A program made the translations under genes and the position numbers. Shown piece after piece: positions 1-64,000 of a stretch of DNA of 64,000 bases. Positions within the stretch are counted from its first letter, which is position 1; every line of letters starts with the position of its first letter. Source of the DNA: Parasphaerochaeta coccoides DSM 17374 (GTDB lineage Bacteria; Spirochaetota; Spirochaetia; Sphaerochaetales; Sphaerochaetaceae); assembly GCF_000208385.1 (NCBI RefSeq), contig NC_015436.1, positions 1,116,001 through 1,180,000 of the forward strand. The letters are read 5' to 3'. The notes beneath the pieces were generated by a model. It had not been told where the DNA came from, did no database searches, and saw only the letters and a list, made by a program, of their open reading frames with translations.

Positions 1-1318
1 CCACGGGAGCAGCAACGGCAGTCGTGGTTACCACAGGAGCAACAGGAGCAACAGGGGTTACGGGAGCAGCGGGAGCAGCGGGAGCGGGAGCAGCAGGGGT
101 TACAGGTGCTGCGGAAACAGGAGCTGCGGCTGCCACTACGGAAGCAATGTACTGGGCAACAGTCGGATCCTCAGGAACTTCAACGATGCCATACTCCTTG
201 GCAAGATCGGAAGTTGCCGGATCGAGAACCGCGGAAGCGGGAACCAGCAGTGCGTCCTCAAAGACAACCTTGTCATCCTTGACACGAATCTGCACCACAC
301 CCAGGTTATTCAGGTATTCACCTGCTTGAACAATCAACGTATCATTGACGCGGAGACCATTTTTGATGGCAGTGTGGCTATGTCCGTCAACGAAAAGATC
401 AATGCCATTCAATGCCTCGGCAATCTTGACGCTGGTAACACCGGACTCGCCTTCATCAACACCGACATGTCCGAGTACGATGATGTAGTCGGCTCCCAGT
501 GCGCGGGCTTCGTCAATGTACTGTTGCGTCTCCGCGACGATGTCCAAAGAACCGAGGAATGTCAGATCGTTGGGGGCATTGACGGCGGCATCAGGAGTGG
601 TCAGACCGACAACGACGACAGTGAAGCCGTTGAAGTCATACACCTGATAAGGCTGGAAGGTCAGATATCCATTGGCATCCAGGATATTGGCGTTCAGAAC
701 CTTGACGTCAGAAGCGGCTTCTGCTGCTGTTACCAGTTCCTGCAAACGGTCGAAGCCATAGTCGAAGTCATGTTCGCCGACTGCAATGGCATCATATTCC
801 AGCAAGCCGAGAATGTTGGCGATGCTCGCTCCCTGCGTGGAGGCCGCAACGTCCGTTCCCTGAATGACATCACCGGCATCCAAGAGGAGGATGTTATCAG
901 TGATGGAGCGGGCATAATTCAGCATGGTGGCAAGGCGGGCGTACCCGATGCCGCCGTCAGCGGAATCTATGCGGGCGTGAACATCATTGGTATGAACGAT
1001 GAACAGATCGAACTCCGTGGCTCCATCCTCGTTCTTCTCGATTAGCTGGACGCCAAAAGGAAGTTCCACGGGAGCGGAAGCCGGAGTCGCCGCCGGAGCA
1101 ACAGTCACTGGGGCTGCCGGAACGGGCTCCTCTACAACCGGAGTAGGTGCGGTGACAACCGGTGCCGGCGTGGGTGCTGTGGCTGCCGGAGTTGTGACGG
1201 TGGTCGGCGTTGGAGCTTCAACCGTTCCCTTGGGAGCGGTAGTCTGACATCCAATAAGCGCAAATACCGTCACGAGAACCAGAACCAAAGTAAAAATTGA
1301 TTTTGAAAAACGCTTCAC
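1..1318 (-). CDS. 5'-nucleotidase/UshA-type metallophosphatase lipoprotein, C-terminus cut by window edge
   Basis: A probable surface or periplasmic nucleotide phosphatase that would release nucleosides and phosphate for uptake. The GTG start at 1318 follows AGGAGG by about six bases. A hydrophobic signal ends in the lipobox LIGC (Cys24), followed by a Pro/Thr/Val/Ala linker of about 50 residues. The calcineurin-like metallophosphatase domain begins near residue 105, with TNDVHAR (~110), LDAGD (~139) and DGHSHT (~312). The usual GNHEFD motif reads GEHDFD near residue 181, so the metal-binding Asn is Glu. The last visible 50 residues return to a low-complexity Ala/Pro/Val tail. It is read on the minus strand to base 1, so the end, including any 5'-nucleotidase C-terminal domain, lies outside. 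The family is clear; activity is uncertain because of the Asn change. Confidence 0.85.
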   Translation of the reverse strand, partial: MKRFSKSIFTLVLVLVTVFALIGCQTTAPKGTVEAPTPTTVTTPAATAPTPAPVVTAPTPVVEEPVPAAPVTVAPAATPASAPVELPFGVQLIEKNEDGATEFDLFIVHTNDVHARIDSADGGIGYARLATMLNYARSITDNILLLDAGDVIQGTDVAASTQGASIANILGLLEYDAIAVGEHDFDYGFDRLQELVTAAEAASDVKVLNANILDANGYLTFQPYQVYDFNGFTVVVVGLTTPDAAVNAPNDLTFLGSLDIVAETQQYIDEARALGADYIIVLGHVGVDEGESGVTSVKIAEALNGIDLFVDGHSHTAIKNGLRVNDTLIVQAGEYLNNLGVVQIRVKDDKVVFEDALLVPASAVLDPATSDLAKEYGIVEVPEDPTVAQYIASVVAAAAPVSAAPVTPAAPAPAAPAAPVTPVAPVAPVVTTTAVAAPV

Positions 1319-1399
1319 GTGTTTCCTCCTCATGACATAACATTCATTTATATATAATACTAGTCAAAAGTATAACACACGAGTTAACCGGTGAATACA

Positions 1400-1470
1400 G
1401 AAATCTTGCCTGGAACGATTCAATTAGTACAATCCCCATGCTTCCACCGGACACCCGTGGCGAACTCTCA
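1400..1470 (-). other. Short stretch resembling the 3' end of 23S rRNA
   Basis: Read on the minus strand this non-coding stretch contains GGTGGAAGCATGG followed by TACTAATTGAATCG and AGGC. These resemble, in the same order, the last bases of bacterial 23S rRNA (GTGTAAGC/GTGGAAGC..., then TACTAAT..TCG..GGCTTGA), but with about 15-20 bases missing between the two blocks. No other rRNA is seen nearby. It may be a degraded rRNA scrap or a chance match. Nothing else was recognised in the gap 1319-1540. Confidence 0.22.
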
Positions 1471-1540
1471 TGCTCCAGTATTATCATAATTTAGTAAAAA
1501 GGCAGCGGATACATACCATTTCGGGACGCCATGTCCCCAT

Positions 1541-1573
1541 ACAATAAGAACCCGAAGCCGAAGCTCCAGGTTC
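1541..1573 (-). terminator. Intrinsic terminator with TTCG loop
   Basis: On the minus strand an 11-bp stem (1563-1573 with 1548-1558, two G-T pairs) closes on a TTCG tetraloop and is followed by TTATTGT. It lies 13 bases after the stop of the 56-aa protein gene and should end its transcript. Confidence 0.7.
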
Positions 1574-1586
1574 GTATTGCTGTCAT

Positions 1587-1757
1587 TTACATAAGGTCTT
1601 TTGCTTTACGCGCCGTATTGCCGCTCTTGTCGCAATAAGCGACATGACGCAACTTTCCGTTCTCAAAGACGGACTTCATCTTGATCACCCCGCCCCAGCG
1701 GCTTTTCATGATCAGGGAAGTACGGGCCTTGGCGTTCTTAGATACATTTCCAGCCAT
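1587..1757 (-). CDS. Small basic protein of unknown function (56 aa)
   Basis: I do not recognise a family. The start at 1757 is chosen because GGAGG lies eight bases upstream; the in-frame GTG five codons earlier overlaps that ribosome binding site. The product is 56 residues, rich in Lys/Arg and Asn (begins MAGNVSKNAKAR), with one Cys and no signal peptide or membrane segment. The composition would suit an RNA- or ribosome-associated protein, but that is only a guess. A strong hairpin terminator directly downstream and a clean ribosome binding site support a real monocistronic gene rather than a chance reading frame. It is divergent from yidD, and its terminator lies upstream of the nucleotidase gene on the same strand. 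Confidence 0.6.
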   Translation of the reverse strand: MAGNVSKNAKARTSLIMKSRWGGVIKMKSVFENGKLRHVAYCDKSGNTARKAKDLM

Positions 1758-1915
1758 CTGGCATTCCTCCACAAAATAGACTCATCAGACGGAGCAAGTA
1801 TATAAACATCCACAAGGAAAGTCAAATGCCTGGAAGCACTTATTGCACATTCCAACGCCTTCAAATGCACTCAAATACATTGCCCAATGCCAGCGCCTGC
1901 GCTATCCTGTACGAC

Positions 1916-2263
1916 ATGACGCAGGACCCCATCCCCGCAAAACATCCACTCAGACGCCTGGCAACCATGCCTTTCCGTTTCTATAGGAAATACATTTCCC
2001 CCGCCTTGCCCGACGCGTGCCTCTACCATCCTTCCTGTTCCGCCTATATGATCCAAGCCGTGGAGACTCACGGAATCATCCGCGGCCTTATCTTGGGAAG
2101 TTCCCGCATCCTGCGTTGCAACCGTTTCTTCATGGGTGGCGCGGATCCTGTCCCTGACAAATTCTCATGGGAAAGCCTGAGTTTCGGCTGGAAAGCATAC
2201 CGGAGACCCCTGCGACAGAAGCGAAAGCCGGAGGAACCTACAAATCCTGGCTCAACTCCCTGA
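1916..2263 (+). CDS. yidD: Membrane protein insertion efficiency factor YidD
   Basis: A small membrane-associated protein of the YidD/haemolysin family (COG0759), thought to help YidC-dependent membrane protein insertion. The family core is plain: FYRKYISPALP (~22-33), then CLYHPSCSAY (~35-44) with the conserved Cys pair, and a later RCN and GG(A)DPVP segment. The chosen ATG gives 115 aa, near the upper end of the family; an upstream ATG at 1826 would add 30 residues without family likeness, and a downstream ATG (MPFRFY) is also possible. The gene is not in its common rnpA-yidC neighbourhood here. Its last 26 bases overlap the 3' end of udk convergently. Confidence 0.85.
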   Translation: MTQDPIPAKHPLRRLATMPFRFYRKYISPALPDACLYHPSCSAYMIQAVETHGIIRGLILGSSRILRCNRFFMGGADPVPDKFSWESLSFGWKAYRRPLRQKRKPEEPTNPGSTP

Positions 2264-2855
2264 TGAACGGAATCAAGGCAAGCAGAGCGTTCTCATTGTA
2301 TCCACCCTCTGGAATGATGAGATCAGCGTATTTCTTCGTAGGCTCAATGAAGTTGAAATGACCGGGACGGACTACCTCCAGATATTGGGTAATCACGGAC
2401 TCCGCAGTCCTTCCCCTTTCCGAGATATCACGGCGCAGACGCCTGATGAAACGGATATCGTCAGGAGTATCGACATAAAGCTTCAAGTCAAGCAACTCGC
2501 GTATCCTTTTGTCATAAAGCACCATGAGTCCTTCAATGATCACCAAGGGACGAGGTTCCACATGAACCATTTCCTGCCTGCGGCGATGCCGGACGAAATC
2601 ATACTGCGGCATGTCAATGGGCTTCCCTTGCTTCAGTGCGCGAAGATGCGCATGAAGCAAATCAGTGTCAAAAGCATCGGGATGGTCAAAATTGAAAGCC
2701 GTGATGTTTTCGTTGTTGATATACTCGGCGGAACGGTAGTAATTGTCCTGCGGGATGAAAACGAAATCAGGACAGATTTCCGAAATCTTGCGGACAATGG
2801 TCGATTTTCCCGAACCTGATCCGCCGGTGATACCCATGATGCGTACTCTTTTCAT
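2238..2855 (-). CDS. udk: Uridine kinase
   Basis: Phosphorylates uridine and cytidine with ATP or GTP in pyrimidine salvage in the cytoplasm. The 205-aa length is normal for Udk. The P-loop GGSGSGKST is at 11-19, the substrate region carries QDNYY (~36-40) and NFDHPDAFD (~54-62), and PLVIIEGLMVL (~103-113) precedes the lid arginines RRLRRDISERG. The C-terminal RPGHFNFIEPTKKYAD segment is typical of the family. The stop lies inside the convergent yidD gene. galM lies two bases upstream on the same strand, so the two are probably cotranscribed. Confidence 0.93.
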   Translation of the reverse strand: MKRVRIMGITGGSGSGKSTIVRKISEICPDFVFIPQDNYYRSAEYINNENITAFNFDHPDAFDTDLLHAHLRALKQGKPIDMPQYDFVRHRRRQEMVHVEPRPLVIIEGLMVLYDKRIRELLDLKLYVDTPDDIRFIRRLRRDISERGRTAESVITQYLEVVRPGHFNFIEPTKKYADLIIPEGGYNENALLALIPFIRELSQDL

Positions 2856-2857
2856 GT

Positions 2858-3898
2858 TCAGATCACCCCCGCGTCATATACGGTGGTATGACGCCATACC
2901 GTACCGGGACGGAGTATGCAGTCCGGATAATCCGGATGGTTCGGCGCGTCCGGATACTCTTGGGTTTCCAGACAGAAACCGGCATGTCGGCCATATGCCA
3001 GCCCTCCCTTCCCTTTGATTGTCCCGTCCAGATGGTTGGCTGTGTAGAATTGCACGGCGGGAAGCGTCGTATAGCATGTGAGCGTCCTTCCGCTTGTTGG
3101 TTCGACCACATGGGCGAATTCACGCAGACCATCGGCTTCCTTTTCTTCCATGACAAGGCAATGATCATATCCTGCAATCCCCGTACCACCCATGTCGCGT
3201 CCGATAGGCTTGCCCGAACGGAAATCAAAGGCTGTCCCTTCGACAGAAGCCGGAGATTCATGCGGAATAAGGTTGGCATCGACCTGGAGATAACGATTGC
3301 AGGAAATCCGGAGTACATGATTCAGGATAGAACCGCTGGCAGCACCCGCAAGATTGAAATAAGAATGGTTGGTCAGGCTAATCGGCGTCGGTTTTGATGA
3401 TGATGCATCATAGTCAATGAACAGAGCGCCATCATCTTGAAGAAGATAGCTCACGGAGACGGTACACTTACCGGGGAATCCGCTGGCACCGTCCTTGCTG
3501 ACATGACTCAACATGACGCCGGGGGCTCCATCCGCCTCATAGGTTTCCGCATGCCATGTATAATTACTGATGCCTTCTTCTCCACCATGCAGGACAGCTG
3601 TCGGTTCATTCTTCCGCGCATGAAATGTCTCACCGTCGATAGTGAAGGTTCCTTCGGCAATCCGGTTTGCAAAACGCCCGACCGTCTTTCCGATATACTG
3701 GTTCTTGGGGAGATACCCGTCAAGTGTATCAAAACCGAGTACGATGTCATTAATCCTGCCAGCCCGATCCGGAGTGCGGAACGCCACGAGCGTCGCCCCG
3801 TAGGTGATGATATCAGCGGAGTAGTCTCCGGCAGTTAGCGTGAACAGGGTGACCGCCTGTCCCAATGGATCTGTTCCGAACCGTCTCTGCGTAATCAT
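2858..3898 (-). CDS. galM: Aldose 1-epimerase (galactose mutarotase)
   Basis: Interconverts the alpha and beta anomers of galactose, glucose and related sugars. At 346 aa it has the usual length, with N-terminal YGATL, GFDTLDGYL, GRFANRI (~76-82), the catalytic His in NHSYFNLAG (~177), and the catalytic Glu near the end in CLETQEYPDAPN. The ATG at 3898 is selected because GGGGAGGGGAAGG immediately precedes it; the longer reading frame adds 12 unlike residues. It is followed at two bases by udk and preceded by lepA on the same strand with a 90-base gap. No other Leloir pathway gene is in the window. Confidence 0.92.
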   Translation of the reverse strand: MITQRRFGTDPLGQAVTLFTLTAGDYSADIITYGATLVAFRTPDRAGRINDIVLGFDTLDGYLPKNQYIGKTVGRFANRIAEGTFTIDGETFHARKNEPTAVLHGGEEGISNYTWHAETYEADGAPGVMLSHVSKDGASGFPGKCTVSVSYLLQDDGALFIDYDASSSKPTPISLTNHSYFNLAGAASGSILNHVLRISCNRYLQVDANLIPHESPASVEGTAFDFRSGKPIGRDMGGTGIAGYDHCLVMEEKEADGLREFAHVVEPTSGRTLTCYTTLPAVQFYTANHLDGTIKGKGGLAYGRHAGFCLETQEYPDAPNHPDYPDCILRPGTVWRHTTVYDAGVI

Positions 3899-3988
3899 CC
3901 TTCCCCTCCCCTTTGGCATCGATAATACTGTCATCAGGGGAGTTTGTCACGCATCATCCATATACCATGACGCATGTTCATGTCGGAT

Positions 3989-5809
3989 TTATGATTCTTT
4001 CTTAGAGTCCGTCTTAAGAACTGCAAGGAACGCCTGCTGCGGTATCTCGACGTTTCCGACCATCTTCATGCGCTTCTTGCCTTCTTTCTGTTTCTCAAGC
4101 AGTTTCCTCTTGCGGCTGATGTCTCCGCCGTAACACTTGGCGGTGACATCCTTGCGGTATGCGTTGATGGTCTCGCGGGCAATGATGGAACCACCGATGG
4201 CCGCCTGAATAGGTATCTTGAACATCTGGCGGGGAATCTCTGTACTCAACTTCTCGCATACCGTCCGGCCACGCGCTTGGGCAGTACCGCGGAAGACAAG
4301 CTGGCTCAAAGCATCGACCGGCTCCCCGTTGACCAAGATGTCCATCCGGACAAGATCCGTCCGCTTGTATCCGGACACCTGGTAGTCGAAGGACGCATAG
4401 CCTCGTGACACGGACTTGAGTCGGTCATAAAATTCAAAGAGAACCTCTGCCAGAGGCATTTCATAGACAAGCTCCACCCGTTTTTCATCAAGATAGTTCA
4501 TGCCGGACTGCACCCCGCGTTTCTCCATGCACAGCGGTATAATGGCTCCGACGAACGTAGCCGGTGTGATGATGCTGGCGGTGATGAAAGGTTCTTCGAC
4601 GTAATCCACCCTCATGGGATCAGGGTAGTCCAGCGGATTGTCAATGTTCAGCACATCACCGTTCTTCATGGTCACGATGTACTTCACCGATGGACTGGTG
4701 AATACAATTGACAGACCGAATTCACGTTCGATGCGCTCCTGTACCACCTCAAGGTGAAGCAGTCCGAGGAAGCCACAGCGGAAACCGAACCCCAAGGCGG
4801 CGGAAGAGTCCTTCTCATAAACCAAAGAAGCATCGTTGAGCTTCAATTTATCAATCGCTTGCTGAAGTTCCTCATAGTCGTTGGAATCAACAGGATAGAT
4901 AGAACTGAAGACAACAGGCTTGACATCTTTGAAACCCGCCAGTGGTTCCTTGGCGGGGTTGCTTGCCAAGGTCACGGTATCACCGACCCGTATGTCACTG
5001 ATGTTCTTGATGCCCGCGAGGAAGTAGCCGACATCACCGGCCTTAAGCTCTCCGGTACGAACCAGTCCCATCTGGAATACCCCGGCCTCATCTATCTCAT
5101 AGGCAGCATTGTTGTGCATGAGTTGGGCTGTCGCGCCTTCCTTCAACATCCCCTCGAATATCCTGACATGGATGATGACTCCGCGATAGGAGTCATACTG
5201 GGAATCGAAAATCAGCGCCTTGAGAGGGGAATTGTCATTACCCGTGGGAGGTGGAATGAACTGGACGATGCTTTCAAACAACGTGTCTACTCCTTCCCCT
5301 GTCTTGGCGCTGACCATAACGGCCATGTCCGGATCCAAGCCCAAGTCATGGTCAATCTGGTGAAGGCATGACGGGATATCGGCACTGGGCAAGTCAATCT
5401 TGTTGATCACCGGGATGATTTCCAGATTATGTTCGATGGCCATGTACATGTTGGCAAGAGTCTGCGCTTCGACACCTTGGGACGCGTCTATGAGAAGCAG
5501 CGCACCTTCACAAGAGCTGATGGCGCGGGAGACTTCGTAGGAAAAATCGACATGTCCCGGCGTATCGACCAAATTCAGTTCATATTCGGTTCCGTCGGCT
5601 GCCGTATAAGGAATCTTCACCGCCTGGCTCTTGATTGTGATGCCACGCTCCCGTTCAATGTCCATGTTATCCAGCATTTGCGACTGCACGGGACCACGGG
5701 AAGATACAAGCCGCGCTTTCTCGATGAAACGGTCGGCCAGCGTCGATTTACCGTGGTCGATGTGCGCAATGATGCAGAAATTCCTTATGTGTTGTGAATT
5801 ATTTCCCAT
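3989..5809 (-). CDS. lepA: Elongation factor 4 (LepA), back-translocating GTPase
   Basis: A ribosome-associated translational GTPase that acts on stalled or mis-translocated ribosomes. Its 606 aa match the family. The G1 motif HIDHGKST is at 16-23, DTPGHVDF (G3) at ~82-89 and NKIDLP (G4) at ~136; the C-terminal LepA-specific region has the conserved KRKKLLEKQKEGKKRMK run in slightly varied form. The ATG at 5809 has AAGGA upstream, seven bases after the ftsH stop, so ftsH and lepA are probably one transcript. No anomaly seen. Confidence 0.96.
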   Translation of the reverse strand: MGNNSQHIRNFCIIAHIDHGKSTLADRFIEKARLVSSRGPVQSQMLDNMDIERERGITIKSQAVKIPYTAADGTEYELNLVDTPGHVDFSYEVSRAISSCEGALLLIDASQGVEAQTLANMYMAIEHNLEIIPVINKIDLPSADIPSCLHQIDHDLGLDPDMAVMVSAKTGEGVDTLFESIVQFIPPPTGNDNSPLKALIFDSQYDSYRGVIIHVRIFEGMLKEGATAQLMHNNAAYEIDEAGVFQMGLVRTGELKAGDVGYFLAGIKNISDIRVGDTVTLASNPAKEPLAGFKDVKPVVFSSIYPVDSNDYEELQQAIDKLKLNDASLVYEKDSSAALGFGFRCGFLGLLHLEVVQERIEREFGLSIVFTSPSVKYIVTMKNGDVLNIDNPLDYPDPMRVDYVEEPFITASIITPATFVGAIIPLCMEKRGVQSGMNYLDEKRVELVYEMPLAEVLFEFYDRLKSVSRGYASFDYQVSGYKRTDLVRMDILVNGEPVDALSQLVFRGTAQARGRTVCEKLSTEIPRQMFKIPIQAAIGGSIIARETINAYRKDVTAKCYGGDISRKRKLLEKQKEGKKRMKMVGNVEIPQQAFLAVLKTDSKKES

Positions 5810-5816
5810 AAATTCC

Positions 5817-7793
5817 TTACTTTACAAAACTGGTGACACTTTCCACCGCAGGGAAGCCAAGCAGTTCACGGACTTGGGCATCATCAAGAGTCTCTTTCTC
5901 CACAAGAGCATCGGTCAACTTGTCCAGATGATCCCGGTGGTCGGTGAGAAGCGAGCGGGTTTCCTTAAGGCACTCATCCAGAATCTTGTTCACCTGTTCG
6001 TCGATTTTCTGGGCAGTCGCCTCGGAATAATCCTTGCGCTGGGCAATCTCCCGACCGAGGAATAGTGGCTCATCTTCCCTTCCGTAGCTGACAAAACCCA
6101 GAGGGCTCATGCCCCACTCTGTAACCATGCGCCGTGCTACGTCGGTCGCCTGTTTGATGTCATTGCTCGTGCCGGTGGTCGTCTGTCCGTAGATGATCTC
6201 CTCGGCGACATAGCCTCCCATGCAGACCTTGATCCAGTCCGTGAGGCTTGCCCGATTCTTGGTGTAAACCTCTTTGACGGGCAGGGACATGGTAAGCCCA
6301 AGGGCTTGTCCATGGGGAATGATGGTCACCTTGTGCAGTGGATCAGTATTCTTCAGGTAATAGTGCAGGAGGGCATGGCCAGACTCATGATAAGCGGTCG
6401 CCCTTTTCTCTTCATCGGTCATGTAGCGACTGTTCCGTGCTACGCCCAGCAGTATTTTGTCGCGGGCATCCTCAAGATCCTGCATGTCTACTGTCAGCTT
6501 CTTCCTGCGGGCGGCGAACAACGCAGCTTCATTGATCAGGTTTGCCAAGTCCGCTCCGCTCGACCCCGGCGTGGCGCGGGCAATACGACCAAGATCGACA
6601 CTAGGCTCCAATTGAATCTTCTTGGCATGTATCCTGAGAATCGCCTCACGTTCCACAACATCGGGGAGAGCTACAGTGACCTGCCGATCAAAGCGTCCCG
6701 GTCTCAGCAAGGCAGGATCAAGGACATCAGGACGGTTCGTCGCAGCCATGACTATGACTCCTGTAGTCGTGGCAAAACCATCCATCTCGACCAACATCTG
6801 GTTCAGCGTTTGCTCACGTTCATCATTCCCGCCTCCCAGACCGCCGCCGCGGGTACGTCCCACTGCATCAAGCTCGTCGATGAACAGAATGCACGGAGCA
6901 TTCTTACGGCCTTGCTCAAACAGGTCCCGGACACGTGCGGCTCCCATACCGACGAACATTTCGACGAAATCAGAACCACTGGTATGGAAGAAGGAAACGC
7001 CGGCTTCTCCGGCCACGGCCTTGGCCAGCAATGTCTTACCTGTTCCGGGAGGGCCGACCAACAGGACTCCCTTGGGGATGCGTGCCCCAATTTTCTGGAA
7101 GCGTGCCGGTTCCTTGAGGAAGTCAACAATTTCCTCAAGCTCAAGTTTTGCTTCTTCCTGGCCGGCAACATCGACGAAGGTCGTCTTATTGTCCGACTTC
7201 TTATATTCCTTGGCCAGGTTCTTCCCCAAGCCGGACATCATCCTGCCGCCCGTACCGGCAGAAAGCTGCCTCCACATCATCCAAGAGAAGACAACAATGA
7301 TAATCAACGGCAGATATTGAAGAATCACTTCAAAGACAGATGCCTGACGTACCGTTCCACTCACCTGGACGCCGCTATCCTTCAATGTCTCAAGCAGACT
7401 GTTGTCAAAATATGGGATACGAGTTGAATATTGTTCCCCGGAAGTCAGGGTAAAGATAATCACGGAATTATCCTGAATACGCACGTCCGTGACCCGACGG
7501 TTCCCCACCAAGGAGAGGAAATCGGAGTAAGCAACTGGTTGTGACGCCAGTCTTCCATCATTGAAGAATGAGAAGGCGAACAGAGCCAGCAACACGACGA
7601 ACACTATCAAGGCGATGCTGTTTCGTGGCCGACGGGGACTTCCTCCGGAAGGACCTTTTCCGTGACGCGAAGAATCATCTCCGTTGAAATAATCGAAGAC
7701 GTTCTTCTTTTCATCCTTTCCTGTGCCCTTGTCATCGCCCTGTTGATCTTCGGGACGATGGTCTTTCACATCATTTCTTTCATCATTTTCCAC
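5817..7793 (-). CDS. ftsH: ATP-dependent zinc metalloprotease FtsH
   Basis: A membrane-anchored AAA+ protease that degrades misfolded membrane proteins and regulatory substrates. Order of parts: a charged Asp/Lys-rich cytoplasmic tail, TM1 (~58-77), a periplasmic domain, TM2 (~155-175), the AAA module with Walker A GPPGTGKT (~248) and Walker [12 protein letters not shown], and the zinc protease motif HESGH (~469). The start is unsure. The frame opens at GTG 7817, but GTG 7793 has AGAAGGA about eight bases upstream and gives 658 aa, so it is preferred. Either start lies inside the end of tilS, which indicates translational coupling. The C-terminus is complete. Confidence 0.94.
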
Positions 7794-9282
7794 AGCAGTC
7801 GTTCCTTCTCTGCACACTATATAGTGTTAGTTTTTTTCCGGCAAGGTGAGGCGCCTTCAAACCCGCGGCCATACGGTCGCGTCCGCCCCAAGCACTGGCA
7901 AAGACAGCCTGTATTCCCCGTGCATCTTCCAAAAGGAATACCCGTGTCCGTTCCCGCGCAGGAATCTTCCAAGCGGACAGCATGTCTGAAATTGTTTTCG
8001 TGCCTTCCGTCAGCATCATCCTGTCACCTTCCTCCCATGTCCGCAGCATCAGAGGAGCGACAAGGGCTTCATGGCAGATATGTAGACGCTGGTCGGCCAC
8101 AGAAAATGTTTCCGTCAAGGCTTCACGTATCACGCACCAAGAGGCATCGGGCAGCAATGTCTTTCCTTCTCCCGCTTCCAAAGGGATGCACCATCCGGTG
8201 CTCCCTTCTTCCCTAAAATGCCACCAGAAACGTCCATCGGCAACAAAAGCTTCACTTCCCCATGCAAATATTCGCCCTTCTCCTGCCGCAATCATATCCT
8301 GAAGGCGTTCCAAAGCCGCGAAACCAAGCTTTCGGGGGTTCCTGCCTTCCTTCTGATGGAGTAAGTTCCATAAGCCAAAGACTGCTTCTCCCATGACATG
8401 CCTCTCCAAGGAACGCAGGAAATCCAAGGGTGCGGAAACATTTCCTTCATCATACGTGAAGAAGTCTGCAAACCGTGGCAACGAGACTTCCATGAAACGT
8501 GCGGCGGCTCCTGCCCTCTTGCTGAATCCGTACAATGTCTCCCTGGCGGAGGGGAATATATCCATGATGACAGGAACGAGGTCATGACGTATCCTGTTGC
8601 GGGTATAATCATCCATGGCGTTCGTGGAATCTTCCGACCATGACAGTCCTTTATCTTTCAAAAGGGAACGAAGCACGGTGCCTGAAACATCGAGGAGCGG
8701 CCGTATCACCGAACCGTTCACAGGCTCGATACCCCGAAGCGCCGCCACGGAACAGCCACGGAGAAGCCTATGGAGGATGGTCTCCATCTGATCGTCAGAT
8801 GTGTGTCCTGTCGCAATCCATGGAAAACCAAGCCGCGCTCTCTCCGCTTCAAGGATTTCATAACGGACAGCTCGTGCCGCGGCTTCAATGCCATCCCCTT
8901 CCTGTGCTGCCCGGTTTGAAATGACATCTTCTCCACTATCAACAATTTTAATTTCTATGCCAAGTTTAGCGCAAAAGCACGTATTATGGGCTATTTCTCC
9001 TGCCAGTTCCTCTGCGGGACGAAGCCTGTGATTCACATAGACAGCGACGAGGGATGAGGCAGGGACAAGGCGGGACAGCAGATATAGCAAGGCGGAGGAA
9101 TCGGCTCCTCCGGAAAAAGCCACTACAATGCCTTCACGGGGATTCCATGAACGGGAAGAAAAGAATGAGCGTATACGGTCAAGCACCGGAACAGAGGCTT
9201 CACCCACGTTCCTCTCCGTTTGCCTTTCGGCAATACCTGTGTTGTCCGTTTTGCTAGTCTGGGATTTTTCCATTGAACTCAT
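7783..9282 (-). CDS. tilS: tRNA(Ile)-lysidine synthase
   Basis: Attaches lysine to C34 of the CAU-anticodon tRNA-Ile so that it reads AUA codons. The PP-loop SGGADS sits at 57-62, followed by YVNHRLRP and an IATGHTSDDQMET segment typical of TilS. The 499-aa length includes the C-terminal TilS domain, where the family segment (AWKIPARER) is found. The ATG at 9282 follows GAGGT by five bases and overlaps the end of pth by 29 bases. Its own 3' end overlaps the ftsH start. The N-terminal 50 residues before the PP-loop are longer than usual and have no recognised fold. Confidence 0.93.
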   Translation of the reverse strand: MSSMEKSQTSKTDNTGIAERQTERNVGEASVPVLDRIRSFFSSRSWNPREGIVVAFSGGADSSALLYLLSRLVPASSLVAVYVNHRLRPAEELAGEIAHNTCFCAKLGIEIKIVDSGEDVISNRAAQEGDGIEAAARAVRYEILEAERARLGFPWIATGHTSDDQMETILHRLLRGCSVAALRGIEPVNGSVIRPLLDVSGTVLRSLLKDKGLSWSEDSTNAMDDYTRNRIRHDLVPVIMDIFPSARETLYGFSKRAGAAARFMEVSLPRFADFFTYDEGNVSAPLDFLRSLERHVMGEAVFGLWNLLHQKEGRNPRKLGFAALERLQDMIAAGEGRIFAWGSEAFVADGRFWWHFREEGSTGWCIPLEAGEGKTLLPDASWCVIREALTETFSVADQRLHICHEALVAPLMLRTWEEGDRMMLTEGTKTISDMLSAWKIPARERTRVFLLEDARGIQAVFASAWGGRDRMAAGLKAPHLAGKKLTLYSVQRRNDCCGK

Positions 9283-9835
9283 TCATCACCTCTTGCAAGG
9301 GTCTTCCGGCCAGTAGCGCGGCCAAGGCGTCCGCGCCTCTTGCTATCCCTTTCTGAAAAGCGGGGACTTCATCCGGAGCCGGACGACTAAGCACATGCTC
9401 CACCACCGACGTTCCTGCCGACGGGCGGCCTACTCCGATGTACAGCCGGATGAAATCCTCCGAGCCATAATGCTGGATGATTGACTTCAGCCCACGGTGT
9501 CCGGCGTCTTTTCCACCTTTCCTGATCCGTATGCTTCCACAGGGCAAGTCCATCTGGTCACAGACGACAATCAGGTCAGTTCCAGGAAGCCTGAGCAATC
9601 TCTGGACATACTTCAGGATTCTTCCACTTCCATTCATGAAGGTCAGCGGACGCATGAGGACGAAGCGGGTTCCTGAAGAAAAAAATCCGTCACCACGCTC
9701 ATAAGGACGACAAAAGCGTTTCCTCATGGGTACATGAAGAAACGCTGCTACAGTGGCCACGACATCAAAACCGACGTTATGGCGGGTATGCTCATACTCT
9801 GTACCGGGATTACCCAGTCCGCATGCAATCATCAC
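9254..9835 (-). CDS. pth: Peptidyl-tRNA hydrolase
   Basis: Releases tRNA from peptidyl-tRNAs that have dropped off the ribosome. A 193-aa Pth with GLGNPG (6-11), the catalytic His19 in TRHN, RPLTFMNGSG (~62-71) with the conserved Asn, CDQMDLPCGSIRIRKGG (~91-107) and GHRGLKSI (~112-119). It lies 29 bases after rplY, as in many bacteria where ctc and pth are neighbours. Its coding end overlaps tilS by 29 bases. All catalytic residues expected for the family appear present. Confidence 0.95.
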   Translation of the reverse strand: MMIACGLGNPGTEYEHTRHNVGFDVVATVAAFLHVPMRKRFCRPYERGDGFFSSGTRFVLMRPLTFMNGSGRILKYVQRLLRLPGTDLIVVCDQMDLPCGSIRIRKGGKDAGHRGLKSIIQHYGSEDFIRLYIGVGRPSAGTSVVEHVLSRPAPDEVPAFQKGIARGADALAALLAGRPLQEVMNEFNGKIPD

Positions 9836-9864
9836 TCAGGAACCGGCTCCTCTGGAAGACGCTC

Positions 9865-10497
9865 CTATTCGGCTTTCTCTTTTTTCTCTTTAATCACCTC
9901 TGGTTCCGAGGAACCAGCTTCACCGGAACCAGGAAGTTCTTCCCTGATTGACTTGACCGTAGCAACCGCAGTCTCGGCGTCAGCAAGGGCTTTGACACCT
10001 ACCGGCCAAACGACATCACCGACAGTCAGGACGTCGTTCAAGCCCAGCTGTGACACATCGACACGGATGACTTCCGGAAGGTTGGCAGGAAGGCTTTCGA
10101 TTTCTATATCAAACAGGATGTGTTCCAGGACTCCACCGTCACGTGCGCCTACGGGATTACCGGTCAGTTCAATGTTGACACGGGTATGGAGCGTCTGTCC
10201 GCTGGTGACTTCATAGAAGTCCACATGCTTGATGCGGTTGTTGAGCAGGTCTTCCTGAACGTCCTTAACCAGGCATTCATGTTTTTTCTTGCTCAGGACG
10301 ATGCTCAGCAGGCTTGTTTCAGTGAAATATCGTCTCTTAAGACGGAACTCCTGTGCGTCTATCGTAATATGCAGAGGTGTGTTCTTGCCATAAATGACGG
10401 CGGGAATCTTTCCGGATCGGACGACACGACGGCTGCCGGAAGAACCAAAGTCCCCAGTGCGCAGCTCCGCGCTCAAAGTCTTGCTTGTATCTTTCAT
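9865..10497 (-). CDS. rplY: 50S ribosomal protein L25, general stress (CTC) form
   Basis: Binds 5S rRNA in the large subunit. The 210-aa protein is the long two-domain CTC form: an N-terminal L25 domain (RRVVRSGKIPAVIYG at ~23-37, KHVDFYEV near 90) and a C-terminal beta domain (LTGNPVGARDGG; GLNDVLTVGDVVWP), ending in a Lys/Glu-rich tail. ATG 10497 has CAGGAG upstream; the frame extends 50 codons further but without family likeness. Two hairpins lie about 75-110 bases upstream (10572-10606) and might fall in its leader. pth follows directly. Confidence 0.93.
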   Translation of the reverse strand: MKDTSKTLSAELRTGDFGSSGSRRVVRSGKIPAVIYGKNTPLHITIDAQEFRLKRRYFTETSLLSIVLSKKKHECLVKDVQEDLLNNRIKHVDFYEVTSGQTLHTRVNIELTGNPVGARDGGVLEHILFDIEIESLPANLPEVIRVDVSQLGLNDVLTVGDVVWPVGVKALADAETAVATVKSIREELPGSGEAGSSEPEVIKEKKEKAE

Positions 10498-10571
10498 ATT
10501 TTCTCCTGATACTCTCATCGGCCACAGGACATCCTCCATAGAGCATCCTCTGAACCGATTACCATGGGATA

Positions 10572-10606
10572 GGAAGCGACGCTTCCCGTGCGACACGTTT
10601 CGCACG
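10572..10606 (-). promoter_or_regulatory. Two adjacent inverted repeats upstream of rplY
   Basis: GGAAGC-gac-GCTTCC (10572-10586) is followed directly by CGTGCGA-N6-TCGCACG (10587-10606). Both are perfect dyads and end 75 bases upstream of the rplY start. They could form leader-RNA hairpins that control L25 synthesis, or be operator DNA. No clear promoter was identified beside them. Confidence 0.35.
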
Positions 10607-10671
10607 AACTGGAATGTTACTACAGAATTCCGGAGAATTGCAAGCAAAGCGGGAAACGTAGTTCATGAACT

Positions 10672-11544
10672 TCATGTAATCTCCACCAGTTCATATTCAT
10701 CGCTGCCCATGCCTAGTTGTTTCATATAGGTCAGCTGGTACAGCCCTTCGCGGGATTCAATGCGTTCCTTCAAATCGTGCAGCTCTGCATCAGGCAGGGC
10801 GTAGACCATATCAATGGAAGCTTGGTCTACGGCCAGTATATCCGCTGAAGCGAGTATTCCTATATCGCGCGCCTTGGGAGGAGCGGCTGTGATTCCGGCG
10901 CAATCGCAATCTACCGACATGTTGCGCAGGACATTGATATAAACGATTTTCTCTCCGAAGAAGTCAATGCTTGCCTTGGCGGATTCAGCCATGGTTTCCA
11001 TGAGGTGTTTGCCGTTAATCGACCATTGGTCTCCGTTCGGGTCGGTATGTATCATTTTCTTGCCTATCTTCCCGTCCGCGTTTCCAATGGCGATATTTTT
11101 CATCGACCCGCCAAAGCCGCCCATTACGTGTCCTTTGAAATGAGTCAATACGACCATCGAATCGTAATTCACAAGATTCTTGCCCACAGACATTTCCGTG
11201 AAATGCTTTCCGCCTTTGAGGGGCAGCATCACCGCGCCGTCCGCGTCCATGATATCGACATCACAGAATGTCCAGCCGTTCGTTTTCAAGACATCTCTGT
11301 GACCTTCCGTCGTCTGGCGAGGGCCGTCATAATAGACATTTGTCTCGACCAGTGCGCTGTCGGGAATACTTTGCTGCAAAGTCTTCACCATATTGACCGG
11401 AAGGATATTCGGGCCATACGGTTCGCCGGAGTGCCATTTTATCGCTACCTTGCCACTTATCGGAGCTTTGATTTTTTCATATACTTTCAAAAGCCCGTCT
11501 GCGCTTATATCACGAGTGAAATATACTTTGGTTTTTTCTTTCAT
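10672..11544 (-). CDS. DUF362 domain protein
   Basis: A cytoplasmic protein of 290 aa from the DUF362 (COG2006) family, often annotated as iron-sulfur-binding but of unproven function. Visible family features are VAIKWHSGEPYGPNILP near 33-49, LTHFKGHVMGGFGGSMKNI (~137-155) and DCDCAGITAAPP with two close cysteines (~216-227). The usual ferredoxin-type C-terminal cluster domain is absent, so this is the short form. ATG 11544 follows AGAGGA; the frame continues 24 codons upstream without a better site. The gene has a 170-base gap before rplY and looks monocistronic. Confidence 0.8.
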   Translation of the reverse strand: MKEKTKVYFTRDISADGLLKVYEKIKAPISGKVAIKWHSGEPYGPNILPVNMVKTLQQSIPDSALVETNVYYDGPRQTTEGHRDVLKTNGWTFCDVDIMDADGAVMLPLKGGKHFTEMSVGKNLVNYDSMVVLTHFKGHVMGGFGGSMKNIAIGNADGKIGKKMIHTDPNGDQWSINGKHLMETMAESAKASIDFFGEKIVYINVLRNMSVDCDCAGITAAPPKARDIGILASADILAVDQASIDMVYALPDAELHDLKERIESREGLYQLTYMKQLGMGSDEYELVEIT

Positions 11545-11686
11545 GTCTTTTCCTCTTTTCCGTTTTTCAGCACGAAGACTTTCTTTTGCATTTGCATAAG
11601 CCATTCCGATTGTCAATATGAGGATAAACGCAAAAGCCTATTTTCGTCCTTTTTTTGTGTTTAATCGTGCGCGAATTGTACGCGAT

Positions 11687-11716
11687 TTGACTGTTGTGCC
11701 GCTGTTCTGCTAGACA
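11687..11716 (+). promoter_or_regulatory. Candidate promoter for tRNA-Gln
   Basis: TTGACT at 11687 and TAGACA at 11711 are spaced by 18 bases and would start transcription about 55 bases before the tRNA. An alternative extended -10, TGGTATTAT, ends near 11748. Neither is proved. Confidence 0.35.
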
Positions 11717-11777
11717 AAACCCCATGACTTCGCTATGGTATTATGGTTCCGGGCTGAATGCCTGAGTGATGTTCCAG

Positions 11778-11850
11778 AGGGAAGTAGCCAAGTGGTTAAG
11801 GCTCCGGTTTTTGATACCGGCATGCGTAGGTTCGAATCCTGCCTTCCCTG
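11778..11850 (+). tRNA. tRNA-Gln (anticodon TTG)
   Basis: A complete cloverleaf can be drawn. The acceptor stem AGGGAAG pairs with CTTCCCT, the D-arm contains GCCAAGTGGTTAAGGC, and the anticodon stem CCGGT/ACCGG holds the loop TTTTGAT with anticodon TTG. The T-arm is GTAGG-TTCGAAT-CCTGC. The discriminator is G, and CCA is not encoded (TAG follows). The anticodon and overall sequence fit glutamine. Confidence 0.95.
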
Positions 11851-12043
11851 TAGCAAATCTCCTGTCGTACATCTATAAATACGTGATAGAATCAACTTCG
11901 TAAAAGAAAGACAAAGACTCCTTCACTCCTTCGCAACGAAGAAGTAGTTTTCATGATGGTACACAAAAATGGGCTAATCACTTCGTGCGGCTTTACCGTA
12001 CCCATGTCATCCCTTATGCTACCGTCACTCTTATCTCATCCAA

Positions 12044-12334
12044 TCAAACGTCAATCCTGTCTTCATCTTCAAAAGGCTCATCCTGGGCGTTGGCATATGC
12101 CTCCAAGATTGAAGATTGGAGGGCATCCCGCAATTCCGTCGTAATGGGATGAGCCACATCTTTATATTCCCCAGTCTTGGTCTGACGGCTAGGCATGGCA
12201 ATGAAATCCCCATTATGGCCACTGATGACTTTGATATTGTGAACAACAAAACTGGAATCGAATGTAATCGTTACGTAAGCCTTGAGTTTCCCGGCATCCT
12301 TAACTTTTCTGACACGAATTTCCGTTATTTCCAT
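12044..12334 (-). CDS. spoVG: SpoVG family septation/RNA-DNA-binding regulator
   Basis: A small nucleic-acid-binding protein. In spirochaetes and Firmicutes SpoVG binds DNA and RNA and adjusts gene expression; it is not tied to sporulation here. The 96-aa protein opens with [11 protein letters not shown] and has the core [13 protein letters not shown] (~38-50), then AHPIT and an acidic tail. ATG 12334 is chosen because it gives the canonical N-terminus. It follows ispE by about 50 bases on the same strand, the conserved ispE-spoVG order. The 190 bases between it and the tRNA show no gene, only a weak CTTCG-CAA-CGAAG hairpin at 11929-11941. Confidence 0.93.
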
Positions 12335-12382
12335 GGAAGCCCCTCCGCAGTGCAACTTTTTGGCAATTTTACCACCGAATCT

Positions 12383-13279
12383 TCAAGAAAACAACAAAAT
12401 TGCAGAAAACATAACAAATCTCACCCCAAACAGTCTTGAAATCTGAGTTTGGATATCCTTCAGGGACAAAAGCTTCCTGCTGATGAACACCCATGCGGCT
12501 CCACTCCCTGTCAAAGACGAAAACACGCCGGGGACTTTCCGTCCAAGGGCTTCAAGCGCGTCATAGACATCCTCATGACCACAAGTCAAGCGGAAGTCAT
12601 TGGAAAACATCCATTTGGTCACATCATCTTCAAGCAGGGATGACAGACGTGATGAATCCCCTGCCATAAATGAAAACCGGTGTAAAGAGACGGAATCTCC
12701 CCCCCTGAGAGTGTCCAGACTTAGGTATGCATGAGGCGTAGAAACGGAAAACGGCGGCATGACAATCAAGGCATGGGCATCGCGGACTGCCTTAAGCGGC
12801 GTGAGCCTTTCGCCTCTCCCCTCCCCGATGGCCGCAGTGTATCCCGAAAGAAAGAATGGCACATCGCTTCCCAATGTAGTCCCCAGCTCCATCAGTCGTT
12901 TTCTTCCCATGGAGTATCCTCCCGGAGCAGCGGCATCCAGAATGGAAAGGAGCGTTGCCGCGTTTGACGAGCCTCCGCCTAGCCCGGCGCCGGAAGGTAT
13001 GCGTTTGGTGACACGGATGTCCAAGGAAAGCGGGCGTCCCGTGGCGTGGCACCAAGCTTCCGCCGCCCGATGGAGAGAGTCCTCACCCGGACGGCATATG
13101 CTTTCAAGTCCGGTCACGGAACAAGAGAACTTATCAGACAATCTTAATTCCACCGAAACATCGTCATGGAGACTGACAAGATGAAAGACCGTGGAGATGT
13201 CATGATAGCCGTCGAAGCCTTTTGCCCCGACTTCAAGATGAAGGTTCACTTTGGCATATGATGGATGAATTGCCGTCAT
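12383..13279 (-). CDS. ispE: 4-diphosphocytidyl-2-C-methyl-D-erythritol kinase
   Basis: A GHMP kinase of the MEP isoprenoid pathway that phosphorylates CDP-ME. The 298-aa protein has AKVNLHLEV (9-17) and GYHDI, the ATP loop PSGAGLGGGSSN (95-106), SDVPFFLSG (~133-141) and the C-terminal LTGSGAAWVF. ATG 13279 gives the expected N-terminus; an upstream extension into the glycosylase end is unlike the family. The glycosylase gene is 20 bases upstream and spoVG about 50 bases downstream on the same strand. Confidence 0.94.
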   Translation of the reverse strand: MTAIHPSYAKVNLHLEVGAKGFDGYHDISTVFHLVSLHDDVSVELRLSDKFSCSVTGLESICRPGEDSLHRAAEAWCHATGRPLSLDIRVTKRIPSGAGLGGGSSNAATLLSILDAAAPGGYSMGRKRLMELGTTLGSDVPFFLSGYTAAIGEGRGERLTPLKAVRDAHALIVMPPFSVSTPHAYLSLDTLRGGDSVSLHRFSFMAGDSSRLSSLLEDDVTKWMFSNDFRLTCGHEDVYDALEALGRKVPGVFSSLTGSGAAWVFISRKLLSLKDIQTQISRLFGVRFVMFSAILLFS

Positions 13280-13299
13280 AAAAGCACGATAGCAGGAGA

Positions 13300-14070
13300 T
13301 TAACCGGCTGTCGAGCCTGCCGGCACGGGATTCCATAGTCCGGCCTTTTCCAAAGCATCGGACGCCTGCTGCGCCCAACCTTTGTTTGCTGCGGGATTCC
13401 CTGGGCTGGGATGGAGGATGCCGGTCACCATAGGAAGAGAATGGCCGGAAAGCGACATGCCACGGATAATGTTCTCCAGTTTCTTCCGCGCATAGCCTCC
13501 CACCCCTACCAGAGCTCGCGGGTTCACCATGGTGATGATATCGGCGATATACGCGGAACAGATGTCCTCCAGCCTGCGGCGTTCATCAGCGGGAAGGACA
13601 TCAACAGGCACATTGCGAGCACGGGGACCGGAATCAAGGAAAGCAAGAGGACAGTAATTCATAACGCAATGACGGGAGAAAAATATGTCGGGGGAACCAA
13701 ACCTTTCTTTCATCAGTCCCCAGAGCCGTTGTCCGCTGACCTCGCTCCTTCTACAGGAGAAACCTTCCACTGGACGTCCAGGATGCTCAGGAGACGGATG
13801 CCCCACCGGTCCGTAAAGACCAAGCCATGAACGGACGGCTTCGACCTCACCGAAAGGAACGCCTGTCTGCACCATGCCGAATGGACCGGGATTCATTCCC
13901 ATGAACATGATTTCAGCCTCCGGACGCACATAGCGGCGCAGGTATTGCTCGTGGATATCCCAAGCGTATTCCAGTGGATTGTAGACATAGCCGTGGAACG
14001 ACAGCTCCGTACTTCCGACATCTTCGGCGAAACGCCTGGTACGGTTAACGATGCTTTCAACCACTTTCAT
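13300..14070 (-). CDS. SMUG-type uracil-DNA glycosylase
   Basis: Removes uracil and related damaged bases from DNA. The 256-aa protein carries the SMUG signature GMNPGPFGM (58-66) with the catalytic Asn, and HPSPGNPAANKGW (~220-232), the second active-site loop. FSRHCVMNYCPLAF and VGVGGYARKK lie between. These motifs fit single-strand-selective monofunctional uracil glycosylases rather than UDG family 1. ATG 14070 has GGAG about seven bases upstream. It heads the unit that continues into ispE and spoVG. The gene is confidently assigned to family; substrate range is not visible. Confidence 0.88.
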   Translation of the reverse strand: MKVVESIVNRTRRFAEDVGSTELSFHGYVYNPLEYAWDIHEQYLRRYVRPEAEIMFMGMNPGPFGMVQTGVPFGEVEAVRSWLGLYGPVGHPSPEHPGRPVEGFSCRRSEVSGQRLWGLMKERFGSPDIFFSRHCVMNYCPLAFLDSGPRARNVPVDVLPADERRRLEDICSAYIADIITMVNPRALVGVGGYARKKLENIIRGMSLSGHSLPMVTGILHPSPGNPAANKGWAQQASDALEKAGLWNPVPAGSTAG

Positions 14071-14212
14071 AGTACCACTCCATTTCCGGCTTTGTGTGGT
14101 GTAAACACTATCATGATGGAGCTTCACATGACAACAGAACTACAAGAAAATGACACATAGTATATCTTAACTATAAACCTACCTCTATATTTTATAAAAA
14201 AATGCTCTTTTA

Positions 14213-14240
14213 TTGACACTGAATGCTTTCTTTGTAATAA
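14213..14240 (+). promoter_or_regulatory. Candidate promoter for the acyl-CoA synthetase gene
   Basis: TTGACA (14213-14218), a 16-base spacer and TAATAA (14235-14240) lie 117 bases before the start codon, in an AT-rich stretch. Repeated TGGCATA words at 14248-14276 could be a regulator site. Nothing else was seen in the 286-base gap. Confidence 0.45.
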
Positions 14241-14356
14241 TTCGCCATGGCATATGGCATACTATGCTGGCATAGTTATTTTCTATCACTCATGTCTGAA
14301 TATGTGCCATGTAGGGACCGGAATCCATCCGGAGAGCCCCCGAAAGGATTGCACGC

Positions 14357-16105
14357 ATGAAACATTCCTGGGATATCCTGAACGCATATAGAGGAAAGCT
14401 GGTACAAGGCGACTGGCCGACAATACCGGAACTATTCCTTATCTCACTGGAACGACATCCTGACAGGGCATGTTTTACTGTCTTTGATCCAGGCAAGAAC
14501 ACCCTGACATACCGGGATGTCCACAGAGAAATCATGCGGATAGCTGGATATCTCATTGAAGCGGGCGTGAAACCGGGAGAAAAGGTAGTCCTGACAGGAG
14601 CAAATTCCCCACAGTGGGGACTGGCTTATCTTGCAATCCTTTTTGCTGGCGCCGTTGCCGTTCCTCTGGATACCCAGATGGCTGAACAGCGGATGTTGGA
14701 GCTGGGACAGTTCAGTGATTCCGTATTCCTGTTTGCGGATTATGGACATGTGGAGAAGTTTGATAAATCACATCCGTGGTTTCGCAGCTTGAAGGGAGTC
14801 GTACTGCTACGTTCCGGCAAGGGCAAGAAACAGACGACATATTCCGACATCATGAACATCAAACCCCAACACGCGCATGAGAGAGTCCTGATTTCCTCTG
14901 ACAGCGTGGCGGCGATACTTTTCACCAGCGGAACTACCGGTAATGAAAAAGGTGCCATACTGACTCATACGAACCTGACCAGCGATGCTTACCAAGCATG
15001 TGATGGCATTTTCCTTAACATCTCCCATGAAGATGTCTTCTACGTCTTCATGCCTCTGCATCATAGCTACTGTACTACTGCTGTCTTCCTTGAGAGCATT
15101 CTCCATGGCAGCGAAGCCGTATTCGGTTCCTCCATGGCAGTGACGAAGCTGCTATCTGACATGAAGACTGGGCATGTCACCATATTTCTCGGAATCCCTC
15201 TGCTTTACAACAAACTGCTTGCAGGCTTGATGAAAAAGGTACGGGAGAAGGGGCTGCTTGCCTATGGAGTCATCAGGCTGCTGATGAAGATTAACGGCAT
15301 CCTGAAACGTCGTTTTGGCATCAACATGGGAAAGAAATGGTTCAAGACTATGTTAAGCGGAATCGGCATGCTGGAGAACAGTATTTGCATCTGTGGAGCA
15401 GGACCGCTTGCTCCTCAGGTCTTCCGTCAGTTCCAGCAGCTTGGTCTGGATTTTATCCAAGGGTATGGTTTGACTGAAGCTTCTCCCATCCTCACTCTCA
15501 ACCCTGTAAGCAAGTTCAAGATTGATTCCATCGGGATGATCTTTCCTCTTGTTGAAATGAAAGTAGATTCACCGAATGCCTCAGGCGTCGGAGAACTGGT
15601 AGTCAAAGGGCCGAATATCTGCCAAGGATATTACAAGGATCCGAAACAGACTGCGGAGCTTTTCACCAAGGATGGATACATGCGTACCGGAGACCTTGGG
15701 TCAATCGATGAAGAAAACTATGTGTATCTCAAAGGACGCATAAAGAACATGATTGTCACCGATGGCGGCAAGAATGTCTATCCTGAGGAAATCGAAGATG
15801 GATTCCAGCTGTATCCCCAGGTAGAACAGGTTTTGGTACGAGGATATATTGCTGACAAGGCGCTGAAAAAAGAAGCAATTGAGGTTCTTATATTTCCAAA
15901 CTCGGACTACTACAAGGGAAAAGGCATCACGGACAAGACCGTGATTCGCAAGGATCTGGAGAAAGTAGTCGCCGAGGTGAACAGAACGCTGGTAGCATAC
16001 AAGAAAATATCCAGGATTATCATTCTTGATGAGGCAATGGACATGACCAGTACCAAGAAGATCAAGCGCACGTCCGTCGGGCATACGGAGGACGTCATAG
16101 CCTGA
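14357..16105 (+). CDS. AMP-dependent long-chain acyl-CoA synthetase
   Basis: Activates a carboxylic acid, probably a long-chain fatty acid, with ATP and CoA. The 582 aa contain the AMP-binding P-loop SGTTGNEKG (~190-198), GYGLTEASP (~369-377), the hinge TGDLGSIDEENYVYLKGR (~436-453) and the catalytic Lys region KNVYPEE near 470. Spirochaetes commonly use such enzymes to take up host or environmental fatty acids, since many cannot make them; that is family knowledge. The chain length accepted cannot be told. It is followed by an amidohydrolase gene with a 60-base gap and may share its transcript. Confidence 0.88.
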   Translation: MKHSWDILNAYRGKLVQGDWPTIPELFLISLERHPDRACFTVFDPGKNTLTYRDVHREIMRIAGYLIEAGVKPGEKVVLTGANSPQWGLAYLAILFAGAVAVPLDTQMAEQRMLELGQFSDSVFLFADYGHVEKFDKSHPWFRSLKGVVLLRSGKGKKQTTYSDIMNIKPQHAHERVLISSDSVAAILFTSGTTGNEKGAILTHTNLTSDAYQACDGIFLNISHEDVFYVFMPLHHSYCTTAVFLESILHGSEAVFGSSMAVTKLLSDMKTGHVTIFLGIPLLYNKLLAGLMKKVREKGLLAYGVIRLLMKINGILKRRFGINMGKKWFKTMLSGIGMLENSICICGAGPLAPQVFRQFQQLGLDFIQGYGLTEASPILTLNPVSKFKIDSIGMIFPLVEMKVDSPNASGVGELVVKGPNICQGYYKDPKQTAELFTKDGYMRTGDLGSIDEENYVYLKGRIKNMIVTDGGKNVYPEEIEDGFQLYPQVEQVLVRGYIADKALKKEAIEVLIFPNSDYYKGKGITDKTVIRKDLEKVVAEVNRTLVAYKKISRIIILDEAMDMTSTKKIKRTSVGHTEDVIA

Positions 16106-16165
16106 GAAACAGCATTCCAATGATATCCGGCTGACAGGGTTCCCCCCGCATGCTAGTATGCTTCC

Positions 16166-17452
16166 ATGAAAACGCTTATCACACATGCAACAATCCTTCC
16201 CATGACACAAGAAGGGTTGTTTTTTCAGGGCGACATCGGCATTGAGGACAAGAAAATTGTCTTTGTCGGAACAAACAGGCCGGAAAGTTTTCTTCCCGAC
16301 ATGGTGATTGACGCCACCGGGATGCTTGCCCTTCCCGCTTTTGTCAATGCCCATACCCATCTTTCCATGGGACTGATGCGTAATTACAAGGATTCTTCTC
16401 CTTCACTCCAAGACTGGCTGGCGGAGATATTCCCCATTGAGGAAAAACTTCATACCGCAGACGTTGAGGCTGCGTCACGGCTTGGAGCAGCCGAGCTAAT
16501 CCGTAGTGGCACGACCACGTTTGCCGATATGTATTTCTTTGCACATGAAACGGCCAAGGTGGTCAGGGAAGCCGGAATGAGGGCGTGCCTGGGTTTGACT
16601 TTCTTCGGCGACATTGATGACTCCAGACGCCGGTTCGCTGAACGTTTGCCTGCCCTGGAGCAGGAAGCCTCCCTTGCTTCGAACCGTATCAGGATTGATG
16701 CTGCGCCGCACGCAATCTACACGACAAGCGCCGAGACATATCGGTATGCACGTGATTTTGTCCGGGAACGCGGCTGTGCTTTTCACACTCATCTCAGCGA
16801 AACGCGCAAGGAAGTCGATGACTGCGTGAAAGAAACAGGGATGACTCCTGCTCTTTATCTGGAATCCTTGGGAATATTCACTGTTCCGTCTTATCTTGCC
16901 CACGGGGTATTCATCACTGATGAAGAAATCTCCTTGCTCAAAGATTGTCCTACTGCCATAGTCCACAATATTTCCAGCAATTTGAAACTGTCCAGCGGTG
17001 TGGCCCCTGTGGCGAAATTCATGCGGAACGGCCTCACCGTCGCCATAGGCACAGATGGAGCAAGCAGTAACAACAACCTGAACATGTGCGAGGAGTTGCA
17101 TGTCGCCATGCTGGTCAGCCGTTTGTTTTCAGCAGGACAGCCTCCCCTGCCGTTTGACATGCTGCGTGCGGCGACTTTGGGGGGAGCGCAGGCTCTGGGA
17201 TTGTCCCATCTGATAGGGACTCTTGAGGTTGGCAAGGAAGCAGACATCATTTTGGTATCGACACAGGCAACCCATATGAATCCCCTCAATGATCCGTTCT
17301 CCGCCATGGTGTATTCCCTCCAATCCTCGGACATAGACACGGTATTTTGTCAGGGCAAGCTGCTGATGCACGGCGGCATCTTGCAGACAGTGGATGAATC
17401 ACAGGCATGCAGGGATGTCAACAAAAAATGGAATGCTCTGCTTTCCCGGTAA
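16166..17452 (+). CDS. S-adenosylhomocysteine/5'-methylthioadenosine-type deaminase (amidohydrolase)
   Basis: A metal-dependent amidohydrolase of the MtaD/SsnA/TrzN-like group, 428 aa. Metal ligands are visible: NAHTHLSMG (His62, His64), AHTHLSE-type HTHLSE near 207, AHGVFITDEE (~245) and IGTDGASSNNNLNM (~294-307) with the catalytic Asp. These closely match bacterial SAH/MTA deaminases, which convert the adenine ring to hypoxanthine, but triazine-type and guanine deaminases share the motifs, so the substrate is inferred. The protein has no signal peptide. A strong hairpin terminator follows the gene. Confidence 0.83.
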   Translation: MKTLITHATILPMTQEGLFFQGDIGIEDKKIVFVGTNRPESFLPDMVIDATGMLALPAFVNAHTHLSMGLMRNYKDSSPSLQDWLAEIFPIEEKLHTADVEAASRLGAAELIRSGTTTFADMYFFAHETAKVVREAGMRACLGLTFFGDIDDSRRRFAERLPALEQEASLASNRIRIDAAPHAIYTTSAETYRYARDFVRERGCAFHTHLSETRKEVDDCVKETGMTPALYLESLGIFTVPSYLAHGVFITDEEISLLKDCPTAIVHNISSNLKLSSGVAPVAKFMRNGLTVAIGTDGASSNNNLNMCEELHVAMLVSRLFSAGQPPLPFDMLRAATLGGAQALGLSHLIGTLEVGKEADIILVSTQATHMNPLNDPFSAMVYSLQSSDIDTVFCQGKLLMHGGILQTVDESQACRDVNKKWNALLSR

Positions 17453-17505
17453 AGATGGATGGGAGAAATTCTGTATATTTCGGGTAATCGGTAGCCAGAT
17501 AAAAA

Positions 17506-17543
17506 TCGCCCCTTTGTTCCATCCGGAGCAAAGGGGGTGATTC
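17506..17543. terminator. Bidirectional terminator between the deaminase gene and tyrS
   Basis: CCCCTTTG (17509-17516) pairs with CAAAGGGG (17529-17536), extended by ATC/GAT at the edges. AAAAA lies on one side and a T-rich stretch on the other, so it can serve both convergent genes. Confidence 0.75.
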
Positions 17544-17584
17544 TTACATTCGACTGTGTGATGCTTCCTGTATCTGATTAAAAG

Positions 17585-18841
17585 TCATTTCACAATGATG
17601 CGGAAGAATTTCTTCTTGCCTGAACGAAGAATGAGTTCCCCCTGCTCGTCACGCCATGAACTGTCAATTACCTGGTCATGGGACTCAATCTTCGTTTCGT
17701 TGACATGCGCGCCACCTCCGGCTATAAGCCTCCGGCCATCGCTGTTCGACGGAACAAGTTTGCTTTCAACGAACAGCTCCAACGCAGGGATGCCAGATGC
17801 CAAACGGTCAGCAGGAATTTCCATTGACGGCATGCCTTCACGCGCGGCAGGATTGGCTCCCGTGCTTCCGAAAGCCGCCTTGGCGGCATCACGCGCCTTA
17901 TCCGCTTCCTCCTGCCCGTGGATGATTCTGGTCTGCTCCCATGCCAGCCGTTCCTTGACTTCATTGATGTTAACGCCCGGCTTGGCATAGTCATCGATTT
18001 CCTCCAAGGGAAGAAATGTGAACAGCTTCATGAACTTGAATACATCCGCATCATTGACATTGCGCCAATACTGGTAAAAATCGTAAGGCGAGTACATATC
18101 TGGGTCAAGGAACACCGCACCTTTCTCGCTCTTACCCATTTTCTTTCCATCTGCCCTCATGATGAGGTTGAAGGTCAACCCATAGCACTCGGCACTCTCC
18201 ATGCGCCGAATCAGGTCTATGCCTGCCACAATGTTACCCCACTGATCGTCTCCGCCCATCTGGAGCCTGCAACCATGGGTACGGTACAAGGTGAGGAAGT
18301 CATATGACTGGAGGAGCTGATAGTTGAACTCAATAAAGCTCAAGCCCCGTTCCAGACGTTGCTTGTAACTTTCAAAAGTCAGCATGCGGTTCACGGAGAA
18401 CTGGCTGCCAATCTCCCTGAGAAAATCAATGTAGTTCAAGCCGAGGAGCCAGTCAGCATTATTCACCATCTGCGCCCTGCCCAGCCCATTGGGAGGCATC
18501 TCGGCAAAGTCTATCACTGTTCCCAGTTGTTTCTTGATTGACGCGCTGTTGGCGGCAATCTGCTCATGGGTGAGCATCTTGCGCAGCTCGGTCTTACCGG
18601 AAGGATCCCCGATCATCCCGGTTCCTCCACCAACCAAGGCTATGGGATTATGCCCCGCTTCCTGCATGTGGTGCATGGCGAAGAAAGGAACCATATGACC
18701 GATGTGGATGCTCCGCCCGGAAGGATCGACTCCGACGTAGAAGGTAACGGGTTCCTTGTCCATCAAGTCACTCAAGGCATCACTATCAGTGCATGCCTTA
18801 ATGAAACCCCGGTCATGAAGAATCTGCAATGTCTTGTTCAT
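17585..18841 (-). CDS. tyrS: Tyrosyl-tRNA synthetase
   Basis: Charges tRNA-Tyr. The 418 aa contain the class I HIGH motif at 46-49, a DWLLGLNYIDFLREIG segment, QMGGDDQWGNI for tyrosine and tRNA contacts, and the KMSKS loop as KMGKS (~231-235). A C-terminal S4-like RNA-binding region (LIAGGGAHVNETKI) follows. It is the last gene of gltX-glyS-tyrS; its start lies one base after the glyS stop, so it is very likely cotranslated. Terminated by the hairpin at 17506-17543. Confidence 0.95.
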   Translation of the reverse strand: MNKTLQILHDRGFIKACTDSDALSDLMDKEPVTFYVGVDPSGRSIHIGHMVPFFAMHHMQEAGHNPIALVGGGTGMIGDPSGKTELRKMLTHEQIAANSASIKKQLGTVIDFAEMPPNGLGRAQMVNNADWLLGLNYIDFLREIGSQFSVNRMLTFESYKQRLERGLSFIEFNYQLLQSYDFLTLYRTHGCRLQMGGDDQWGNIVAGIDLIRRMESAECYGLTFNLIMRADGKKMGKSEKGAVFLDPDMYSPYDFYQYWRNVNDADVFKFMKLFTFLPLEEIDDYAKPGVNINEVKERLAWEQTRIIHGQEEADKARDAAKAAFGSTGANPAAREGMPSMEIPADRLASGIPALELFVESKLVPSNSDGRRLIAGGGAHVNETKIESHDQVIDSSWRDEQGELILRSGKKKFFRIIVK

Positions 18842-18842
18842 T

Positions 18843-20177
18843 TCACTTTCCTTGCGGACGCTTGTAGTCCTTCATCTCCTGCTTGATGCGGGCAGCGATC
18901 CCCGCGACAGGGACCCTTACCTGTTCCATGGAATCACGGAAACGCAAGGTCACGGTATTGTCTTCCAGTGTCTGATAATCGACTGTCACGCAATACGGCG
19001 TGCCAATCTCATCCTGGCGGCGATACCGGCGGCCGATAGCCCCACTGCGGTCAAAGAAAACCGTGTAATCCTCCCGGAGTTCTTTCTCAAGCTTCTGGGC
19101 GTATTCATCCAGTCCGTCTTTCTTGACCAGCGGCAGCACAGCCACCTTTACAGGCGCGATGGCAGGATGGAAATGAAGGACTGTACGGACATCGCCCGGA
19201 GCAATCTCTTCCTCATCATAGGCATCGGAGAGTGCCATCAGGACATTGCGGGTCAATCCTGCGGAAGTTTCTACCACGTAGGGGATGTAACGATCATTTG
19301 TCTCAGGATCCAGATAACTCTGATCCTTACCACTGAACGTCTGGTGCTGGGACAAGTCATAGTCAGTACGGCTATGCACGCCCTCAAGCTCCTGCCAGCC
19401 CATTGGAAAGAGGAACTGGATGTCATACGCGTCCTTGGCGTAGAAAGCAAGCTCATCCGGACCATGTTGATGCCAACGGAGGGACTCCGGCCGAATGCCC
19501 ATCCTGATATAGAAGTCCATCCGCTGTCCCCGCCAGTACGGGAACCATTCGTCCTCTGTTCCCGGCTTGCAGAAAAACTGCATCTCCATCTGCTCAAACT
19601 CACAGGAACGGAAGATGAAATTCTTGGTGGTGATTTCATTGCGGAATGATTTTCCAATCTGTGCTATGCCGAAAGGAACCTTGACCCGGCTGCTCTGCAC
19701 GACATTCTTGAAATCGACGTAAATACCTTGGGCAGTCTCAGGACGGAGGTACACAACGCTGGAAGAATCCGTGTTGGCGCCGATATGACTCTGGAACATC
19801 AGGTTGAAGTTACGCGGCTCGGTGAAGGAACCCTTGGTTCCGCAGACGGGACAAGGAGCGGACAAGTCAATCTGATCAGCACGGAAACGGGACTTGCACT
19901 GCTTACAGTCCACCATGGGGTCAGTGAAGTTGGAAACGTGACCGCTTGCCTCCCAGACACGCGGATGCATCAGGATTGAAGCATCAAGTCCTACAATGTC
20001 ATCATGAAGCTGTGTCATTTCCTTCCACCAGAAGTCACGGATGTTATTCTTCAGCTCAACTCCCATTGGACCGTAATCATATGCGCCGCTCAAACCACCG
20101 TAAATCTCGCTCGACTGGAAAATGAATCCACGCCTCTTGCACAGGGAAACAATCTTGTCCATCGTTACTTCAGCCAT
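18843..20177 (-). CDS. glyS: Glycyl-tRNA synthetase, single-chain alpha2 type
   Basis: Charges tRNA-Gly as a homodimer (the eukaryote/archaeal-like GlyQS form, not the alpha-beta tetramer). At 444 aa it has SGAYDYGPMG (~27-36), a zinc-ribbon-like CKQC...CPVC insert (~90-112), motif 2 around FRNEITTKNFIFRSCEFEQ, and ETAQGIYVDF (~147-156). The C-terminal anticodon-binding domain shows VAVLPLVKKDG. The start overlaps gltX by eight bases and the stop nearly touches tyrS, so the three are one translationally coupled unit. Confidence 0.95.
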   Translation of the reverse strand: MAEVTMDKIVSLCKRRGFIFQSSEIYGGLSGAYDYGPMGVELKNNIRDFWWKEMTQLHDDIVGLDASILMHPRVWEASGHVSNFTDPMVDCKQCKSRFRADQIDLSAPCPVCGTKGSFTEPRNFNLMFQSHIGANTDSSSVVYLRPETAQGIYVDFKNVVQSSRVKVPFGIAQIGKSFRNEITTKNFIFRSCEFEQMEMQFFCKPGTEDEWFPYWRGQRMDFYIRMGIRPESLRWHQHGPDELAFYAKDAYDIQFLFPMGWQELEGVHSRTDYDLSQHQTFSGKDQSYLDPETNDRYIPYVVETSAGLTRNVLMALSDAYDEEEIAPGDVRTVLHFHPAIAPVKVAVLPLVKKDGLDEYAQKLEKELREDYTVFFDRSGAIGRRYRRQDEIGTPYCVTVDYQTLEDNTVTLRFRDSMEQVRVPVAGIAARIKQEMKDYKRPQGK

Positions 20178-21663
20178 TTGCGCATACCTCTTGCTTCAAA
20201 ATATCTATCGCCCGTTCTATGCGGGAAAAACTCGTCTCAGCCCCTAGAACCCTGATGGAATCAAAGAGAGGCGGACTTACCGTACTACCGGTGACGGCGA
20301 CCCTGATGGGCTGGAACACACCGTTCACCTTCACCCCTGCTTCGCCCGCAAAGGCAGCCAAGTGGGATTCGATTTCCTCGTAAGGACTTCCAGCTTCCAC
20401 CATGGAGCGTAAAATTCCATATGCCTGCCCAAGCACTTCAAGCGTCTGTTCAGCATCCTGTTTCTTCGGCAGAAGGTCGGCCACGGCAGGAAAACCGGGG
20501 TCTGAAAAGATGAAGCTCGTCATGGGAACGACATCGGAAAGAACTTTCAGCCTTTCCTTCACCAAGGGAACAATCTCCAGAACCTTCCGCTGTTCCGTCT
20601 CTGTCGGGGGAGTACCGATGCAGCCAGACTGCTGAAGATACGGCTCCAGGAGGCTCGCCAGTTCAGCATCGCCCTTAAGGCGAATGTAATGACCGTTGTA
20701 CCAGTCCAGTTTCTTATAATCAAACACACCGGGACTTTTGGTGATTTTCTCCAGTGAGAACACCTTCTCAAGCTCATCTTTGCTGAAGAACTCCCGTTGT
20801 CCGTCGTAAGACCATCCGACCATGCTGACATAATTCATCAGTGCTTCCGGAAGATAGCCCTTTTCCCTGAAATCCTTCACGCTGGTCGAACCATGTCGTT
20901 TGGAAAGCTTATGTCCGTCGTTGCCCATCACCATGGGGAGGTGACAGTAGATAGGAGGTTCCCAGTCAAATGCTTCGTAAAGCAAGATATGGAGCGGCCC
21001 GGAAGGAATCCATTCCTGCGCTCGCATGATATGCGTGATGCCCATGAGGTGATCATCAATGACATTTGCCAGATGATAGGTCGGGAAACCGTCGCTTTTC
21101 AGCAAGACAGGATCAGGGTTCACATCTTTGTTCATCCGGGTGATGTCACCCATCAGGACATCATGAAAAGTCGTCGAACCTTCCAAAGGCACTTTCAGAC
21201 GGATGACAGGGGAAACGCCTTCCGCCTCTTTCCGCGCACGTTCTTCCGGAGTTAAATCGCGGCAATGGCGGTCATATCCCTGATATGGGCTTTTTGTCGC
21301 CTGCTGCTCTTCCCTGACCTGTTCAAGCCGTTCTGCGGTACAGTAACAGTAATATGCCTTGCCGTCTTCGACGAGCTTACGAGCATATTCACGATAGACA
21401 GCGTAACGCTCACTCTGGATATACGGATCATAGGGTCCGCCGACCTGGGGTCCTTCGTCCCATGTTATGCCCAGCCAGTCAAGCGTATCATACAGGTCAT
21501 GGAGGGCTTCCACCGTAGATCTTTCACGGTCTGTATCCTCGATGCGCAAAATGAACTTGCCACCGTTGGCACGGGCGAAAAAGTAATTGAACAGAGCGGT
21601 CCTGACCCCTCCGATATGTTGCAATCCAGTCGGAGACGGGGCATAGCGCACACGTACTTGCAT
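20170..21663 (-). CDS. gltX: Glutamyl-tRNA synthetase
   Basis: Charges tRNA-Glu, and possibly tRNA-Gln if the organism uses the amidation route. The 497 aa start with MQVRVRYAPSPTG, HIGG at 16-19 (HIGH motif), WDEGPQVGGPY, and KLSKRHG (~250; KMSKS motif). ATG 21663 has AAGGAG eight bases upstream and gives the canonical N-terminus; the frame runs eight codons further. It is the promoter-proximal gene of the gltX-glyS-tyrS unit. No T-box-like leader is seen in the 90 bases upstream. Confidence 0.95.
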   Translation of the reverse strand: MQVRVRYAPSPTGLQHIGGVRTALFNYFFARANGGKFILRIEDTDRERSTVEALHDLYDTLDWLGITWDEGPQVGGPYDPYIQSERYAVYREYARKLVEDGKAYYCYCTAERLEQVREEQQATKSPYQGYDRHCRDLTPEERARKEAEGVSPVIRLKVPLEGSTTFHDVLMGDITRMNKDVNPDPVLLKSDGFPTYHLANVIDDHLMGITHIMRAQEWIPSGPLHILLYEAFDWEPPIYCHLPMVMGNDGHKLSKRHGSTSVKDFREKGYLPEALMNYVSMVGWSYDGQREFFSKDELEKVFSLEKITKSPGVFDYKKLDWYNGHYIRLKGDAELASLLEPYLQQSGCIGTPPTETEQRKVLEIVPLVKERLKVLSDVVPMTSFIFSDPGFPAVADLLPKKQDAEQTLEVLGQAYGILRSMVEAGSPYEEIESHLAAFAGEAGVKVNGVFQPIRVAVTGSTVSPPLFDSIRVLGAETSFSRIERAIDILKQEVCANG

Positions 21664-21752
21664 TTTCGCGGCTCCTTGAAAACTCATGGGATGATGCTAT
21701 CAGTTGTATCCTAAAGACGAAAATATGACAAGGACATGGAGGGCACAAGACA

Positions 21753-22583
21753 TCATGCCAGCCAGTGAACCAAGGCGCTCATGGCGTGGTCACGGGCAGA
21801 GGGATCGCGGTCATACGGAATCAGATGGGTACAGCCGGGAACATGGAGATGTGAGTTGTTTCCCTGACCGCGACCGGTCGCCAGTTCGCATGCCTGCGGA
21901 GGGACAGTCTCATCCTGCCCGCCGCTGATTGCAAGGACATCCCCGGACAGGCGGGGCAGGCTTTCAACCGCAAGCCTGCGGATGGAATCCAAGTCAAGCA
22001 ACTTGTCGGCATACCGCCACTTCCAGTACTGCTCGCCGAGATAGGCGTCATCGTCAGGCTCTCCTTCATGAAACATCACGAAGGACGGGTCAGATTTCCA
22101 GTTCCGTTGTATTTTGCGAGTGAAAAGTGATATCAGGCGGACTTGCCAGCGTTTCAGATCGGGAATGACCAAGGCTGGTGCCAAGAGAACAAGCCTGCTG
22201 ATGTCCAACCGCGCCCCGATGATGACCGCCAAAGCCCCACCCATCGAATGCCCCACGAGTGAAACATCGTCATACCGGGCAAGGAGATCAGTACAGGCGG
22301 CTTGGGCTGTGCCAATCCAGTCGTCGGCACGTGAAGCAAGGAAATCAGTGGCTGACGTGCCATGTCCCGGATAACGGGGAGCATAGACATCCATGCCTGC
22401 TTCAAAGAGGCGCAGTCCTGGCAAAGCCATTTCACCCGGATAGCCATTATACCCATGGAGACAGAGCACGGCATGCTGAACCGAGTCTTCATGCACCAAA
22501 GCCCATGGGCGAGCGCTTTTCACCGGAGAGACAGTATCCTGATAGAATCCTTTGGTATAATCCGGAACGTCATAAGAAAACAT
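21753..22583 (-). CDS. Alpha/beta hydrolase (carboxylesterase/lysophospholipase-like)
   Basis: A 276-aa serine hydrolase. CLHGYNGYPGEM (~42-53) provides the oxyanion region, GHSMGGALA (~112-120) holds the nucleophile, GGQDETVP (~223-230) the acid and GCTHLIPYDRD (~250-260) the His. It resembles Est30-type carboxylesterases and monoacylglycerol lipases; the substrate is not visible. There is no signal peptide. The start is only three bases after the stop of the LuxR-family gene, with AGGGG/TAGGA as ribosome binding site, so it is the last gene of a four-gene unit starting with the RloA-like ATPase. Whether it belongs functionally with those genes is open. Confidence 0.82.
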   Translation of the reverse strand: MFSYDVPDYTKGFYQDTVSPVKSARPWALVHEDSVQHAVLCLHGYNGYPGEMALPGLRLFEAGMDVYAPRYPGHGTSATDFLASRADDWIGTAQAACTDLLARYDDVSLVGHSMGGALAVIIGARLDISRLVLLAPALVIPDLKRWQVRLISLFTRKIQRNWKSDPSFVMFHEGEPDDDAYLGEQYWKWRYADKLLDLDSIRRLAVESLPRLSGDVLAISGGQDETVPPQACELATGRGQGNNSHLHVPGCTHLIPYDRDPSARDHAMSALVHWLA

Positions 22584-22586
22584 GTC

Positions 22587-23486
22587 CTACCCCTGCCAGC
22601 TTTCCTTGAGAAGGTTCAGAAGGTCGATGCGGCTTCGCACTTCCGTTTTGGAAAAAATGTTCGCCACATGGTTGTTCACCGTATTGGTTGAAATGTTCAA
22701 CTCCATGGCAATCTCTTTGTTCGTCCGGCCATTGGCAATCAGTTTGATGACAGAAAATTCCCGTTCAGTGATGTGATAGGGCGCAAGCATTTCCAAAGTA
22801 ATTCCCTGGGGCTGCCCTGCTTTCTTCCCTGCTTCCTTTCCCGGAGAAAGCGCCATGAAAAGGAACACCATAAGGGTGATGGAATACGCAAGGAAATACA
22901 GGGGAATGAATATTCTGTTCAGGTGTGGGAAGATAATGCCCAGTACCAGGAGTGGAATCATGGAGAACGCAACGATGATAATGGACATGCTGACGTTCCG
23001 CACACGAGGGGACATAATATTCTTCAGGTTCTTCAAGAGTACGCTGAGGGAGAAGAAAAACGCAAAGATGAAGATACCTGTCCACAGAAGGGATATCCAG
23101 GAAAAAGTGAAGATGATGTCCAGCACTCCTAACGCCAGATATATGGCAGCAAGGAAGTAGAAGGACAGCTTGTAGGGATTACGCCATGGATGGGCGATGA
23201 CCCATGTGGTAAAGTACGGAATGAAGACAACCAGGAAAGTTGTCGCCGCCAGTATCACCGCCCTAAAAATATACGTGATGATATGAGCTGCGCTGGTGAA
23301 CCAGACAACATGGACAATCTCCTGGAGCGCAAGCATGACCATGCAGCCCAGCAAGGATGCATGCAAGACGATGAAAAGACCTGTCCATCTATAAGACGAC
23401 CGAAGATTATAGACAATGCCCAGCCCCAGGGTCATACACCCCAGGGCAAAGGCTGTCATATATACAAGTAAAATCATGCCGTCCAT
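22587..23486 (-). CDS. Membrane-bound LuxR-type transcription regulator (7-TM sensor)
   Basis: A 299-aa protein with about seven hydrophobic segments in the first 215 residues and a C-terminal LuxR/GerE helix-turn-helix (~235-290). The latter has ITEREFSVIKLIANGRTNKEIA and NISTNTVNNHVANIFSKTEV in the expected order. There is no receiver or kinase domain, so it probably senses a membrane or extracellular signal directly and binds DNA while anchored; that is inference. The ATG follows the RloB stop by eight bases with GAGG upstream, and the hydrolase gene follows by three bases. It may regulate its own operon. Confidence 0.8.
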   Translation of the reverse strand: MDGMILLVYMTAFALGCMTLGLGIVYNLRSSYRWTGLFIVLHASLLGCMVMLALQEIVHVVWFTSAAHIITYIFRAVILAATTFLVVFIPYFTTWVIAHPWRNPYKLSFYFLAAIYLALGVLDIIFTFSWISLLWTGIFIFAFFFSLSVLLKNLKNIMSPRVRNVSMSIIIVAFSMIPLLVLGIIFPHLNRIFIPLYFLAYSITLMVFLFMALSPGKEAGKKAGQPQGITLEMLAPYHITEREFSVIKLIANGRTNKEIAMELNISTNTVNNHVANIFSKTEVRSRIDLLNLLKESWQG

Positions 23487-23494
23487 GACCGGCC

Positions 23495-24136
23495 TCAGTT
23501 ATTCTTCAGACCAATCTGCTTCTGGTTATGCGTGATGTCGGCAAGGCCACAATACTCACTGATCTCATTGATCAACAGAGGAAGATTAGTCGCAGGGAAT
23601 CCAAGCCGCTCAGCTTGCCGTTCACTGTATGCCGAAGCGTTCAAGCCTGCACGAGCCTTGGAAGGGAACAGCTTCAAATGGAACGCCTGTCCATCAGTAA
23701 GCAGATAATAGGCAGTAGGATCATAACCGGGAACCAAGCGTGCGACATCACGGTCAATCGCCTCAGCACTGGTCAAGAGCCTGTCCGGCAAGGTTCCATG
23801 GAACAGATACCAGAGAGAGAAGGTCGGATAGACCCATGCCATGTGGACTTTCTTCTGCTCCGCAAACTCACGGTGCGCCCGGATATCATCAAACGACAGA
23901 GCGTAATCATTGAGTCCGAAGACAGTCCATACCGTATCGTATTTTCCAATGCGACGACGCAAATTGGCGAACAGAATCAAGCTCTTGAGGCCAGTTGCCT
24001 CTGAAGCCCATTCGACGTGAAGATTGGTATACCTACAGTCCTTCCTCACCTGGGAAAAGTATACAGCTTCCGCTTCGGTCGCCGTAACAATCAGCAAGGT
24101 TTTCAAAGGAAGATTCGTATTCTTCTTACGCTTCAT
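23495..24136 (-). CDS. RloB-like protein with altered TOPRIM-type motifs
   Basis: A 213-aa RloB-like protein (family PF13707), partner of RloA-type ATPases in AbiL-like phage defence; RloB is thought to be a TOPRIM-like nuclease. Family architecture is visible: LLIVTATEAEAVYF (14-27), where the family usually has CEGE.TE..YF; VWTVFGLNDY (~70-79), where DxDD is usual; and WVYPTFSLWYLFH near 101-113, matching the family's NPCFELWLL.H. The acidic residues expected for metal binding are therefore largely missing. ATG 24136 has AGGAGG upstream and overlaps the end of the ATPase gene by 11 bases. A Lys-rich start (KRKK) is typical. Confidence 0.75.
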   Translation of the reverse strand: MKRKKNTNLPLKTLLIVTATEAEAVYFSQVRKDCRYTNLHVEWASEATGLKSLILFANLRRRIGKYDTVWTVFGLNDYALSFDDIRAHREFAEQKKVHMAWVYPTFSLWYLFHGTLPDRLLTSAEAIDRDVARLVPGYDPTAYYLLTDGQAFHLKLFPSKARAGLNASAYSERQAERLGFPATNLPLLINEISEYCGLADITHNQKQIGLKNN

Positions 24137-25388
24137 TACCAGCCTCCTTGGACGGGGAATTGACGAAATAGAATTCCGATGTGATTGGCAAAGAGAGATA
24201 GACGCCACTCAGATACTGCTGGATTGTACGCCTTTCGTCACGGGTACGGGAGAAGCGGTAATCGGAAAGACTGTAATAAGTCGTAGCGCCCTCATTATCC
24301 TTCTGCGCAAACCAAATACCGTCGCGACGCAACAGCCCTTCAGTCAGCAAGGTCGGATTGCAGTCAACAGCCAGCATCTGGGAACCGCTTTGCGAATTAT
24401 TAGTCTCAAAAGCATCTACGACATGCTTGAGGACATCCGGATGGAGCAAAGTCCCGAAGTCATCAATGACCACTGTTCGGGCAGACACGAAGCTTTCAAA
24501 GAAGGACACTCCAATCAAGGACAACCGCCGTAGGCTGAGGGACTCCTGGGCAAAGTACGATGCATAGTGCTGGGTTACATTGGTATGGACGAAAATGATT
24601 CGGCCATCCTGAACACGCACCTGACGGATATCAGTGATATCATTGCTCCAAAGGAAGTTAATCAGTTGCTGCGACCAGTCCGGGTGAGCGGTAAGCTGCT
24701 CGACCAGATATTTCTCCGAGGCAGCCGAGACACCGAAAGGAAGAATCAGCAACCTTTCATCAATCCAAGAATACAGGGGAACGCATGTCTCGCTGCCTTT
24801 CCTTGCCGCTTCGGTAAGGAAAGATTTGCGGGGGCTCAGTTTCTTGACGAGCCGCTTCTTTTCTCCCCGGTACAGCTTACCCCAGCGGTAGTGGTAGGAC
24901 AACTCGGAAGCAGAACCATCGACCAGCTTTCGGTCAAACATGAGCTTGCGGGAACCACCGACAATGTGGTAGAGCGATTCCTCAAAGAACTTGTCCCTAT
25001 CCGCAACCAACGTGTACTGGGCGATGATTGTAGGGAATTCCTCTTGGTTGTCCGCCTTGCCGCGGTCAATGACGACTTGAATCCGAATCTTAGAAGGTCC
25101 TCCCTTCTGCTCGGAATAGGCAAAAGACGTACCGTTCAGGAGCAGCAGAGGATTCTCCACATCTTCGTCAGCAATGAGGATTGCCCTCAGTGCTTCCAAT
25201 GCTCGAACAAAGGTGCTCTTGCCGGCTCCATTGGGACCAATGACCGCCGCAGTCTTGATGACCTTCAACTTCTCGTTGATTGCGACGACTTTTGATTCCG
25301 GCAAACGGTTGTCCTTCACCGCCTGGAATGAAATTGTCTGCGGTGTCTTCACGGACCTGAAGTTCGCGATTGTCATGTCAAGCAGCAT
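24126..25388 (-). CDS. RloA/AbiLi-like AAA_15 ATPase
   Basis: A 420-aa ABC/OLD-type ATPase of the AAA_15 group paired with RloB in putative abortive-infection systems. It opens with LLDMTIANFRSVK and Walker A GPNGAGKST (51-59). A Walker B-like strand VVIDDFGTLLHPD (~305-317) has Asp where the catalytic Glu is usual. The switch region, normally TTHDT.LL or similar, reads AVDCNPTLLTEGLLRRDGIWF (~341), so the His is absent. LRRDGIWF and the C-terminal SLSDYRF and LSGVYLSLP segments match the family well. ATG 25388 follows GGGAGGG. It is the first gene of a unit with RloB-like, LuxR and hydrolase genes. Confidence 0.8.
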   Translation of the reverse strand: MLLDMTIANFRSVKTPQTISFQAVKDNRLPESKVVAINEKLKVIKTAAVIGPNGAGKSTFVRALEALRAILIADEDVENPLLLLNGTSFAYSEQKGGPSKIRIQVVIDRGKADNQEEFPTIIAQYTLVADRDKFFEESLYHIVGGSRKLMFDRKLVDGSASELSYHYRWGKLYRGEKKRLVKKLSPRKSFLTEAARKGSETCVPLYSWIDERLLILPFGVSAASEKYLVEQLTAHPDWSQQLINFLWSNDITDIRQVRVQDGRIIFVHTNVTQHYASYFAQESLSLRRLSLIGVSFFESFVSARTVVIDDFGTLLHPDVLKHVVDAFETNNSQSGSQMLAVDCNPTLLTEGLLRRDGIWFAQKDNEGATTYYSLSDYRFSRTRDERRTIQQYLSGVYLSLPITSEFYFVNSPSKEAGNEA

Positions 25389-25680
25389 ACGCTACCCTCC
25401 CGTTGAATGAAGCCGCCACCTTTTCCGGCACAACGGCATCCTCATCAGTTTCTTTGCCACTTCCGGTCCCCACAGGTCTCCCCGTTCACACATGACCGTC
25501 AGGCATCTTTCTTAAGGATACCCTGTTATTGCAAAAAGGTGAAGAAAAATCAAGCAAATGATTATTTCAGGCACTCATTGGCTTTTGATACTCCATTTTT
25601 AAGCATAAAATATCATTTTTACACCTCACTTTCCCCATAAGGACACCAAGCATGGAAAAATGCAGGAAAAATATTCCCCA
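25389..25680. other. Gene-free leader upstream of the RloA-like gene
   Basis: No coding region or RNA gene was recognised. On the minus strand TTGATT (25548-25553) and AATAAC (25525-25530) are 17 bases apart and could be the promoter of the RloA-RloB operon. The 25560-25640 part is AT-rich. Confidence 0.3.
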
Positions 25681-25718
25681 AAAAAAGGTGAAGAATTTTT
25701 TTTCTTCACCTTTTTTTT
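25681..25718. terminator. Bidirectional terminator
   Basis: GGTGAAGAA (25687-25695) pairs perfectly with TTCTTCACC (25702-25710) around a T6 loop, with A-tract and T-tract flanks on both sides. On the minus strand it ends the CsgG-like lipoprotein gene at 25762. Confidence 0.85.
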
Positions 25719-25761
25719 GTCCTTAAAAGAGAAAACTTCGGATTCCGGACGGATTTTCGGC

Positions 25762-26832
25762 TTACTTTATCTGTTCGTTTACCTTGGCACGGTTATCTAT
25801 CGTGGAGCGAATCGCCGACAAGACACGGGCGGCCTGGGGATTTCCACTGCTGGAATAAACGTGGTTCATCAGGTCAAGGGCTGCCTCAAGATCTCCGCGG
25901 GCATAGGCCAAGATAGCCGCATTATATCCTGATGGAATATGACCTTGCGTGTCCCACTGAGTCTTGAATATATCATACGCTACGTTCCTGTTTCCCTTGG
26001 AGACCATATCATACGCGGGGGCAGCCTGCGGGTTCTTTGGTTTATTGGGCATCAGGCTTTCAGAGCGTGAATATAAATGGGGAACAAGCTGTTGGACAAG
26101 TTCTTTCTGGAAACTGTCAACAACTTTTTGGAAAAGAGGCGTCACCGATGGCGCAACAGGAACATTCGTAGAAATCTCTACTTCCTGCGTCACCTTGTCT
26201 ATTATCTGCTTGGTAGCAAGGATATGCCCGTCGTTAATGTCGGTCAGCGTGTAGGTCAGATTCAAAGTGGCAATCTGGGTGATGATATAATCATGGCGGA
26301 TAAGGACGGGCACCTGCATTGGGACCCCTCCTTCCAATATTTCCTTATATTCATAAATAGGCTTGCTGGTCAGAGTCTCGGAAACATCCATGTAGTCAAT
26401 CGAACTGGTCAATAATGCTTCGACCCCATTTTTCTTCAAGGCTTCGGCGTTTCCCCATCCGACTTGCGTGAGATTGAGTACGGCATCTGTTACTTCCGGT
26501 CTGATGATTGTATAGACTCCGCCAGATGAAAGGGAACGGAGGATTTCCCGCGTAGCATAAGATGCGACATCTTCCTTCACGTTGGCTTCCACGCCGCTGA
26601 CGACGTTACCACCGCCCCATGTCCAATCTCCGGGGATGCTCACCCACCGTGGCGTGTTAATCGAACGATCATAGGGTTTCGTTGAAGCGACCGCTATGAC
26701 ACTTCGCCCACCCATATCGACCAGAGCGGGAACATATTCAGTGATGCTGACTACCGTGGAACAGGCCACAGCGGTCAGGAGTACGACGAAAACCAATAAT
26801 CCGACTTTCCAGAGCATGTGACGGTTATTCAT
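25762..26832 (-). CDS. CsgG-like lipoprotein with TPR-like C-terminus
   Basis: An exported lipoprotein of 356 aa: a signal segment, the lipobox TAVAC (Cys24), and then a region recalling the CsgG/LpoB/DUF6340 type (VDMGGRSVIAVA at ~40-51; a conserved YIITQIATLNLTYTL beta segment ~190). The last 90 residues (RNVAYDIFKTQW, ILAYARGDLEAALDLMNHV) look like one or two TPR helix pairs. The start at ATG 26832 has GGAGGGAGG just upstream. It probably sits in the outer membrane or periplasm and may assist envelope assembly or secretion; the function is inferred from fold likeness only. It lies divergent from the acidic protein gene. Confidence 0.6.
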   Translation of the reverse strand: MNNRHMLWKVGLLVFVVLLTAVACSTVVSITEYVPALVDMGGRSVIAVASTKPYDRSINTPRWVSIPGDWTWGGGNVVSGVEANVKEDVASYATREILRSLSSGGVYTIIRPEVTDAVLNLTQVGWGNAEALKKNGVEALLTSSIDYMDVSETLTSKPIYEYKEILEGGVPMQVPVLIRHDYIITQIATLNLTYTLTDINDGHILATKQIIDKVTQEVEISTNVPVAPSVTPLFQKVVDSFQKELVQQLVPHLYSRSESLMPNKPKNPQAAPAYDMVSKGNRNVAYDIFKTQWDTQGHIPSGYNAAILAYARGDLEAALDLMNHVYSSSGNPQAARVLSAIRSTIDNRAKVNEQIK

Positions 26833-26940
26833 AGGAGCCTCCCTCCATTGTTCCTGGCATAGTGTACTCTATCTCCCGGTATATCCCCCGGTCAAACTTG
26901 CCAAGACTATAATATCAGCATGACATCTACGTTGTCTAGA

Positions 26941-26969
26941 TTGACATTGGCGTTCGCTTGGAATACTGT
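26941..26969 (+). promoter_or_regulatory. Consensus-like promoter before the acidic protein gene
   Basis: TTGACA (26941-26946), a 17-base spacer and TACTGT (26964-26969). This is the best sigma-70-type match in the region and points to the gene starting at 27071 or 27059. Confidence 0.55.
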
Positions 26970-27070
26970 AAGTTCATATGACCTGTCTGTCCGGGCATGG
27001 AATATACCTTATTATATGGAAGCGCGCGGGAGGTCGGCACAGGCGCGGGTCATCACCGATGGGGGAAAGT

Positions 27071-27358
27071 ATGGAAGACTGGCACGACGATGATGATCTT
27101 GCGGAAGAAGAAAACCGCTACTTCGGAGATATGGATGAAGAAGATGAAGATGAGGAACTCTTCGATGATTTCGCTGATGATATCAGTGATGACATTGGTG
27201 ACGATGAGATTATCAACGATGAGGACGATGATTCACTGATTGATGACAACTTCATTTTTGATGACGAGGACGAGACCGAGGAAGAAGATTTTGATGATGA
27301 CGACGATGACGACGGCTTCGATGATTTCCTTGACGTTGATGATGACGAGGAGATATAA
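27071..27358 (+). CDS. Extremely acidic Asp/Glu-rich small protein
   Basis: A 95-aa protein in which about 58 residues are Asp or Glu, in runs such as EEDEDEE and DDDDDDD broken by Phe, Ile and Leu. There is no Lys or Cys. ATG 27071 is preferred because GGGGGAAAG lies just before it; an in-frame ATG at 27059 overlaps that site. A consensus promoter lies about 100 bases upstream and a terminator about 40 bases downstream, so it is a free-standing gene. Similar acidic tails occur on RNA polymerase delta, DNA-mimic proteins and calcium-binding proteins. No family is assigned. The Asp-rich repeats do not match an EF-hand or RTX spacing. Confidence 0.65.
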   Translation: MEDWHDDDDLAEEENRYFGDMDEEDEDEELFDDFADDISDDIGDDEIINDEDDDSLIDDNFIFDDEDETEEEDFDDDDDDDGFDDFLDVDDDEEI

Positions 27359-27397
27359 GTCGTTCACATCTGATGATAGATGATTCTGATATGTTGT

Positions 27398-27432
27398 GGG
27401 GATGTTGCAAAAGTTGTGGCATCCCTGTTTTT
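27398..27432 (+). terminator. Terminator after the acidic protein gene
   Basis: GGGATG (27399-27404) pairs with CATCCC (27420-27425) and a T6 run follows (27427-27432). The same GGGATG.TGCAAAA.TTG design is found after pta at 49979-50013, just before another copy of the dispersed element. Confidence 0.7.
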
Positions 27433-27437
27433 TATAA

Positions 27438-27570
27438 TTCCCATTACCTTGCACATCACACGTTTAAAACAGTATTGATTAACTATATTTACGTCTTAAA
27501 TCATCAAATAACCCGAAAGTATTATATGGTTTTCTCTGCTTTTCATGCAAAATAATACCTTTGGGTAATA
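27438..27570 (+). repeat. Dispersed intergenic element, copy A
   Basis: One of three related non-coding stretches, with copies B at 50031-50145 and C at 61797-61930. Shared landmarks are ACGTYTRAAA (here 27460) and G[TC]ATTNTATG (here 27519), exactly 59 bases apart in every copy. An AT-rich arm ending in GGGNAAT follows. In this copy CCCGAAAGTATTAT (27512-27525) pairs with ATAATACCTTTGGG (27552-27565), and the loop holds about 10 more bases than in B and C. It ends about 100 bases before the ATG at 27670. Confidence 0.65.
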
Positions 27571-27653
27571 GCTTTCTGCCATCACCACGTTTATACTACT
27601 TTATTAATTACTACCATATGCGTAAGCTGGCATGTCATCATCTTCTTCATGGA

Positions 27654-27735
<82 letters not shown>

Positions 27736-27745
27736 ACTAAGCGTC

Positions 27746-30121
27746 ATGGTCTTCCTGACCATCCTGATGCTTCTTATCACCTTCATTTCATGCGACAACA
27801 AGCTGAATGTTTCACATACCAATGCAGTGCGCTTCTCTACGGAGATAGGACGCAAGGCCACAGCTAATTCCGAATGGCAAGCCGATGATGAAGTCGGCAT
27901 CTACATGGTAGCTCATGATGCCCTGGCAGCCACTGCCGCCTCAGAACGTGCAAACAAACTCTATACGGCTGACACAGCCTTCCAGACCTCTGGCTTCACT
28001 CCTGCTACCACTGCCGATACCTTGAAGTGGGATGACATTTCCAACTCTACCGCTACACACTTCGACTTCATCGCCTATTATCCTTACGTGTCTCCCATCG
28101 CTGATACCACGGCTCTATCCATAAACGTCTATCCCCTTGGTTCCGGGGAACAGGACACCGGAAAGGCTGACTTCCTGTGGGGACGCACCGACAATGTACA
28201 GAACAATACCTCGACGGTGCATCTGAAGCTTGACCATATGCTCTCCCGTCTGATTGTCAACATCTCTCCCAGCACGACCGTTGATGCTACGGCTATCAAT
28301 GATGCCACCGGTGGATTTACTGCTACGGTCACAGGCTTGAACACGCAGACCGCAATCAACCTGAATGACGGAACCTTGGATGCTGCCAGCGTCATTGACG
28401 CTATTGTCATGAAGGACATTTCCGACACCCTTACTCAATCTGAAAGGAATGAGGGCAAGAGGCGGTTCGAGGCAGTGCTGATACCTGTGGGCAACACTGA
28501 TGCTCTGGCTAACGTGAGCCTGGAGTTTACCCTGAGCGGTGGTGCTAAAGCTGGTACATACACATGGAAGCCAAGTACCACAGGTGCTGTAGCTGAGGGG
28601 GACAAGCACCTGATTCACTTTGACAAAGGCAAGCAGCATGTCTACAACATGACGCTGAACACGGATGACAATGAAGTCGCCGTTGCCGCCATCCAGATTG
28701 AGATAAAGGACTGGGACACCGGTGACGGGGTGAACGCGGCTGCAACCAAAGCATACAGCCTCACCTTTGGGGCCAACGAAGCCACGGGAGGCAGTGCTCC
28801 GGGACGGATGTATGCTCATGAGGGAAGCCTGGTCACACTGCCGGCTCCTGGAACATTGGAAAAGGATTTCTATTACTTCTACGGATGGAATACTCTGCCT
28901 AATGGCAACGGAACCCAATATGCCGCTGGTGATACATTCGTGGTTCCTGACCATGATGTGACACTGTATGCACGGTGGCTGGTGAAGGTCAAGGCAGTCT
29001 CCGCCGGAGGTTATCACACGATGATCCTGAAGGAGGACGACACGCTCTGGGGGACAGGACGGATCGACTATGATCAACTGGGTATCGGCATAATGGGTCC
29101 ACCGATAAGCACGCCCATGCGGGTCAAGGTTAGTATGGCCGACTTCATAACTGATGTCGCGGCTGTCTCCGCTGGAGAAAACCATACGATGATCCTGAAG
29201 AAGGACCTCACGCTCTGGGCGGCTGGACGCAACAATAATGGCCAACTGGGTGTCGGTGATAATAATCCCGACTCAATGAAGCCCGTGGTGCAGGTCAAGG
29301 CGAGTCCCGTCAAGAACGACTTCATGACTGATGTCAAGGAAGTCTCCGCCGGAGCCGCCCATACGATGATTTTGAAGGAGGACGACGCGCTCTGGGCGAC
29401 TGGAGCCAACTATTATGGTCAACTGGGTGACGGCACTATAATCGACAAAACCACCATTCCCGTGCAGGTCATGACTAATGTCGCGGCTGTCTCCGCCGGA
29501 CTGAATCACACGATGATTGTGAAGAAAGACGGCACGCTCTGGGCGACTGGACGCAACAATGAAGGTCAACTGGGTGACGGCACTACGACCCTCAGAGGCG
29601 CGCCCGTGCGGGTCAAGGATGATACCGATATTTCCGGGTTCATGACTGATGTCGCGGCGGTCTTCGCCGGATACGAACACACGATGATCCTGAAGACTGA
29701 CGGCACACTCTGGGCGACTGGAGGCAACAGTGCTGGCCAACTGGGTGACGGCACTTTGGGTACAGAGCAAAGCAAAAGCACGCCCGTGCAGGTCAAGGAT
29801 GATACCGATATTTCCGGGTTCATGACTGATGTCGCGGCTGTCTCCGCCGGATGGTTCCATACGATGATCCTTAAGAAGGACGGCACGCTCTGGGCGACTG
29901 GATCCAACAGTTCTGGTCAACTGGGTGACGGCACTACGACCACCAGAACTACTCCCAAACAGGTCATGACTGATGTCGCGGCTGTCTCCGTCGGATATTA
30001 CCATACGATAATCCTGAAGAAGGACGGCACGCTCTGGGCGGCTGGATGGAACGGAGATGGTCAACTGGGTATCGGCACAGCACTCACCACGACAAGCACG
30101 CCCGTGCAGGTAATTTTTTAG
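27746..30121 (+). CDS. Fimbrillin-like/InlB-repeat/RCC1-repeat surface lipoprotein, probably phase variable
   Basis: A 791-aa exported protein as read from ATG 27746. A signal segment ends in TFISC (Cys16). Residues ~20-330 resemble the Bacteroidetes fimbrillin (Mfa-like) domain: WQADDEVGIYM, a FIAYYPY segment, and FEAVLIPVG followed by a calyx-like C-terminal sheet. Residues ~335-411 form an InlB/Listeria-Bacteroides repeat (FYGWNTLPNGNGTQY, ending TLYARW). Residues ~415-791 hold seven RCC1-type repeats, each with xxHTMILKxDxTLWAxG and GQLGxG. ATG 27746 lacks a good ribosome binding site; the better start is ATG 27670, out of frame at (GA)30. A terminal seven-bladed propeller suggests binding to a host or partner molecule. 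A Bacteroidetes origin of the N-terminal domain is inferred. Confidence 0.85.
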   Translation: MVFLTILMLLITFISCDNKLNVSHTNAVRFSTEIGRKATANSEWQADDEVGIYMVAHDALAATAASERANKLYTADTAFQTSGFTPATTADTLKWDDISNSTATHFDFIAYYPYVSPIADTTALSINVYPLGSGEQDTGKADFLWGRTDNVQNNTSTVHLKLDHMLSRLIVNISPSTTVDATAINDATGGFTATVTGLNTQTAINLNDGTLDAASVIDAIVMKDISDTLTQSERNEGKRRFEAVLIPVGNTDALANVSLEFTLSGGAKAGTYTWKPSTTGAVAEGDKHLIHFDKGKQHVYNMTLNTDDNEVAVAAIQIEIKDWDTGDGVNAAATKAYSLTFGANEATGGSAPGRMYAHEGSLVTLPAPGTLEKDFYYFYGWNTLPNGNGTQYAAGDTFVVPDHDVTLYARWLVKVKAVSAGGYHTMILKEDDTLWGTGRIDYDQLGIGIMGPPISTPMRVKVSMADFITDVAAVSAGENHTMILKKDLTLWAAGRNNNGQLGVGDNNPDSMKPVVQVKASPVKNDFMTDVKEVSAGAAHTMILKEDDALWATGANYYGQLGDGTIIDKTTIPVQVMTNVAAVSAGLNHTMIVKKDGTLWATGRNNEGQLGDGTTTLRGAPVRVKDDTDISGFMTDVAAVFAGYEHTMILKTDGTLWATGGNSAGQLGDGTLGTEQSKSTPVQVKDDTDISGFMTDVAAVSAGWFHTMILKKDGTLWATGSNSSGQLGDGTTTTRTTPKQVMTDVAAVSVGYYHTIILKKDGTLWAAGWNGDGQLGIGTALTTTSTPVQVIF
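28984..30118 (+). repeat. Seven tandem RCC1-coding units
   Basis: Seven in-frame units of about 145-180 bases inside the lipoprotein gene. The DNA is highly alike around the HTMILK and TLWATG codons, with CTCTGGGCGACTGGA recurring. The three residues before HT differ in nearly every unit (GGY, GEN, GAA, GLN, GYE, GWF, GYY). Units 5 and 6 share VKDDTDISGFMTDVAAV, a sign of recent duplication or gene conversion. Confidence 0.9.
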
Positions 30122-30130
30122 ATACTCTGA

Positions 30131-30214
30131 AGTGACCTCCACAATGCACAGTGCAACGTGCGGGAGTTATCTCTCTCCCCGTATGCGTTCTGCCACATGC
30201 AAATGGAGGTCACT
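30131..30214 (+). other. Long structured inverted repeat after the lipoprotein gene
   Basis: AGTGACCTCCA (30131-30141) pairs perfectly with TGGAGGTCACT (30204-30214). Inside, TGCA pairs with TGCA and GCGGGAG (~30160) with CTCCCCG (~30175), giving a folded element of 84 bases. No T-run follows directly, so it is not a plain terminator. It could be an RNA 3' end, a mobile-element relic or a small structured RNA. Confidence 0.45.
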
Positions 30215-30344
30215 TTTCACGACAACGGTAATCCATAGGCACAGCGGAAGAGTTTTTCGCCGTAACGGGTACAATACTAGGTATGGTAAAAGGATATACT
30301 CCGTTATCCATCTACATATACATTACTATTTGCCCAGTAGCCAA

Positions 30345-30530
30345 TCAATGAGATTGACCTGCCTGATAGTATTCCTTTGAATCCTGCTTTGTTGCAACAA
30401 AGTCAATTTCCTTTTCATCTATCTTGCCAGTGTTGACCCGATACTCTCGGCGAAACAATTCCAGGTAGACGATATTCTCTATCTGATGACCGACATCAAC
30501 ATTCTCCGATGACAGTAAATGGTTACGCAA
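30345..30530 (-). pseudogene. Fragment of a DUF4143-type AAA ATPase
   Basis: About 60 codons that match the C-terminal part of AAA/DUF4143 ATP-binding proteins: GHQIENIVYLELFRREY, then VNTGKIDEKEIDFVATKQ. The ATPase domain, the DUF4143 start and the normal end are missing, and there is no start signal. It is a remnant of a once larger gene. The flanks 30215-30344 and 30531-30670 show no other gene. Confidence 0.6.
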
Positions 30531-30679
30531 ACCTGAATCAACAATGTAATACTTACCAAGAAATGAAAAAAACTTCTAAATTTTGTTACTTGTTTTCCAT
30601 TCGGAAGGAAGCAGGAAAATGTAATTGCGAACCAATGAAAGTGCAACAACCTCTTTTTTTCCTTTTTTTCAAAAACTAC

Positions 30680-30709
30680 TTGCGGCGCGCCAATGTTCTT
30701 ATGTATAGT
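30680..30709 (+). promoter_or_regulatory. Candidate promoter of the ABC importer operon
   Basis: TTGCGG (30680-30685), an 18-base spacer and TATAGT (30704-30709), ending 47 bases before the first substrate-binding protein gene. Confidence 0.45.
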
Positions 30710-30756
30710 AACAAACTATAGATGATTCTATCAATAGAAACATATGGAGACACACC

Positions 30757-31770
30757 ATGACAATCCGCAGAACAGCTCTCATCATTGTCCTGTCCCTCAT
30801 TTCTTTTTCCCTGGCGGCGACCGGAGCAAAGGAATCTTCCCCGTCGCGGAATATCTCAGTGACGACGATTGGCATTTCTCAGCTCGTATCTCATCCGGCG
30901 CTCGACTCCATTGCCCAAGGCATAGAAGATTACCTTGCGGAAAAAAAGCTTCCTGTCGAGGTAGAACTCCAGAACGCAAGCGGTGAAATATCAACGGCCG
31001 CGGCCATAGCCCGGAAGTTCAAGATGGACGGCAAGGACATTGTAGTGGGCATAGCCACTCCCACAGCGCAAGCACTTGCCAATGCCATCACGACATCTCC
31101 TGTCGTGTTCAGCGCGGTGACTGAGCCAATTTCAGCGGGACTTGTCTCATCCTATGCGCCTGAACCAGGATCAAATGTCACGGGAGTTTCGGACTTGACC
31201 CCCGTCGCCGAGCAGATTGCCCTTTTCATCAGGGTCACAGGAGCAAGGAAGTTGGGCATGGTCTATACCAGCGGAGAGGCAAACGGAGTCGTCCAGATGG
31301 AAATGGCCAAGGAGGCGGCACAGAAAGCCGGAGTTGAATTTATCTCTGCGTCCGTGTCAAATTCCGCTGAAGTGAAGATGGCCACCCAGTCAATCATCGA
31401 ACGGGTCGATGCCCTGTACATTGCCATTGATAATACGGTGGTCAGTGCCATTGCGTCAGTCTCCGATGTAGCGAAAAAAGCGGGCAAGCCTCTCTTTAAC
31501 GCCGACACCACATCCAGCGAAGGAATTGATTTCCTCATGTCATGGGGCTTTGATTACTATAATTTCGGTACGGCTACCGGTCAGGTAATAGAACGCTTGA
31601 TCAACGGTGAGAAACCAAGTGATATCGGAACCGTATTCCTTGATGACCCTACCCTGTTTGAATTGTGGATAAACATGGATGTCGCGCAAGAGCTTGGAGT
31701 AGTATTCCCTGCCGATATCCTGCAAGCGGCGAAAGTCGTTTTCCAGGCTGGAGAGAAGCACATCAAGTAA
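30757..31770 (+). CDS. ABC importer substrate-binding protein, copy 1 (TrpX/COG2984 family)
   Basis: A 337-aa exported binding protein of the PF04392 family. The signal peptide ends near SLAATGAKES, with no lipobox Cys. Core motifs are IGISQLVSHPALD (~36-48), VGIATPTAQALANAI (~100-114), VTEPISAGLV, TGVSDLTPV, MVYTSGEANGVVQ (~168-180), IAIDNTVVSAIASV (~226-239) and NADTTSSEGIDFLMSWGFDYY. The latter two regions match the ligand hinge in its two paralogues. GGAGACACACC precedes the ATG. It is the first of three tandem paralogues feeding one permease and one ATPase. COG2984 ligands in other bacteria include tryptophan and tyrosine; the ligand here is unknown. Confidence 0.85.
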   Translation: MTIRRTALIIVLSLISFSLAATGAKESSPSRNISVTTIGISQLVSHPALDSIAQGIEDYLAEKKLPVEVELQNASGEISTAAAIARKFKMDGKDIVVGIATPTAQALANAITTSPVVFSAVTEPISAGLVSSYAPEPGSNVTGVSDLTPVAEQIALFIRVTGARKLGMVYTSGEANGVVQMEMAKEAAQKAGVEFISASVSNSAEVKMATQSIIERVDALYIAIDNTVVSAIASVSDVAKKAGKPLFNADTTSSEGIDFLMSWGFDYYNFGTATGQVIERLINGEKPSDIGTVFLDDPTLFELWINMDVAQELGVVFPADILQAAKVVFQAGEKHIK

Positions 31771-31782
31771 ATCACGAAAAAA

Positions 31783-31816
31783 TGCATGAATAATGAATTA
31801 TTATTCATAAAAATGC
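31783..31816 (+). promoter_or_regulatory. AT-rich dyad between the first two binding-protein genes
   Basis: TGCAT and GAATAAT (from 31783) pair with ATTATTC and ATGCA (to 31816). It could be an RNA 3'-end hairpin of copy 1 or an operator for the promoter at 31836-31864. Confidence 0.4.
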
Positions 31817-31835
31817 ATATTGACCTCACGACCAA

Positions 31836-31864
31836 TTTACAAGGAAGAAAGGCTGTTGTATAGT
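31836..31864 (+). promoter_or_regulatory. Candidate internal promoter before binding-protein copy 2
   Basis: TTTACA (31836-31841), a 17-base spacer and TATAGT (31859-31864). It lies 55 bases before the ATG of copy 2 and would let copies 2 and 3 be expressed apart from copy 1. Confidence 0.5.
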
Positions 31865-31919
31865 TTTGCTCATTAAAGCATAGAGTACTCACAGCAATGG
31901 ATAAGAGGGGAGAAAAGTT

Positions 31920-32942
31920 ATGAAGAAAACATTGAAAAAGGCCGGGGGCATTCTTCTGCTTGCCGTAGGCGTCTGCGCCTCATTGTGGGCGGGAGGGACT
32001 TCAGAAGCTCCATCCGCAGGAAAGAAAGCCGGAGTGACCAAAATCGGCGTTTCAAAGCTGCTTGCTCACCCTGCGCTCGACGCGGCGGAGCAAGGCATGG
32101 TCGATTATCTAAAACAGACCGGGCTGTCCGTTTCCTTTGATTCCCAGAATGCCAACGGTGAAATTGCCACAGCCTCATCCATTGCTCAGAAATTTAAGAA
32201 TGACCGTGCGGATATTGTCGTAGGCATTGCCACTCCATCAGCGCAAGCACTTGCCAATGTCTTCACTGATATTCCTGTCGTATTCACCGCCGTTACTGAT
32301 CCGGTAGCCGCAGGATTGGTTGCCTCGGCTACGGCAGGCGGAGGGAATGTCACCGGTGTCTCCGACGCGAATCCCATCAAGGAACAACTTGAGCTTTTCA
32401 AGCGTCTTACTGGCGCACGGACGATTGGCATGATTTATTCCAGTGGTGAAGCCAATGCCATTGTTCAGATGGAGGAAGCCCAAATCGCGGCCTCTGAGCT
32501 GGGCATGGCCTTTGTCCCGGTAGCCATTGCTAATTCCGCCGAGGTGAAGCTGGCAGCCCAGTCCATCATTGACAGAATTGATGCCGTGTACATCGCTACG
32601 GACAACACCGTAGTAAGCGCCATTGCCTCCGTCTCTGATGTCTGCATGAAGGCAGGCAAGCCACTGTTCAACGCCGACACCACATCCAGCGATGGCATTG
32701 ACTTCTTCCTCTCATGGGGGTTCAACTATTACAGCCTGGGAGTAGCGACCGGCAAGCTTGTTGAGAGAATTATCAACGGCGAGAATCCCGGCAGCATTCC
32801 TACCGTCTTCTTGAGCGATCCCTCTGAATTTGAACTGTGGGTCAACCTTGATGTCGCGGGGAAACTTGGTCTGACCGTTCCGCAAGACATCCTGGACGCT
32901 GCAAAGGTCATTGTACAAGATGGTCGGAAAATCACCCGGTAG
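31920..32942 (+). CDS. ABC importer substrate-binding protein, copy 2 (TrpX/COG2984 family)
   Basis: A 340-aa paralogue of the preceding protein. The signal peptide ends near SLWAGGTSEA. It shares KIGVSKLLAHPALDAAEQGM, VGIATPSAQALANV, VTDPVAAGLV, GVSDANPIKEQLELF and NADTTSSDGIDFFLSWGFNYY. GGGGAGAAAAG precedes the ATG. It has its own likely promoter and is followed at 25 bases by copy 3. It is closer to copy 3 than to copy 1 in the DAAEQGM and KEQLELF segments, so the array probably grew by two duplications. The retained differences may mean different ligands. Confidence 0.86.
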   Translation: MKKTLKKAGGILLLAVGVCASLWAGGTSEAPSAGKKAGVTKIGVSKLLAHPALDAAEQGMVDYLKQTGLSVSFDSQNANGEIATASSIAQKFKNDRADIVVGIATPSAQALANVFTDIPVVFTAVTDPVAAGLVASATAGGGNVTGVSDANPIKEQLELFKRLTGARTIGMIYSSGEANAIVQMEEAQIAASELGMAFVPVAIANSAEVKLAAQSIIDRIDAVYIATDNTVVSAIASVSDVCMKAGKPLFNADTTSSDGIDFFLSWGFNYYSLGVATGKLVERIINGENPGSIPTVFLSDPSEFELWVNLDVAGKLGLTVPQDILDAAKVIVQDGRKITR

Positions 32943-32967
32943 AGCAAAGGAAAAAGGAGATACGGAA

Positions 32968-33981
32968 ATGACAAAAAAAATACTGATGGCAATTCTTGCT
33001 CTCTTTCTCTCCGCCAGCGTAGTACTGGTCGCGGGAGGCCGGACTGAAATCCGGGATACTGCGCAGGGAGTGACGAAGATAGGCGTAGCGAAACTCCTTT
33101 CCCACCCTGCCCTTGATGCTGCCGAACAGGGCATGACCGACTACTTGGCTGGCCAGGGACTGAATGTTTCCATTGACTATCAGAACGCAAACGGGGATGT
33201 GGCGACTTCAGCTTCAATCGCCCAGAAATTCAAAAGTGAAAACATGGACATCGTGGTAGGTATTGCCACTCCCACCGCACAGGCGTTGGCCAATGTTTTC
33301 ACCACCGTTCCGGTAGTATTTGCAGCAGTCACCGACCCCGTGGCCGCCTCACTCGTCAGCAGCTTGGATGGTGACGCGACTTCCAATGTCACTGGCGTGA
33401 CCGACAGTAACCCTGTCAAGGAACAACTGGAACTGTTCATTGGCCTTACCGGAGCAAAGAATGTAGGTATCATCTATGCCAGTGGGGAAGCGAACAGCGT
33501 AGTACTCCTTGAAGCAGCCCGCCTTGCCGCACAAGAGATTGGCTTTACTTTGGTTCCGGCTTCGGTTTCCAACTCATCGGAAGTCAAGTTGGCCGCCCAG
33601 TCAATCATCGATAGAGTCGATGCCATATACATCCCCACCGACAATACTGTCGCCAGTGCCATGGCCGCGGTAGCGGATGTGACAAGCCGGGCGGGAAAAC
33701 CTTTGATGGGAGCTGATCCTTCCGCTGTTCAAGGATTGGATTTCCTTGTATCATGGGGTTTCAATTACTATAACATCGGAATCGCCACCGGGAAGGTCGT
33801 CGAGAAGATCATCCAGGGGACGCCCGCAGGTTCGATACCAACGGTATTCCTTACGGATCCCGCAGACTTCGAACTCTGGTTCAACCTGGATGTAGCTGCC
33901 AGGCTGGGAATCACGGTTCCCCGGAATCTGCTGGATAACGCTGCGGTAACAGTGCGTGACGGACAGATAATCCGGAAATAA
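32968..33981 (+). CDS. ABC importer substrate-binding protein, copy 3 (TrpX/COG2984 family)
   Basis: A 337-aa exported binding protein, the third of the tandem set. The ATG at 32968 has AAAGGAG upstream; the frame extends back into copy 2 without a signal peptide. The signal ends near VLVAGG. Shared motifs are KIGVAKLLSHPALDAAEQGM, VGIATPTAQALANVF, VTDPVAASLVSS, TDSNPVKEQLELF, IIYASGEANSVV and LDFLVSWGFNYY. It differs from the other two at MGADPSAVQG, where they read NADTTSS.G, which lies in the likely ligand pocket. The importer permease gene follows after a hairpin. Confidence 0.86.
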   Translation: MTKKILMAILALFLSASVVLVAGGRTEIRDTAQGVTKIGVAKLLSHPALDAAEQGMTDYLAGQGLNVSIDYQNANGDVATSASIAQKFKSENMDIVVGIATPTAQALANVFTTVPVVFAAVTDPVAASLVSSLDGDATSNVTGVTDSNPVKEQLELFIGLTGAKNVGIIYASGEANSVVLLEAARLAAQEIGFTLVPASVSNSSEVKLAAQSIIDRVDAIYIPTDNTVASAMAAVADVTSRAGKPLMGADPSAVQGLDFLVSWGFNYYNIGIATGKVVEKIIQGTPAGSIPTVFLTDPADFELWFNLDVAARLGITVPRNLLDNAAVTVRDGQIIRK

Positions 33982-34001
33982 AAGACCAGCGGTTCCAGAT
34001 G

Positions 34002-34047
34002 TGCATCCGTGATTCGGCCTGTCGCCGGTGGCGGATGCATTGTTTTT
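34002..34047 (+). terminator. Intercistronic stem-loop, likely attenuator
   Basis: TGCATCCG (34002-34009) pairs with CGGATGCA (34032-34039), with an inner GGC/GCC pair, and TTGTTTTTG follows. It lies 20 bases after the third binding-protein gene and 15 before the permease, so partial termination could keep permease levels below those of the binding proteins. Confidence 0.65.
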
Positions 34048-34061
34048 GTCAGGGGTAAGAA

Positions 34062-35024
34062 ATGATTGAAGGTATTTTCGTTGATGGCCTGATTTTCGCA
34101 ATCATGGTCATCGGTATCCTGATTACCTTCAGGATACTGGATTTTCCGGACATGACATGCGATGGCAGCCTGGCTGCTGGCGCGGCTGTCGCGGCAATGA
34201 GCATCACGGGCGGATGGGGCATCGGAGTTGGCCTTCTTCTGGCGTTTTTCGTAGGCGTGGCAGCTGGAACCGTAACGGCCATCATACACACCAAGCTGAA
34301 GGTACCTGGACTGCTCGCCGGCATCCTCACCATGACCATGCTTTATTCCATAAACCTGCGGATACTGGGAAACCGCGCCAATGTCCCTTTGCTCCGCATC
34401 GAAACATTGTATACCCTCCTGCCCCGTATATTCTCTTTCCTTTCCCCTGAATGGGCAGCATTGACGGGAACGTTCCTTGCCCTCATCATCTTGAAGGTAA
34501 TCATAGATGTGTTTTTCCGCACCGACCTGGGGCTGGCTCTCGGCGCCATGGGAAGCAATGAACAAATGATCATCAGCCAAGGGATGAACCCTGATGTCCT
34601 CAAGATGATCGGCATTGGGCTTGCCAACGGACTGATTGCCCTCTCCGGCGGCCTGCTTGCCCAATACCAAGGCTTTGCCGACGCAAACCTTGGACAGGGC
34701 ATGTTGGTTCAGGGGCTGGCAGCCATCATGATCGGAGACTTCCTTTTTTCATCAAACAAGATATCATTCATCACCCTGAGAGTCGTCATCGGTGCCCTGA
34801 TTTACAAGGCTCTTATGTTCTTCGGGCGGAAATACGGTTATCTGGTAGGAATCACGCCCAATGATTTCAAGCTGCTCACCGGACTTTTGGTCATCGCATC
34901 CCTGCTCATCGCCAAGACACGGAGCCAGGCTTCATCATCAGGAGCGCGAAAAAGAGCATTGCTCCGCAATAAACGGAAACACGCCGCCGAAGTCCAACGC
35001 CAGGAGGAGAACACCCATGCTTGA
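34062..35024 (+). CDS. ABC importer permease (TrpY/COG4120 family)
   Basis: The integral membrane part of the importer, 320 aa with about eight to nine hydrophobic segments, beginning GIFVDGLIFAIMVIGILITF. The segments RILDFPDMTCDGSLAAGAAVAA (~24-45) and ALGAMGSNEQMIISQGMNPDVLKMIGIGLANGL (~155-187) are typical of COG4120/BPD_transp_2 permeases. The last 35 residues are a highly basic tail (SGARKRALLRNKRKH) that probably faces the cytoplasm. AGGGG precedes the ATG. Its stop overlaps the ATPase gene by eight bases. Confidence 0.87.
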   Translation: MIEGIFVDGLIFAIMVIGILITFRILDFPDMTCDGSLAAGAAVAAMSITGGWGIGVGLLLAFFVGVAAGTVTAIIHTKLKVPGLLAGILTMTMLYSINLRILGNRANVPLLRIETLYTLLPRIFSFLSPEWAALTGTFLALIILKVIIDVFFRTDLGLALGAMGSNEQMIISQGMNPDVLKMIGIGLANGLIALSGGLLAQYQGFADANLGQGMLVQGLAAIMIGDFLFSSNKISFITLRVVIGALIYKALMFFGRKYGYLVGITPNDFKLLTGLLVIASLLIAKTRSQASSSGARKRALLRNKRKHAAEVQRQEENTHA

Positions 35025-35805
35025 ACTGAAAGATATCTCCAAGGTCTTCTATCCCGGTACTGTCAACGAGAAGCTCGCCCTTGATTCCGTTTCCCTGAAT
35101 ATTGCGCAGGGTGATGTCGTCTGCATAGTCGGAAGCAATGGTTCAGGCAAAAGCACGTTGTTCAATATTGTCTGCGGCACGTATCCCGTGACCGGAGGAA
35201 CGATACATTTCAATGGTGAGGACGTGACTCACAAGCCGGAGTACAGGAGGGCGCGGACAATCGGCCGCATATTCCAGGATCCGACCAAAGGAACTGCCGC
35301 GGGAATGTCGGTCGAAGACAACCTGATTACTGCCCTGACCAAGGGAATGAGAGGGTTGAAGTTCAGCCTGAACAATGAAAGGCGTGAATTTTTCCGCGAA
35401 CAGTTGATCCCTCTTGGTCTGGATACCCGCCTCAAGGACAATGTAGGACTCCTTTCCGGAGGACAGCGACAGGCGCTCACCCTTTTGATGACAGTCCTGA
35501 GCCAGCCTAAGATGCTCCTTCTGGACGAACATACCGCAGCGCTTGATCCGGGCAATGCCCAGGTTGTCATGAACATGACCGAACATTTCATCAGCCAGTT
35601 CAACCTGACTGCCCTGATGATTACCCACAACATGCAACATGCCATAGATTTCGGTACAAGGCTGGTCATGATGGATGAAGGTACAATCATCTTGGATGTT
35701 TCAGGAGAAGAAAAGAAAAAGCTCACTGTCCTGAAGCTGGTCGAGCTGTTCAAATCCATCAAGAACAAGACATATGCTTCGGATGAAGCCTTGCTGACAT
35801 TGTAA
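35017..35805 (+). CDS. ABC importer ATP-binding protein (TrpZ/COG1101 family)
   Basis: The cytoplasmic motor of the importer, 262 aa. Walker A is GSNGSGKST (39-47), the signature LLSGGQRQAL (~147-156), Walker B MLLLDEHTAALD (~167-178) and the switch ITHNMQ (~205). It starts at ATG 35017 inside the end of the permease gene, with AGGAGGAG upstream. The Glu-His after Walker B Asp (DEHT) is as in COG1101 proteins. It completes a conventional importer except that three binding proteins share it. Confidence 0.92.
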   Translation: MLELKDISKVFYPGTVNEKLALDSVSLNIAQGDVVCIVGSNGSGKSTLFNIVCGTYPVTGGTIHFNGEDVTHKPEYRRARTIGRIFQDPTKGTAAGMSVEDNLITALTKGMRGLKFSLNNERREFFREQLIPLGLDTRLKDNVGLLSGGQRQALTLLMTVLSQPKMLLLDEHTAALDPGNAQVVMNMTEHFISQFNLTALMITHNMQHAIDFGTRLVMMDEGTIILDVSGEEKKKLTVLKLVELFKSIKNKTYASDEALLTL

Positions 35806-35844
35806 TATAGAATAGAACGGAGGTCGTCTTCTGACGATGAGCCT

Positions 35845-37206
35845 GTGCATAAACATACAATCAGAATACCACAGGAGCAATTACTTTTTTCCCGTCAGTA
35901 TCTGATAAGCCTGATACTCCCTCTCATAGCGGAGCAGGTTCTTGCCATAACCATTGGTCTGGCAGATACCATGATGGTTTCCCAGAGCGGGGAAGCGGCG
36001 GTAAGCGGCGTCTCCTTGGTTGATTCCCTCAGCAATCTGTTCATCCAGCTTTTCGGAGCCTTTGCCACCGGTGGTGCTGTCATATCTTCCCAGTACTTGG
36101 GACAGAAGAATCAGATTCACGCATCCCTCGCCGCAAAACAGCTCATCTATGTGTCGTTGTTTTCTGCCGTCGCGCTGATTGCTTTCGGCATTCCGTTCCG
36201 ACCTATCATCCTGCGTACCATCTTTGGTGACATCGAGGGACAGGTGATGCGACCGGCGGTGCATTATTTTCTCTTTGTCCTGCTTTCTTTTCCCGGACTG
36301 GCCATCTTCAATAGCTGCGCAGCCCTCTTTCGCTCCATGGGCAACAGCAAGGCGACGATGAAGGTGTCACTGCTTATGAACGTAATACATATCACAGGTA
36401 ACGCATGGCTTATCTTCGGCATGGGGCTTGGTGTCATGGGTGCCGGTATCTCGACATTCGTTGCCCGGAGTACTGCCGCCATCATCATGTTGGTCATGAT
36501 ACACAAAAAACGTCATCCCATACATGTGGACAACATCTTTGCCTTTGAATGGCGTCCCATCCTCATCAAAAAAATCCTGCGCATCGCAGTGCCGAGTGGC
36601 ATAGAGAACAGCATGTTCCAAATCGGCAAGCTTTCGGTTCAAAGTCTGACGGCTAGTTTCGGCACTGTCGCCCTGGCAGCAAATGCCATCTCATCCGCGC
36701 TTGCGGGTTTCAGCAACATACCGGGCAATGCAATCGGGCTTGCCTCGATAACTGTCATCGGCCAATGCGTAGGAGCCGGGGAATACCGCCAGGTTTCCTA
36801 TTATTCCAAACGATTCATCATCCTTGTCTATGCCTCGGTCTTCGCCCTGTGCGTTCCCATGCTGTTCCTCGCCCATCCATTGATCCAGCTTTTCCATGTA
36901 AGCGAGGCCGCCAGCACCCTTGCGGAACAGGTGCTGATGCTCAATCTGTTGGTGAGCCTTGTCTTCTGGCCACCATCCTTCACCGTGGGCAACTTCCTCA
37001 GAGCAACAGGCGACGCACGTTTCACCATGACCATCAGCATGCTTTCCATGTGGGTGTTCAGGGTTGGCCTGAGTTACCTTTTCGCCAGCTTCGGATGGGG
37101 TTTGCAGGGGGTATGGATAGCTATGTACGTTGACTGGTTGGTGCGGGGAATAGCCTTCTCCTCCCGTTTAATCAATGGCGGATGGAAAAACAAGCAGGTC
37201 GTCTGA
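35845..37206 (+). CDS. MATE family efflux transporter (first copy)
   Basis: A 453-aa membrane protein with about 12 transmembrane segments in the two-half MATE layout (LADTMMVSQSGEAAVSGVSLV near 32-52; GIENSMFQIGKLSV near 252-265 starting the second half). It exports drugs or metabolites by Na+ or H+ antiport. The GTG start at 35845 is 21 bases after GGAGGT, which is long; the ATG at 35837 is out of frame, so the start is uncertain. It follows the importer ATPase by 40 bases and may be cotranscribed. It is distinct from the second MATE at 50281. Confidence 0.88.
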   Translation: MHKHTIRIPQEQLLFSRQYLISLILPLIAEQVLAITIGLADTMMVSQSGEAAVSGVSLVDSLSNLFIQLFGAFATGGAVISSQYLGQKNQIHASLAAKQLIYVSLFSAVALIAFGIPFRPIILRTIFGDIEGQVMRPAVHYFLFVLLSFPGLAIFNSCAALFRSMGNSKATMKVSLLMNVIHITGNAWLIFGMGLGVMGAGISTFVARSTAAIIMLVMIHKKRHPIHVDNIFAFEWRPILIKKILRIAVPSGIENSMFQIGKLSVQSLTASFGTVALAANAISSALAGFSNIPGNAIGLASITVIGQCVGAGEYRQVSYYSKRFIILVYASVFALCVPMLFLAHPLIQLFHVSEAASTLAEQVLMLNLLVSLVFWPPSFTVGNFLRATGDARFTMTISMLSMWVFRVGLSYLFASFGWGLQGVWIAMYVDWLVRGIAFSSRLINGGWKNKQVV

Positions 37207-37252
37207 ACTCATGACGGACAACCTGCCCTACGGACAGCCTGCTCTAAAGTAT

Positions 37253-37636
37253 TTACACTTCTTCCGTTTTGCTTTCGTCTTTTCCTTCATCCGACTTAGG
37301 AACAGCAGCCCCCGCCCAGAGCTTCTCGATGCCATAAAATTCGCGCATGGGAGAACTCATCAGATGGATGATGATGTCACCGCCGTCAACCAGCTCCCAG
37401 CCATCTTCACCGGGTGTCTTGTGGCGGTTTGAAACGTCCACTCCTATCTTCTGAAGTTCGCCCCACAGATTGTGTACGATACCGTTCAGGTGTCCGATGC
37501 TGGAAACCGTCGTGACAATGAAGAAATCAGCGAAGCTACACCTGCCACTGACATCGAGCAGGACGGTGTCCATACCCTTGTGGTCATTGATGAAACTGAC
37601 AATTTTCTCCGCGACATCCTTGCGTTGTCCACTCAT
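37253..37636 (-). CDS. rsfS: Ribosomal silencing factor RsfS
   Basis: Binds L14 on the free 50S subunit and blocks subunit joining under poor growth conditions. At 127 aa it has the RsfS core: DVSGRCSFADFFIVTTVSSIGHLNGI (~28-53) and GWELVDGGDIIIHLMSSPMREFYGIEKLW (~79-107), with the Asp-rich tail usual for the family. Its ATG overlaps the stop of the upstream lipoprotein gene by four bases (ATGA). It ends the nadD-yqeK-lipoprotein-rsfS unit. Confidence 0.93.
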   Translation of the reverse strand: MSGQRKDVAEKIVSFINDHKGMDTVLLDVSGRCSFADFFIVTTVSSIGHLNGIVHNLWGELQKIGVDVSNRHKTPGEDGWELVDGGDIIIHLMSSPMREFYGIEKLWAGAAVPKSDEGKDESKTEEV

Positions 37637-38298
37637 TCTTTTATGCTCCTTAATGAAATCTCATCCATCGCGCCCTGAAGCCAGGACACGAACCATGCGC
37701 GTACTTCCGTAATTTCCATCGAACTGTCGAGGAAATGGGCGGCATCATATGCCATTGACCGACCTCCACCTTGGGAACGACGCATCAGCGCCGCGGCATC
37801 AAGTCCGGAAAGTCCGTTCAGTGTAGCCGGGAGACTGGTTTTCCTCAAGTCCCCCGCATGTTTTTCCAATATCTGTATTCGTGAAGCCGGTTCTGTTGCC
37901 TGTGAAAGGACGGAATCTTGCGCGACAAGCGTGTCCAGCAGGCTCCTGATATCCGCCAAGTTTTCCGCAGTACCGCCAAAAGTGCCTGAGGAAGGAAGCC
38001 CGGAAAACGAGGCCATCACCAAGAAAGCAGAAGGATCACTTCCTGCTTCTCCGCTGCCATACCACTCCTGGAGGATATCAAGCGGCAGGGATACGCTGAG
38101 AAAGGCACGTGCCGCGGGCATCTCAATCAAAATGATTCCTTCCGATTCGAACCAGCCATACCTGACAATGGGCGTGGAGCCATGGGCACAGGAAGTCAAG
38201 GTCAGGACAATGGACAGCACTATCACCAGCGCGTGGAGAATACGGACGGAATACCGTTTTGCCGGATGCCGTTCCACCTGATATGCAGTCATTCTCAT
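37633..38298 (-). CDS. Predicted lipoprotein between yqeK and rsfS
   Basis: I do not recognise a family. The 221-aa product has a basic n-region, a hydrophobic stretch (ALVIVLSIVLTL) and the lipobox LTSC (Cys37), so it is probably exported and lipid-anchored. The rest is soluble and includes a Ser/Gly-rich stretch (FSGLPSSGTFGG) and an alpha-helical half. The ATG at 38298 overlaps the yqeK stop (ATGA) with GGGAGG upstream, and the stop overlaps rsfS in the same way. Such coupling in a cytoplasmic housekeeping unit is unusual for a lipoprotein. In other bacteria a LytR-type envelope protein can sit in this place, but no LytR motif is visible. Confidence 0.7.
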   Translation of the reverse strand: MRMTAYQVERHPAKRYSVRILHALVIVLSIVLTLTSCAHGSTPIVRYGWFESEGIILIEMPAARAFLSVSLPLDILQEWYGSGEAGSDPSAFLVMASFSGLPSSGTFGGTAENLADIRSLLDTLVAQDSVLSQATEPASRIQILEKHAGDLRKTSLPATLNGLSGLDAAALMRRSQGGGRSMAYDAAHFLDSSMEITEVRAWFVSWLQGAMDEISLRSIKE

Positions 38299-38897
38299 TG
38301 GAAGTAGCCTCCCTGCTCCAGGAATTCCCGTAGTTCCGAAGTGACGCCAGCTGGGACAATGCCTTTTGCCTTGTGCCATGCATCATCCCTGAGAATGAGA
38401 GCCAGGACGATATTCTCCAGACTGGGCAATGAAAGAAAGTCCTCCCTTTCCTTGTTTGTGATGTAGGTCCGCAATGGTTCAAGATAATCCGCAATGAACA
38501 GGGCAGCCCCCAAGCGTCCCATTGAGACAGAGCCAAGGGTATGCCACCGGATGGCCGTGGCCCATGTATCGGGGAAATCAGGAATCAAGCCCAGTGATAG
38601 ATGCGCTCCGACCGGAGCGTGCAGCAAAACCGGAGACGCATCTTCTTCCGCCTCCGTGGAGATATGATGCTCCCTCACATACGCGGTAAGATTTTCCGTC
38701 TGCCATTCCCGTGCAATGTCATGCATCAGCCCTATGCACATGGCGGCTTGGATTCCATAGTCATCAACAAGGCCAGGGAAAATCTTGAAGATACGTTCCA
38801 TTGTACGGCCACAGTTAATTGAATGGACGGCTCTCCGGGAAGTCAGATGGGTGGTGACGTAGTTTTCAAGCTCCGTAAAGTCTATGTTCAAGGACAT
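38295..38897 (-). CDS. yqeK: YqeK family HD-domain diadenosine tetraphosphatase-like protein
   Basis: A 200-aa HD-superfamily phosphohydrolase. Members of YqeK hydrolyse Ap4A symmetrically and normally follow nadD, as here. The metal ligands are seen in RRAVHSINCGRTM (~19-31; His), GLMHDIARE (~55-63; HD) and LLHAPVGAHL followed by IRWHTLG (~120). ATG 38897 gives the standard N-terminus and lies 32 bases inside the end of nadD. The gene is translationally linked to the lipoprotein gene downstream. Confidence 0.85.
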   Translation of the reverse strand: MSLNIDFTELENYVTTHLTSRRAVHSINCGRTMERIFKIFPGLVDDYGIQAAMCIGLMHDIAREWQTENLTAYVREHHISTEAEEDASPVLLHAPVGAHLSLGLIPDFPDTWATAIRWHTLGSVSMGRLGAALFIADYLEPLRTYITNKEREDFLSLPSLENIVLALILRDDAWHKAKGIVPAGVTSELREFLEQGGYFQ

Positions 38898-39507
38898 AAC
38901 GCGCCACCTCCCCAGGCAGATATGCGGATAGTCCGGAGACATCGGCTCCAGAGGCGGCTTTCCTGCGAACCATGGAGGAAGAATCTTCATGGACAGGATT
39001 GTCAATGTAGATTGCACAGGCTTGGCGAGGTAATGGGAGAGCGGGTTTTTTCGGCAGTCTGCGACAGATGAGGAACACGACTTGAGTGGCAAGTTCCGAA
39101 AAACGATGCCATCTGTCCAATCCGGCAATCAAATCATCTCCAATGACGAGCCCCAGCCTCTCTCCGTCTTCCATCTTATCTTCTTTGCGCAACGCCTCGA
39201 CAGTGTCCACTGTATAGGAAACGCCACCACGCCGGATTTCCCGTTCATCCACGTCAAGACGCAAGGCACAATCATCAGGATAGAGAGCGGGATATGCTGT
39301 AAGGGCAAGATGGAGCATCTCACATCTTCTATGGGCAGGAGCGGCTGGTTTTGCATCCTGCTTGAAATTATTGATGAACGCTGGAATCAGGGTGATGCGG
39401 GATATCCCCGTGCTCTCGTAGATGCTATGGATAAGATGGAGATGTCCCAGGTGTACAGGGTCAAAACTGCCGCCAATGATGGCTCTTTTTGGTATGCGTA
39501 TGTCCAT
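38866..39507 (-). CDS. nadD: Nicotinate-nucleotide adenylyltransferase
   Basis: Makes deamido-NAD from NaMN and ATP. The 213-aa protein has GGSFDPVHLGHL (12-23), the nucleotidyltransferase HxGH box, an ELLRRGGVSYTVDT-like segment (REIRRGGVSYTVDT ~91-104) and a late SSSMVRRKAASG with the family Ser/Arg. ATG 39507 is chosen since AGGAGG ends six bases upstream; the ATG two codons earlier overlaps it. It follows obgE by about 20 bases and overlaps yqeK. Confidence 0.93.
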   Translation of the reverse strand: MDIRIPKRAIIGGSFDPVHLGHLHLIHSIYESTGISRITLIPAFINNFKQDAKPAAPAHRRCEMLHLALTAYPALYPDDCALRLDVDEREIRRGGVSYTVDTVEALRKEDKMEDGERLGLVIGDDLIAGLDRWHRFSELATQVVFLICRRLPKKPALPLPRQACAIYIDNPVHEDSSSMVRRKAASGADVSGLSAYLPGEVARYVLEHRLYGA

Positions 39508-39528
39508 GACCATCCTCCTGAGACCAGC

Positions 39529-40626
<1,098 letters not shown>

Positions 40627-40664
40627 TTATCCAAAAAAATCATGCGTTCGTATCGTGCCGGATA

Positions 40665-40916
40665 CTATTCGTTCACGATGCTGACGTACTTGCGATTTTT
40701 CCTTTCATGGAAAAGAACCGTGCCGCCGATTTTTGCAAAAAGCGTGTAATCGGAACCAAGTCCGACATTCTCTCCAGGATGGAAATTAGTTCCATGCTGG
40801 CGGACGATAATCTCACCGCCCTTGACGAGCTGGCCGCCAAAACGCTTCACGCCAAGTCTCTGTGAATGGGAATCGCGTCCGTTGCGGCTGCTGCCGCCAC
40901 CTTTCTTATGTGCCAT
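40665..40916 (-). CDS. rpmA: 50S ribosomal protein L27
   Basis: An 83-aa L27 that starts [16 protein letters not shown], so its N-terminal tail near the peptidyl transferase centre is mature as made. There is no Firmicute-type leader to be cut by a Prp protease, and no prp gene lies between rplU and rpm[16 protein letters not shown] and [10 protein letters not shown] complete the signature. It lies 12 bases after rplU and 41 before obgE. Confidence 0.97.
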
Positions 40917-40928
40917 GTCTCCGACTCC

Positions 40929-41246
40929 TTATGCGATGATCTGCTCGATCTTGATGAGGGAATACTTCTGCCGATGCCCCTGGGTTCTGCGATACCCTTT
41001 GCGGCGATGGAACTTGTACACCTTCACCTTGTCTCCCTTCACTTCTTCAGTGACGAGAGTAGCGACAACCTTCGCTCCCTGGACATACGGAGCGCCGAAC
41101 TTAGCGTTCTTTTCATCTACAATCGCAAGCACAGCGGTGTACTCCAGCTTTTCGCCTTCCTCCATCCTGTCGATTTTATCAACCTGGACGGTAACACCTT
41201 CGAGTACCTTGTACTGCTTTCCGAGAATCTCTACCAATGCATACAT
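40929..41246 (-). CDS. rplU: 50S ribosomal protein L21
   Basis: A 105-aa ribosomal protein of the large subunit: MYALVEILGKQYKVLEG at the start and VYKFHRRKGYRRTQGHRQ at the end, both standard for L21. It heads the minus-strand unit rplU-rpmA-obgE-nadD-yqeK-lipoprotein-rsfS. AAGGAAGG lies upstream of the ATG. The divergent TetR gene begins about 180 bases away. Confidence 0.97.
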   Translation of the reverse strand: MYALVEILGKQYKVLEGVTVQVDKIDRMEEGEKLEYTAVLAIVDEKNAKFGAPYVQGAKVVATLVTEEVKGDKVKVYKFHRRKGYRRTQGHRQKYSLIKIEQIIA

Positions 41247-41356
41247 GCGTTGAAATCCTTCCTTGTGTTTGTTCGGACTGTTTTATACCATCCTTGCCAA
41301 CCTTGCGCAACCCGTATCCGTCCGGTTCATGGATAAAACGGGGAAAATACCTATTG

Positions 41357-41376
41357 ACTACCTATCGGTCGGTAGT
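41357..41376 (+). promoter_or_regulatory. TetR-type operator dyad
   Basis: ACTACC-N8-GGTAGT, with an inner ACCTATCGGTCGGT of the kind bound by TetR regulators. It overlaps TTGACT at 41355 and lies 54 bases before the TetR gene, so autorepression is likely. Confidence 0.65.
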
Positions 41377-41429
41377 TCATCATGATTTTCATGAACACCC
41401 CAACAATCACTGGAGGCGGGTATCCGCCA

Positions 41430-42017
41430 ATGAAGGAGAAACTCATTCTCGTCACACTTGACCTTGCTGCCCGCAAAGGATTGGATGTTACATCTCTTGC
41501 CGACATCGCCGATGCGGCAGGAATCCGCAAGGCGAGCATCTTCTCTCATTTTTCATCCAGGGAAGAACTGGTCGGCGAACTTTTCTCATACTGTTCTGCC
41601 CTTGCGTCGAAACAAGAGATTACCATTTCCTTTTCAGGGACGGCCGAGCATGTCCTCTCACGGGCGATTGCCCATTGGGACGCCCTTTATTCGACATCCC
41701 CCCTATCCCTTTTCTACAAGATTGTCGAACAACAGAAACTTATCCTTACCCTTGCTTCCCGCACCCATCGCTCCTTTGCCCTGATGCTTGAAGGACAGGC
41801 ACGCGTATTGCTTGAGACTCTCAACGAAACCGGGAGGCTGGACATAGCCGAGACGGATCTGGCCGTCCTGATGTTTTCCAGTACCGTCTCCGCCTTCCTT
41901 ATCCGGGCAATGGACATACTCCCTGATGAGGATGGGGATGCACAGCAGGAACTGGAATGGCAGAAAGAACGGTTCATCAGGAGGTTCTGCGAGCTGTATG
42001 CGCCACGAAAAACATGA
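41430..42017 (+). CDS. TetR family transcriptional regulator
   Basis: A 195-aa repressor. The N-terminal helix-turn-helix reads LAARKGLDVTSLADIADAAGIRKASIFSHFSSREELV (~10-46), a textbook TetR DNA-binding domain; the C-terminal ligand domain is unassigned. The start is uncertain: ATG 41430 gives the usual N-terminus, with GGAGG about 13 bases upstream in a small hairpin, while ATG 41382 has no ribosome binding site. It stands alone between rplU and the convergent argS. A palindromic site sits just upstream. Its regulated transporter or enzyme, if any besides itself, is not obvious nearby. Confidence 0.85.
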   Translation: MKEKLILVTLDLAARKGLDVTSLADIADAAGIRKASIFSHFSSREELVGELFSYCSALASKQEITISFSGTAEHVLSRAIAHWDALYSTSPLSLFYKIVEQQKLILTLASRTHRSFALMLEGQARVLLETLNETGRLDIAETDLAVLMFSSTVSAFLIRAMDILPDEDGDAQQELEWQKERFIRRFCELYAPRKT

Positions 42018-42031
42018 GCTTACATTTTTCT

Positions 42032-43795
42032 CTACATTTTCTCCAGGAACGGCACGCCAATCAAATAGAACGCATTCTTCAGGACGTACAGAACCATGGA
42101 ACTAAGTTCCACCCTGGCACAGACAAGGCTTTTGGAATCAGCCTTGAGGACAGGATTGTCATGATACCAGCGACTGAAAGTCCGTGAAAGGTCATAAAGA
42201 TAGGCAGTAAGGACGGAGGGATCCTTGCCCTCCCCAGCTTTGCCGACCACTTCGGGATATGCCGCAAGAGAACGCACGAGTTCACGTTCATCATCAAGTA
42301 TCAGGACAGACGGGTCGAAAGGAACATCCTTGAAATCCTCCCGCATGTCCTCCCATTTGCGCATCATGCTGGAGATGCGGGCTCCCATATACTGGAGGTA
42401 CGGCCCTGTATTCCCGTTGAAGGAAATGGAATCCTTGGGATTGAAAATCATGTCCTTTGAGGGAGTGACTTGAAGAAGGTAGTAGTTCAACGCGCCGAGG
42501 GCGATGGAAGCTGCCGTGGCATTGATATCATCAACATCGTTCTCCCGTCCTTTTGAGATGATTTCCTCTTTTGCCAGCGCGGTCAGGTTGTCAATCAAGT
42601 CGTCAGCGTCCACGACAGTCCCCTCTCTGCTTTTCATCTTGCCTTCCGGAAGGTTCACCATGCCGTAGGACAAATGATAGAGTGTGGGTGCCCATGAATA
42701 ACCGAGCTTTTCCAGCACATGGAAAAGGACGCGGAAATGGTATTGTTGTTCGCTCGCTACGACATAGATCAAGGAGTCGAACGGCCAGTCTTCATGCCGC
42801 TGGACTGCTGTCCCGATATCCTGTGTCATGTACAGGCTGGTGCCATCGCTACGGAGAAGGACTTTCCTGTCAAGTTTGATATCGCTCAAATCCATCCATA
42901 CGGAACCATCAGAATCCCGTTGGAAGACGCCTTTTTCCAGACCGGCCAGGATGATGTCCTTGCCCAGTTTGTAGGTATTGCTTTCATAATAATACGCATC
43001 GAAGTCAATGCCTGTCTTGCGATACGTCTGTGCCAATCCGTCGAGCGTCCAAGCGTTCATCCTCTCCCACAGGGCAAGGGTTTCCGGCTCACCCGCCTCC
43101 CATGCGCGGAGCATTTCCTGCGCTTGTTCCAACGCAGAGGGGTCTTCTTTTTCCCACTGGGCAAAGCGGACATAATAGTTTCCGACGAACTTGTCTCCCT
43201 TGATGCCCGTACTTTCTGGTGTTTCGCCGGAACCGAATTTCTGATAGGCGAGCATGGACTTGCAGATATGCACCCCGCGGTTGTTAATCAGGTTCACCTT
43301 ACGCACATCTGCGCCATTGGCTTTCAGGATACGGCTGACGCTTTCTCCCAGGCTGTCATTGCGCAGGTGTCCCAGATGAAGGGGTTTGTTTGTATTGGGG
43401 CAGGAGAACTCGACCATGACGCGCTTGCCGTCAAAAGCGGAACCCTTTCCATAGGAGGTTCCTTCACGGGCAATCATGGAGGAAAGTTCGGCGGCAATGG
43501 TCGGTATGTCAATCTTTACGTTGAGATAAGGGCCGCTGACCAGCAGTTCTCCCGCTGGACGTGTCGGCAAGGCTTCAATCTTTTCCTTCAGGAGGGCGGC
43601 AATGTGAGGAGGAGCGGAACGCAAGAGTTTGGCATAGGCGAAAAGCGGGAAAGCAAGGTCGCCCATGTCCGGTCGCGGAGGCTCCTGCACTATGATGTCG
43701 GCGGGTTTCGGACCTGTGGCTCCCGCCTCACGTGCCATGTCCCCTATCTGCGCGGCAATGACCGCCTTCCAATCTTCCCTGACTTTCTCCAACAT
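42032..43795 (-). CDS. argS: Arginyl-tRNA synthetase
   Basis: Charges tRNA-Arg. The 587 aa have the HIGH box as HLGH in NKPLHLGHLRND (~135-146), the KMSKS loop as KMKSREGT (~371), the ArgS N-terminal additional domain and the C-terminal DALR anticodon-binding domain (ARVELSSMVLYVLKNAF). The stop is 15 bases after the convergent TetR gene. birA lies 70 bases upstream on the same strand. Confidence 0.95.
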   Translation of the reverse strand: MLEKVREDWKAVIAAQIGDMAREAGATGPKPADIIVQEPPRPDMGDLAFPLFAYAKLLRSAPPHIAALLKEKIEALPTRPAGELLVSGPYLNVKIDIPTIAAELSSMIAREGTSYGKGSAFDGKRVMVEFSCPNTNKPLHLGHLRNDSLGESVSRILKANGADVRKVNLINNRGVHICKSMLAYQKFGSGETPESTGIKGDKFVGNYYVRFAQWEKEDPSALEQAQEMLRAWEAGEPETLALWERMNAWTLDGLAQTYRKTGIDFDAYYYESNTYKLGKDIILAGLEKGVFQRDSDGSVWMDLSDIKLDRKVLLRSDGTSLYMTQDIGTAVQRHEDWPFDSLIYVVASEQQYHFRVLFHVLEKLGYSWAPTLYHLSYGMVNLPEGKMKSREGTVVDADDLIDNLTALAKEEIISKGRENDVDDINATAASIALGALNYYLLQVTPSKDMIFNPKDSISFNGNTGPYLQYMGARISSMMRKWEDMREDFKDVPFDPSVLILDDERELVRSLAAYPEVVGKAGEGKDPSVLTAYLYDLSRTFSRWYHDNPVLKADSKSLVCARVELSSMVLYVLKNAFYLIGVPFLEKM

Positions 43796-43864
43796 CTTGG
43801 CCTCTCTCTGCTATACGCTTTCTAAGTGCGTCCGTGCCACTATAGTATGGAAAAGCCTCATGGT

Positions 43865-44851
43865 TCAAGCATCAAAGCGGATGCTCACTTCTCCCGCCGC
43901 AAGGACTTCCCGGCTTCCATCAGGGAGACGGACATGAAGGTGGAAATCCCTGTCTATGTCCTCGGCGACCGCTGCATGGGGAGAGTTGCCTTCCACTCGG
44001 ATTTTCTTGCCCAACAGGAAACAACGGTCACGGTATTCCGTCCAGATAGCATCGTCCCCCAGATGGGAAGCGCAATCGATGACTTCTTTCATGATTGCAG
44101 CGGCAAGCATTGCCCTGCTCTGCCCGGCTGGTACTTTGTCTTCTCCGGGAAAAAGAGAGCGAACCATGTGGCGTATATCCTCCGGATAAGCTTCAACGGG
44201 TGTCGAGAAGTTGATTCCAATGCCTACCACAAGAGCGCTGACGCCACCGTTCTCCATATCGGCGATGCCCTCGGTCAGGATGCCGCAGACTTTCCTTCCG
44301 TTGAGGAACAGGTCGTTGACCCATTTGATGTCCAGCCGCAGATGGCAGACGCGTTCCACGGCACGGGCGACGGCAACCGCGGCGGCTGTAGTAATCAGCA
44401 CCGGGACGACACCTGGAGCCATGCGCTCCGGCCTCAGCACGATGCTCAGATAGATGCCGCCTTCCGGCGATGCAAAGGCTCGTCCGCGTCTGCCTCGGCC
44501 TCCGCTCTGGGTACGGGCGACCACGGTAGTACCGTGAGAGGCACCGTCAACTGCCAATGTCTTCGCCCTCTGGTTGGTGGAGCCAATTTCATCATGGAAC
44601 TCAAGCAGGGAGATGAGAGGAGAATCGACATAGGCGGACAGGCTTGCCCTGGACAGGATGTCGGCGGCTTCATCAAGCGTATACCCTTTGTTGGTAGAAG
44701 CTGAAATGGGGACACCGAAGCTCTGTAATTCTTTGACAGACTTCCATACCGCAGCACGTGATACACCAAGAGCGGAGGCAATGGTTTCTCCGGAAACCGG
44801 AGTCCCTTTGTTCCGCTCCAATACGGTCACGACATCTTCCTTGATTCCCAT
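43865..44851 (-). CDS. birA: Bifunctional biotin-protein ligase and biotin repressor
   Basis: Attaches biotin to carrier proteins and, as biotinyl-AMP complex, represses biotin genes. At 328 aa it has an N-terminal winged helix (SGETIASALGVSRAAVWKSVKEL ~22-44), then the catalytic domain with the GSTN (~90) and GRGRRGRAF (~118-126) adenylate loop, KWVNDLF (~175) and a small C-terminal SH3-like domain. ATG 44851 is used; an in-frame TTG lies two codons upstream. The helix-turn-helix and the operator at 44970-44997 before bioY make it a true regulator. Confidence 0.94.
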   Translation of the reverse strand: MGIKEDVVTVLERNKGTPVSGETIASALGVSRAAVWKSVKELQSFGVPISASTNKGYTLDEAADILSRASLSAYVDSPLISLLEFHDEIGSTNQRAKTLAVDGASHGTTVVARTQSGGRGRRGRAFASPEGGIYLSIVLRPERMAPGVVPVLITTAAAVAVARAVERVCHLRLDIKWVNDLFLNGRKVCGILTEGIADMENGGVSALVVGIGINFSTPVEAYPEDIRHMVRSLFPGEDKVPAGQSRAMLAAAIMKEVIDCASHLGDDAIWTEYRDRCFLLGKKIRVEGNSPHAAVAEDIDRDFHLHVRLPDGSREVLAAGEVSIRFDA

Positions 44852-44969
44852 GTACAACCATCTCCCTACTGGCCATGGTACTCTTATGGAAGGTTCAATG
44901 CAATGTCTTCCAAAGATACTTCCACGCCATAATTTTGTTACAGCTCTATTAGAGGGAATACGCCGTATC

Positions 44970-44997
44970 GTAAACTAAAATAGTTTACACAGTTTAC
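44970..44997 (+). promoter_or_regulatory. BirA-type operator
   Basis: GTAAAC-N16-GTTTAC, matching the BirA operator layout (TTGTAAAC-N14-16-GTTTACAA). A second GTTTAC at 44983 makes an alternative palindrome with a 7-base spacer. It overlaps the -35 of the bioY promoter and lies 120 bases from the birA start. Confidence 0.75.
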
Positions 44998-45021
44998 AAT
45001 ATTCCATGCTTATGGTATACC
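44993..45021 (+). promoter_or_regulatory. bioY promoter
   Basis: TTTACA (44993-44998), a 17-base spacer and TATACC (45016-45021). The -35 lies inside the operator half-site, so bound BirA would block RNA polymerase. Confidence 0.6.
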
Positions 45022-45048
45022 CTCCATCATTACACCGGAGGTCATCAC

Positions 45049-45627
45049 ATGAACTCATCACGCTCGGTATTGGTCACTGCGCTTTTCGCCGCGCTCATCA
45101 TTGTCGGGGCATTTCTCAGGATTCCCCTGCCGCCCGTCCCCATCACCTTGCAAACCCTCATGGTTCTGTTGGCAGGATTGCTCCTTGGATGGAAGTTGGG
45201 GCTGGCTTCAGTGGGCATCTATCTTTTGTTGGGGCTCATCGGGCTTCCTGTGTTCACTACCGGCGGTGGATACGCCGCTTTCTTCGGACCGACAGGCGGT
45301 TTCCTTGTTGCCCTGCTCCCGGCTGTCACCATCACCGGCATAGGTGCTGACGCGGGCTGGAAACATCGGGATAAAAATCCTTGGATATTCACTGCCTCCC
45401 TTATTCTTTCATCAATCATGGGAACAATCGTCATCTACGCTATCGGCGTCCCGTGGCTCAAGACGAGTCTTGGTCTCAGCTGGCAGGCGGCTCTCGCGGG
45501 CGGGATGTATCCCTTCCTCATAGGCGACACAGTGAAAGCCATAGTCGCTGTCATGGTCGCCCTCAGGCTCAGAGAAAGGATCATGGGTATCCTGCAACGG
45601 CAGACAGAGATTGGAGACATCGACTGA
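45049..45627 (+). CDS. bioY: Biotin transporter BioY (ECF S-component)
   Basis: The substrate-capturing membrane protein of the biotin ECF importer. The 192 aa have about six membrane segments, with the family motifs RIPLPPVPITLQTLMVLLAG (~25-44) and FTTGGGYAAFFGPTGGFL (~68-85). CCGGAGG precedes the ATG. No ECF ATPase or EcfT gene is nearby, so it must borrow a shared module from elsewhere or act alone. No biotin synthesis genes are seen, which with BirA and BioY suggests dependence on outside biotin; that is inference from this window only. Confidence 0.93.
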   Translation: MNSSRSVLVTALFAALIIVGAFLRIPLPPVPITLQTLMVLLAGLLLGWKLGLASVGIYLLLGLIGLPVFTTGGGYAAFFGPTGGFLVALLPAVTITGIGADAGWKHRDKNPWIFTASLILSSIMGTIVIYAIGVPWLKTSLGLSWQAALAGGMYPFLIGDTVKAIVAVMVALRLRERIMGILQRQTEIGDID

Positions 45628-45674
45628 CCGACGTACCACTTCTCCAAAAACTCCAAGCATTGTATGCTGGAAGC

Positions 45675-46634
45675 ATGGACACAGATATATCCCAAACTGA
45701 TGACTCATCCGCTTCCCGCATTGTCACGCCAGATGTCGCCGCACGTTTCATGGACACCTTCCATCGTCTCCATGATGATGATTTGAGGGTTCAGTTCCTG
45801 TCAGGAGCGCATGAATTGCCTTCATCAGAGGCCATTGACGACATCATCTGCACGCTCCTTGAATCATTTTTTCCCGGACGATGCGGAGGAACCATGTCTC
45901 CACGCTCTTTCGAGGAACAGGTAACTGATTCCCTTGAGCATCTTGCAACGGTACTGTCTCTTCAAATTGCAACAGCCCTTGCTTATGGGGATGGTTCCGG
46001 GAACCGTGCGCTGCATGAAAAACGCGCGCATGACATTGTATTGAAACTCTTTGACAAACTTCCGGAGATACGCCGGATGCTCAAGCTCGACGCACAGGCC
46101 GGATATGAAGGAGATCCCGCTGCCCGTACCATTGCGGAAGTACTCATCTCCTATCCCTATCTCAAGTGTCTGGCGGTTCATCGGGTCGCCCATGAGCTGT
46201 ACGACATGAATGTTCCCCTGATTCCTCGGATGCTCAGTGAGAAGATGCATGGGGAGACTGGCATAGACATTCATCCCGGAGCCCGCATAGGGACATCCTT
46301 CTTCATAGACCATGGTACAGGGGTCGTCATAGGAGAAACTTCTGTAATCGGAAATCATGTGAAGTTATACCAAGGGGTGACGCTGGGCGCGTTGAGCTTT
46401 CCCAAAAGGGAAGACGGCGGACTAATCAAGGGGATCAAGCGTCATCCGAATGTCGGGGACAATGTGACAATCTACGCCCATGCCACCATCTTAGGGAACA
46501 TCACCATTGGGAACAATGTCATCATAGGTTCAAACTCGTGGATTAAGGAAGACGTACCACCGTTCACACGCGTGAGTATCGAGATGCCCAAAACCATCCT
46601 GAAAACCGGACAGCCGAAGAAAAAGCAATCCTGA
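45675..46634 (+). CDS. cysE: Serine O-acetyltransferase
   Basis: Acetylates serine with acetyl-CoA, the first step of cysteine synthesis. The 319-aa protein has a long N-terminal alpha-helical domain and a left-handed beta-helix of hexapeptide repeats from ~200: GIDIHPGARIGTSFFIDHG, VVIGETSVIGNHVKLYQGVTLG and NVTIYAHATILGNITIGN. These match the EpsC-like SATases with an extended N-terminus found in Bacteroidetes and spirochaetes. ATG 45675 has only a weak ribosome binding site. It follows bioY by 47 bases; no cysK is in view. Confidence 0.9.
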   Translation: MDTDISQTDDSSASRIVTPDVAARFMDTFHRLHDDDLRVQFLSGAHELPSSEAIDDIICTLLESFFPGRCGGTMSPRSFEEQVTDSLEHLATVLSLQIATALAYGDGSGNRALHEKRAHDIVLKLFDKLPEIRRMLKLDAQAGYEGDPAARTIAEVLISYPYLKCLAVHRVAHELYDMNVPLIPRMLSEKMHGETGIDIHPGARIGTSFFIDHGTGVVIGETSVIGNHVKLYQGVTLGALSFPKREDGGLIKGIKRHPNVGDNVTIYAHATILGNITIGNNVIIGSNSWIKEDVPPFTRVSIEMPKTILKTGQPKKKQS

Positions 46635-46664
46635 ACGCTTAAGCGAAATGTTCAAGCACAACGC

Positions 46665-48026
46665 TTAAACCAACACTCGGACGATGCAGGAGCCATTATC
46701 GGCAGTCTTTCCTATGACCACCTTGAACAGGTCGCCGGGACGGGCGTCCTGCGGGGATCCCTCGACTCTGGCACGGAGATAGTTGCCGGTAAGACCGTTC
46801 CACCACCCGTCCTTCTTCTGTTCCAGGATGACTTCCGCTTCCCGTCCTTCCTGACGGGCACTGTATTCCTTGAGAAGACAGGCGGAAAGCTCCCGCAGCC
46901 GTGCGGCTCTTTCATCCCGCACGCTTTCAGGAACCCTGTCCCTGGCTTGGTACAATGGGGTATCGGGCCGAGGCGAGAAAGGAAACACATGCAACCGGGC
47001 AAAACCTTTGTTTTTCAAAAAATCATATGTCTCCTGGAACTCGGCATCATATTCCGCAGGCAGTCCGGCTATGATATCAGCGGCTATGCACGGGTCGTCC
47101 TTGATGTCCCTCAAACGGTCAATCACCCACGCGAGATGCTCAACCGAATAATGGCGGTTGATGCGGTACAGGACTTTTTGGTTTGCCGATTGCACGGGAA
47201 TGTGGAAATACGGTTGCATCCGTGGGTCATGGAGGGTGTCGAGCAGACGTCCGTCCACATGATCAGGCTCAAGTGAAGAAAGCCGGATACGCATGTCAGA
47301 GCCGATATGCTCCAGGATTTTTTCCACCAGAGCGCCCAACCCTTCGCCTTTGTAACCATACATGGTCAGGTTGACCCCGGTAAGAACCACTTCATGGAAG
47401 CCCTGGCGTTCCAGATGCATCACCCGTCGAACTACCTCGTCAGCGTTCAAGTCCACCGCCTTGCCCCGCGCCACATGGACACGGCAGAAGGCGCAGGCAT
47501 TGTCGCACCCGTCCTGGACTTTCAGGTATGCCCGTTGATTATGTAAAAATGTATCGGGAGCATAGTCAAAGACAGAAGGCTCTTTTCCCTCCCCGCCCGA
47601 CTTGGCATGCAAGGCGGCAAGCTGGGCTGGCACGAGTTCCGCGAACTCCCGGCAGATATCCAAAGGAGAATCACCGGAATGGATGCGGGGCGTCATGAAA
47701 CGGGGCAGCGCGAGCAGCGCGGCTTTCTTGTCCAAGGGGAATACGACGATACGGGCGGCCAGGGCTGCTATGTCCGTCCCGTCCATCTGGGCATAGCAAC
47801 CAGTCACCACGACCACGGGCGCATGGGGTTCAGAGGCGTACTTGCGAATCATCCGGCGGGCTTTCTGTTCCGCTTTGCTCGTCACCGTACAAGTATTCAC
47901 GACATAAAGGTCGGCGGACATGTCATCTTGTACGACATCGCACCCTTCCGCGGCGAAAGCCTGAGCAATGGCTTCCCCTTCCGTCTGGTTCAACCGGCAG
48001 CCTAATGTATAGACACGAACCTTCAT
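46665..48026 (-). CDS. mtaB: tRNA threonylcarbamoyladenosine methylthiotransferase
   Basis: A radical-SAM enzyme that adds a methylthio group to t6A37 of tRNA. The 453 aa show the N-terminal UPF0004 domain with its three cluster cysteines (Cys10 in TLGCRLNQTE, NTCTVTSKAEQK and TGCYAQ), the radical-SAM motif CDNACAFC (~174-181) and a C-terminal TRAM region. The opening GCRLNQ distinguishes MtaB from MiaB and RimO. It overlaps the TyrA-like gene start by four bases (ATGA). Convergent with cysE, 30 bases away. Confidence 0.9.
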   Translation of the reverse strand: MKVRVYTLGCRLNQTEGEAIAQAFAAEGCDVVQDDMSADLYVVNTCTVTSKAEQKARRMIRKYASEPHAPVVVVTGCYAQMDGTDIAALAARIVVFPLDKKAALLALPRFMTPRIHSGDSPLDICREFAELVPAQLAALHAKSGGEGKEPSVFDYAPDTFLHNQRAYLKVQDGCDNACAFCRVHVARGKAVDLNADEVVRRVMHLERQGFHEVVLTGVNLTMYGYKGEGLGALVEKILEHIGSDMRIRLSSLEPDHVDGRLLDTLHDPRMQPYFHIPVQSANQKVLYRINRHYSVEHLAWVIDRLRDIKDDPCIAADIIAGLPAEYDAEFQETYDFLKNKGFARLHVFPFSPRPDTPLYQARDRVPESVRDERAARLRELSACLLKEYSARQEGREAEVILEQKKDGWWNGLTGNYLRARVEGSPQDARPGDLFKVVIGKTADNGSCIVRVLV

Positions 48027-48775
48027 GTCTTCTCCATACGTACAGCCATGTCTTGGGCAACCAGTTCAGCCATTACTTTGTCCAGTGCTTGGCGCAGATG
48101 GCGGCGCATGTCGGAAGCATAGGGATTGTATCTCTGCAAATCATAGAAAAGCTGACGGGGGTCGTTGCATGTCTGTTCAACGATGGACATAAGGCGGCGG
48201 TAGCCGGTGGTAGCCAGGTCAGTATGCCCCAGATGGAGTTCATCCAAGGTACGTCCGACGAAGTGGGTGACTCCTTGTGACCATGCGGTTTCCTTGTCGT
48301 GGGTATCGCAGTTCATGTGCAGGACAGTGAGTCCCCAAGAGGAAAATTCCTTCTCCCATGGTCCGATATCAGCTGATGACGCCACTGATGAGAGCATCAT
48401 AGGAAGGTCTTTCACGCCATGAGCGCCAGAATCAGGACCGAACATAGGATGCGTGGCAATGCAGGGAATCCCACGGGAGACGAGCAATTCTTCCATGACG
48501 GCATATGGATAAAGTTTGACGGAACAGGTGTCAAATACTGTCGTAGCAGGGGTAAGACGCGGGGAGATGTTCGTCACCACGTCCTTGAAGGCGCTGATTG
48601 GGACGCAGAGAAAAAGATTTTCCTGTCCCAGGATTTCATCCTCCCCGACCAAACTCACGCCCGGCGGTACTGATACGGCATGACGCGTGTACCCATACAC
48701 TTCATGTCCGTGAGAAGCGAGAAGACTTGCCCAGAATGACCCGAAACGTCCCATGCCATATACACCGATTTTCAT
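48023..48775 (-). CDS. Prephenate/arogenate dehydrogenase-like protein (TyrA family)
   Basis: A 250-aa NAD(P)-binding protein of the TyrA family, which makes the tyrosine precursor from prephenate. The Rossmann motif GMGRFG is at 7-12, and DTCSVKLYP (~93-101), THPMFGPDSGAHG (~118-130) and a helical C-terminal half (GYRRLMSIVEQTCNDP) match. It is short and has no chorismate mutase or ACT domain. ATG 48775 gives the canonical start. The stop overlaps the mtaB start (ATGA). No other aromatic amino acid gene is near, so the role is assigned by family only. Confidence 0.82.
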   Translation of the reverse strand: MKIGVYGMGRFGSFWASLLASHGHEVYGYTRHAVSVPPGVSLVGEDEILGQENLFLCVPISAFKDVVTNISPRLTPATTVFDTCSVKLYPYAVMEELLVSRGIPCIATHPMFGPDSGAHGVKDLPMMLSSVASSADIGPWEKEFSSWGLTVLHMNCDTHDKETAWSQGVTHFVGRTLDELHLGHTDLATTGYRRLMSIVEQTCNDPRQLFYDLQRYNPYASDMRRHLRQALDKVMAELVAQDMAVRMEKT

Positions 48776-48955
48776 GCCCTCACTGTACAGGAAGTACGCA
48801 AGGACGGCAACAGAGCCTTTCCAGGTATTTTCCCCCATCAGGGGTTTAGTGTATGATGGATGGCGGGACATCCTTTCCGTCACCTGTCAGCCGCAGGGAA
48901 AAAGCCGTCCAAGGAGTCCTCCGTATGACCTATAATCCAAGATAAGGAGAAGAAT

Positions 48956-49954
48956 ATGACTTTTGCAGAAAAGATGAAGGCACAGGCTGTCGCCGCGGCA
49001 AAAAAACTGGTACTCGCCGAAGGAACTGAAATCAGAACCGTCAAGGCGGCCCGCATCATAATCGATGAGAAGCTGGCATCCAGCGTGACATTGGTAGGGA
49101 ATCCGACAGATGTGAAGAAGGTCGCAGCAGAGGCCGGTGTCGTCCTTGATGGCATTGACATCCAGAACCCTGAAGACTCATCCCTCCGCCAGAACTATGC
49201 TGATGAATACTATGACCTGCGCAAGAAAAAAGGCATGACTCCTGAACAGGCATACGCGGACATTGTCAATGAACTCCGCTGGGGCGCAATGATGGTTCGC
49301 AAGGGCGACGCCGACGCCATGGTCGCCGGAGCAAAGAACACGACCGGAGATGTCCTCCGCGCCGCTTTCCAGATTATCAAGACCAAGCCGGGTATTGCCA
49401 GTGCGTCCTCATGCTTCGTCATGGCAACGGACAAGACATCACTAGGTGCTGACGGTTCCTTCATATTCAGCGACTGCGCCACCATTCCCAATCCGACCGC
49501 CGAACAACTGGCTGAGATTGCAGAAGAAGCGGCGGCTTCCTGCGCGACCTTCCTGGGTGTTGAGCCGGTCATTGCCTTGCTCTCCTATTCTTCCAAGGGT
49601 TCAGCGAAAGGAGAAATGGTTGACAAGGTTACGCAGGCTCTGGAACTGGTCAAGGTGAAACGTCCCGACCTCCGCATTGACGGCGAGCTTCAGCTTGATG
49701 CCGCCATCATAGAAAGCGTTGGCACGTCCAAGGCTCCCGGCTCCCCTGTCGCGGGCAAGGCCAATGTCTTGGTGTTTCCAGACCTTCAGGCAGGCAACAT
49801 AGGCTACAAGCTGGTGCAGAGACTGGCGGGAGCCGAAGCCTACGGTCCAATCCTCCAAGGTTTCGCCAAGCCAATCAGCGACCTGTCCCGCGGCGCAAGC
49901 GTTGAGGATATCGTCGTGACAAGTGCCATCACCCTTGCCCAGGCAGCGAACTGA
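48956..49954 (+). CDS. pta: Phosphate acetyltransferase
   Basis: Interconverts acetyl-CoA and acetyl phosphate in fermentative acetate and ATP formation. The 332-aa short form lacks the N-terminal DRTGG/AAA domains. LAEGTEIRTVKAA (~19-31), GDADAMVAGAKNTTGDVLRA (~117-136), ALLSYSSKGSAKG (~211-223), the DGELQLDAAI segment (~242) and NVLVFPDLQAGNIGYKLVQR (~271-290) fit the family closely. AAGGAGA precedes the ATG; a TATAAT at 48931 may be its -10 with a poor -35. No ackA is adjacent. A hairpin terminator follows. Confidence 0.95.
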   Translation: MTFAEKMKAQAVAAAKKLVLAEGTEIRTVKAARIIIDEKLASSVTLVGNPTDVKKVAAEAGVVLDGIDIQNPEDSSLRQNYADEYYDLRKKKGMTPEQAYADIVNELRWGAMMVRKGDADAMVAGAKNTTGDVLRAAFQIIKTKPGIASASSCFVMATDKTSLGADGSFIFSDCATIPNPTAEQLAEIAEEAAASCATFLGVEPVIALLSYSSKGSAKGEMVDKVTQALELVKVKRPDLRIDGELQLDAAIIESVGTSKAPGSPVAGKANVLVFPDLQAGNIGYKLVQRLAGAEAYGPILQGFAKPISDLSRGASVEDIVVTSAITLAQAAN

Positions 49955-49978
49955 ACCAAAAGGATATTCCGTACCGAT

Positions 49979-50013
49979 AGAGGGATGCTGCAAAATTTGC
50001 ACATCCCTCTTTT
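49979..50013 (+). terminator. pta terminator
   Basis: AGAGGGATG (49979-49987) pairs with CATCCCTCT (50002-50010), followed by TTTT. Its loop (TGCAAAATTTG) resembles that of the terminator at 27398, so the two terminator-plus-element blocks may share an origin. Confidence 0.8.
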
Positions 50014-50030
50014 CATTTATGATTTCCATG

Positions 50031-50145
50031 TTGTTACTTATATACGTCTGAAATGGAACTCAGGTAACAATATCCGCACCTTCAGAACCGAAAAACCCGA
50101 AAGCATTTTATGTTTTCACGTCAAAATCATACTTTCGGGGAATCG
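50031..50145 (+). repeat. Dispersed intergenic element, copy B
   Basis: ACGTCTGAAA at 50044 and GCATTTTATG at 50103, 59 bases apart as in the other copies. CCCGAAAG (50096-50103) pairs perfectly with CTTTCGGG (50132-50139). The stretch from GCATTTTATG to GGG is 34 bases, as in copy C. It ends about 135 bases before the second MATE gene. No coding region was seen in 49955-50280. Confidence 0.65.
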
Positions 50146-50280
50146 TCGCCCGTTACACATGAAACAAGACAAAAAAAACTACAAGAACTTACCTGCTTCC
50201 ATCTGTTTCGCATTTCTTATTTCTTTTTCTATCCGCTTGTTATTATTTTATGAAGACATTAGGATGGGACCGTTGCTTTC

Positions 50281-51762
50281 ATGTCAAAAGCATCAGGTAA
50301 AGAAGGTATACCAAATATGTCATCAGCGTCCCCATCCATGATCAACCTCCTGGATAAGACAAAACCACCTCACAAAATTATCTGGTTTCTTGCCTGGCCT
50401 ACAATTGTCGAACAACTTCTCTCCACACTGATTGGTTATGTTGACAGTGCCATGGTAGGTTCATTGGGAGCCTCCGCGACTGCCGCCATCAGTGTGAACA
50501 CATCGTCAATCTGGTTGGTCAACGGACTGATGTTCTCCGTCGGCGTAGGCTTCTCCGTCCTGATGGCTCGCAACCTGGGAGCTGGCAACAAAGACACTGC
50601 CAAAATCATAGTGAAACAAGCCATCATTGCCGTACTGACCATAGGTACAGCCATAAGCATCCTGATGTCCTTTATAGGAAATGAACTTCCCTTGTGGATG
50701 GGCGCTCCTTCATTAGTGGTCGACTCTGCACGCCTCTACATGAAATGGATATCGGTAGGCTTTGTCGCGCAGATGGGCATGTTCGTCTTTGCCGCCCTTC
50801 TGAGAAGCTCAGGCGATACACGCACGCCCTTAATACTGAACATCGCCACGAATGTAGTGGACATCATCCTGAACTTCATCATGATTTTCCCTTCCCGCAC
50901 CATCACAATCTTTGGACAGGATATCTTTGTCTACGGGATGGACATGGGCGTTGAAGGAGCCAGCCTGTCCACGACCATCGTCATCTTCGCCGGAGCCATA
51001 GCCCTGTGCGTCATGTTGTTCCGCAAACGGTTTGTGGCCCAGGCGCGTTTCAAGGATTCATGGAAACTTCATCCTAAAATCATCCGCTCGGCTTTCAAGT
51101 TGGCACTGCCCGTAGCCTTGGAACGCGCCACCCTGAACTCCGGCCAGATTGTCCTGACCCGGATGATTAGCGGCCTGGGGGAAGTCGCGCTGGCAAGCCA
51201 TTATCTTGCTAACACTGCCGAGACCATCGCATTCCTGCCCGCTACAGGCTTTTCGTCAGCGGCGACTACCTTGGTCGCTCACTCGCTGGGAGCAAAGGAA
51301 AAGGGACTGGCTCACAGGTATGCCCGAAGCTGCATCCTTTTCGGTACTACCTTCATGCTAGTGGCAAGCGTCCTGATATTTGTCTTTGCGCCACAGCTCA
51401 TCAGCATATTCTCATCAGTTCCTGAAGTCGTCTCATTAGGAAGCACGGTACTCCGCATTGAAGCTCTCGGAGAACCTTTCTTCGGCCTGTCGATGATGGT
51501 GTTCGGCATCCTGCGCGGGGCTGGTGATACGAAAGGCCCGTTCTACCTCGCCCTGCTGGGCATGTGGATTGTACGCATACCGGGAGCATGGTTCCTCATC
51601 ACCCTATTTGGATTTGGGTTGCAAGGGGTATGGATAGCCATGATGGCCGACATGGTAGTCCGTGGCGCGGCAAGTTTCATCCGCTTCAAGAAAGGGGCAT
51701 GGCTCCATGTCTGGGACAAACGCCAGGGAGAAGTACCGGCGGCACTCATCGACTACGATTGA
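50281..51762 (+). CDS. MATE family efflux transporter (second copy)
   Basis: A 493-aa membrane exporter with about 12 hydrophobic segments. LAWPTIVEQLLSTLIGYVDSAMVGSLG (~38-64) and the matching second-half start LALPVALERATLNSGQIV (~278-295) identify the NorM-like MATE family, which expels toxic organic compounds by cation antiport. The start is unsure: ATG 50281 opens the frame, but ATG 50317 has AGAAGG about ten bases upstream. Copy B of the dispersed element lies upstream. The 3' end overlaps the convergent rsmA stop by 17 bases. Confidence 0.9.
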   Translation: MSKASGKEGIPNMSSASPSMINLLDKTKPPHKIIWFLAWPTIVEQLLSTLIGYVDSAMVGSLGASATAAISVNTSSIWLVNGLMFSVGVGFSVLMARNLGAGNKDTAKIIVKQAIIAVLTIGTAISILMSFIGNELPLWMGAPSLVVDSARLYMKWISVGFVAQMGMFVFAALLRSSGDTRTPLILNIATNVVDIILNFIMIFPSRTITIFGQDIFVYGMDMGVEGASLSTTIVIFAGAIALCVMLFRKRFVAQARFKDSWKLHPKIIRSAFKLALPVALERATLNSGQIVLTRMISGLGEVALASHYLANTAETIAFLPATGFSSAATTLVAHSLGAKEKGLAHRYARSCILFGTTFMLVASVLIFVFAPQLISIFSSVPEVVSLGSTVLRIEALGEPFFGLSMMVFGILRGAGDTKGPFYLALLGMWIVRIPGAWFLITLFGFGLQGVWIAMMADMVVRGAASFIRFKKGAWLHVWDKRQGEVPAALIDYD

Positions 51763-52621
51763 ACGCCGCTACAGCAAGCGCCTTCAATTCCTCAAAGGAC
51801 AGGGCCTCCGCCCGCGACTGGGGATTCACACCGGAATTTGCCAAGATTGCATCCACCCCATCCTTGCCCAGAGTGTTCCCGATTTCACCTTGGAGCAGGT
51901 TGTTCTTCATTGTCTTGCGACGATGGCTGAATGCGTCCTTAACCAAGGAAAGATAAACGGGACGCAAAGCCGCATCGACCAAGGGCGTTGCACGTCGGTA
52001 CATGCCGACAGCGGCACTGGTCACATCAGGAGAAGGATAAAACGCGCCTCCTCCAATGGTAAACAGCAGGCGTGTCTCGTAATCAATATCAGCAAGCAAG
52101 GTCAGGGTAGAACGGTTTTTGTCTCCATCGCGGGATGTCAGGCGTTCCGCGACTTCCTTTTGTACGGTAAAGACCATGATGTCGGGCAAGCACTGCCGCT
52201 CAAGCAAGCGGGCGATGCAGACAGAGCCTACATTATAGGGCAGATTCCCGCAGATGCGATGAGGAACGCCACCGGAGCCGTACACGGCCTCCCATGTCTT
52301 AAGAAAATCACCTTCAACCAAACGGAAGCCGGTTTCATCGGCAAATGCCTTTTCCCGAAGGATTGAACAGAAGCCTTTGTCTATCTCAAAGGCGGTAAGC
52401 TGGCACTTCTTCTCAAGAAGCAAGACTGTCAGGGCGCCAAGCCCCGGTCCTATTTCCCAGATCGTTAATCCTGCGGATGGTTCAAGGGCATCGACAATCC
52501 GCTTTCTGATAGCCTGGGGCAGAAGGAAGTTCTGTCCGAACTGCTTGTTCATTGCCAAGGATTCCTCCTGAAGCAGATTGTTGATGGCATTGGGGGAATC
52601 GTAGGCGAAATTCCAACTCAT
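51746..52621 (-). CDS. rsmA: 16S rRNA dimethyladenosine transferase (KsgA)
   Basis: Dimethylates two adenines in the 3' loop of 16S rRNA during 30S assembly. At 291 aa: FGQNFLL (28-34), the SAM motif EIGPGLGAL (56-64), FEIDKGF and the catalytic NLPYNVGS (~128-135), then the C-terminal helical region with SHRRKTMKNNL. ATG 52621 gives the MSWNFAYDSP start, which is like other spirochaete KsgA proteins. Its first 140 bases overlap the comEC reading frame on the same strand, in another frame. Confidence 0.93.
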   Translation of the reverse strand: MSWNFAYDSPNAINNLLQEESLAMNKQFGQNFLLPQAIRKRIVDALEPSAGLTIWEIGPGLGALTVLLLEKKCQLTAFEIDKGFCSILREKAFADETGFRLVEGDFLKTWEAVYGSGGVPHRICGNLPYNVGSVCIARLLERQCLPDIMVFTVQKEVAERLTSRDGDKNRSTLTLLADIDYETRLLFTIGGGAFYPSPDVTSAAVGMYRRATPLVDAALRPVYLSLVKDAFSHRRKTMKNNLLQGEIGNTLGKDGVDAILANSGVNPQSRAEALSFEELKALAVAAFNRSR

Positions 52622-54182
52622 GTCTTTCCTTCTTATGTCTTCCTGATATTTTTTCAGCATACAGAATCGCGGCGATGCCGGTCAACACAAGACTGACCGT
52701 GACGATACATGCTTCTGGCGTACAAAGCCAAGGGTGGGAATCAGTCCAGGCCGCGCCCCATCCGACGCAGGCATCCATCAGGCGGTATCCGGTCACAGCC
52801 AGCCACAGCGCACCCTGCCGCCAAGCAGTCCAGAAATGGATGAATGGCAGGTATCGCAGAAACGGAACCACAAGAAGAAGCAGTCCGCTGATTAAGGAAA
52901 CCAATGAAAAAACCGTGGCGGGAGGCGTGACCAACAGTCCGACAGGCGTCCACTTCCCTCCTATGTCCATCACGAAAGGTACTGAATAGACCATTGCGGC
53001 AAAGGATGAAGCAAGACTTGATGCAATGGTTTGGGGCATCAGTTTTCCCAAGCAGCGTCCCAAGACAGACGTTCCATGAAGCATGCCGATGACTGCCGCA
53101 AAACTCATCAGGCATCCTGTCGAGGACATCAGCTCAGGAGAAAAAACCATGAGGACGAACAGCGCGGCGCACAAGGCTTCACATCCTCCGCCGCCATCTG
53201 CCCTCCGAGGCCGGAACACTCCCCAGAAATACATGACGGCGGCACGAAGCAAGGAGGGAAACGGCCCTGCCAAACACAGGAATGCAGCAATGCACACGCT
53301 GGATGCAATGATCCCCGCGCATTTTCCACGAATCTTGAAGACACACCCATACGCCACGGCGCTAATCCATGCCAGATGGGAACCGGAAAGGGCAAGGACG
53401 TGAGCCACGCCACCTGCCGCGGCCTTTTCCTTCAAGTGGCGTGCGTCTTGTCCATCATTTTTTCCCAAGAGCATCATCCTACAGAGAGCCAGGGCATTCC
53501 TTTCGTCTTCATCTCCGCTTTTCGATGAGAGGCTGTCAGTCACTTTCTCCAGCAGGGTACGCCGGAGTTCACGCATCCTGCATATGGGTGGCGTAAGAAA
53601 CCCCGGAGACGGGGAAATGACCTGAAAACCATTGGACATGAAAACAGCACCATTTTCATCACGCCTTTCATCATGACCGGAGAACGTGCCGGACAGCACC
53701 ATGCGTGTACCTGCAAGGAGTGTTACAGTGTCTTCCACCAAGGCATTCATGTTCCCCTTGGCTCCCCCTTCCCCGCCATCCTTGGTTCCAGCGCGGGAAA
53801 GACTGAGCCTGAATAGTGTGCGTCCTGAATCAGTGATTGTGGAATCTGCAATGAGAACGCCGGTCACGGAAGCGATTTCTTCACGCAAGAAAGGTAGTTC
53901 AGGGTGGATGAATGTCGTGACTCGTGCGGCCAGAAGGATGGCCGAGCAGCCCAAGACGCAGAAAAGTTCAATGCTGCGGCATAATGGAGGGGAATAGAAA
54001 AAAGAGACGGCACGGCAGACTGAACAACTCACGCAGAGGAAGCCCAATATCATGGAACGGTAGCAGAGGATTTCATCAAACAATCCGATAGAGGCTATGA
54101 GCAGCCAGATTCCGAAAAGAACCACCTGATGGCGTACCAGCAGGAACACATATGCAGGAGATGTCCTTTTCTTTTTCTTCAT
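52482..54182 (-). CDS. ComEC/Rec2 family protein without the metallo-beta-lactamase domain
   Basis: A 566-aa polytopic membrane protein. It has a DUF4131-like N-terminal part with OB-like segments (~75-210) and the Competence domain from ~225: ALALCRMMLLGKNDG, then GVAHVLALSGSHLAWISAVAYG (~259-280), the ComEC core. At least eight hydrophobic segments follow. The C-terminal MBL nuclease domain found in B. subtilis ComEC is missing; the last 50 residues, which overlap rsmA, are hydrophilic and unrelated. ComEC forms the DNA import channel in transformation; no other competence gene is in the window, so competence is not shown. Confidence 0.83.
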   Translation of the reverse strand: MKKKKRTSPAYVFLLVRHQVVLFGIWLLIASIGLFDEILCYRSMILGFLCVSCSVCRAVSFFYSPPLCRSIELFCVLGCSAILLAARVTTFIHPELPFLREEIASVTGVLIADSTITDSGRTLFRLSLSRAGTKDGGEGGAKGNMNALVEDTVTLLAGTRMVLSGTFSGHDERRDENGAVFMSNGFQVISPSPGFLTPPICRMRELRRTLLEKVTDSLSSKSGDEDERNALALCRMMLLGKNDGQDARHLKEKAAAGGVAHVLALSGSHLAWISAVAYGCVFKIRGKCAGIIASSVCIAAFLCLAGPFPSLLRAAVMYFWGVFRPRRADGGGGCEALCAALFVLMVFSPELMSSTGCLMSFAAVIGMLHGTSVLGRCLGKLMPQTIASSLASSFAAMVYSVPFVMDIGGKWTPVGLLVTPPATVFSLVSLISGLLLLVVPFLRYLPFIHFWTAWRQGALWLAVTGYRLMDACVGWGAAWTDSHPWLCTPEACIVTVSLVLTGIAAILYAEKISGRHKKERHELEFRLRFPQCHQQSASGGILGNEQAVRTELPSAPGYQKADCRCP

Positions 54183-54287
54183 GGTACTTACAGGATGAAA
54201 AATTACCGTGGCGTTTCAGGGAGCAGAGAGAAATGTATCCCAAATCTGAACACAGCGGACAATACGAGCATTGCCGACAGAGAGCTT

Positions 54288-55073
54288 CTATTCCCTTGTT
54301 CGTGCCATACTATCAAGCGCACACATCAGCGACAACAGAGGTAAATCCAGTTGTTGATGAAGGGCGTCATGAACCAAAGCGGAAGACACCCGAATCATTT
54401 TCTTTTCCGTTGTCGCCGTCCGCACCTCAGACAGGCGGCGAGCCATGTTCTTGTCGTTGAGCAGTATCCACGACTCCAAGACTTCCCTGAACTCCTGTGC
54501 AAGTCCGGGGAGAGACGCATCTGGCTCCTTCAGGGAGCCGAAGCCGTCATGCCCGAATATACGGTCGCTGAGCGTCAAAGTATCCAGAGAGGCGGCTTCA
54601 TCCAGATAGTCTGTGACAGCGGCTATGAAGGAAGATTCCACGACATCGGCGGAAGATAACGCCTGCTTGAGACGCAGGCGTGTCTGTGTCAACTGGAGAG
54701 AACCGCTGTCCCGACGGGCAAGGTACCTCCACGTCAGGGCTGTCGCGGCTATCCCAATGAGAAGCTCATCAATGATGGGAAGTGGATCACGCAAGGCGAT
54801 GGACATGACAAAGTAAGCAACCAGGAAGACAACGGCGGAAATAAGCATCCTTGGGATATAACGCTTGTCGGCGACCCATGCCGACACATACCCGTCTACA
54901 TCCCGGTAAGCCGTCCGTAGACACTCATCCATGAATGAAGATGGAAAAATGCGGGATACGACAATCTCCATTCCCTCGTCCATGGCAGAGGGATTCATCT
55001 CCTTCCTGGCATGGAATGGGGACAGGACAAGAGGATTCCTGTTCCGCCTCTCAATGATGAACACATGCTTCAT
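54288..55073 (-). CDS. Hypothetical membrane protein with two TM segments
   Basis: I do not recognise a family. The 261 aa have a basic N-terminus, two hydrophobic segments (LISAVVFLVAYFVMSIAL ~79-96; LLIGIAATALTW ~105-116) and a cytoplasmic helical C-terminal half of about 140 residues (LRLKQALSSADVVESSF and others). It follows the phosphoglucomutase gene by 24 bases on the same strand and precedes comEC by about 105 bases, so it may share the transcript. There is no signal peptide and no enzymatic motif. Confidence 0.7.
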   Translation of the reverse strand: MKHVFIIERRNRNPLVLSPFHARKEMNPSAMDEGMEIVVSRIFPSSFMDECLRTAYRDVDGYVSAWVADKRYIPRMLISAVVFLVAYFVMSIALRDPLPIIDELLIGIAATALTWRYLARRDSGSLQLTQTRLRLKQALSSADVVESSFIAAVTDYLDEAASLDTLTLSDRIFGHDGFGSLKEPDASLPGLAQEFREVLESWILLNDKNMARRLSEVRTATTEKKMIRVSSALVHDALHQQLDLPLLSLMCALDSMARTRE

Positions 55074-55097
55074 TCGTCCCCTCCTTACGTATGTTCC

Positions 55098-56870
55098 TTA
55101 CGTATGTTCCTTGCCTATGCGCGCAACCAGACAATCAAATTGCTCCCGTGCGACCGACTCCGACATGTCATGATCGGCGGTATGGAACAGATAGTACTTG
55201 ATTTTTGGTTCCGTGCCACTCGGCCTGACGACCAGCTTCACTCCACCGGAAAGATAAAAAACCAAGACATCAGCCTTGGGCAGTCCCTGCACAGCACCGG
55301 AAGCATAATCGACGATTTCCTGGATAGTTGACCCTAGAAGAACATCTCCCGGCGTCTTTCCACGGAACTTTTCCATGATTTCCTGCATCTTCTGCTTGCC
55401 AGCGGAACCGGCGTAATCATTGCTGACCACCGCTTCAAAGCTGAATCCATACTCCCGATAAATCTCATGGAGTCTCTCGTACAGGGAAATGCCCCTCCGA
55501 GCATGGGCACACAGCATTTCGACGGCCACCACCGCAGTACTTACGGCGTCCTTGTCACGGACGAACGGAACGGTCAAGTACCCGTAACTTTCTTCCGCGC
55601 CGAAAAGGAAGAACCTTGCATCCCCCGCGCTCCCCTCCAGAACCGCCAGCTCTTCCGCGACATATTTGAACCCAGTCAGCACTTCACGGCAGACAATGCC
55701 CTGATCCTCGGCGATCCGGCGCACCACGTCCGTGGTGACGATGCTCTTGACCAACACAGGAGTCTTCCTGCCGCTTCCCGGAGGATATGCGGAAGGGACA
55801 TCGTCACGCCCTTTTGCCAAGGCACTATAACACCCCGCAAGATAATCAAACAAAAGAATGGCTATCTGATTGCCGTTAAGAAGCTCGTACCGGGATTTGT
55901 CAGGGGAAACGGGAACCGCAATCCCCAGGCGGTCGGCGTCAGGATCGGTGCCCAAGATGATGTCCGCTTTCCTCTCCTTGCCCAGCTTCAAAGCCATCTC
56001 CATCGCTTTCGCGCTCTCAGGGTTAGGCAACGCCACCGTGGGAAAGGCTCCGTCAGGTTTTTCTTGTTCGGGAACAACAATGGTCGTGACGCCCAGACGT
56101 TCCAAAAGATTCCGGACAGGGATGTTCCCCGAACCATGCAGGGGAGAATAGACGACAGTCACCGGAATGTCCCTCACGGCATCCGGACGGCGGATGGAAG
56201 CCAGGACAGCTTCATAATATGCATTGTCAACCGAAGCGGGAACCGATTCAAGTCGTCCTGATGCCCGCGCTTCCGTTTCTTCCATGTCAGGTATGTCAAG
56301 AACATCGACCTGAGTGATGATTTCCGCTATGGCTTTGTCATGGGGAGGCGTTACCTGTGCTCCGTCACTCCAATAGACCTTATAGCCATTGTAGGCGGCA
56401 GGATTATGGCTGGCGGTAATCACCACACCTGCAAGAGCTCCCAGATGCCGCACGGCAAAAGAGAGCAGCGGCACGGGATGGAGAGTGTCAAACAGATAGA
56501 CATGTACGCCCGACGCGGCCAGGGTCAGGGCTGCTTCCCTGGCGAACAGGTCGCTGTATCTGCGGCTGTCGTAAGCAATGACTATGGAAGGCGGATCAGC
56601 GTCAGGAGCCGTCATGGAGACCATGTAACGCCCCAAGGCGGCTGATACAGTCCTGACCACCAGCGGATTGATTCGGTTCGTGCCTCCGCCTATGATACCA
56701 CGGATTCCCGCTGTGCCGAAGGAGAGCGTCGTGTAGAAGCGTTCATGGAGTTCGTCCCATGACTGGGCGGCAAGAAGGTCATCTACTTCCTTCCTGAACA
56801 CAGGATGTTTCTCCGCGTCACGATAATTCTCAGCTTTTTTCTTCAACTCCCCGATATCATAGTCCGCCAT
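55098..56870 (-). CDS. Phosphoglucomutase/phosphomannomutase (PGM2-like)
   Basis: Interconverts hexose (or pentose) 1- and 6-phosphates, giving glucose-1-phosphate for glycogen and envelope sugars. The 590 aa have FGTAGIRG (~48-55), the phosphoserine loop TASHNPAAYNGYK (~155-167), metal loop GTDPDADRLG (~298-307), sugar loop GAEESYGYL (~416-424) and phosphate loop RPSGTEPKIKYY (~568-579). It fits the long PgcA/PGM2 type rather than E. coli Pgm. ATG 56870 overlaps the upstream HAD gene by 14 bases. All four catalytic loops are present. Confidence 0.92.
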   Translation of the reverse strand: MADYDIGELKKKAENYRDAEKHPVFRKEVDDLLAAQSWDELHERFYTTLSFGTAGIRGIIGGGTNRINPLVVRTVSAALGRYMVSMTAPDADPPSIVIAYDSRRYSDLFAREAALTLAASGVHVYLFDTLHPVPLLSFAVRHLGALAGVVITASHNPAAYNGYKVYWSDGAQVTPPHDKAIAEIITQVDVLDIPDMEETEARASGRLESVPASVDNAYYEAVLASIRRPDAVRDIPVTVVYSPLHGSGNIPVRNLLERLGVTTIVVPEQEKPDGAFPTVALPNPESAKAMEMALKLGKERKADIILGTDPDADRLGIAVPVSPDKSRYELLNGNQIAILLFDYLAGCYSALAKGRDDVPSAYPPGSGRKTPVLVKSIVTTDVVRRIAEDQGIVCREVLTGFKYVAEELAVLEGSAGDARFFLFGAEESYGYLTVPFVRDKDAVSTAVVAVEMLCAHARRGISLYERLHEIYREYGFSFEAVVSNDYAGSAGKQKMQEIMEKFRGKTPGDVLLGSTIQEIVDYASGAVQGLPKADVLVFYLSGGVKLVVRPSGTEPKIKYYLFHTADHDMSESVAREQFDCLVARIGKEHT

Positions 56871-57540
56871 ATATGGCCTCCTCAAGTTCTGTAATGGTAT
56901 CTGCCAAGCAGGATATTCCTGCCTCCTCCAACTGTTTCCGGCTTCGGAATCCCCATGATACAATCACGCTGCCCATGCCCGAAAAGCGGGAAGCAAACTG
57001 CCAGTCCACCTCGCTGTCACCGACATAACATACATCCGCCGGATCCAAACCGGACAGCGTGAAGAAATCATCAAGTGCCGACGGAGCGGGCTTCATGGGA
57101 CGGTCAAGCCTCTGCCCTCGGACAAAGGCAAATGAAACACGAGGGAACAAAGCGGCAATGATGTCAGCAACCAAGGAATCCGTCTTGTTGGACAGCACTC
57201 CCAAGACCACTCCGTCCCTTTGGAGTTTTTCCAGAAGTTCCAGGATTCCGGGATACGGGAAAGACCCATCATAAGGATGCCGACCATAGTAGTCCGACAG
57301 GACGGACAGACAAGAAGAAAACAGTTCGCCTCCCGTCTCCAATCCGCTGGATTCCATGGCGCCCCGCAACGCATTCGCAAGCCCTCTGCCAACCAACTGC
57401 TTCACCCTGTCGCTGTCCAACGGGACAGCACCGGCAGTCGCAAGTGCCGCATTGATGGCGGCAGTGATGTCAGGAATGGTATTGACCAGCGTACCATCAA
57501 GGTCAAAAATGACAGCGGGATACCGTACTATGTGATGCAT
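56857..57540 (-). CDS. HAD family phosphatase (phosphoglycolate phosphatase-like)
   Basis: A 227-aa HAD hydrolase. Motif I FDLDGTLVNT (~12-21), motif II LSNKTDS (~113-119), the Lys in KPAPSALDDF (~145) and motif III YVGDSEVDWQFA (~167-178) are all present, with a C1 helical cap. Such proteins are commonly annotated Gph, but family members also act on other sugar phosphates and pyrophosphate. It heads a unit with the phosphoglucomutase, so a sugar phosphate substrate is plausible. ATG 57540 gives the usual N-terminus. Confidence 0.85.
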   Translation of the reverse strand: MHHIVRYPAVIFDLDGTLVNTIPDITAAINAALATAGAVPLDSDRVKQLVGRGLANALRGAMESSGLETGGELFSSCLSVLSDYYGRHPYDGSFPYPGILELLEKLQRDGVVLGVLSNKTDSLVADIIAALFPRVSFAFVRGQRLDRPMKPAPSALDDFFTLSGLDPADVCYVGDSEVDWQFASRFSGMGSVIVSWGFRSRKQLEEAGISCLADTITELEEAIYGGL

Positions 57541-57743
57541 GTCTGAATTATCCCTTGTCGGAACCTGTAAAGTCAACCGAAACCATTCCAACCATTCCTA
57601 ATCTTTCCGGATTCCCACAGACAAAACCATGGCAGACCGGGGAAGATGGAACCGGAGGATGAACCGGAAAGGGAATCAGTCACGCAATCACTCGACACAA
57701 ACGTGTCTGCGGTATAGGCTATGTTATGCAGTAAGGAAACAGC

Positions 57744-59009
57744 ATGGAAAATATCACGACCATCATTGTAGACGAGGGCAAGGAAAAACTTCCCCTCAAG
57801 CATCACCCTTGGATTTTCAGCGGAGCCATCGCTTCCGTTTCAGATTTTACTCCTGAAGAAGGCCGGACGGGAACGACTGCCCAGGTTCGGACAGCGGATG
57901 GACATTTCATTGCCTGGGGTTGGTACGACCCCCAAGGCAGCATTCCTGTCCGCCTCTTGGAATGGAAGGAGTCCATACGTCCCGATGATGGATGGTGGGT
58001 GCAACGCCTACAGGCAGCCATCCTCCGGCGCAAGCATTTTTTTGTCCGGCCTGCGGACGGAAACCTGCCCCAGACTACTTCTGTGAGACTGGTTCACGGA
58101 GAAGCCGACATGCTCCCCGGAATCGTCATAGACATCCTCGGCTCGCTTGCCCGTGTAATCATCAGCGCCCGTGCGGGTTGGGATCACAGGGATGTGCTGA
58201 TTGGCGCAATTGAGAAGCTGCTTTCACCTTCCTTAATCATCATGAACACCGACGCTGCCTTTACCGCAGCGGAAAAGCTACCGGTCACCGAAGCATGGTA
58301 CAAAAATGGTGAACGGTATTATCCGGAAGGACGCCAGAAGAACATCCGTTTCAGGGAAAATGGATTCTTCTATGAAATAAATCCGGGAACGGGGCAGAAA
58401 AGTGGTTTCTACTGCGACCAGAGAGATAACCGCGCAGCTCTGGAAAAATGGTGCGTGGACGCCCGCGTTCTTGATGCTTTCTCCTATACAGGAGGCTTCA
58501 CTCTCCACGCTTTGGGAGCGGGAGCCAAGCACGTCCATGCCTTGGATTCATCCAGTCCCGCCCTCCGTCGTCTCCTTGCCAATGTCCATATCAACAGCGA
58601 TGCCGGTCGGTTGGACGCCACAGCCCGTGACAGGGTGACCATTGAGGAATGCAATGTCTTTGAAAAACTCCGGGACATCCCTGCAAACAGCTATGATGTA
58701 GTCATCCTGGATCCGCCCAAGCTGGCGCCGTCCAAGAGCCATGTGGAAGCCGCGCTGAAAGCCTACAAGGATATCAACCGCCTTGCCATGAACATAGTAA
58801 AGGACGGCGGCGTCATCTTCACGTTCTCCTGTTCAGGAGCCGTGGACAGGGAAACCTTCCGCACAACCCTTGCATGGGCCGCTGCGGACGCCAAGATCGA
58901 GGTGCAAATCCTCCAGGTTCTTGGACAAGCCGAGGATCATCCTGTGCGTATTTCCTTCCCGGAATCTGAGTACCTGAGTGGCTATGTCCTGCGGGTCATC
59001 AAGAACTAA
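57744..59009 (+). CDS. Class I SAM-dependent 23S rRNA methyltransferase (RlmI-like)
   Basis: A 421-aa protein of COG1092: an N-terminal PUA domain (HHPWIFSGAIA ~19-29), an EEHD-like middle part and a Rossmann methyltransferase. The SAM motif is VLDAFSYTGGFTLHALGAGAKHVHALD (~245-271), the catalytic motif VVILDPPKLAPSKSH (~318-332), and FSCSGAVD follows (~357). RlmI methylates C1962 of 23S rRNA; the exact target here is inferred. ATG 57744 follows a GGAAAC-type weak site. The 200-base divergent gap to the HAD gene holds no clear promoter. Confidence 0.87.
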   Translation: MENITTIIVDEGKEKLPLKHHPWIFSGAIASVSDFTPEEGRTGTTAQVRTADGHFIAWGWYDPQGSIPVRLLEWKESIRPDDGWWVQRLQAAILRRKHFFVRPADGNLPQTTSVRLVHGEADMLPGIVIDILGSLARVIISARAGWDHRDVLIGAIEKLLSPSLIIMNTDAAFTAAEKLPVTEAWYKNGERYYPEGRQKNIRFRENGFFYEINPGTGQKSGFYCDQRDNRAALEKWCVDARVLDAFSYTGGFTLHALGAGAKHVHALDSSSPALRRLLANVHINSDAGRLDATARDRVTIEECNVFEKLRDIPANSYDVVILDPPKLAPSKSHVEAALKAYKDINRLAMNIVKDGGVIFTFSCSGAVDRETFRTTLAWAAADAKIEVQILQVLGQAEDHPVRISFPESEYLSGYVLRVIKN

Positions 59010-59034
59010 CTGGCCAAAACTAGCTGGCCAAAAA

Positions 59035-59697
59035 CTAACTTGCAAGAGGCGTGGGCGTGGGAGTCGGCGTGTCGTCAGGATTGGAATTGTCAGGTCCTTG
59101 TTCGTCTAATGTGGCGGCAAGGATGAACCTGAGTTCATCCATGGCGGCAAGAACTGCTTCAGGAAGCAGAGTCACCCCGCCCGCACCTTCCAGGGAACGC
59201 ACCCGATAGGCATAATCCTGCATGACGGGAGCTCCAGCGGCTTCAAGGGCTGGAGCTTCTATTTCCTGCGGTGCGGTGGCATCTGCATTGAAACGGCATC
59301 TACGAAATTCCATGCCAGCTTTTCCTTTCGTCGCGCAGGCTGCGAACAGACGGCATACCAAGGGACGAACAGGATAGACGGTACAGTGATATGGCGTATC
59401 AGGATTATACAAAGGACATCCCCTATCCCCTGATTTCCATTCCTCCACTGCCTGAACCAGCCGTGAACGGGAGTTCAGGATAAGCCATGCGGCGACAAGA
59501 CGAGCCTCGGAGTAGGTGATGTCAGGCACGAACCGCTCGCAGCATGTCCCGCATCCCGATGGGCAGGAAATGGAAAATTTCGAGGTAAAATCCCTGCTTT
59601 CCGGCTCCAGCGCCTGATAAATCTCCTGCAATTCCGCTATCTGCCAGCCAACGAATGTCCCCTCGAAACGCGCGCATATCCCTGCAATGTCGTCCAT
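59035..59697 (-). CDS. YkgJ family cysteine cluster protein
   Basis: A 220-aa cytoplasmic protein with the zinc or iron-sulfur type cysteine pattern of UPF0153/YkgJ: CPSGCGTCCERF (~45-56), CPLYNP, CTVYPVRPLVCRLF (~105-118) and a late CRF. The function of the family is unproven. The last 25 residues are a Thr-Pro repeat (TPTPTPTP) of low complexity, unusual for the family. It is convergent with the methyltransferase gene, 25 bases away, and follows corA on the same strand by about 90 bases. Confidence 0.82.
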   Translation of the reverse strand: MDDIAGICARFEGTFVGWQIAELQEIYQALEPESRDFTSKFSISCPSGCGTCCERFVPDITYSEARLVAAWLILNSRSRLVQAVEEWKSGDRGCPLYNPDTPYHCTVYPVRPLVCRLFAACATKGKAGMEFRRCRFNADATAPQEIEAPALEAAGAPVMQDYAYRVRSLEGAGGVTLLPEAVLAAMDELRFILAATLDEQGPDNSNPDDTPTPTPTPLAS

Positions 59698-59787
59698 GAT
59701 CCTTCCGGAGCCTCCGACCTATGAAAATACACGAAAAAGGCTCGGCAGGAACAGGGGTTCTTGATTATTTTCTTGTCGTCTTGCCCG

Positions 59788-60813
59788 TTATTTTTTCACA
59801 CGGACTTTCGTTTTTTTCGTCCTGGCCAAGGAGTTTCCCCGCCTGAAATTCTCCCCCAGGCTGGCCTGCTGAACCAGACGCCTGTTGCGCCGGTCGCCCA
59901 GGAGCCATGCGCCAATCATGGCACTGAGTCCGCAACCGACCAGAAGCCATATCCACATCAACGAACCTTCCTGGAATGGCAAATCAACGTTCATCCCGAA
60001 GAAACTGGTGACGAAAGTCGGGAACATCAAGGAAATCGAGATGATTGTCAGCCTTTTCATGATGACGTTCATGTTGTTGGAGATGACCGATGCGAATGCG
60101 TCCATGGTACCGGTGAGTATGTTGGAATAGATATTGGCCATTTCAATAGCCTGCTTGTTATCCATGATGACATCATCAAGGAAATCCTGGTCGTCCTCCG
60201 TAGCAAGTTTGAAATATGAAAGCTTGGGAAGTTTTTCCAGCAGGGCGTCATTGCTTGTCAGGGCTGTGGTGAAATATACCAAGGACTTCTGAATCTGGAG
60301 CAGCTGGATAAGCTCATAGTTCTTGATGGACAGATGAAGGTTCTCCTCGACCAAGCTTTTTTGGCGGTTGAGAAATTTGAGCAGACGGATGTACACCATC
60401 GTCGCGCGGTTCATGATGCTGATTACAAAGCCTTCAATCGTCTGTATGGGATATTTGCGGAAACGATGCTTGGCCAAATCCTCCAAGACCACGCTGTCTC
60501 CCTGGCAGATGGTGATTACCATGTTGGGAAAAATGACGATGCCCAGAGGGATGGCATGTTGGTCGATGCCATCAATGCCTTCCGCGGATGCCGGCAGACG
60601 GACAATCAGGTAAATGAAGTCATCATCCTTCTCAATATGGGACTGTTCGTCCTCGTCCATGACGTCAGCGAGCAATTCGCTGGGAATGGCAAACTCCTCC
60701 TCAAGGCGTGCAATGTCATCCCTGTCCAAATCCCTGGCATCCACCCATGTATAGGGAGCTTCGGCGACATGATCGTCCATACGGCTTATGATATTCTTTC
60801 TAATCGTAATCAT
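59788..60813 (-). CDS. corA: CorA family divalent metal ion transporter
   Basis: A Mg2+ (or Co2+/Ni2+) channel of the inner membrane. The 341-aa protein has the large cytoplasmic N-terminal domain, a long stalk helix and two C-terminal membrane segments: LTIISISLMFPTFVTSFF ending in the selectivity motif GMN (~284-286), then MWIWLLVGCGLSAMIGAWLL. The basic tail RTKKTKVRVKK follows. ATG 60813 has GGAGG nine bases upstream. It is closest to the CorA-II/YfjQ type. A perfect dyad lies 55 bases upstream. Confidence 0.93.
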   Translation of the reverse strand: MITIRKNIISRMDDHVAEAPYTWVDARDLDRDDIARLEEEFAIPSELLADVMDEDEQSHIEKDDDFIYLIVRLPASAEGIDGIDQHAIPLGIVIFPNMVITICQGDSVVLEDLAKHRFRKYPIQTIEGFVISIMNRATMVYIRLLKFLNRQKSLVEENLHLSIKNYELIQLLQIQKSLVYFTTALTSNDALLEKLPKLSYFKLATEDDQDFLDDVIMDNKQAIEMANIYSNILTGTMDAFASVISNNMNVIMKRLTIISISLMFPTFVTSFFGMNVDLPFQEGSLMWIWLLVGCGLSAMIGAWLLGDRRNRRLVQQASLGENFRRGNSLARTKKTKVRVKK

Positions 60814-60867
60814 GGGGAATCCTCCGGTATATGCTGGTGGCACTATCCAGGAAACCCCACGGGATAT

Positions 60868-60885
60868 TATGTGTCAGGACACATA
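60868..60885 (-). promoter_or_regulatory. Perfect dyad upstream of corA
   Basis: TATGTGTC-AG-GACACATA, eight-base arms with a two-base centre, 55 bases before the corA ATG. The two-base centre is too tight for an RNA hairpin, so a DNA-binding dimer site is more likely. Confidence 0.5.
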
Positions 60886-61204
60886 GAATCCACTGGAAGC
60901 AGGACATGGACAGGCCAGAAATTTCTGAACAGGTAACGGCACGCTACTACTGCCATCATCAGGGACTGACATACTATACCTCCAGGAGAAAAATCTTCCA
61001 CGGCCTGCGGAAGGGACCAAAGGTCTGCTTAGGCAGTGTAGCATATCGGAAAGAGTATGAAAACACATTATGAGCCGTAGAATGGTCATTCTGATGCTTT
61101 CCTTGCGTACTTCCCTCTCTCATTTCCCGCATTGCTTGTATCACACTGTCCAATAGTGATATAACTGGACAAATTCCACGAACCCCTCCGGGTTCCATGG
61201 TGAA
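60886..61204. other. Gene-free stretch between corA and the HD protein gene
   Basis: No gene or RNA was recognised. TTGTAT near 61136 and GATATA near 61158 could be the HD gene promoter. The rest shows no strong repeat or hairpin. Confidence 0.3.
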
Positions 61205-61216
61205 GGAGGAATGTCC

Positions 61217-61774
61217 ATGTTCACCCGTGACCAAGCATTAGTTCTTTGGAAGAAATACAATGCCTCTGAATCATTGTTTCATCATGCCCTCACCGTTGAG
61301 GCCATCATGCGTTCTTTTGCTATGGAGCATGGCGATGACCCGGAGTACTGGGGACTTGTCGGCCTGCTCCATGACATCGATTGGGAGATGTTTCCGGAAA
61401 TCCATTGCAAGAAAGCTCCTGATATCCTGAAGGAGATTGGAGCGGACGATGCCTTCATCCATGCTGTCGTCAGCCACGGCTGGAACATTGTGACTGACGT
61501 GAAGCCGGAGCATTACATGGAAAAAGTCCTCTACACGATAGATGAACTGAGCGGACTCATTGTAGCGACTGCTCTGATGCGTCCTGAAAAATTGAACGGC
61601 ATGTCGGTGAAGTCTGTCAGGAAGAAATGGAAGACGCCATCTTTCGCCGCCGGGGTCAACCGGGACATCATCACGTCCGGCGCTGAACTTCTGGGCGAGG
61701 ATATCGACTCAATCATTGCCCGTTGCATCACCGCGTTACAGCCAAAGGCGGAGGAGCTGGGACTGGGGGCATGA
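61217..61774 (+). CDS. HD domain phosphohydrolase-like protein
   Basis: A 185-aa cytoplasmic protein of the HDIG type. His ligands are in LFHHALTVEAIM (~20-31), GLLHDIDWE (~49-57, with the HD pair) and AVVSHGWN (~86-93), followed by YTIDELSGL (Asp, ~112). This matches predicted small HD hydrolases commonly found as single genes in anaerobes; the substrate is unknown. ATG 61217 is preferred over 61211 because AGGAGG ends seven bases before it and only one base before the earlier ATG. Confidence 0.82.
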   Translation: MFTRDQALVLWKKYNASESLFHHALTVEAIMRSFAMEHGDDPEYWGLVGLLHDIDWEMFPEIHCKKAPDILKEIGADDAFIHAVVSHGWNIVTDVKPEHYMEKVLYTIDELSGLIVATALMRPEKLNGMSVKSVRKKWKTPSFAAGVNRDIITSGAELLGEDIDSIIARCITALQPKAEELGLGA

Positions 61775-61796
61775 ATGGGCGGTCTCCCTTTTTAGT

Positions 61797-61930
61797 TTCC
61801 CATTGTTTCCATTTTTTTGTGTATTGTACGTTTGAAACAGTATTCAGTAACAGCATTAACATCTTCAAGCGCAAAATAGTTAAGAAGTATTATATGTTTT
61901 CCTCGAAAAATCATATTTTTGGGTAATACC
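61797..61930 (+). repeat. Dispersed intergenic element, copy C
   Basis: ACGTTTGAAA at 61828 and GTATTATATG at 61887, again 59 bases apart, then 34 bases to GGGTAAT (61921), as in copy B. Homology to copy A extends past the element (ATCACCA, then the leader), so this copy and the gene scrap behind it are a duplicate of the 27.4-27.9 kb locus. Confidence 0.65.
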
Positions 61931-62024
61931 TCAACTGTCATCACCAAACTTACAGTGTCCTAACCATCAGCCCTGCATGGTCGATGGAACACATCATCTC
62001 CCAAAAGCAACGAGGAAAACAACA

Positions 62025-62324
62025 ATGAGAGAGAATGAACCAGGCATTGCAATCCTTATGATCGTCCTAGTGGCGCTTTTCGCATTCGTCATATGTGACG
62101 ACAACAAGCTGAACATTTCCAACGAAATACGCTTCTTCTTTGAAATCCGTAAGGCCCTGGCTAATTCCATATGGAAAGTCAATGACACTATGAGCATCTA
62201 CATGCTGGCACAAGTCTTGCGGAATCTTCATCTTTTTTTGATTATTCAAATTGACTCTATTCCATGCCCTCATACGGATCCCAAGGATATCTCACCCGTG
62301 AACTGCCGAGGCTGTTGTCTATGA
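62025..62324 (+). pseudogene. Truncated paralogue of the fimbrillin-like lipoprotein
   Basis: The frame starts at ATG 62025 after CGAGGAAAAC and opens MRENEPG, then a signal segment ending FVIC (Cys24) and DDNKLNIS, which parallels CDNKLNVS in the gene at 27746. Likeness continues through ALANSIWKVNDTMSIYML (compare ATANSEWQADDEVGIYM) and is lost near 62205. The frame then runs into the 3' end of the convergent pyrC and stops at 62324. About 60 codons of a 791-codon gene remain. The start reads ATGAGAGAGAATG: the same GA-rich start, but without the microsatellite. Confidence 0.7.
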
Positions 62325-63339
62325 AAGATGCATCGGGGACGGTTATTGCCTGTCCATCCAGACCAAAGGCTTGCAGGACGTTTTTACCCAACAAATCCCG
62401 GAGCCTTTCCTCCGGACAGTCTGCCATCCTGAGACGGCGGATAAGAAGCATCAGTCCAGTGTATCCGGGTATGCCGTTTGCCCCGTTCTTCTTGTCTTCA
62501 CGTGTATGCGGGGCGTGATCCGTCTCAATCCAATCGATATGTCCGTCCAAGAGAGCCAAGAACACGGCATCCCTGTCCGCTTGTTCCCTCAAAGGAGGGT
62601 TCATTGACAGATGTCTATGCGGCAGGGAGTCCTGTACGCTGAGCAGGGCGTGATGTGGTGTAGCTCCGCAGGTAATCTGCATCCCCTGTTCCCTCGCCTC
62701 GCTCACCAGTCCAATTGCTCCAGCCGTGCTGATGTGACAGACATGGAGCGTCCCCGCAAATCCTTCCTCACGGGCAAAACGTATCTGGTCACGGACTGAT
62801 TCCACTTCCGCCGTGGAAGGACGTGCAAGGGAATGAGCCAGAGCATCATCCGGTGCATCACAATCAGGACATAACAACGCTTCTTTTTCACAATGCAGGG
62901 CGACTACCCCTTTATAGCCACAGTCCGCCAATGTCCGATATACCGCCCTCTGCTGTTCTTCCGTGACAACACCCATGTTTCCAGTTGAATGTCCGGCAAA
63001 GAGCTTAAGACCGACCATCAGGGGAAAAAGCCTGGCATGAAGGGCAACCATGTCACGTATTTGCTCCATGTCCGTCGTGATGCCCCCATATACATGATAG
63101 GAAATACGGATAGCATCGTCTCCATCCATCTCCGCCATCACTTTGTCAGCATGGGAGAGCCGCCGGAGGATTGTCGCTTCATCCGTCAATGGTGGAACAG
63201 TATTCGGCATGTCAAAGAAACAGGAGACTCCGGCAACCAAACCGGAACATATCCCGTGGCGGAGCGTTTCCTTCTCACTCTGTTCCCAGTCCCGGAAATG
63301 GACATGGGGGTCTATCATTGAGGGGAATTGTGCTTTCAT
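62257..63339 (-). CDS. pyrC: Dihydroorotase
   Basis: Closes carbamoyl-aspartate to dihydroorotate in pyrimidine synthesis. The 360-aa amidohydrolase has metal ligands in DPHVHFRDW (His12, His14), the likely carboxylated Lys in GLKLFAGHSTGNMG (~110-123), ALHCE (~149), HVCHIST (~201) and the catalytic Asp in ETDHAPHT (~271-278). It is shorter at the start than the usual class I enzyme, beginning just before the HxH motif. The start overlaps the stop of the upstream pyrK-like gene (ATGA), so both steps are coupled. Confidence 0.92.
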   Translation of the reverse strand: MKAQFPSMIDPHVHFRDWEQSEKETLRHGICSGLVAGVSCFFDMPNTVPPLTDEATILRRLSHADKVMAEMDGDDAIRISYHVYGGITTDMEQIRDMVALHARLFPLMVGLKLFAGHSTGNMGVVTEEQQRAVYRTLADCGYKGVVALHCEKEALLCPDCDAPDDALAHSLARPSTAEVESVRDQIRFAREEGFAGTLHVCHISTAGAIGLVSEAREQGMQITCGATPHHALLSVQDSLPHRHLSMNPPLREQADRDAVFLALLDGHIDWIETDHAPHTREDKKNGANGIPGYTGLMLLIRRLRMADCPEERLRDLLGKNVLQAFGLDGQAITVPDASFIDNSLGSSRVRYPWDPYEGME

Positions 63340-64000
63340 AAAAATTCAGGCATCTCCTTGAGCAGATAATCATAGGTCATGAACGTCCCATACTGGCAGG
63401 TCAGACGCTCACCGCAGACACACGCTCCGCACATGCCGATGCCGCAGAGCGTCAGCTTCTCCATGGACAGGTGGATATGTTCCGCTCCTATGCCCCGCGA
63501 AAGCATGAGCCGCGCCGCCCTGGCCATGAATTTCTCCGGGCCAATGATGAACACCTCGGTAGGCACCGATGTCTCCACATGCTTTTCCACATAATCCAGA
63601 ACCCTGGCTGGCACACCGTCATCAGGAACACAGGTAAATTCTCCGTACTGTGAAAGTTCCGCCTCAAGCAAGGCCGGAGTCCCTTTGGAAACCGTTGATG
63701 TCGTTCCCGTCAAGATGCGTATTCGAGTCCCTTGTTGCGCAAGACGCCGGGTCATGTCAGGCAGGACGGCGACACCCGTCCCTCCTGCAATCAAGAGCGC
63801 GTCATCGGTTCGGGGAATTGTCAGGGAAGCCCCATATACACCACGGACATAGACGCTATCACCTGATTCCAAGGCAACCAGAGCTGCGCTTACTTTTCCT
63901 CTGACTTTGATGATGAAAGTAAACGGCTCGCTCTCCGCGACACTGAAAGGCTTCTCACCTATGCCGGGAAGCCAGAGGAAAGTAAACTGTCCGCTCTGGC
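63336..64000 (-). CDS. pyrK: Dihydroorotate dehydrogenase electron transfer subunit (PyrK-like), N-terminus outside window
   Basis: The FAD and 2Fe-2S subunit that passes electrons from dihydroorotate dehydrogenase to NAD+. The visible 221 residues show the end of the FAD barrel (GEKPFSVAE), the NAD-binding start LIAGGTGVAVL and the C-terminal cluster CGIGMCGACVCGERLTC with four cysteines. The frame is open to base 64000. The reading CGxGxCGxC...C is typical of PyrK, but the protein could be another ferredoxin-NAD reductase-type subunit; pyrC immediately downstream with a four-base overlap favours PyrK. Confidence 0.85.
   Translation of the reverse strand, partial: QSGQFTFLWLPGIGEKPFSVAESEPFTFIIKVRGKVSAALVALESGDSVYVRGVYGASLTIPRTDDALLIAGGTGVAVLPDMTRRLAQQGTRIRILTGTTSTVSKGTPALLEAELSQYGEFTCVPDDGVPARVLDYVEKHVETSVPTEVFIIGPEKFMARAARLMLSRGIGAEHIHLSMEKLTLCGIGMCGACVCGERLTCQYGTFMTYDYLLKEMPEFL

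What the first reader, a model, noticed from the sequence alone, without database searches (positions are those of the whole stretch)
21753..25388. Four-gene unit: RloA-like ATPase, RloB-like protein, 7-TM LuxR regulator, hydrolase
The four genes are joined by an 11-base overlap, an 8-base gap and a 3-base gap, each with its own ribosome binding site, so they are very likely one transcript. RloA/RloB pairs are known as AbiL-type defence candidates, but a membrane LuxR sensor and an alpha/beta hydrolase as further members would be new. A membrane signal could control the ATPase/effector, or the hydrolase could be a lipid-attacking effector.
Basis: partly seen in the sequence, partly recalled or inferred. 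Interest (0 to 1): 0.7.

Follow-up and report, generated by a model that had tools for sequence, protein, structure and literature searches.

The report
Retired phage-defence pair turned core gene
A gene pair related to the AbiL phage-defence proteins has become a near-universal, strongly conserved part of a whole bacterial family's chromosome, although both proteins have lost residues their defence relatives use as enzymes, so it probably now does an unknown housekeeping or regulatory job, perhaps with the membrane-bound gene regulator and lipase-like enzyme encoded beside it.

Summary
In detail: four minus-strand genes, RloA/AbiLi-like ATPase, RloB/AbiLii-like protein, 7-TM LuxR-type regulator and alpha/beta hydrolase, with exactly the stated overlap and gaps. 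The order is not a local accident: RloA and RloB are each in 125 of 139 genomes of the family and LuxR in 128, usually in this order before gltX-glyS-tyrS. The defence reading is not supported. (1) The pair is vertically inherited chromosome backbone under purifying selection (median dN/dS 0.024 for RloA, 0.074 for RloB). (2) RloB has lost the Toprim glutamate in every relative examined and the first DxD aspartate in almost all; canonical RloBs of the same bacteria keep both. (3) RloA keeps Walker A, but the Walker B glutamate, signature glycine and H-loop histidine are replaced. In sister families the pair lies behind a BY-kinase and a CpsB phosphatase, an exopolysaccharide context. RloA and RloB are kept or lost together; LuxR and the hydrolase are lost separately, so a four-part machine is not shown. 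Most likely an exapted, non-nucleolytic, ATP-binding regulatory complex, possibly of envelope functions. No experiment was possible; the present function is inferred.

The parts
24126..25388 (-). RloA/AbiLi-like ATPase gene (420 aa)
   Evidence: Pfam AAA_21, PADLOC AbiLi 4e-55; orthologues in 125 of 139 family genomes
25215..25238 (-). RloA Walker A GPNGAGKS (residues 51-58), intact
   Evidence: Lys conserved 31/31 and 83/83
24522..24545 (-). RloA ABC-type signature ESLSLRRL (residues 282-289); canonical Gly replaced by Ser
   Evidence: lineage S 29/31 (G in the 2 sister-family sequences), canonical G 21/21
24459..24464 (-). RloA Walker B D309-D310; catalytic Glu replaced by Asp
   Evidence: lineage D 31/31, canonical E 21/21; 83/83 D
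24360..24362 (-). RloA H-loop position C343; canonical His
   Evidence: lineage C 29 / V 2 of 31, canonical H 17 / Q 4 of 21
23495..24136 (-). RloB/AbiLii-like gene (213 aa), Toprim-type protein without the catalytic acids
   Evidence: PF13707 37.5 bits; hhalign 99.7% to canonical RloB; AF2 pLDDT 92
24080..24082 (-). RloB A19, position of the canonical Toprim Glu
   Evidence: lineage A/S/T/G 31/31, canonical E 15/15 aligned
23909..23917 (-). RloB G74-L75-N76, position of canonical DxD
   Evidence: first Asp lost 29/31, canonical D 16/16; hhalign places it here
22587..23486 (-). 7-TM LuxR-type (GerE HTH) regulator gene (299 aa)
   Evidence: GerE 9e-18; AF2 model of 7 TM helices plus HTH; in 128 of 139 family genomes
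21753..22583 (-). alpha/beta hydrolase gene (276 aa), complete Ser113-Asp224-His253 triad
   Evidence: Abhydrolase_6; nearest solved chains LipS, monoacylglycerol lipases and carboxylesterases; triad 25/25 conserved
20170..21687 (-). gltX, followed by glyS (18843-20177) and tyrS (17585-18841): conserved downstream neighbours
   Evidence: order kept in most relatives with the locus
25680..25717 (.). 16-pair hairpin with T-rich flanks between the upstream lipoprotein-like gene and rloA, terminator-like
   Evidence: fold -19.3 kcal/mol; makes rloA the probable first gene of the unit in this genome
25762..26832 (-). lipoprotein-like gene; most relatives have btuR and CpsB-like genes between it and rloA, missing here
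   Evidence: no PF19567 match in this genome

Best explanation
This is an exapted (domesticated) AbiL/RloAB-type pair. Shown by comparison: an RloAB pair of defence-type ancestry became fixed before the family diverged, has been inherited largely vertically, is under strong purifying selection, and has lost the Toprim Glu of RloB and three hydrolysis-linked residues of RloA while keeping the ATP-binding motif. Inferred: RloA binds ATP with little or no turnover and forms a nucleotide-gated scaffold; RloB is a non-nucleolytic partner whose new conserved motifs (MRKDCRYxN near the N-terminus, CGxADxSHNQK at the C-terminus) dock a client. The complex acts as a regulatory switch; the membrane LuxR protein encoded with it reads an envelope signal and sets transcription, and the hydrolase acts on a lipid or ester substrate. 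The sister-family context (sugar nucleotidyltransferase, BY-kinase, CpsB phosphatase, then rloA-rloB) points to envelope or exopolysaccharide control. Rough likelihoods: exapted and non-nucleolytic 0.8; ATP-gated regulator 0.5; envelope/exopolysaccharide role 0.35; RloAB and LuxR in one pathway 0.5.
For: Near-core: RloA 125/139, RloB 125/139, LuxR 128/139 family genomes; 71/75, 71/75 and 70/75 of the high-quality ones. Among 395 genomes of the class only this family and two sister families have the lineage, plus one borderline hit with canonical residues. Lineage monophyletic apart from canonical copies (support 1.0 RloA, 0.94 RloB); RloA+RloB share 13 of 19 splits with gltX+glyS+tyrS against at most 3 in 200 permutations. 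dN/dS medians RloA 0.024, RloB 0.074, LuxR 0.064, gltX 0.089. Motif losses, alignment confirmed by profile comparison at 99.7%. The Toprim Glu is needed in the relative AriB (E26A inactive, PMC12409363) and RloB has been linked to OLD_TOPRIM (PMC10440598). Fold matches of the RloB model include OLD Toprim 6nk8 (Z 7.3, rmsd 4.8, 152 residues) and PARIS 8ux9 (Z 5.4). BY-kinase/CpsB context in all four sister-family loci, the kinase frame broken in one; CpsB directly before rloA in 73 of 107 loci.
Against: No functional data. The window's own genome has neither the CpsB nor the GNVR kinase gene, so RloAB is kept without them. The surrounding tens of kb are themselves widely syntenic in the family, which weakens shared order as a sign of shared function. 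LuxR and hydrolase are lost independently of RloAB. A degenerate ATPase alone does not exclude defence: GajA is reported to have lost hydrolysis yet defends (PMC12796447). Fold matches for RloB are below the Z of 8 that would be clear. The second DxD position and the FE glutamate are kept in part of the family.
Confidence: 0.6

Rival explanations
1. Bystander operon: RloAB and LuxR-hydrolase are two unrelated modules that lie together only because the whole chromosomal stretch is inherited together. Not exclusive of the exaptation claim.
For: Surrounding genes are syntenic over tens of kb. Separate losses: of eight family genomes without RloAB in the 61-genome set, seven keep the LuxR orthologue; G013 and G029 keep RloAB without LuxR or hydrolase; G007, G014 and G024 lack the hydrolase. 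In family f4 the pairs lie about 5 kb apart.
Against: Junctions stay mostly at -14 to +50 bases through 35-57% protein identity, whereas hydrolase-gltX gaps are larger (median 101).
Confidence: 0.4
2. Neofunctionalised enzyme: RloB has a new active site built from lineage-specific residues (D33, C34, R35, C196) and the conserved H113.
For: Nearly invariant polar residues absent from or variable in canonical RloB; strong purifying selection.
Against: H113 is shared with canonical RloB and the other residues could equally be a binding surface; no known catalytic pattern was recognised.
Confidence: 0.15
3. Still defence, without nuclease: the pair is a decoy or guard that senses phage or restrains active RloAB copies.
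For: Defence ancestry; many family genomes also hold canonical RloAB copies.
Against: About a dozen genomes, the window's included, have the lineage pair and no other RloB match, and G019, G025 and G027 have canonical RloB without the lineage pair. Near-universal presence and very low dN/dS are unlike an arms race.
Confidence: 0.15
4. One reading: a working AbiL-type abortive-infection system with LuxR control and a lipid-attacking effector.
For: PADLOC AbiLi/AbiLii matches; F. nucleatum AbiLii is toxic in E. coli (PMC3985639); hydrolase triad intact.
Against: Toprim Glu lost in all, first DxD Asp in nearly all; RloA hydrolysis residues replaced; vertical near-core distribution; no close copy on plasmids or phages.
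Confidence: 0.05

Closest known systems
AbiL (AbiLi/AbiLii) of Lactococcus; RloA/RloB pairs
   Same: Two-gene ATPase plus RloB architecture, adjacent or overlapping genes, clear profile matches
   Different: Here vertically fixed, RloB without Toprim acids, RloA without Walker B Glu, signature Gly and H-loop His, with 7-TM LuxR and hydrolase genes behind it
PARIS (AriA/AriB) and OLD-family Toprim nucleases (Gabija GajA, P2 Old)
   Same: ABC-type ATPase paired with a Toprim partner; RloB model aligns with OLD Toprim 6nk8 and PARIS 8ux9
   Different: Those keep the Toprim metal site and are defence systems; the fold match here is only moderate
Cran1 (class 5 OLD protein of Sulfolobales, PMC12796447)
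   Same: Precedent for an OLD-type protein outside defence, conserved across an order and sharing a putative operon with a membrane protein gene
   Different: Cran1 is one fused protein with intact active sites and nickase activity, from an archaeon
BY-kinase / CpsB exopolysaccharide loci
   Same: In sister families rloAB follows NTP_transferase, Wzz-GNVR-AAA_31 kinase and CpsB/CapC genes
   Different: To my knowledge RloAB and a 7-TM LuxR are not described members of such loci; kinase and phosphatase are absent from the window's genome

Membership tests
AbiL / RloAB defence system | AAA_21/AbiLi ATPase directly followed by RloB (PF13707) | tested here: met
AbiL / RloAB defence system | Toprim acidic active site of RloB (Glu and DxD) | tested here: not met
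   Glu lost 31/31, first Asp lost 29/31 against 15/15 and 16/16 kept in canonical copies; same in 82 further loci
AbiL / RloAB defence system | Patchy, mobile distribution | tested here: not met
   125/139 family genomes, tree congruence, no close plasmid or phage copy
AbiL / RloAB defence system | Protection from phage | not testable with these tools
   needs phage challenge
ABC-type AAA_21 ATPase | Walker A and Walker B Asp | tested here: met
   31/31
ABC-type AAA_21 ATPase | Catalytic Glu, signature Gly, H-loop His | tested here: not met
   D 31/31, S 29/31, C or V 31/31
Toprim fold | Toprim-like fold of RloB | tested here: inconclusive
   OLD Toprim domains rank among the best matches but Z 7.3 is middling
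LuxR (GerE) regulators with membrane sensor | GerE HTH plus multi-TM N-terminal domain | tested here: met
   GerE 9e-18, 7 TM helices in model, HTH matches NarL
alpha/beta hydrolase, lipase/esterase type | Ser-Asp-His triad | tested here: met
   25/25 orthologues, Pfam and PDB matches
PARIS | Catalytic Toprim Glu (AriB E26) | tested here: not met
   E26A is inactive in AriB (PMC12409363)

The most novel reading that the evidence does not exclude
A phage-defence ATPase/Toprim pair was stripped of both catalytic activities and recruited, with a 7-TM membrane transcription factor and a lipase-like enzyme, into an important signalling system of a spirochaete family that links cellular ATP or envelope state to exopolysaccharide or membrane gene control.
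Probability: 0.3. Interest if true: 0.8.

Novelty: new variant of a known kind. Interest (0 to 1): 0.6.

Why it matters
Defence genes are expected to be mobile, patchy and fast-evolving. Here an AbiL-type pair is near-core, with RloA under stronger constraint than a tRNA synthetase, and with its defence chemistry apparently removed. If confirmed it would be a bacterial case of exaptation with loss of catalysis, to set beside the archaeal Cran1, and a warning that automatic defence finders can label housekeeping genes as AbiL. It also offers a clean comparison of canonical and degenerate RloAB in the same genomes, to ask what the ATPase scaffold does without a nuclease.

Tried and rejected
Sigma-70 promoter and terminator scans of 21400-26000 gave no more sites than shuffles, so no promoter is claimed. 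Sequence search of solved structures found no RloB relative. No RNA family lies near the unit; the only hit was a tRNA at 11778. Foldseek on the LuxR model gave only weak 7-TM matches besides the HTH, so no sensor class or ligand is assigned. A first mapping of the Toprim Glu column by a text motif failed because of an inserted residue (motif-1 rows) and was redone by column and by hhalign; the DxD and FE rows stand. Literature searches linking Sphaerochaeta with LuxR, or CpsB with BY-kinase and LuxR, found no paper. Decoy-for-canonical-copies was considered and marked down because the two kinds occur independently. A tRNA-related role suggested by the neighbouring gltX-glyS-tyrS was considered and not adopted: neighbours over tens of kb are also syntenic, and the only extra hint is the 1-base rloB/gltX overlap in two small genomes.
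Full report
What is there. The window lies in a 2,227,296-base single-contig genome; length and family suggest a Sphaerochaeta-type spirochaete (the species is from memory and untested). On the minus strand lie rloA (24126-25388), rloB (23495-24136), a LuxR-type gene (22587-23486) and an alpha/beta hydrolase gene (21753-22583), with an 11-base overlap and gaps of 8 and 3 bases, each start with a plausible ribosome-binding sequence. Profile searches confirm AAA_21/AbiLi, RloB/AbiLii, GerE and Abhydrolase_6. A 16-pair hairpin with T-rich flanks (25680-25717, -19.3 kcal/mol) separates the unit from an upstream lipoprotein-like gene, so rloA is probably first in the transcript; this was not measured.

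Conservation. Orthologues of all four are found across the family with RloA 47-73%, RloB 32-49%, LuxR 32-57% and hydrolase 33-52% identity. Gene order in fetched loci is typically lipoprotein - btuR - CpsB-like - rloA - rloB - luxR - hydrolase - gltX - glyS - tyrS, with local losses and a few insertions. In 139 family genomes RloA and RloB are each found in 125 and LuxR in 128. In 82 loci, 80 of them named GTDB records such as Sphaerochaeta halotolerans, Bullifex porci and Pleomorphochaeta, rloA-rloB are adjacent in all 82 and rloB-luxR within 50 bases in 75 of 76. These sets overlap in genomes and are not independent. In the class the lineage occurs outside this family only in two sister families (G038, G186; G039, G167), apart from one borderline hit (G040) whose residues are canonical.

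Vertical inheritance. The lineage separates from canonical RloA/RloB copies of the same bacteria with support 1.0 and 0.94. RloA+RloB share 13 of 19 splits with gltX+glyS+tyrS (permutation maximum 3), distance correlation 0.83; 3 of 15 strong splits conflict, so the agreement is good but not perfect. Plasmid and phage collections hold only distant relatives (best about 26%). dN/dS among close pairs has medians 0.024 (RloA), 0.074 (RloB), 0.064 (LuxR), 0.089 (gltX); several of the 14 pairs repeat the same genomes under two locus names.

Loss of catalytic residues. Against canonical RloB from AbiL-type pairs in the same group, the Toprim Glu is A/S/T/G in 31/31 (canonical E 15/15 aligned) and the first DxD Asp is lost in 29/31 (canonical D 16/16). 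In the 82 further loci plus the window the Glu is absent in 83/83 and the first Asp is present in only 2/83; the second DxD position is still Asp in 49/83 and the FE glutamate still Glu in 33/83, so the loss is complete for one residue, near-complete for another and partial for the rest. hhalign aligns the lineage with canonical RloB at 99.7% probability and gives the same columns. The AlphaFold model (pLDDT 92) puts these positions at the ends of strands, as expected of a Toprim site; fold matches include OLD Toprim and PARIS chains at moderate Z. In RloA, Walker A and the Walker B Asp are kept, but the catalytic Glu is Asp (31/31), the signature Gly is Ser (29/31) and the H-loop His is Cys or Val (31/31), against E 21/21, G 21/21 and H 17/21 (Q 4) in canonical copies. 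The sister-family sequences keep the signature Gly, suggesting stepwise loss. The closest canonical relative (G040) has all these residues. That the changes abolish activity is inferred, from AriB E26A (PMC12409363) and general knowledge of ABC ATPases.

Context. In the sister-family loci L120, L121 and L262 the order is sugar nucleotidyltransferase, BY-kinase (Wzz-GNVR-AAA_31), CpsB/CapC phosphatase, rloA, rloB; L263 has the same with a kinase reading frame that appears broken in the draft contig. In this family and its sisters CpsB lies directly before rloA in 73 of 107 loci with its putative metal-site residues conserved, while within the family the kinase lies 36-53 kb upstream on the same strand in 18 of 19 genomes with both on one contig. 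The window's genome has neither. The stretch upstream of rloA is itself syntenic between the window, G022 and G031, so shared order alone must not be over-read.

Modularity. RloA and RloB are present or absent together except in fragmentary assemblies (G138, G160). Small genomes without RloAB keep LuxR near or beside gltX (G006, G008, G012, G019, G034); G013 and G029 keep RloAB directly before gltX, with LuxR and hydrolase gone; G007, G014 and G024 lack the hydrolase; G018 lacks LuxR. So RloAB is one obligate pair, and LuxR and hydrolase are frequent but separable companions.

Interpretation. The pair is best seen as an exapted AbiL-type complex, no longer a Toprim nuclease, kept for a cellular role. 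A regulatory, ATP-binding scaffold is the mechanism I favour, with envelope or exopolysaccharide control as the likeliest field because of the BY-kinase/CpsB ancestry and the membrane regulator; this part is inference. The archaeal Cran1 is a precedent for an OLD-type protein outside defence (PMC12796447), but it is catalytically active. Rivals (bystander operon, new enzyme, nuclease-free defence, ordinary AbiL) are listed with the results that would decide between them.

Noticed in passing
window 27670-27746: A perfect (GA)30 dinucleotide tract directly after an ATG and just before an RCC1-repeat, lipoprotein-like ORF (27746-30121, +); looks like a phase-variation tract.
   Followed up: partly
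window 29145-29942: Internal repeats of about 180 and 318 bases in the RCC1-repeat ORF.
   Followed up: no
window 30757-33981: Three consecutive, mutually similar substrate-binding-protein-like genes (+); relatives of the second lie upstream of the same locus in G022 and G031.
   Followed up: no
window 26978-27358: Short ORF coding a protein made largely of Asp and Glu, no Pfam match.
   Followed up: no
L110:6110-7953 and L125:5024-6858: In two 1.2 Mb genomes rloB overlaps gltX by one base after loss of LuxR and hydrolase, so RloAB is probably co-transcribed with a tRNA synthetase gene there.
   Followed up: partly
L263:4930-6460: BY-kinase C-terminal region appears frame-broken in this draft contig, followed by a stretch of KKPEAE-like repeats before the CpsB gene.
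   Followed up: no
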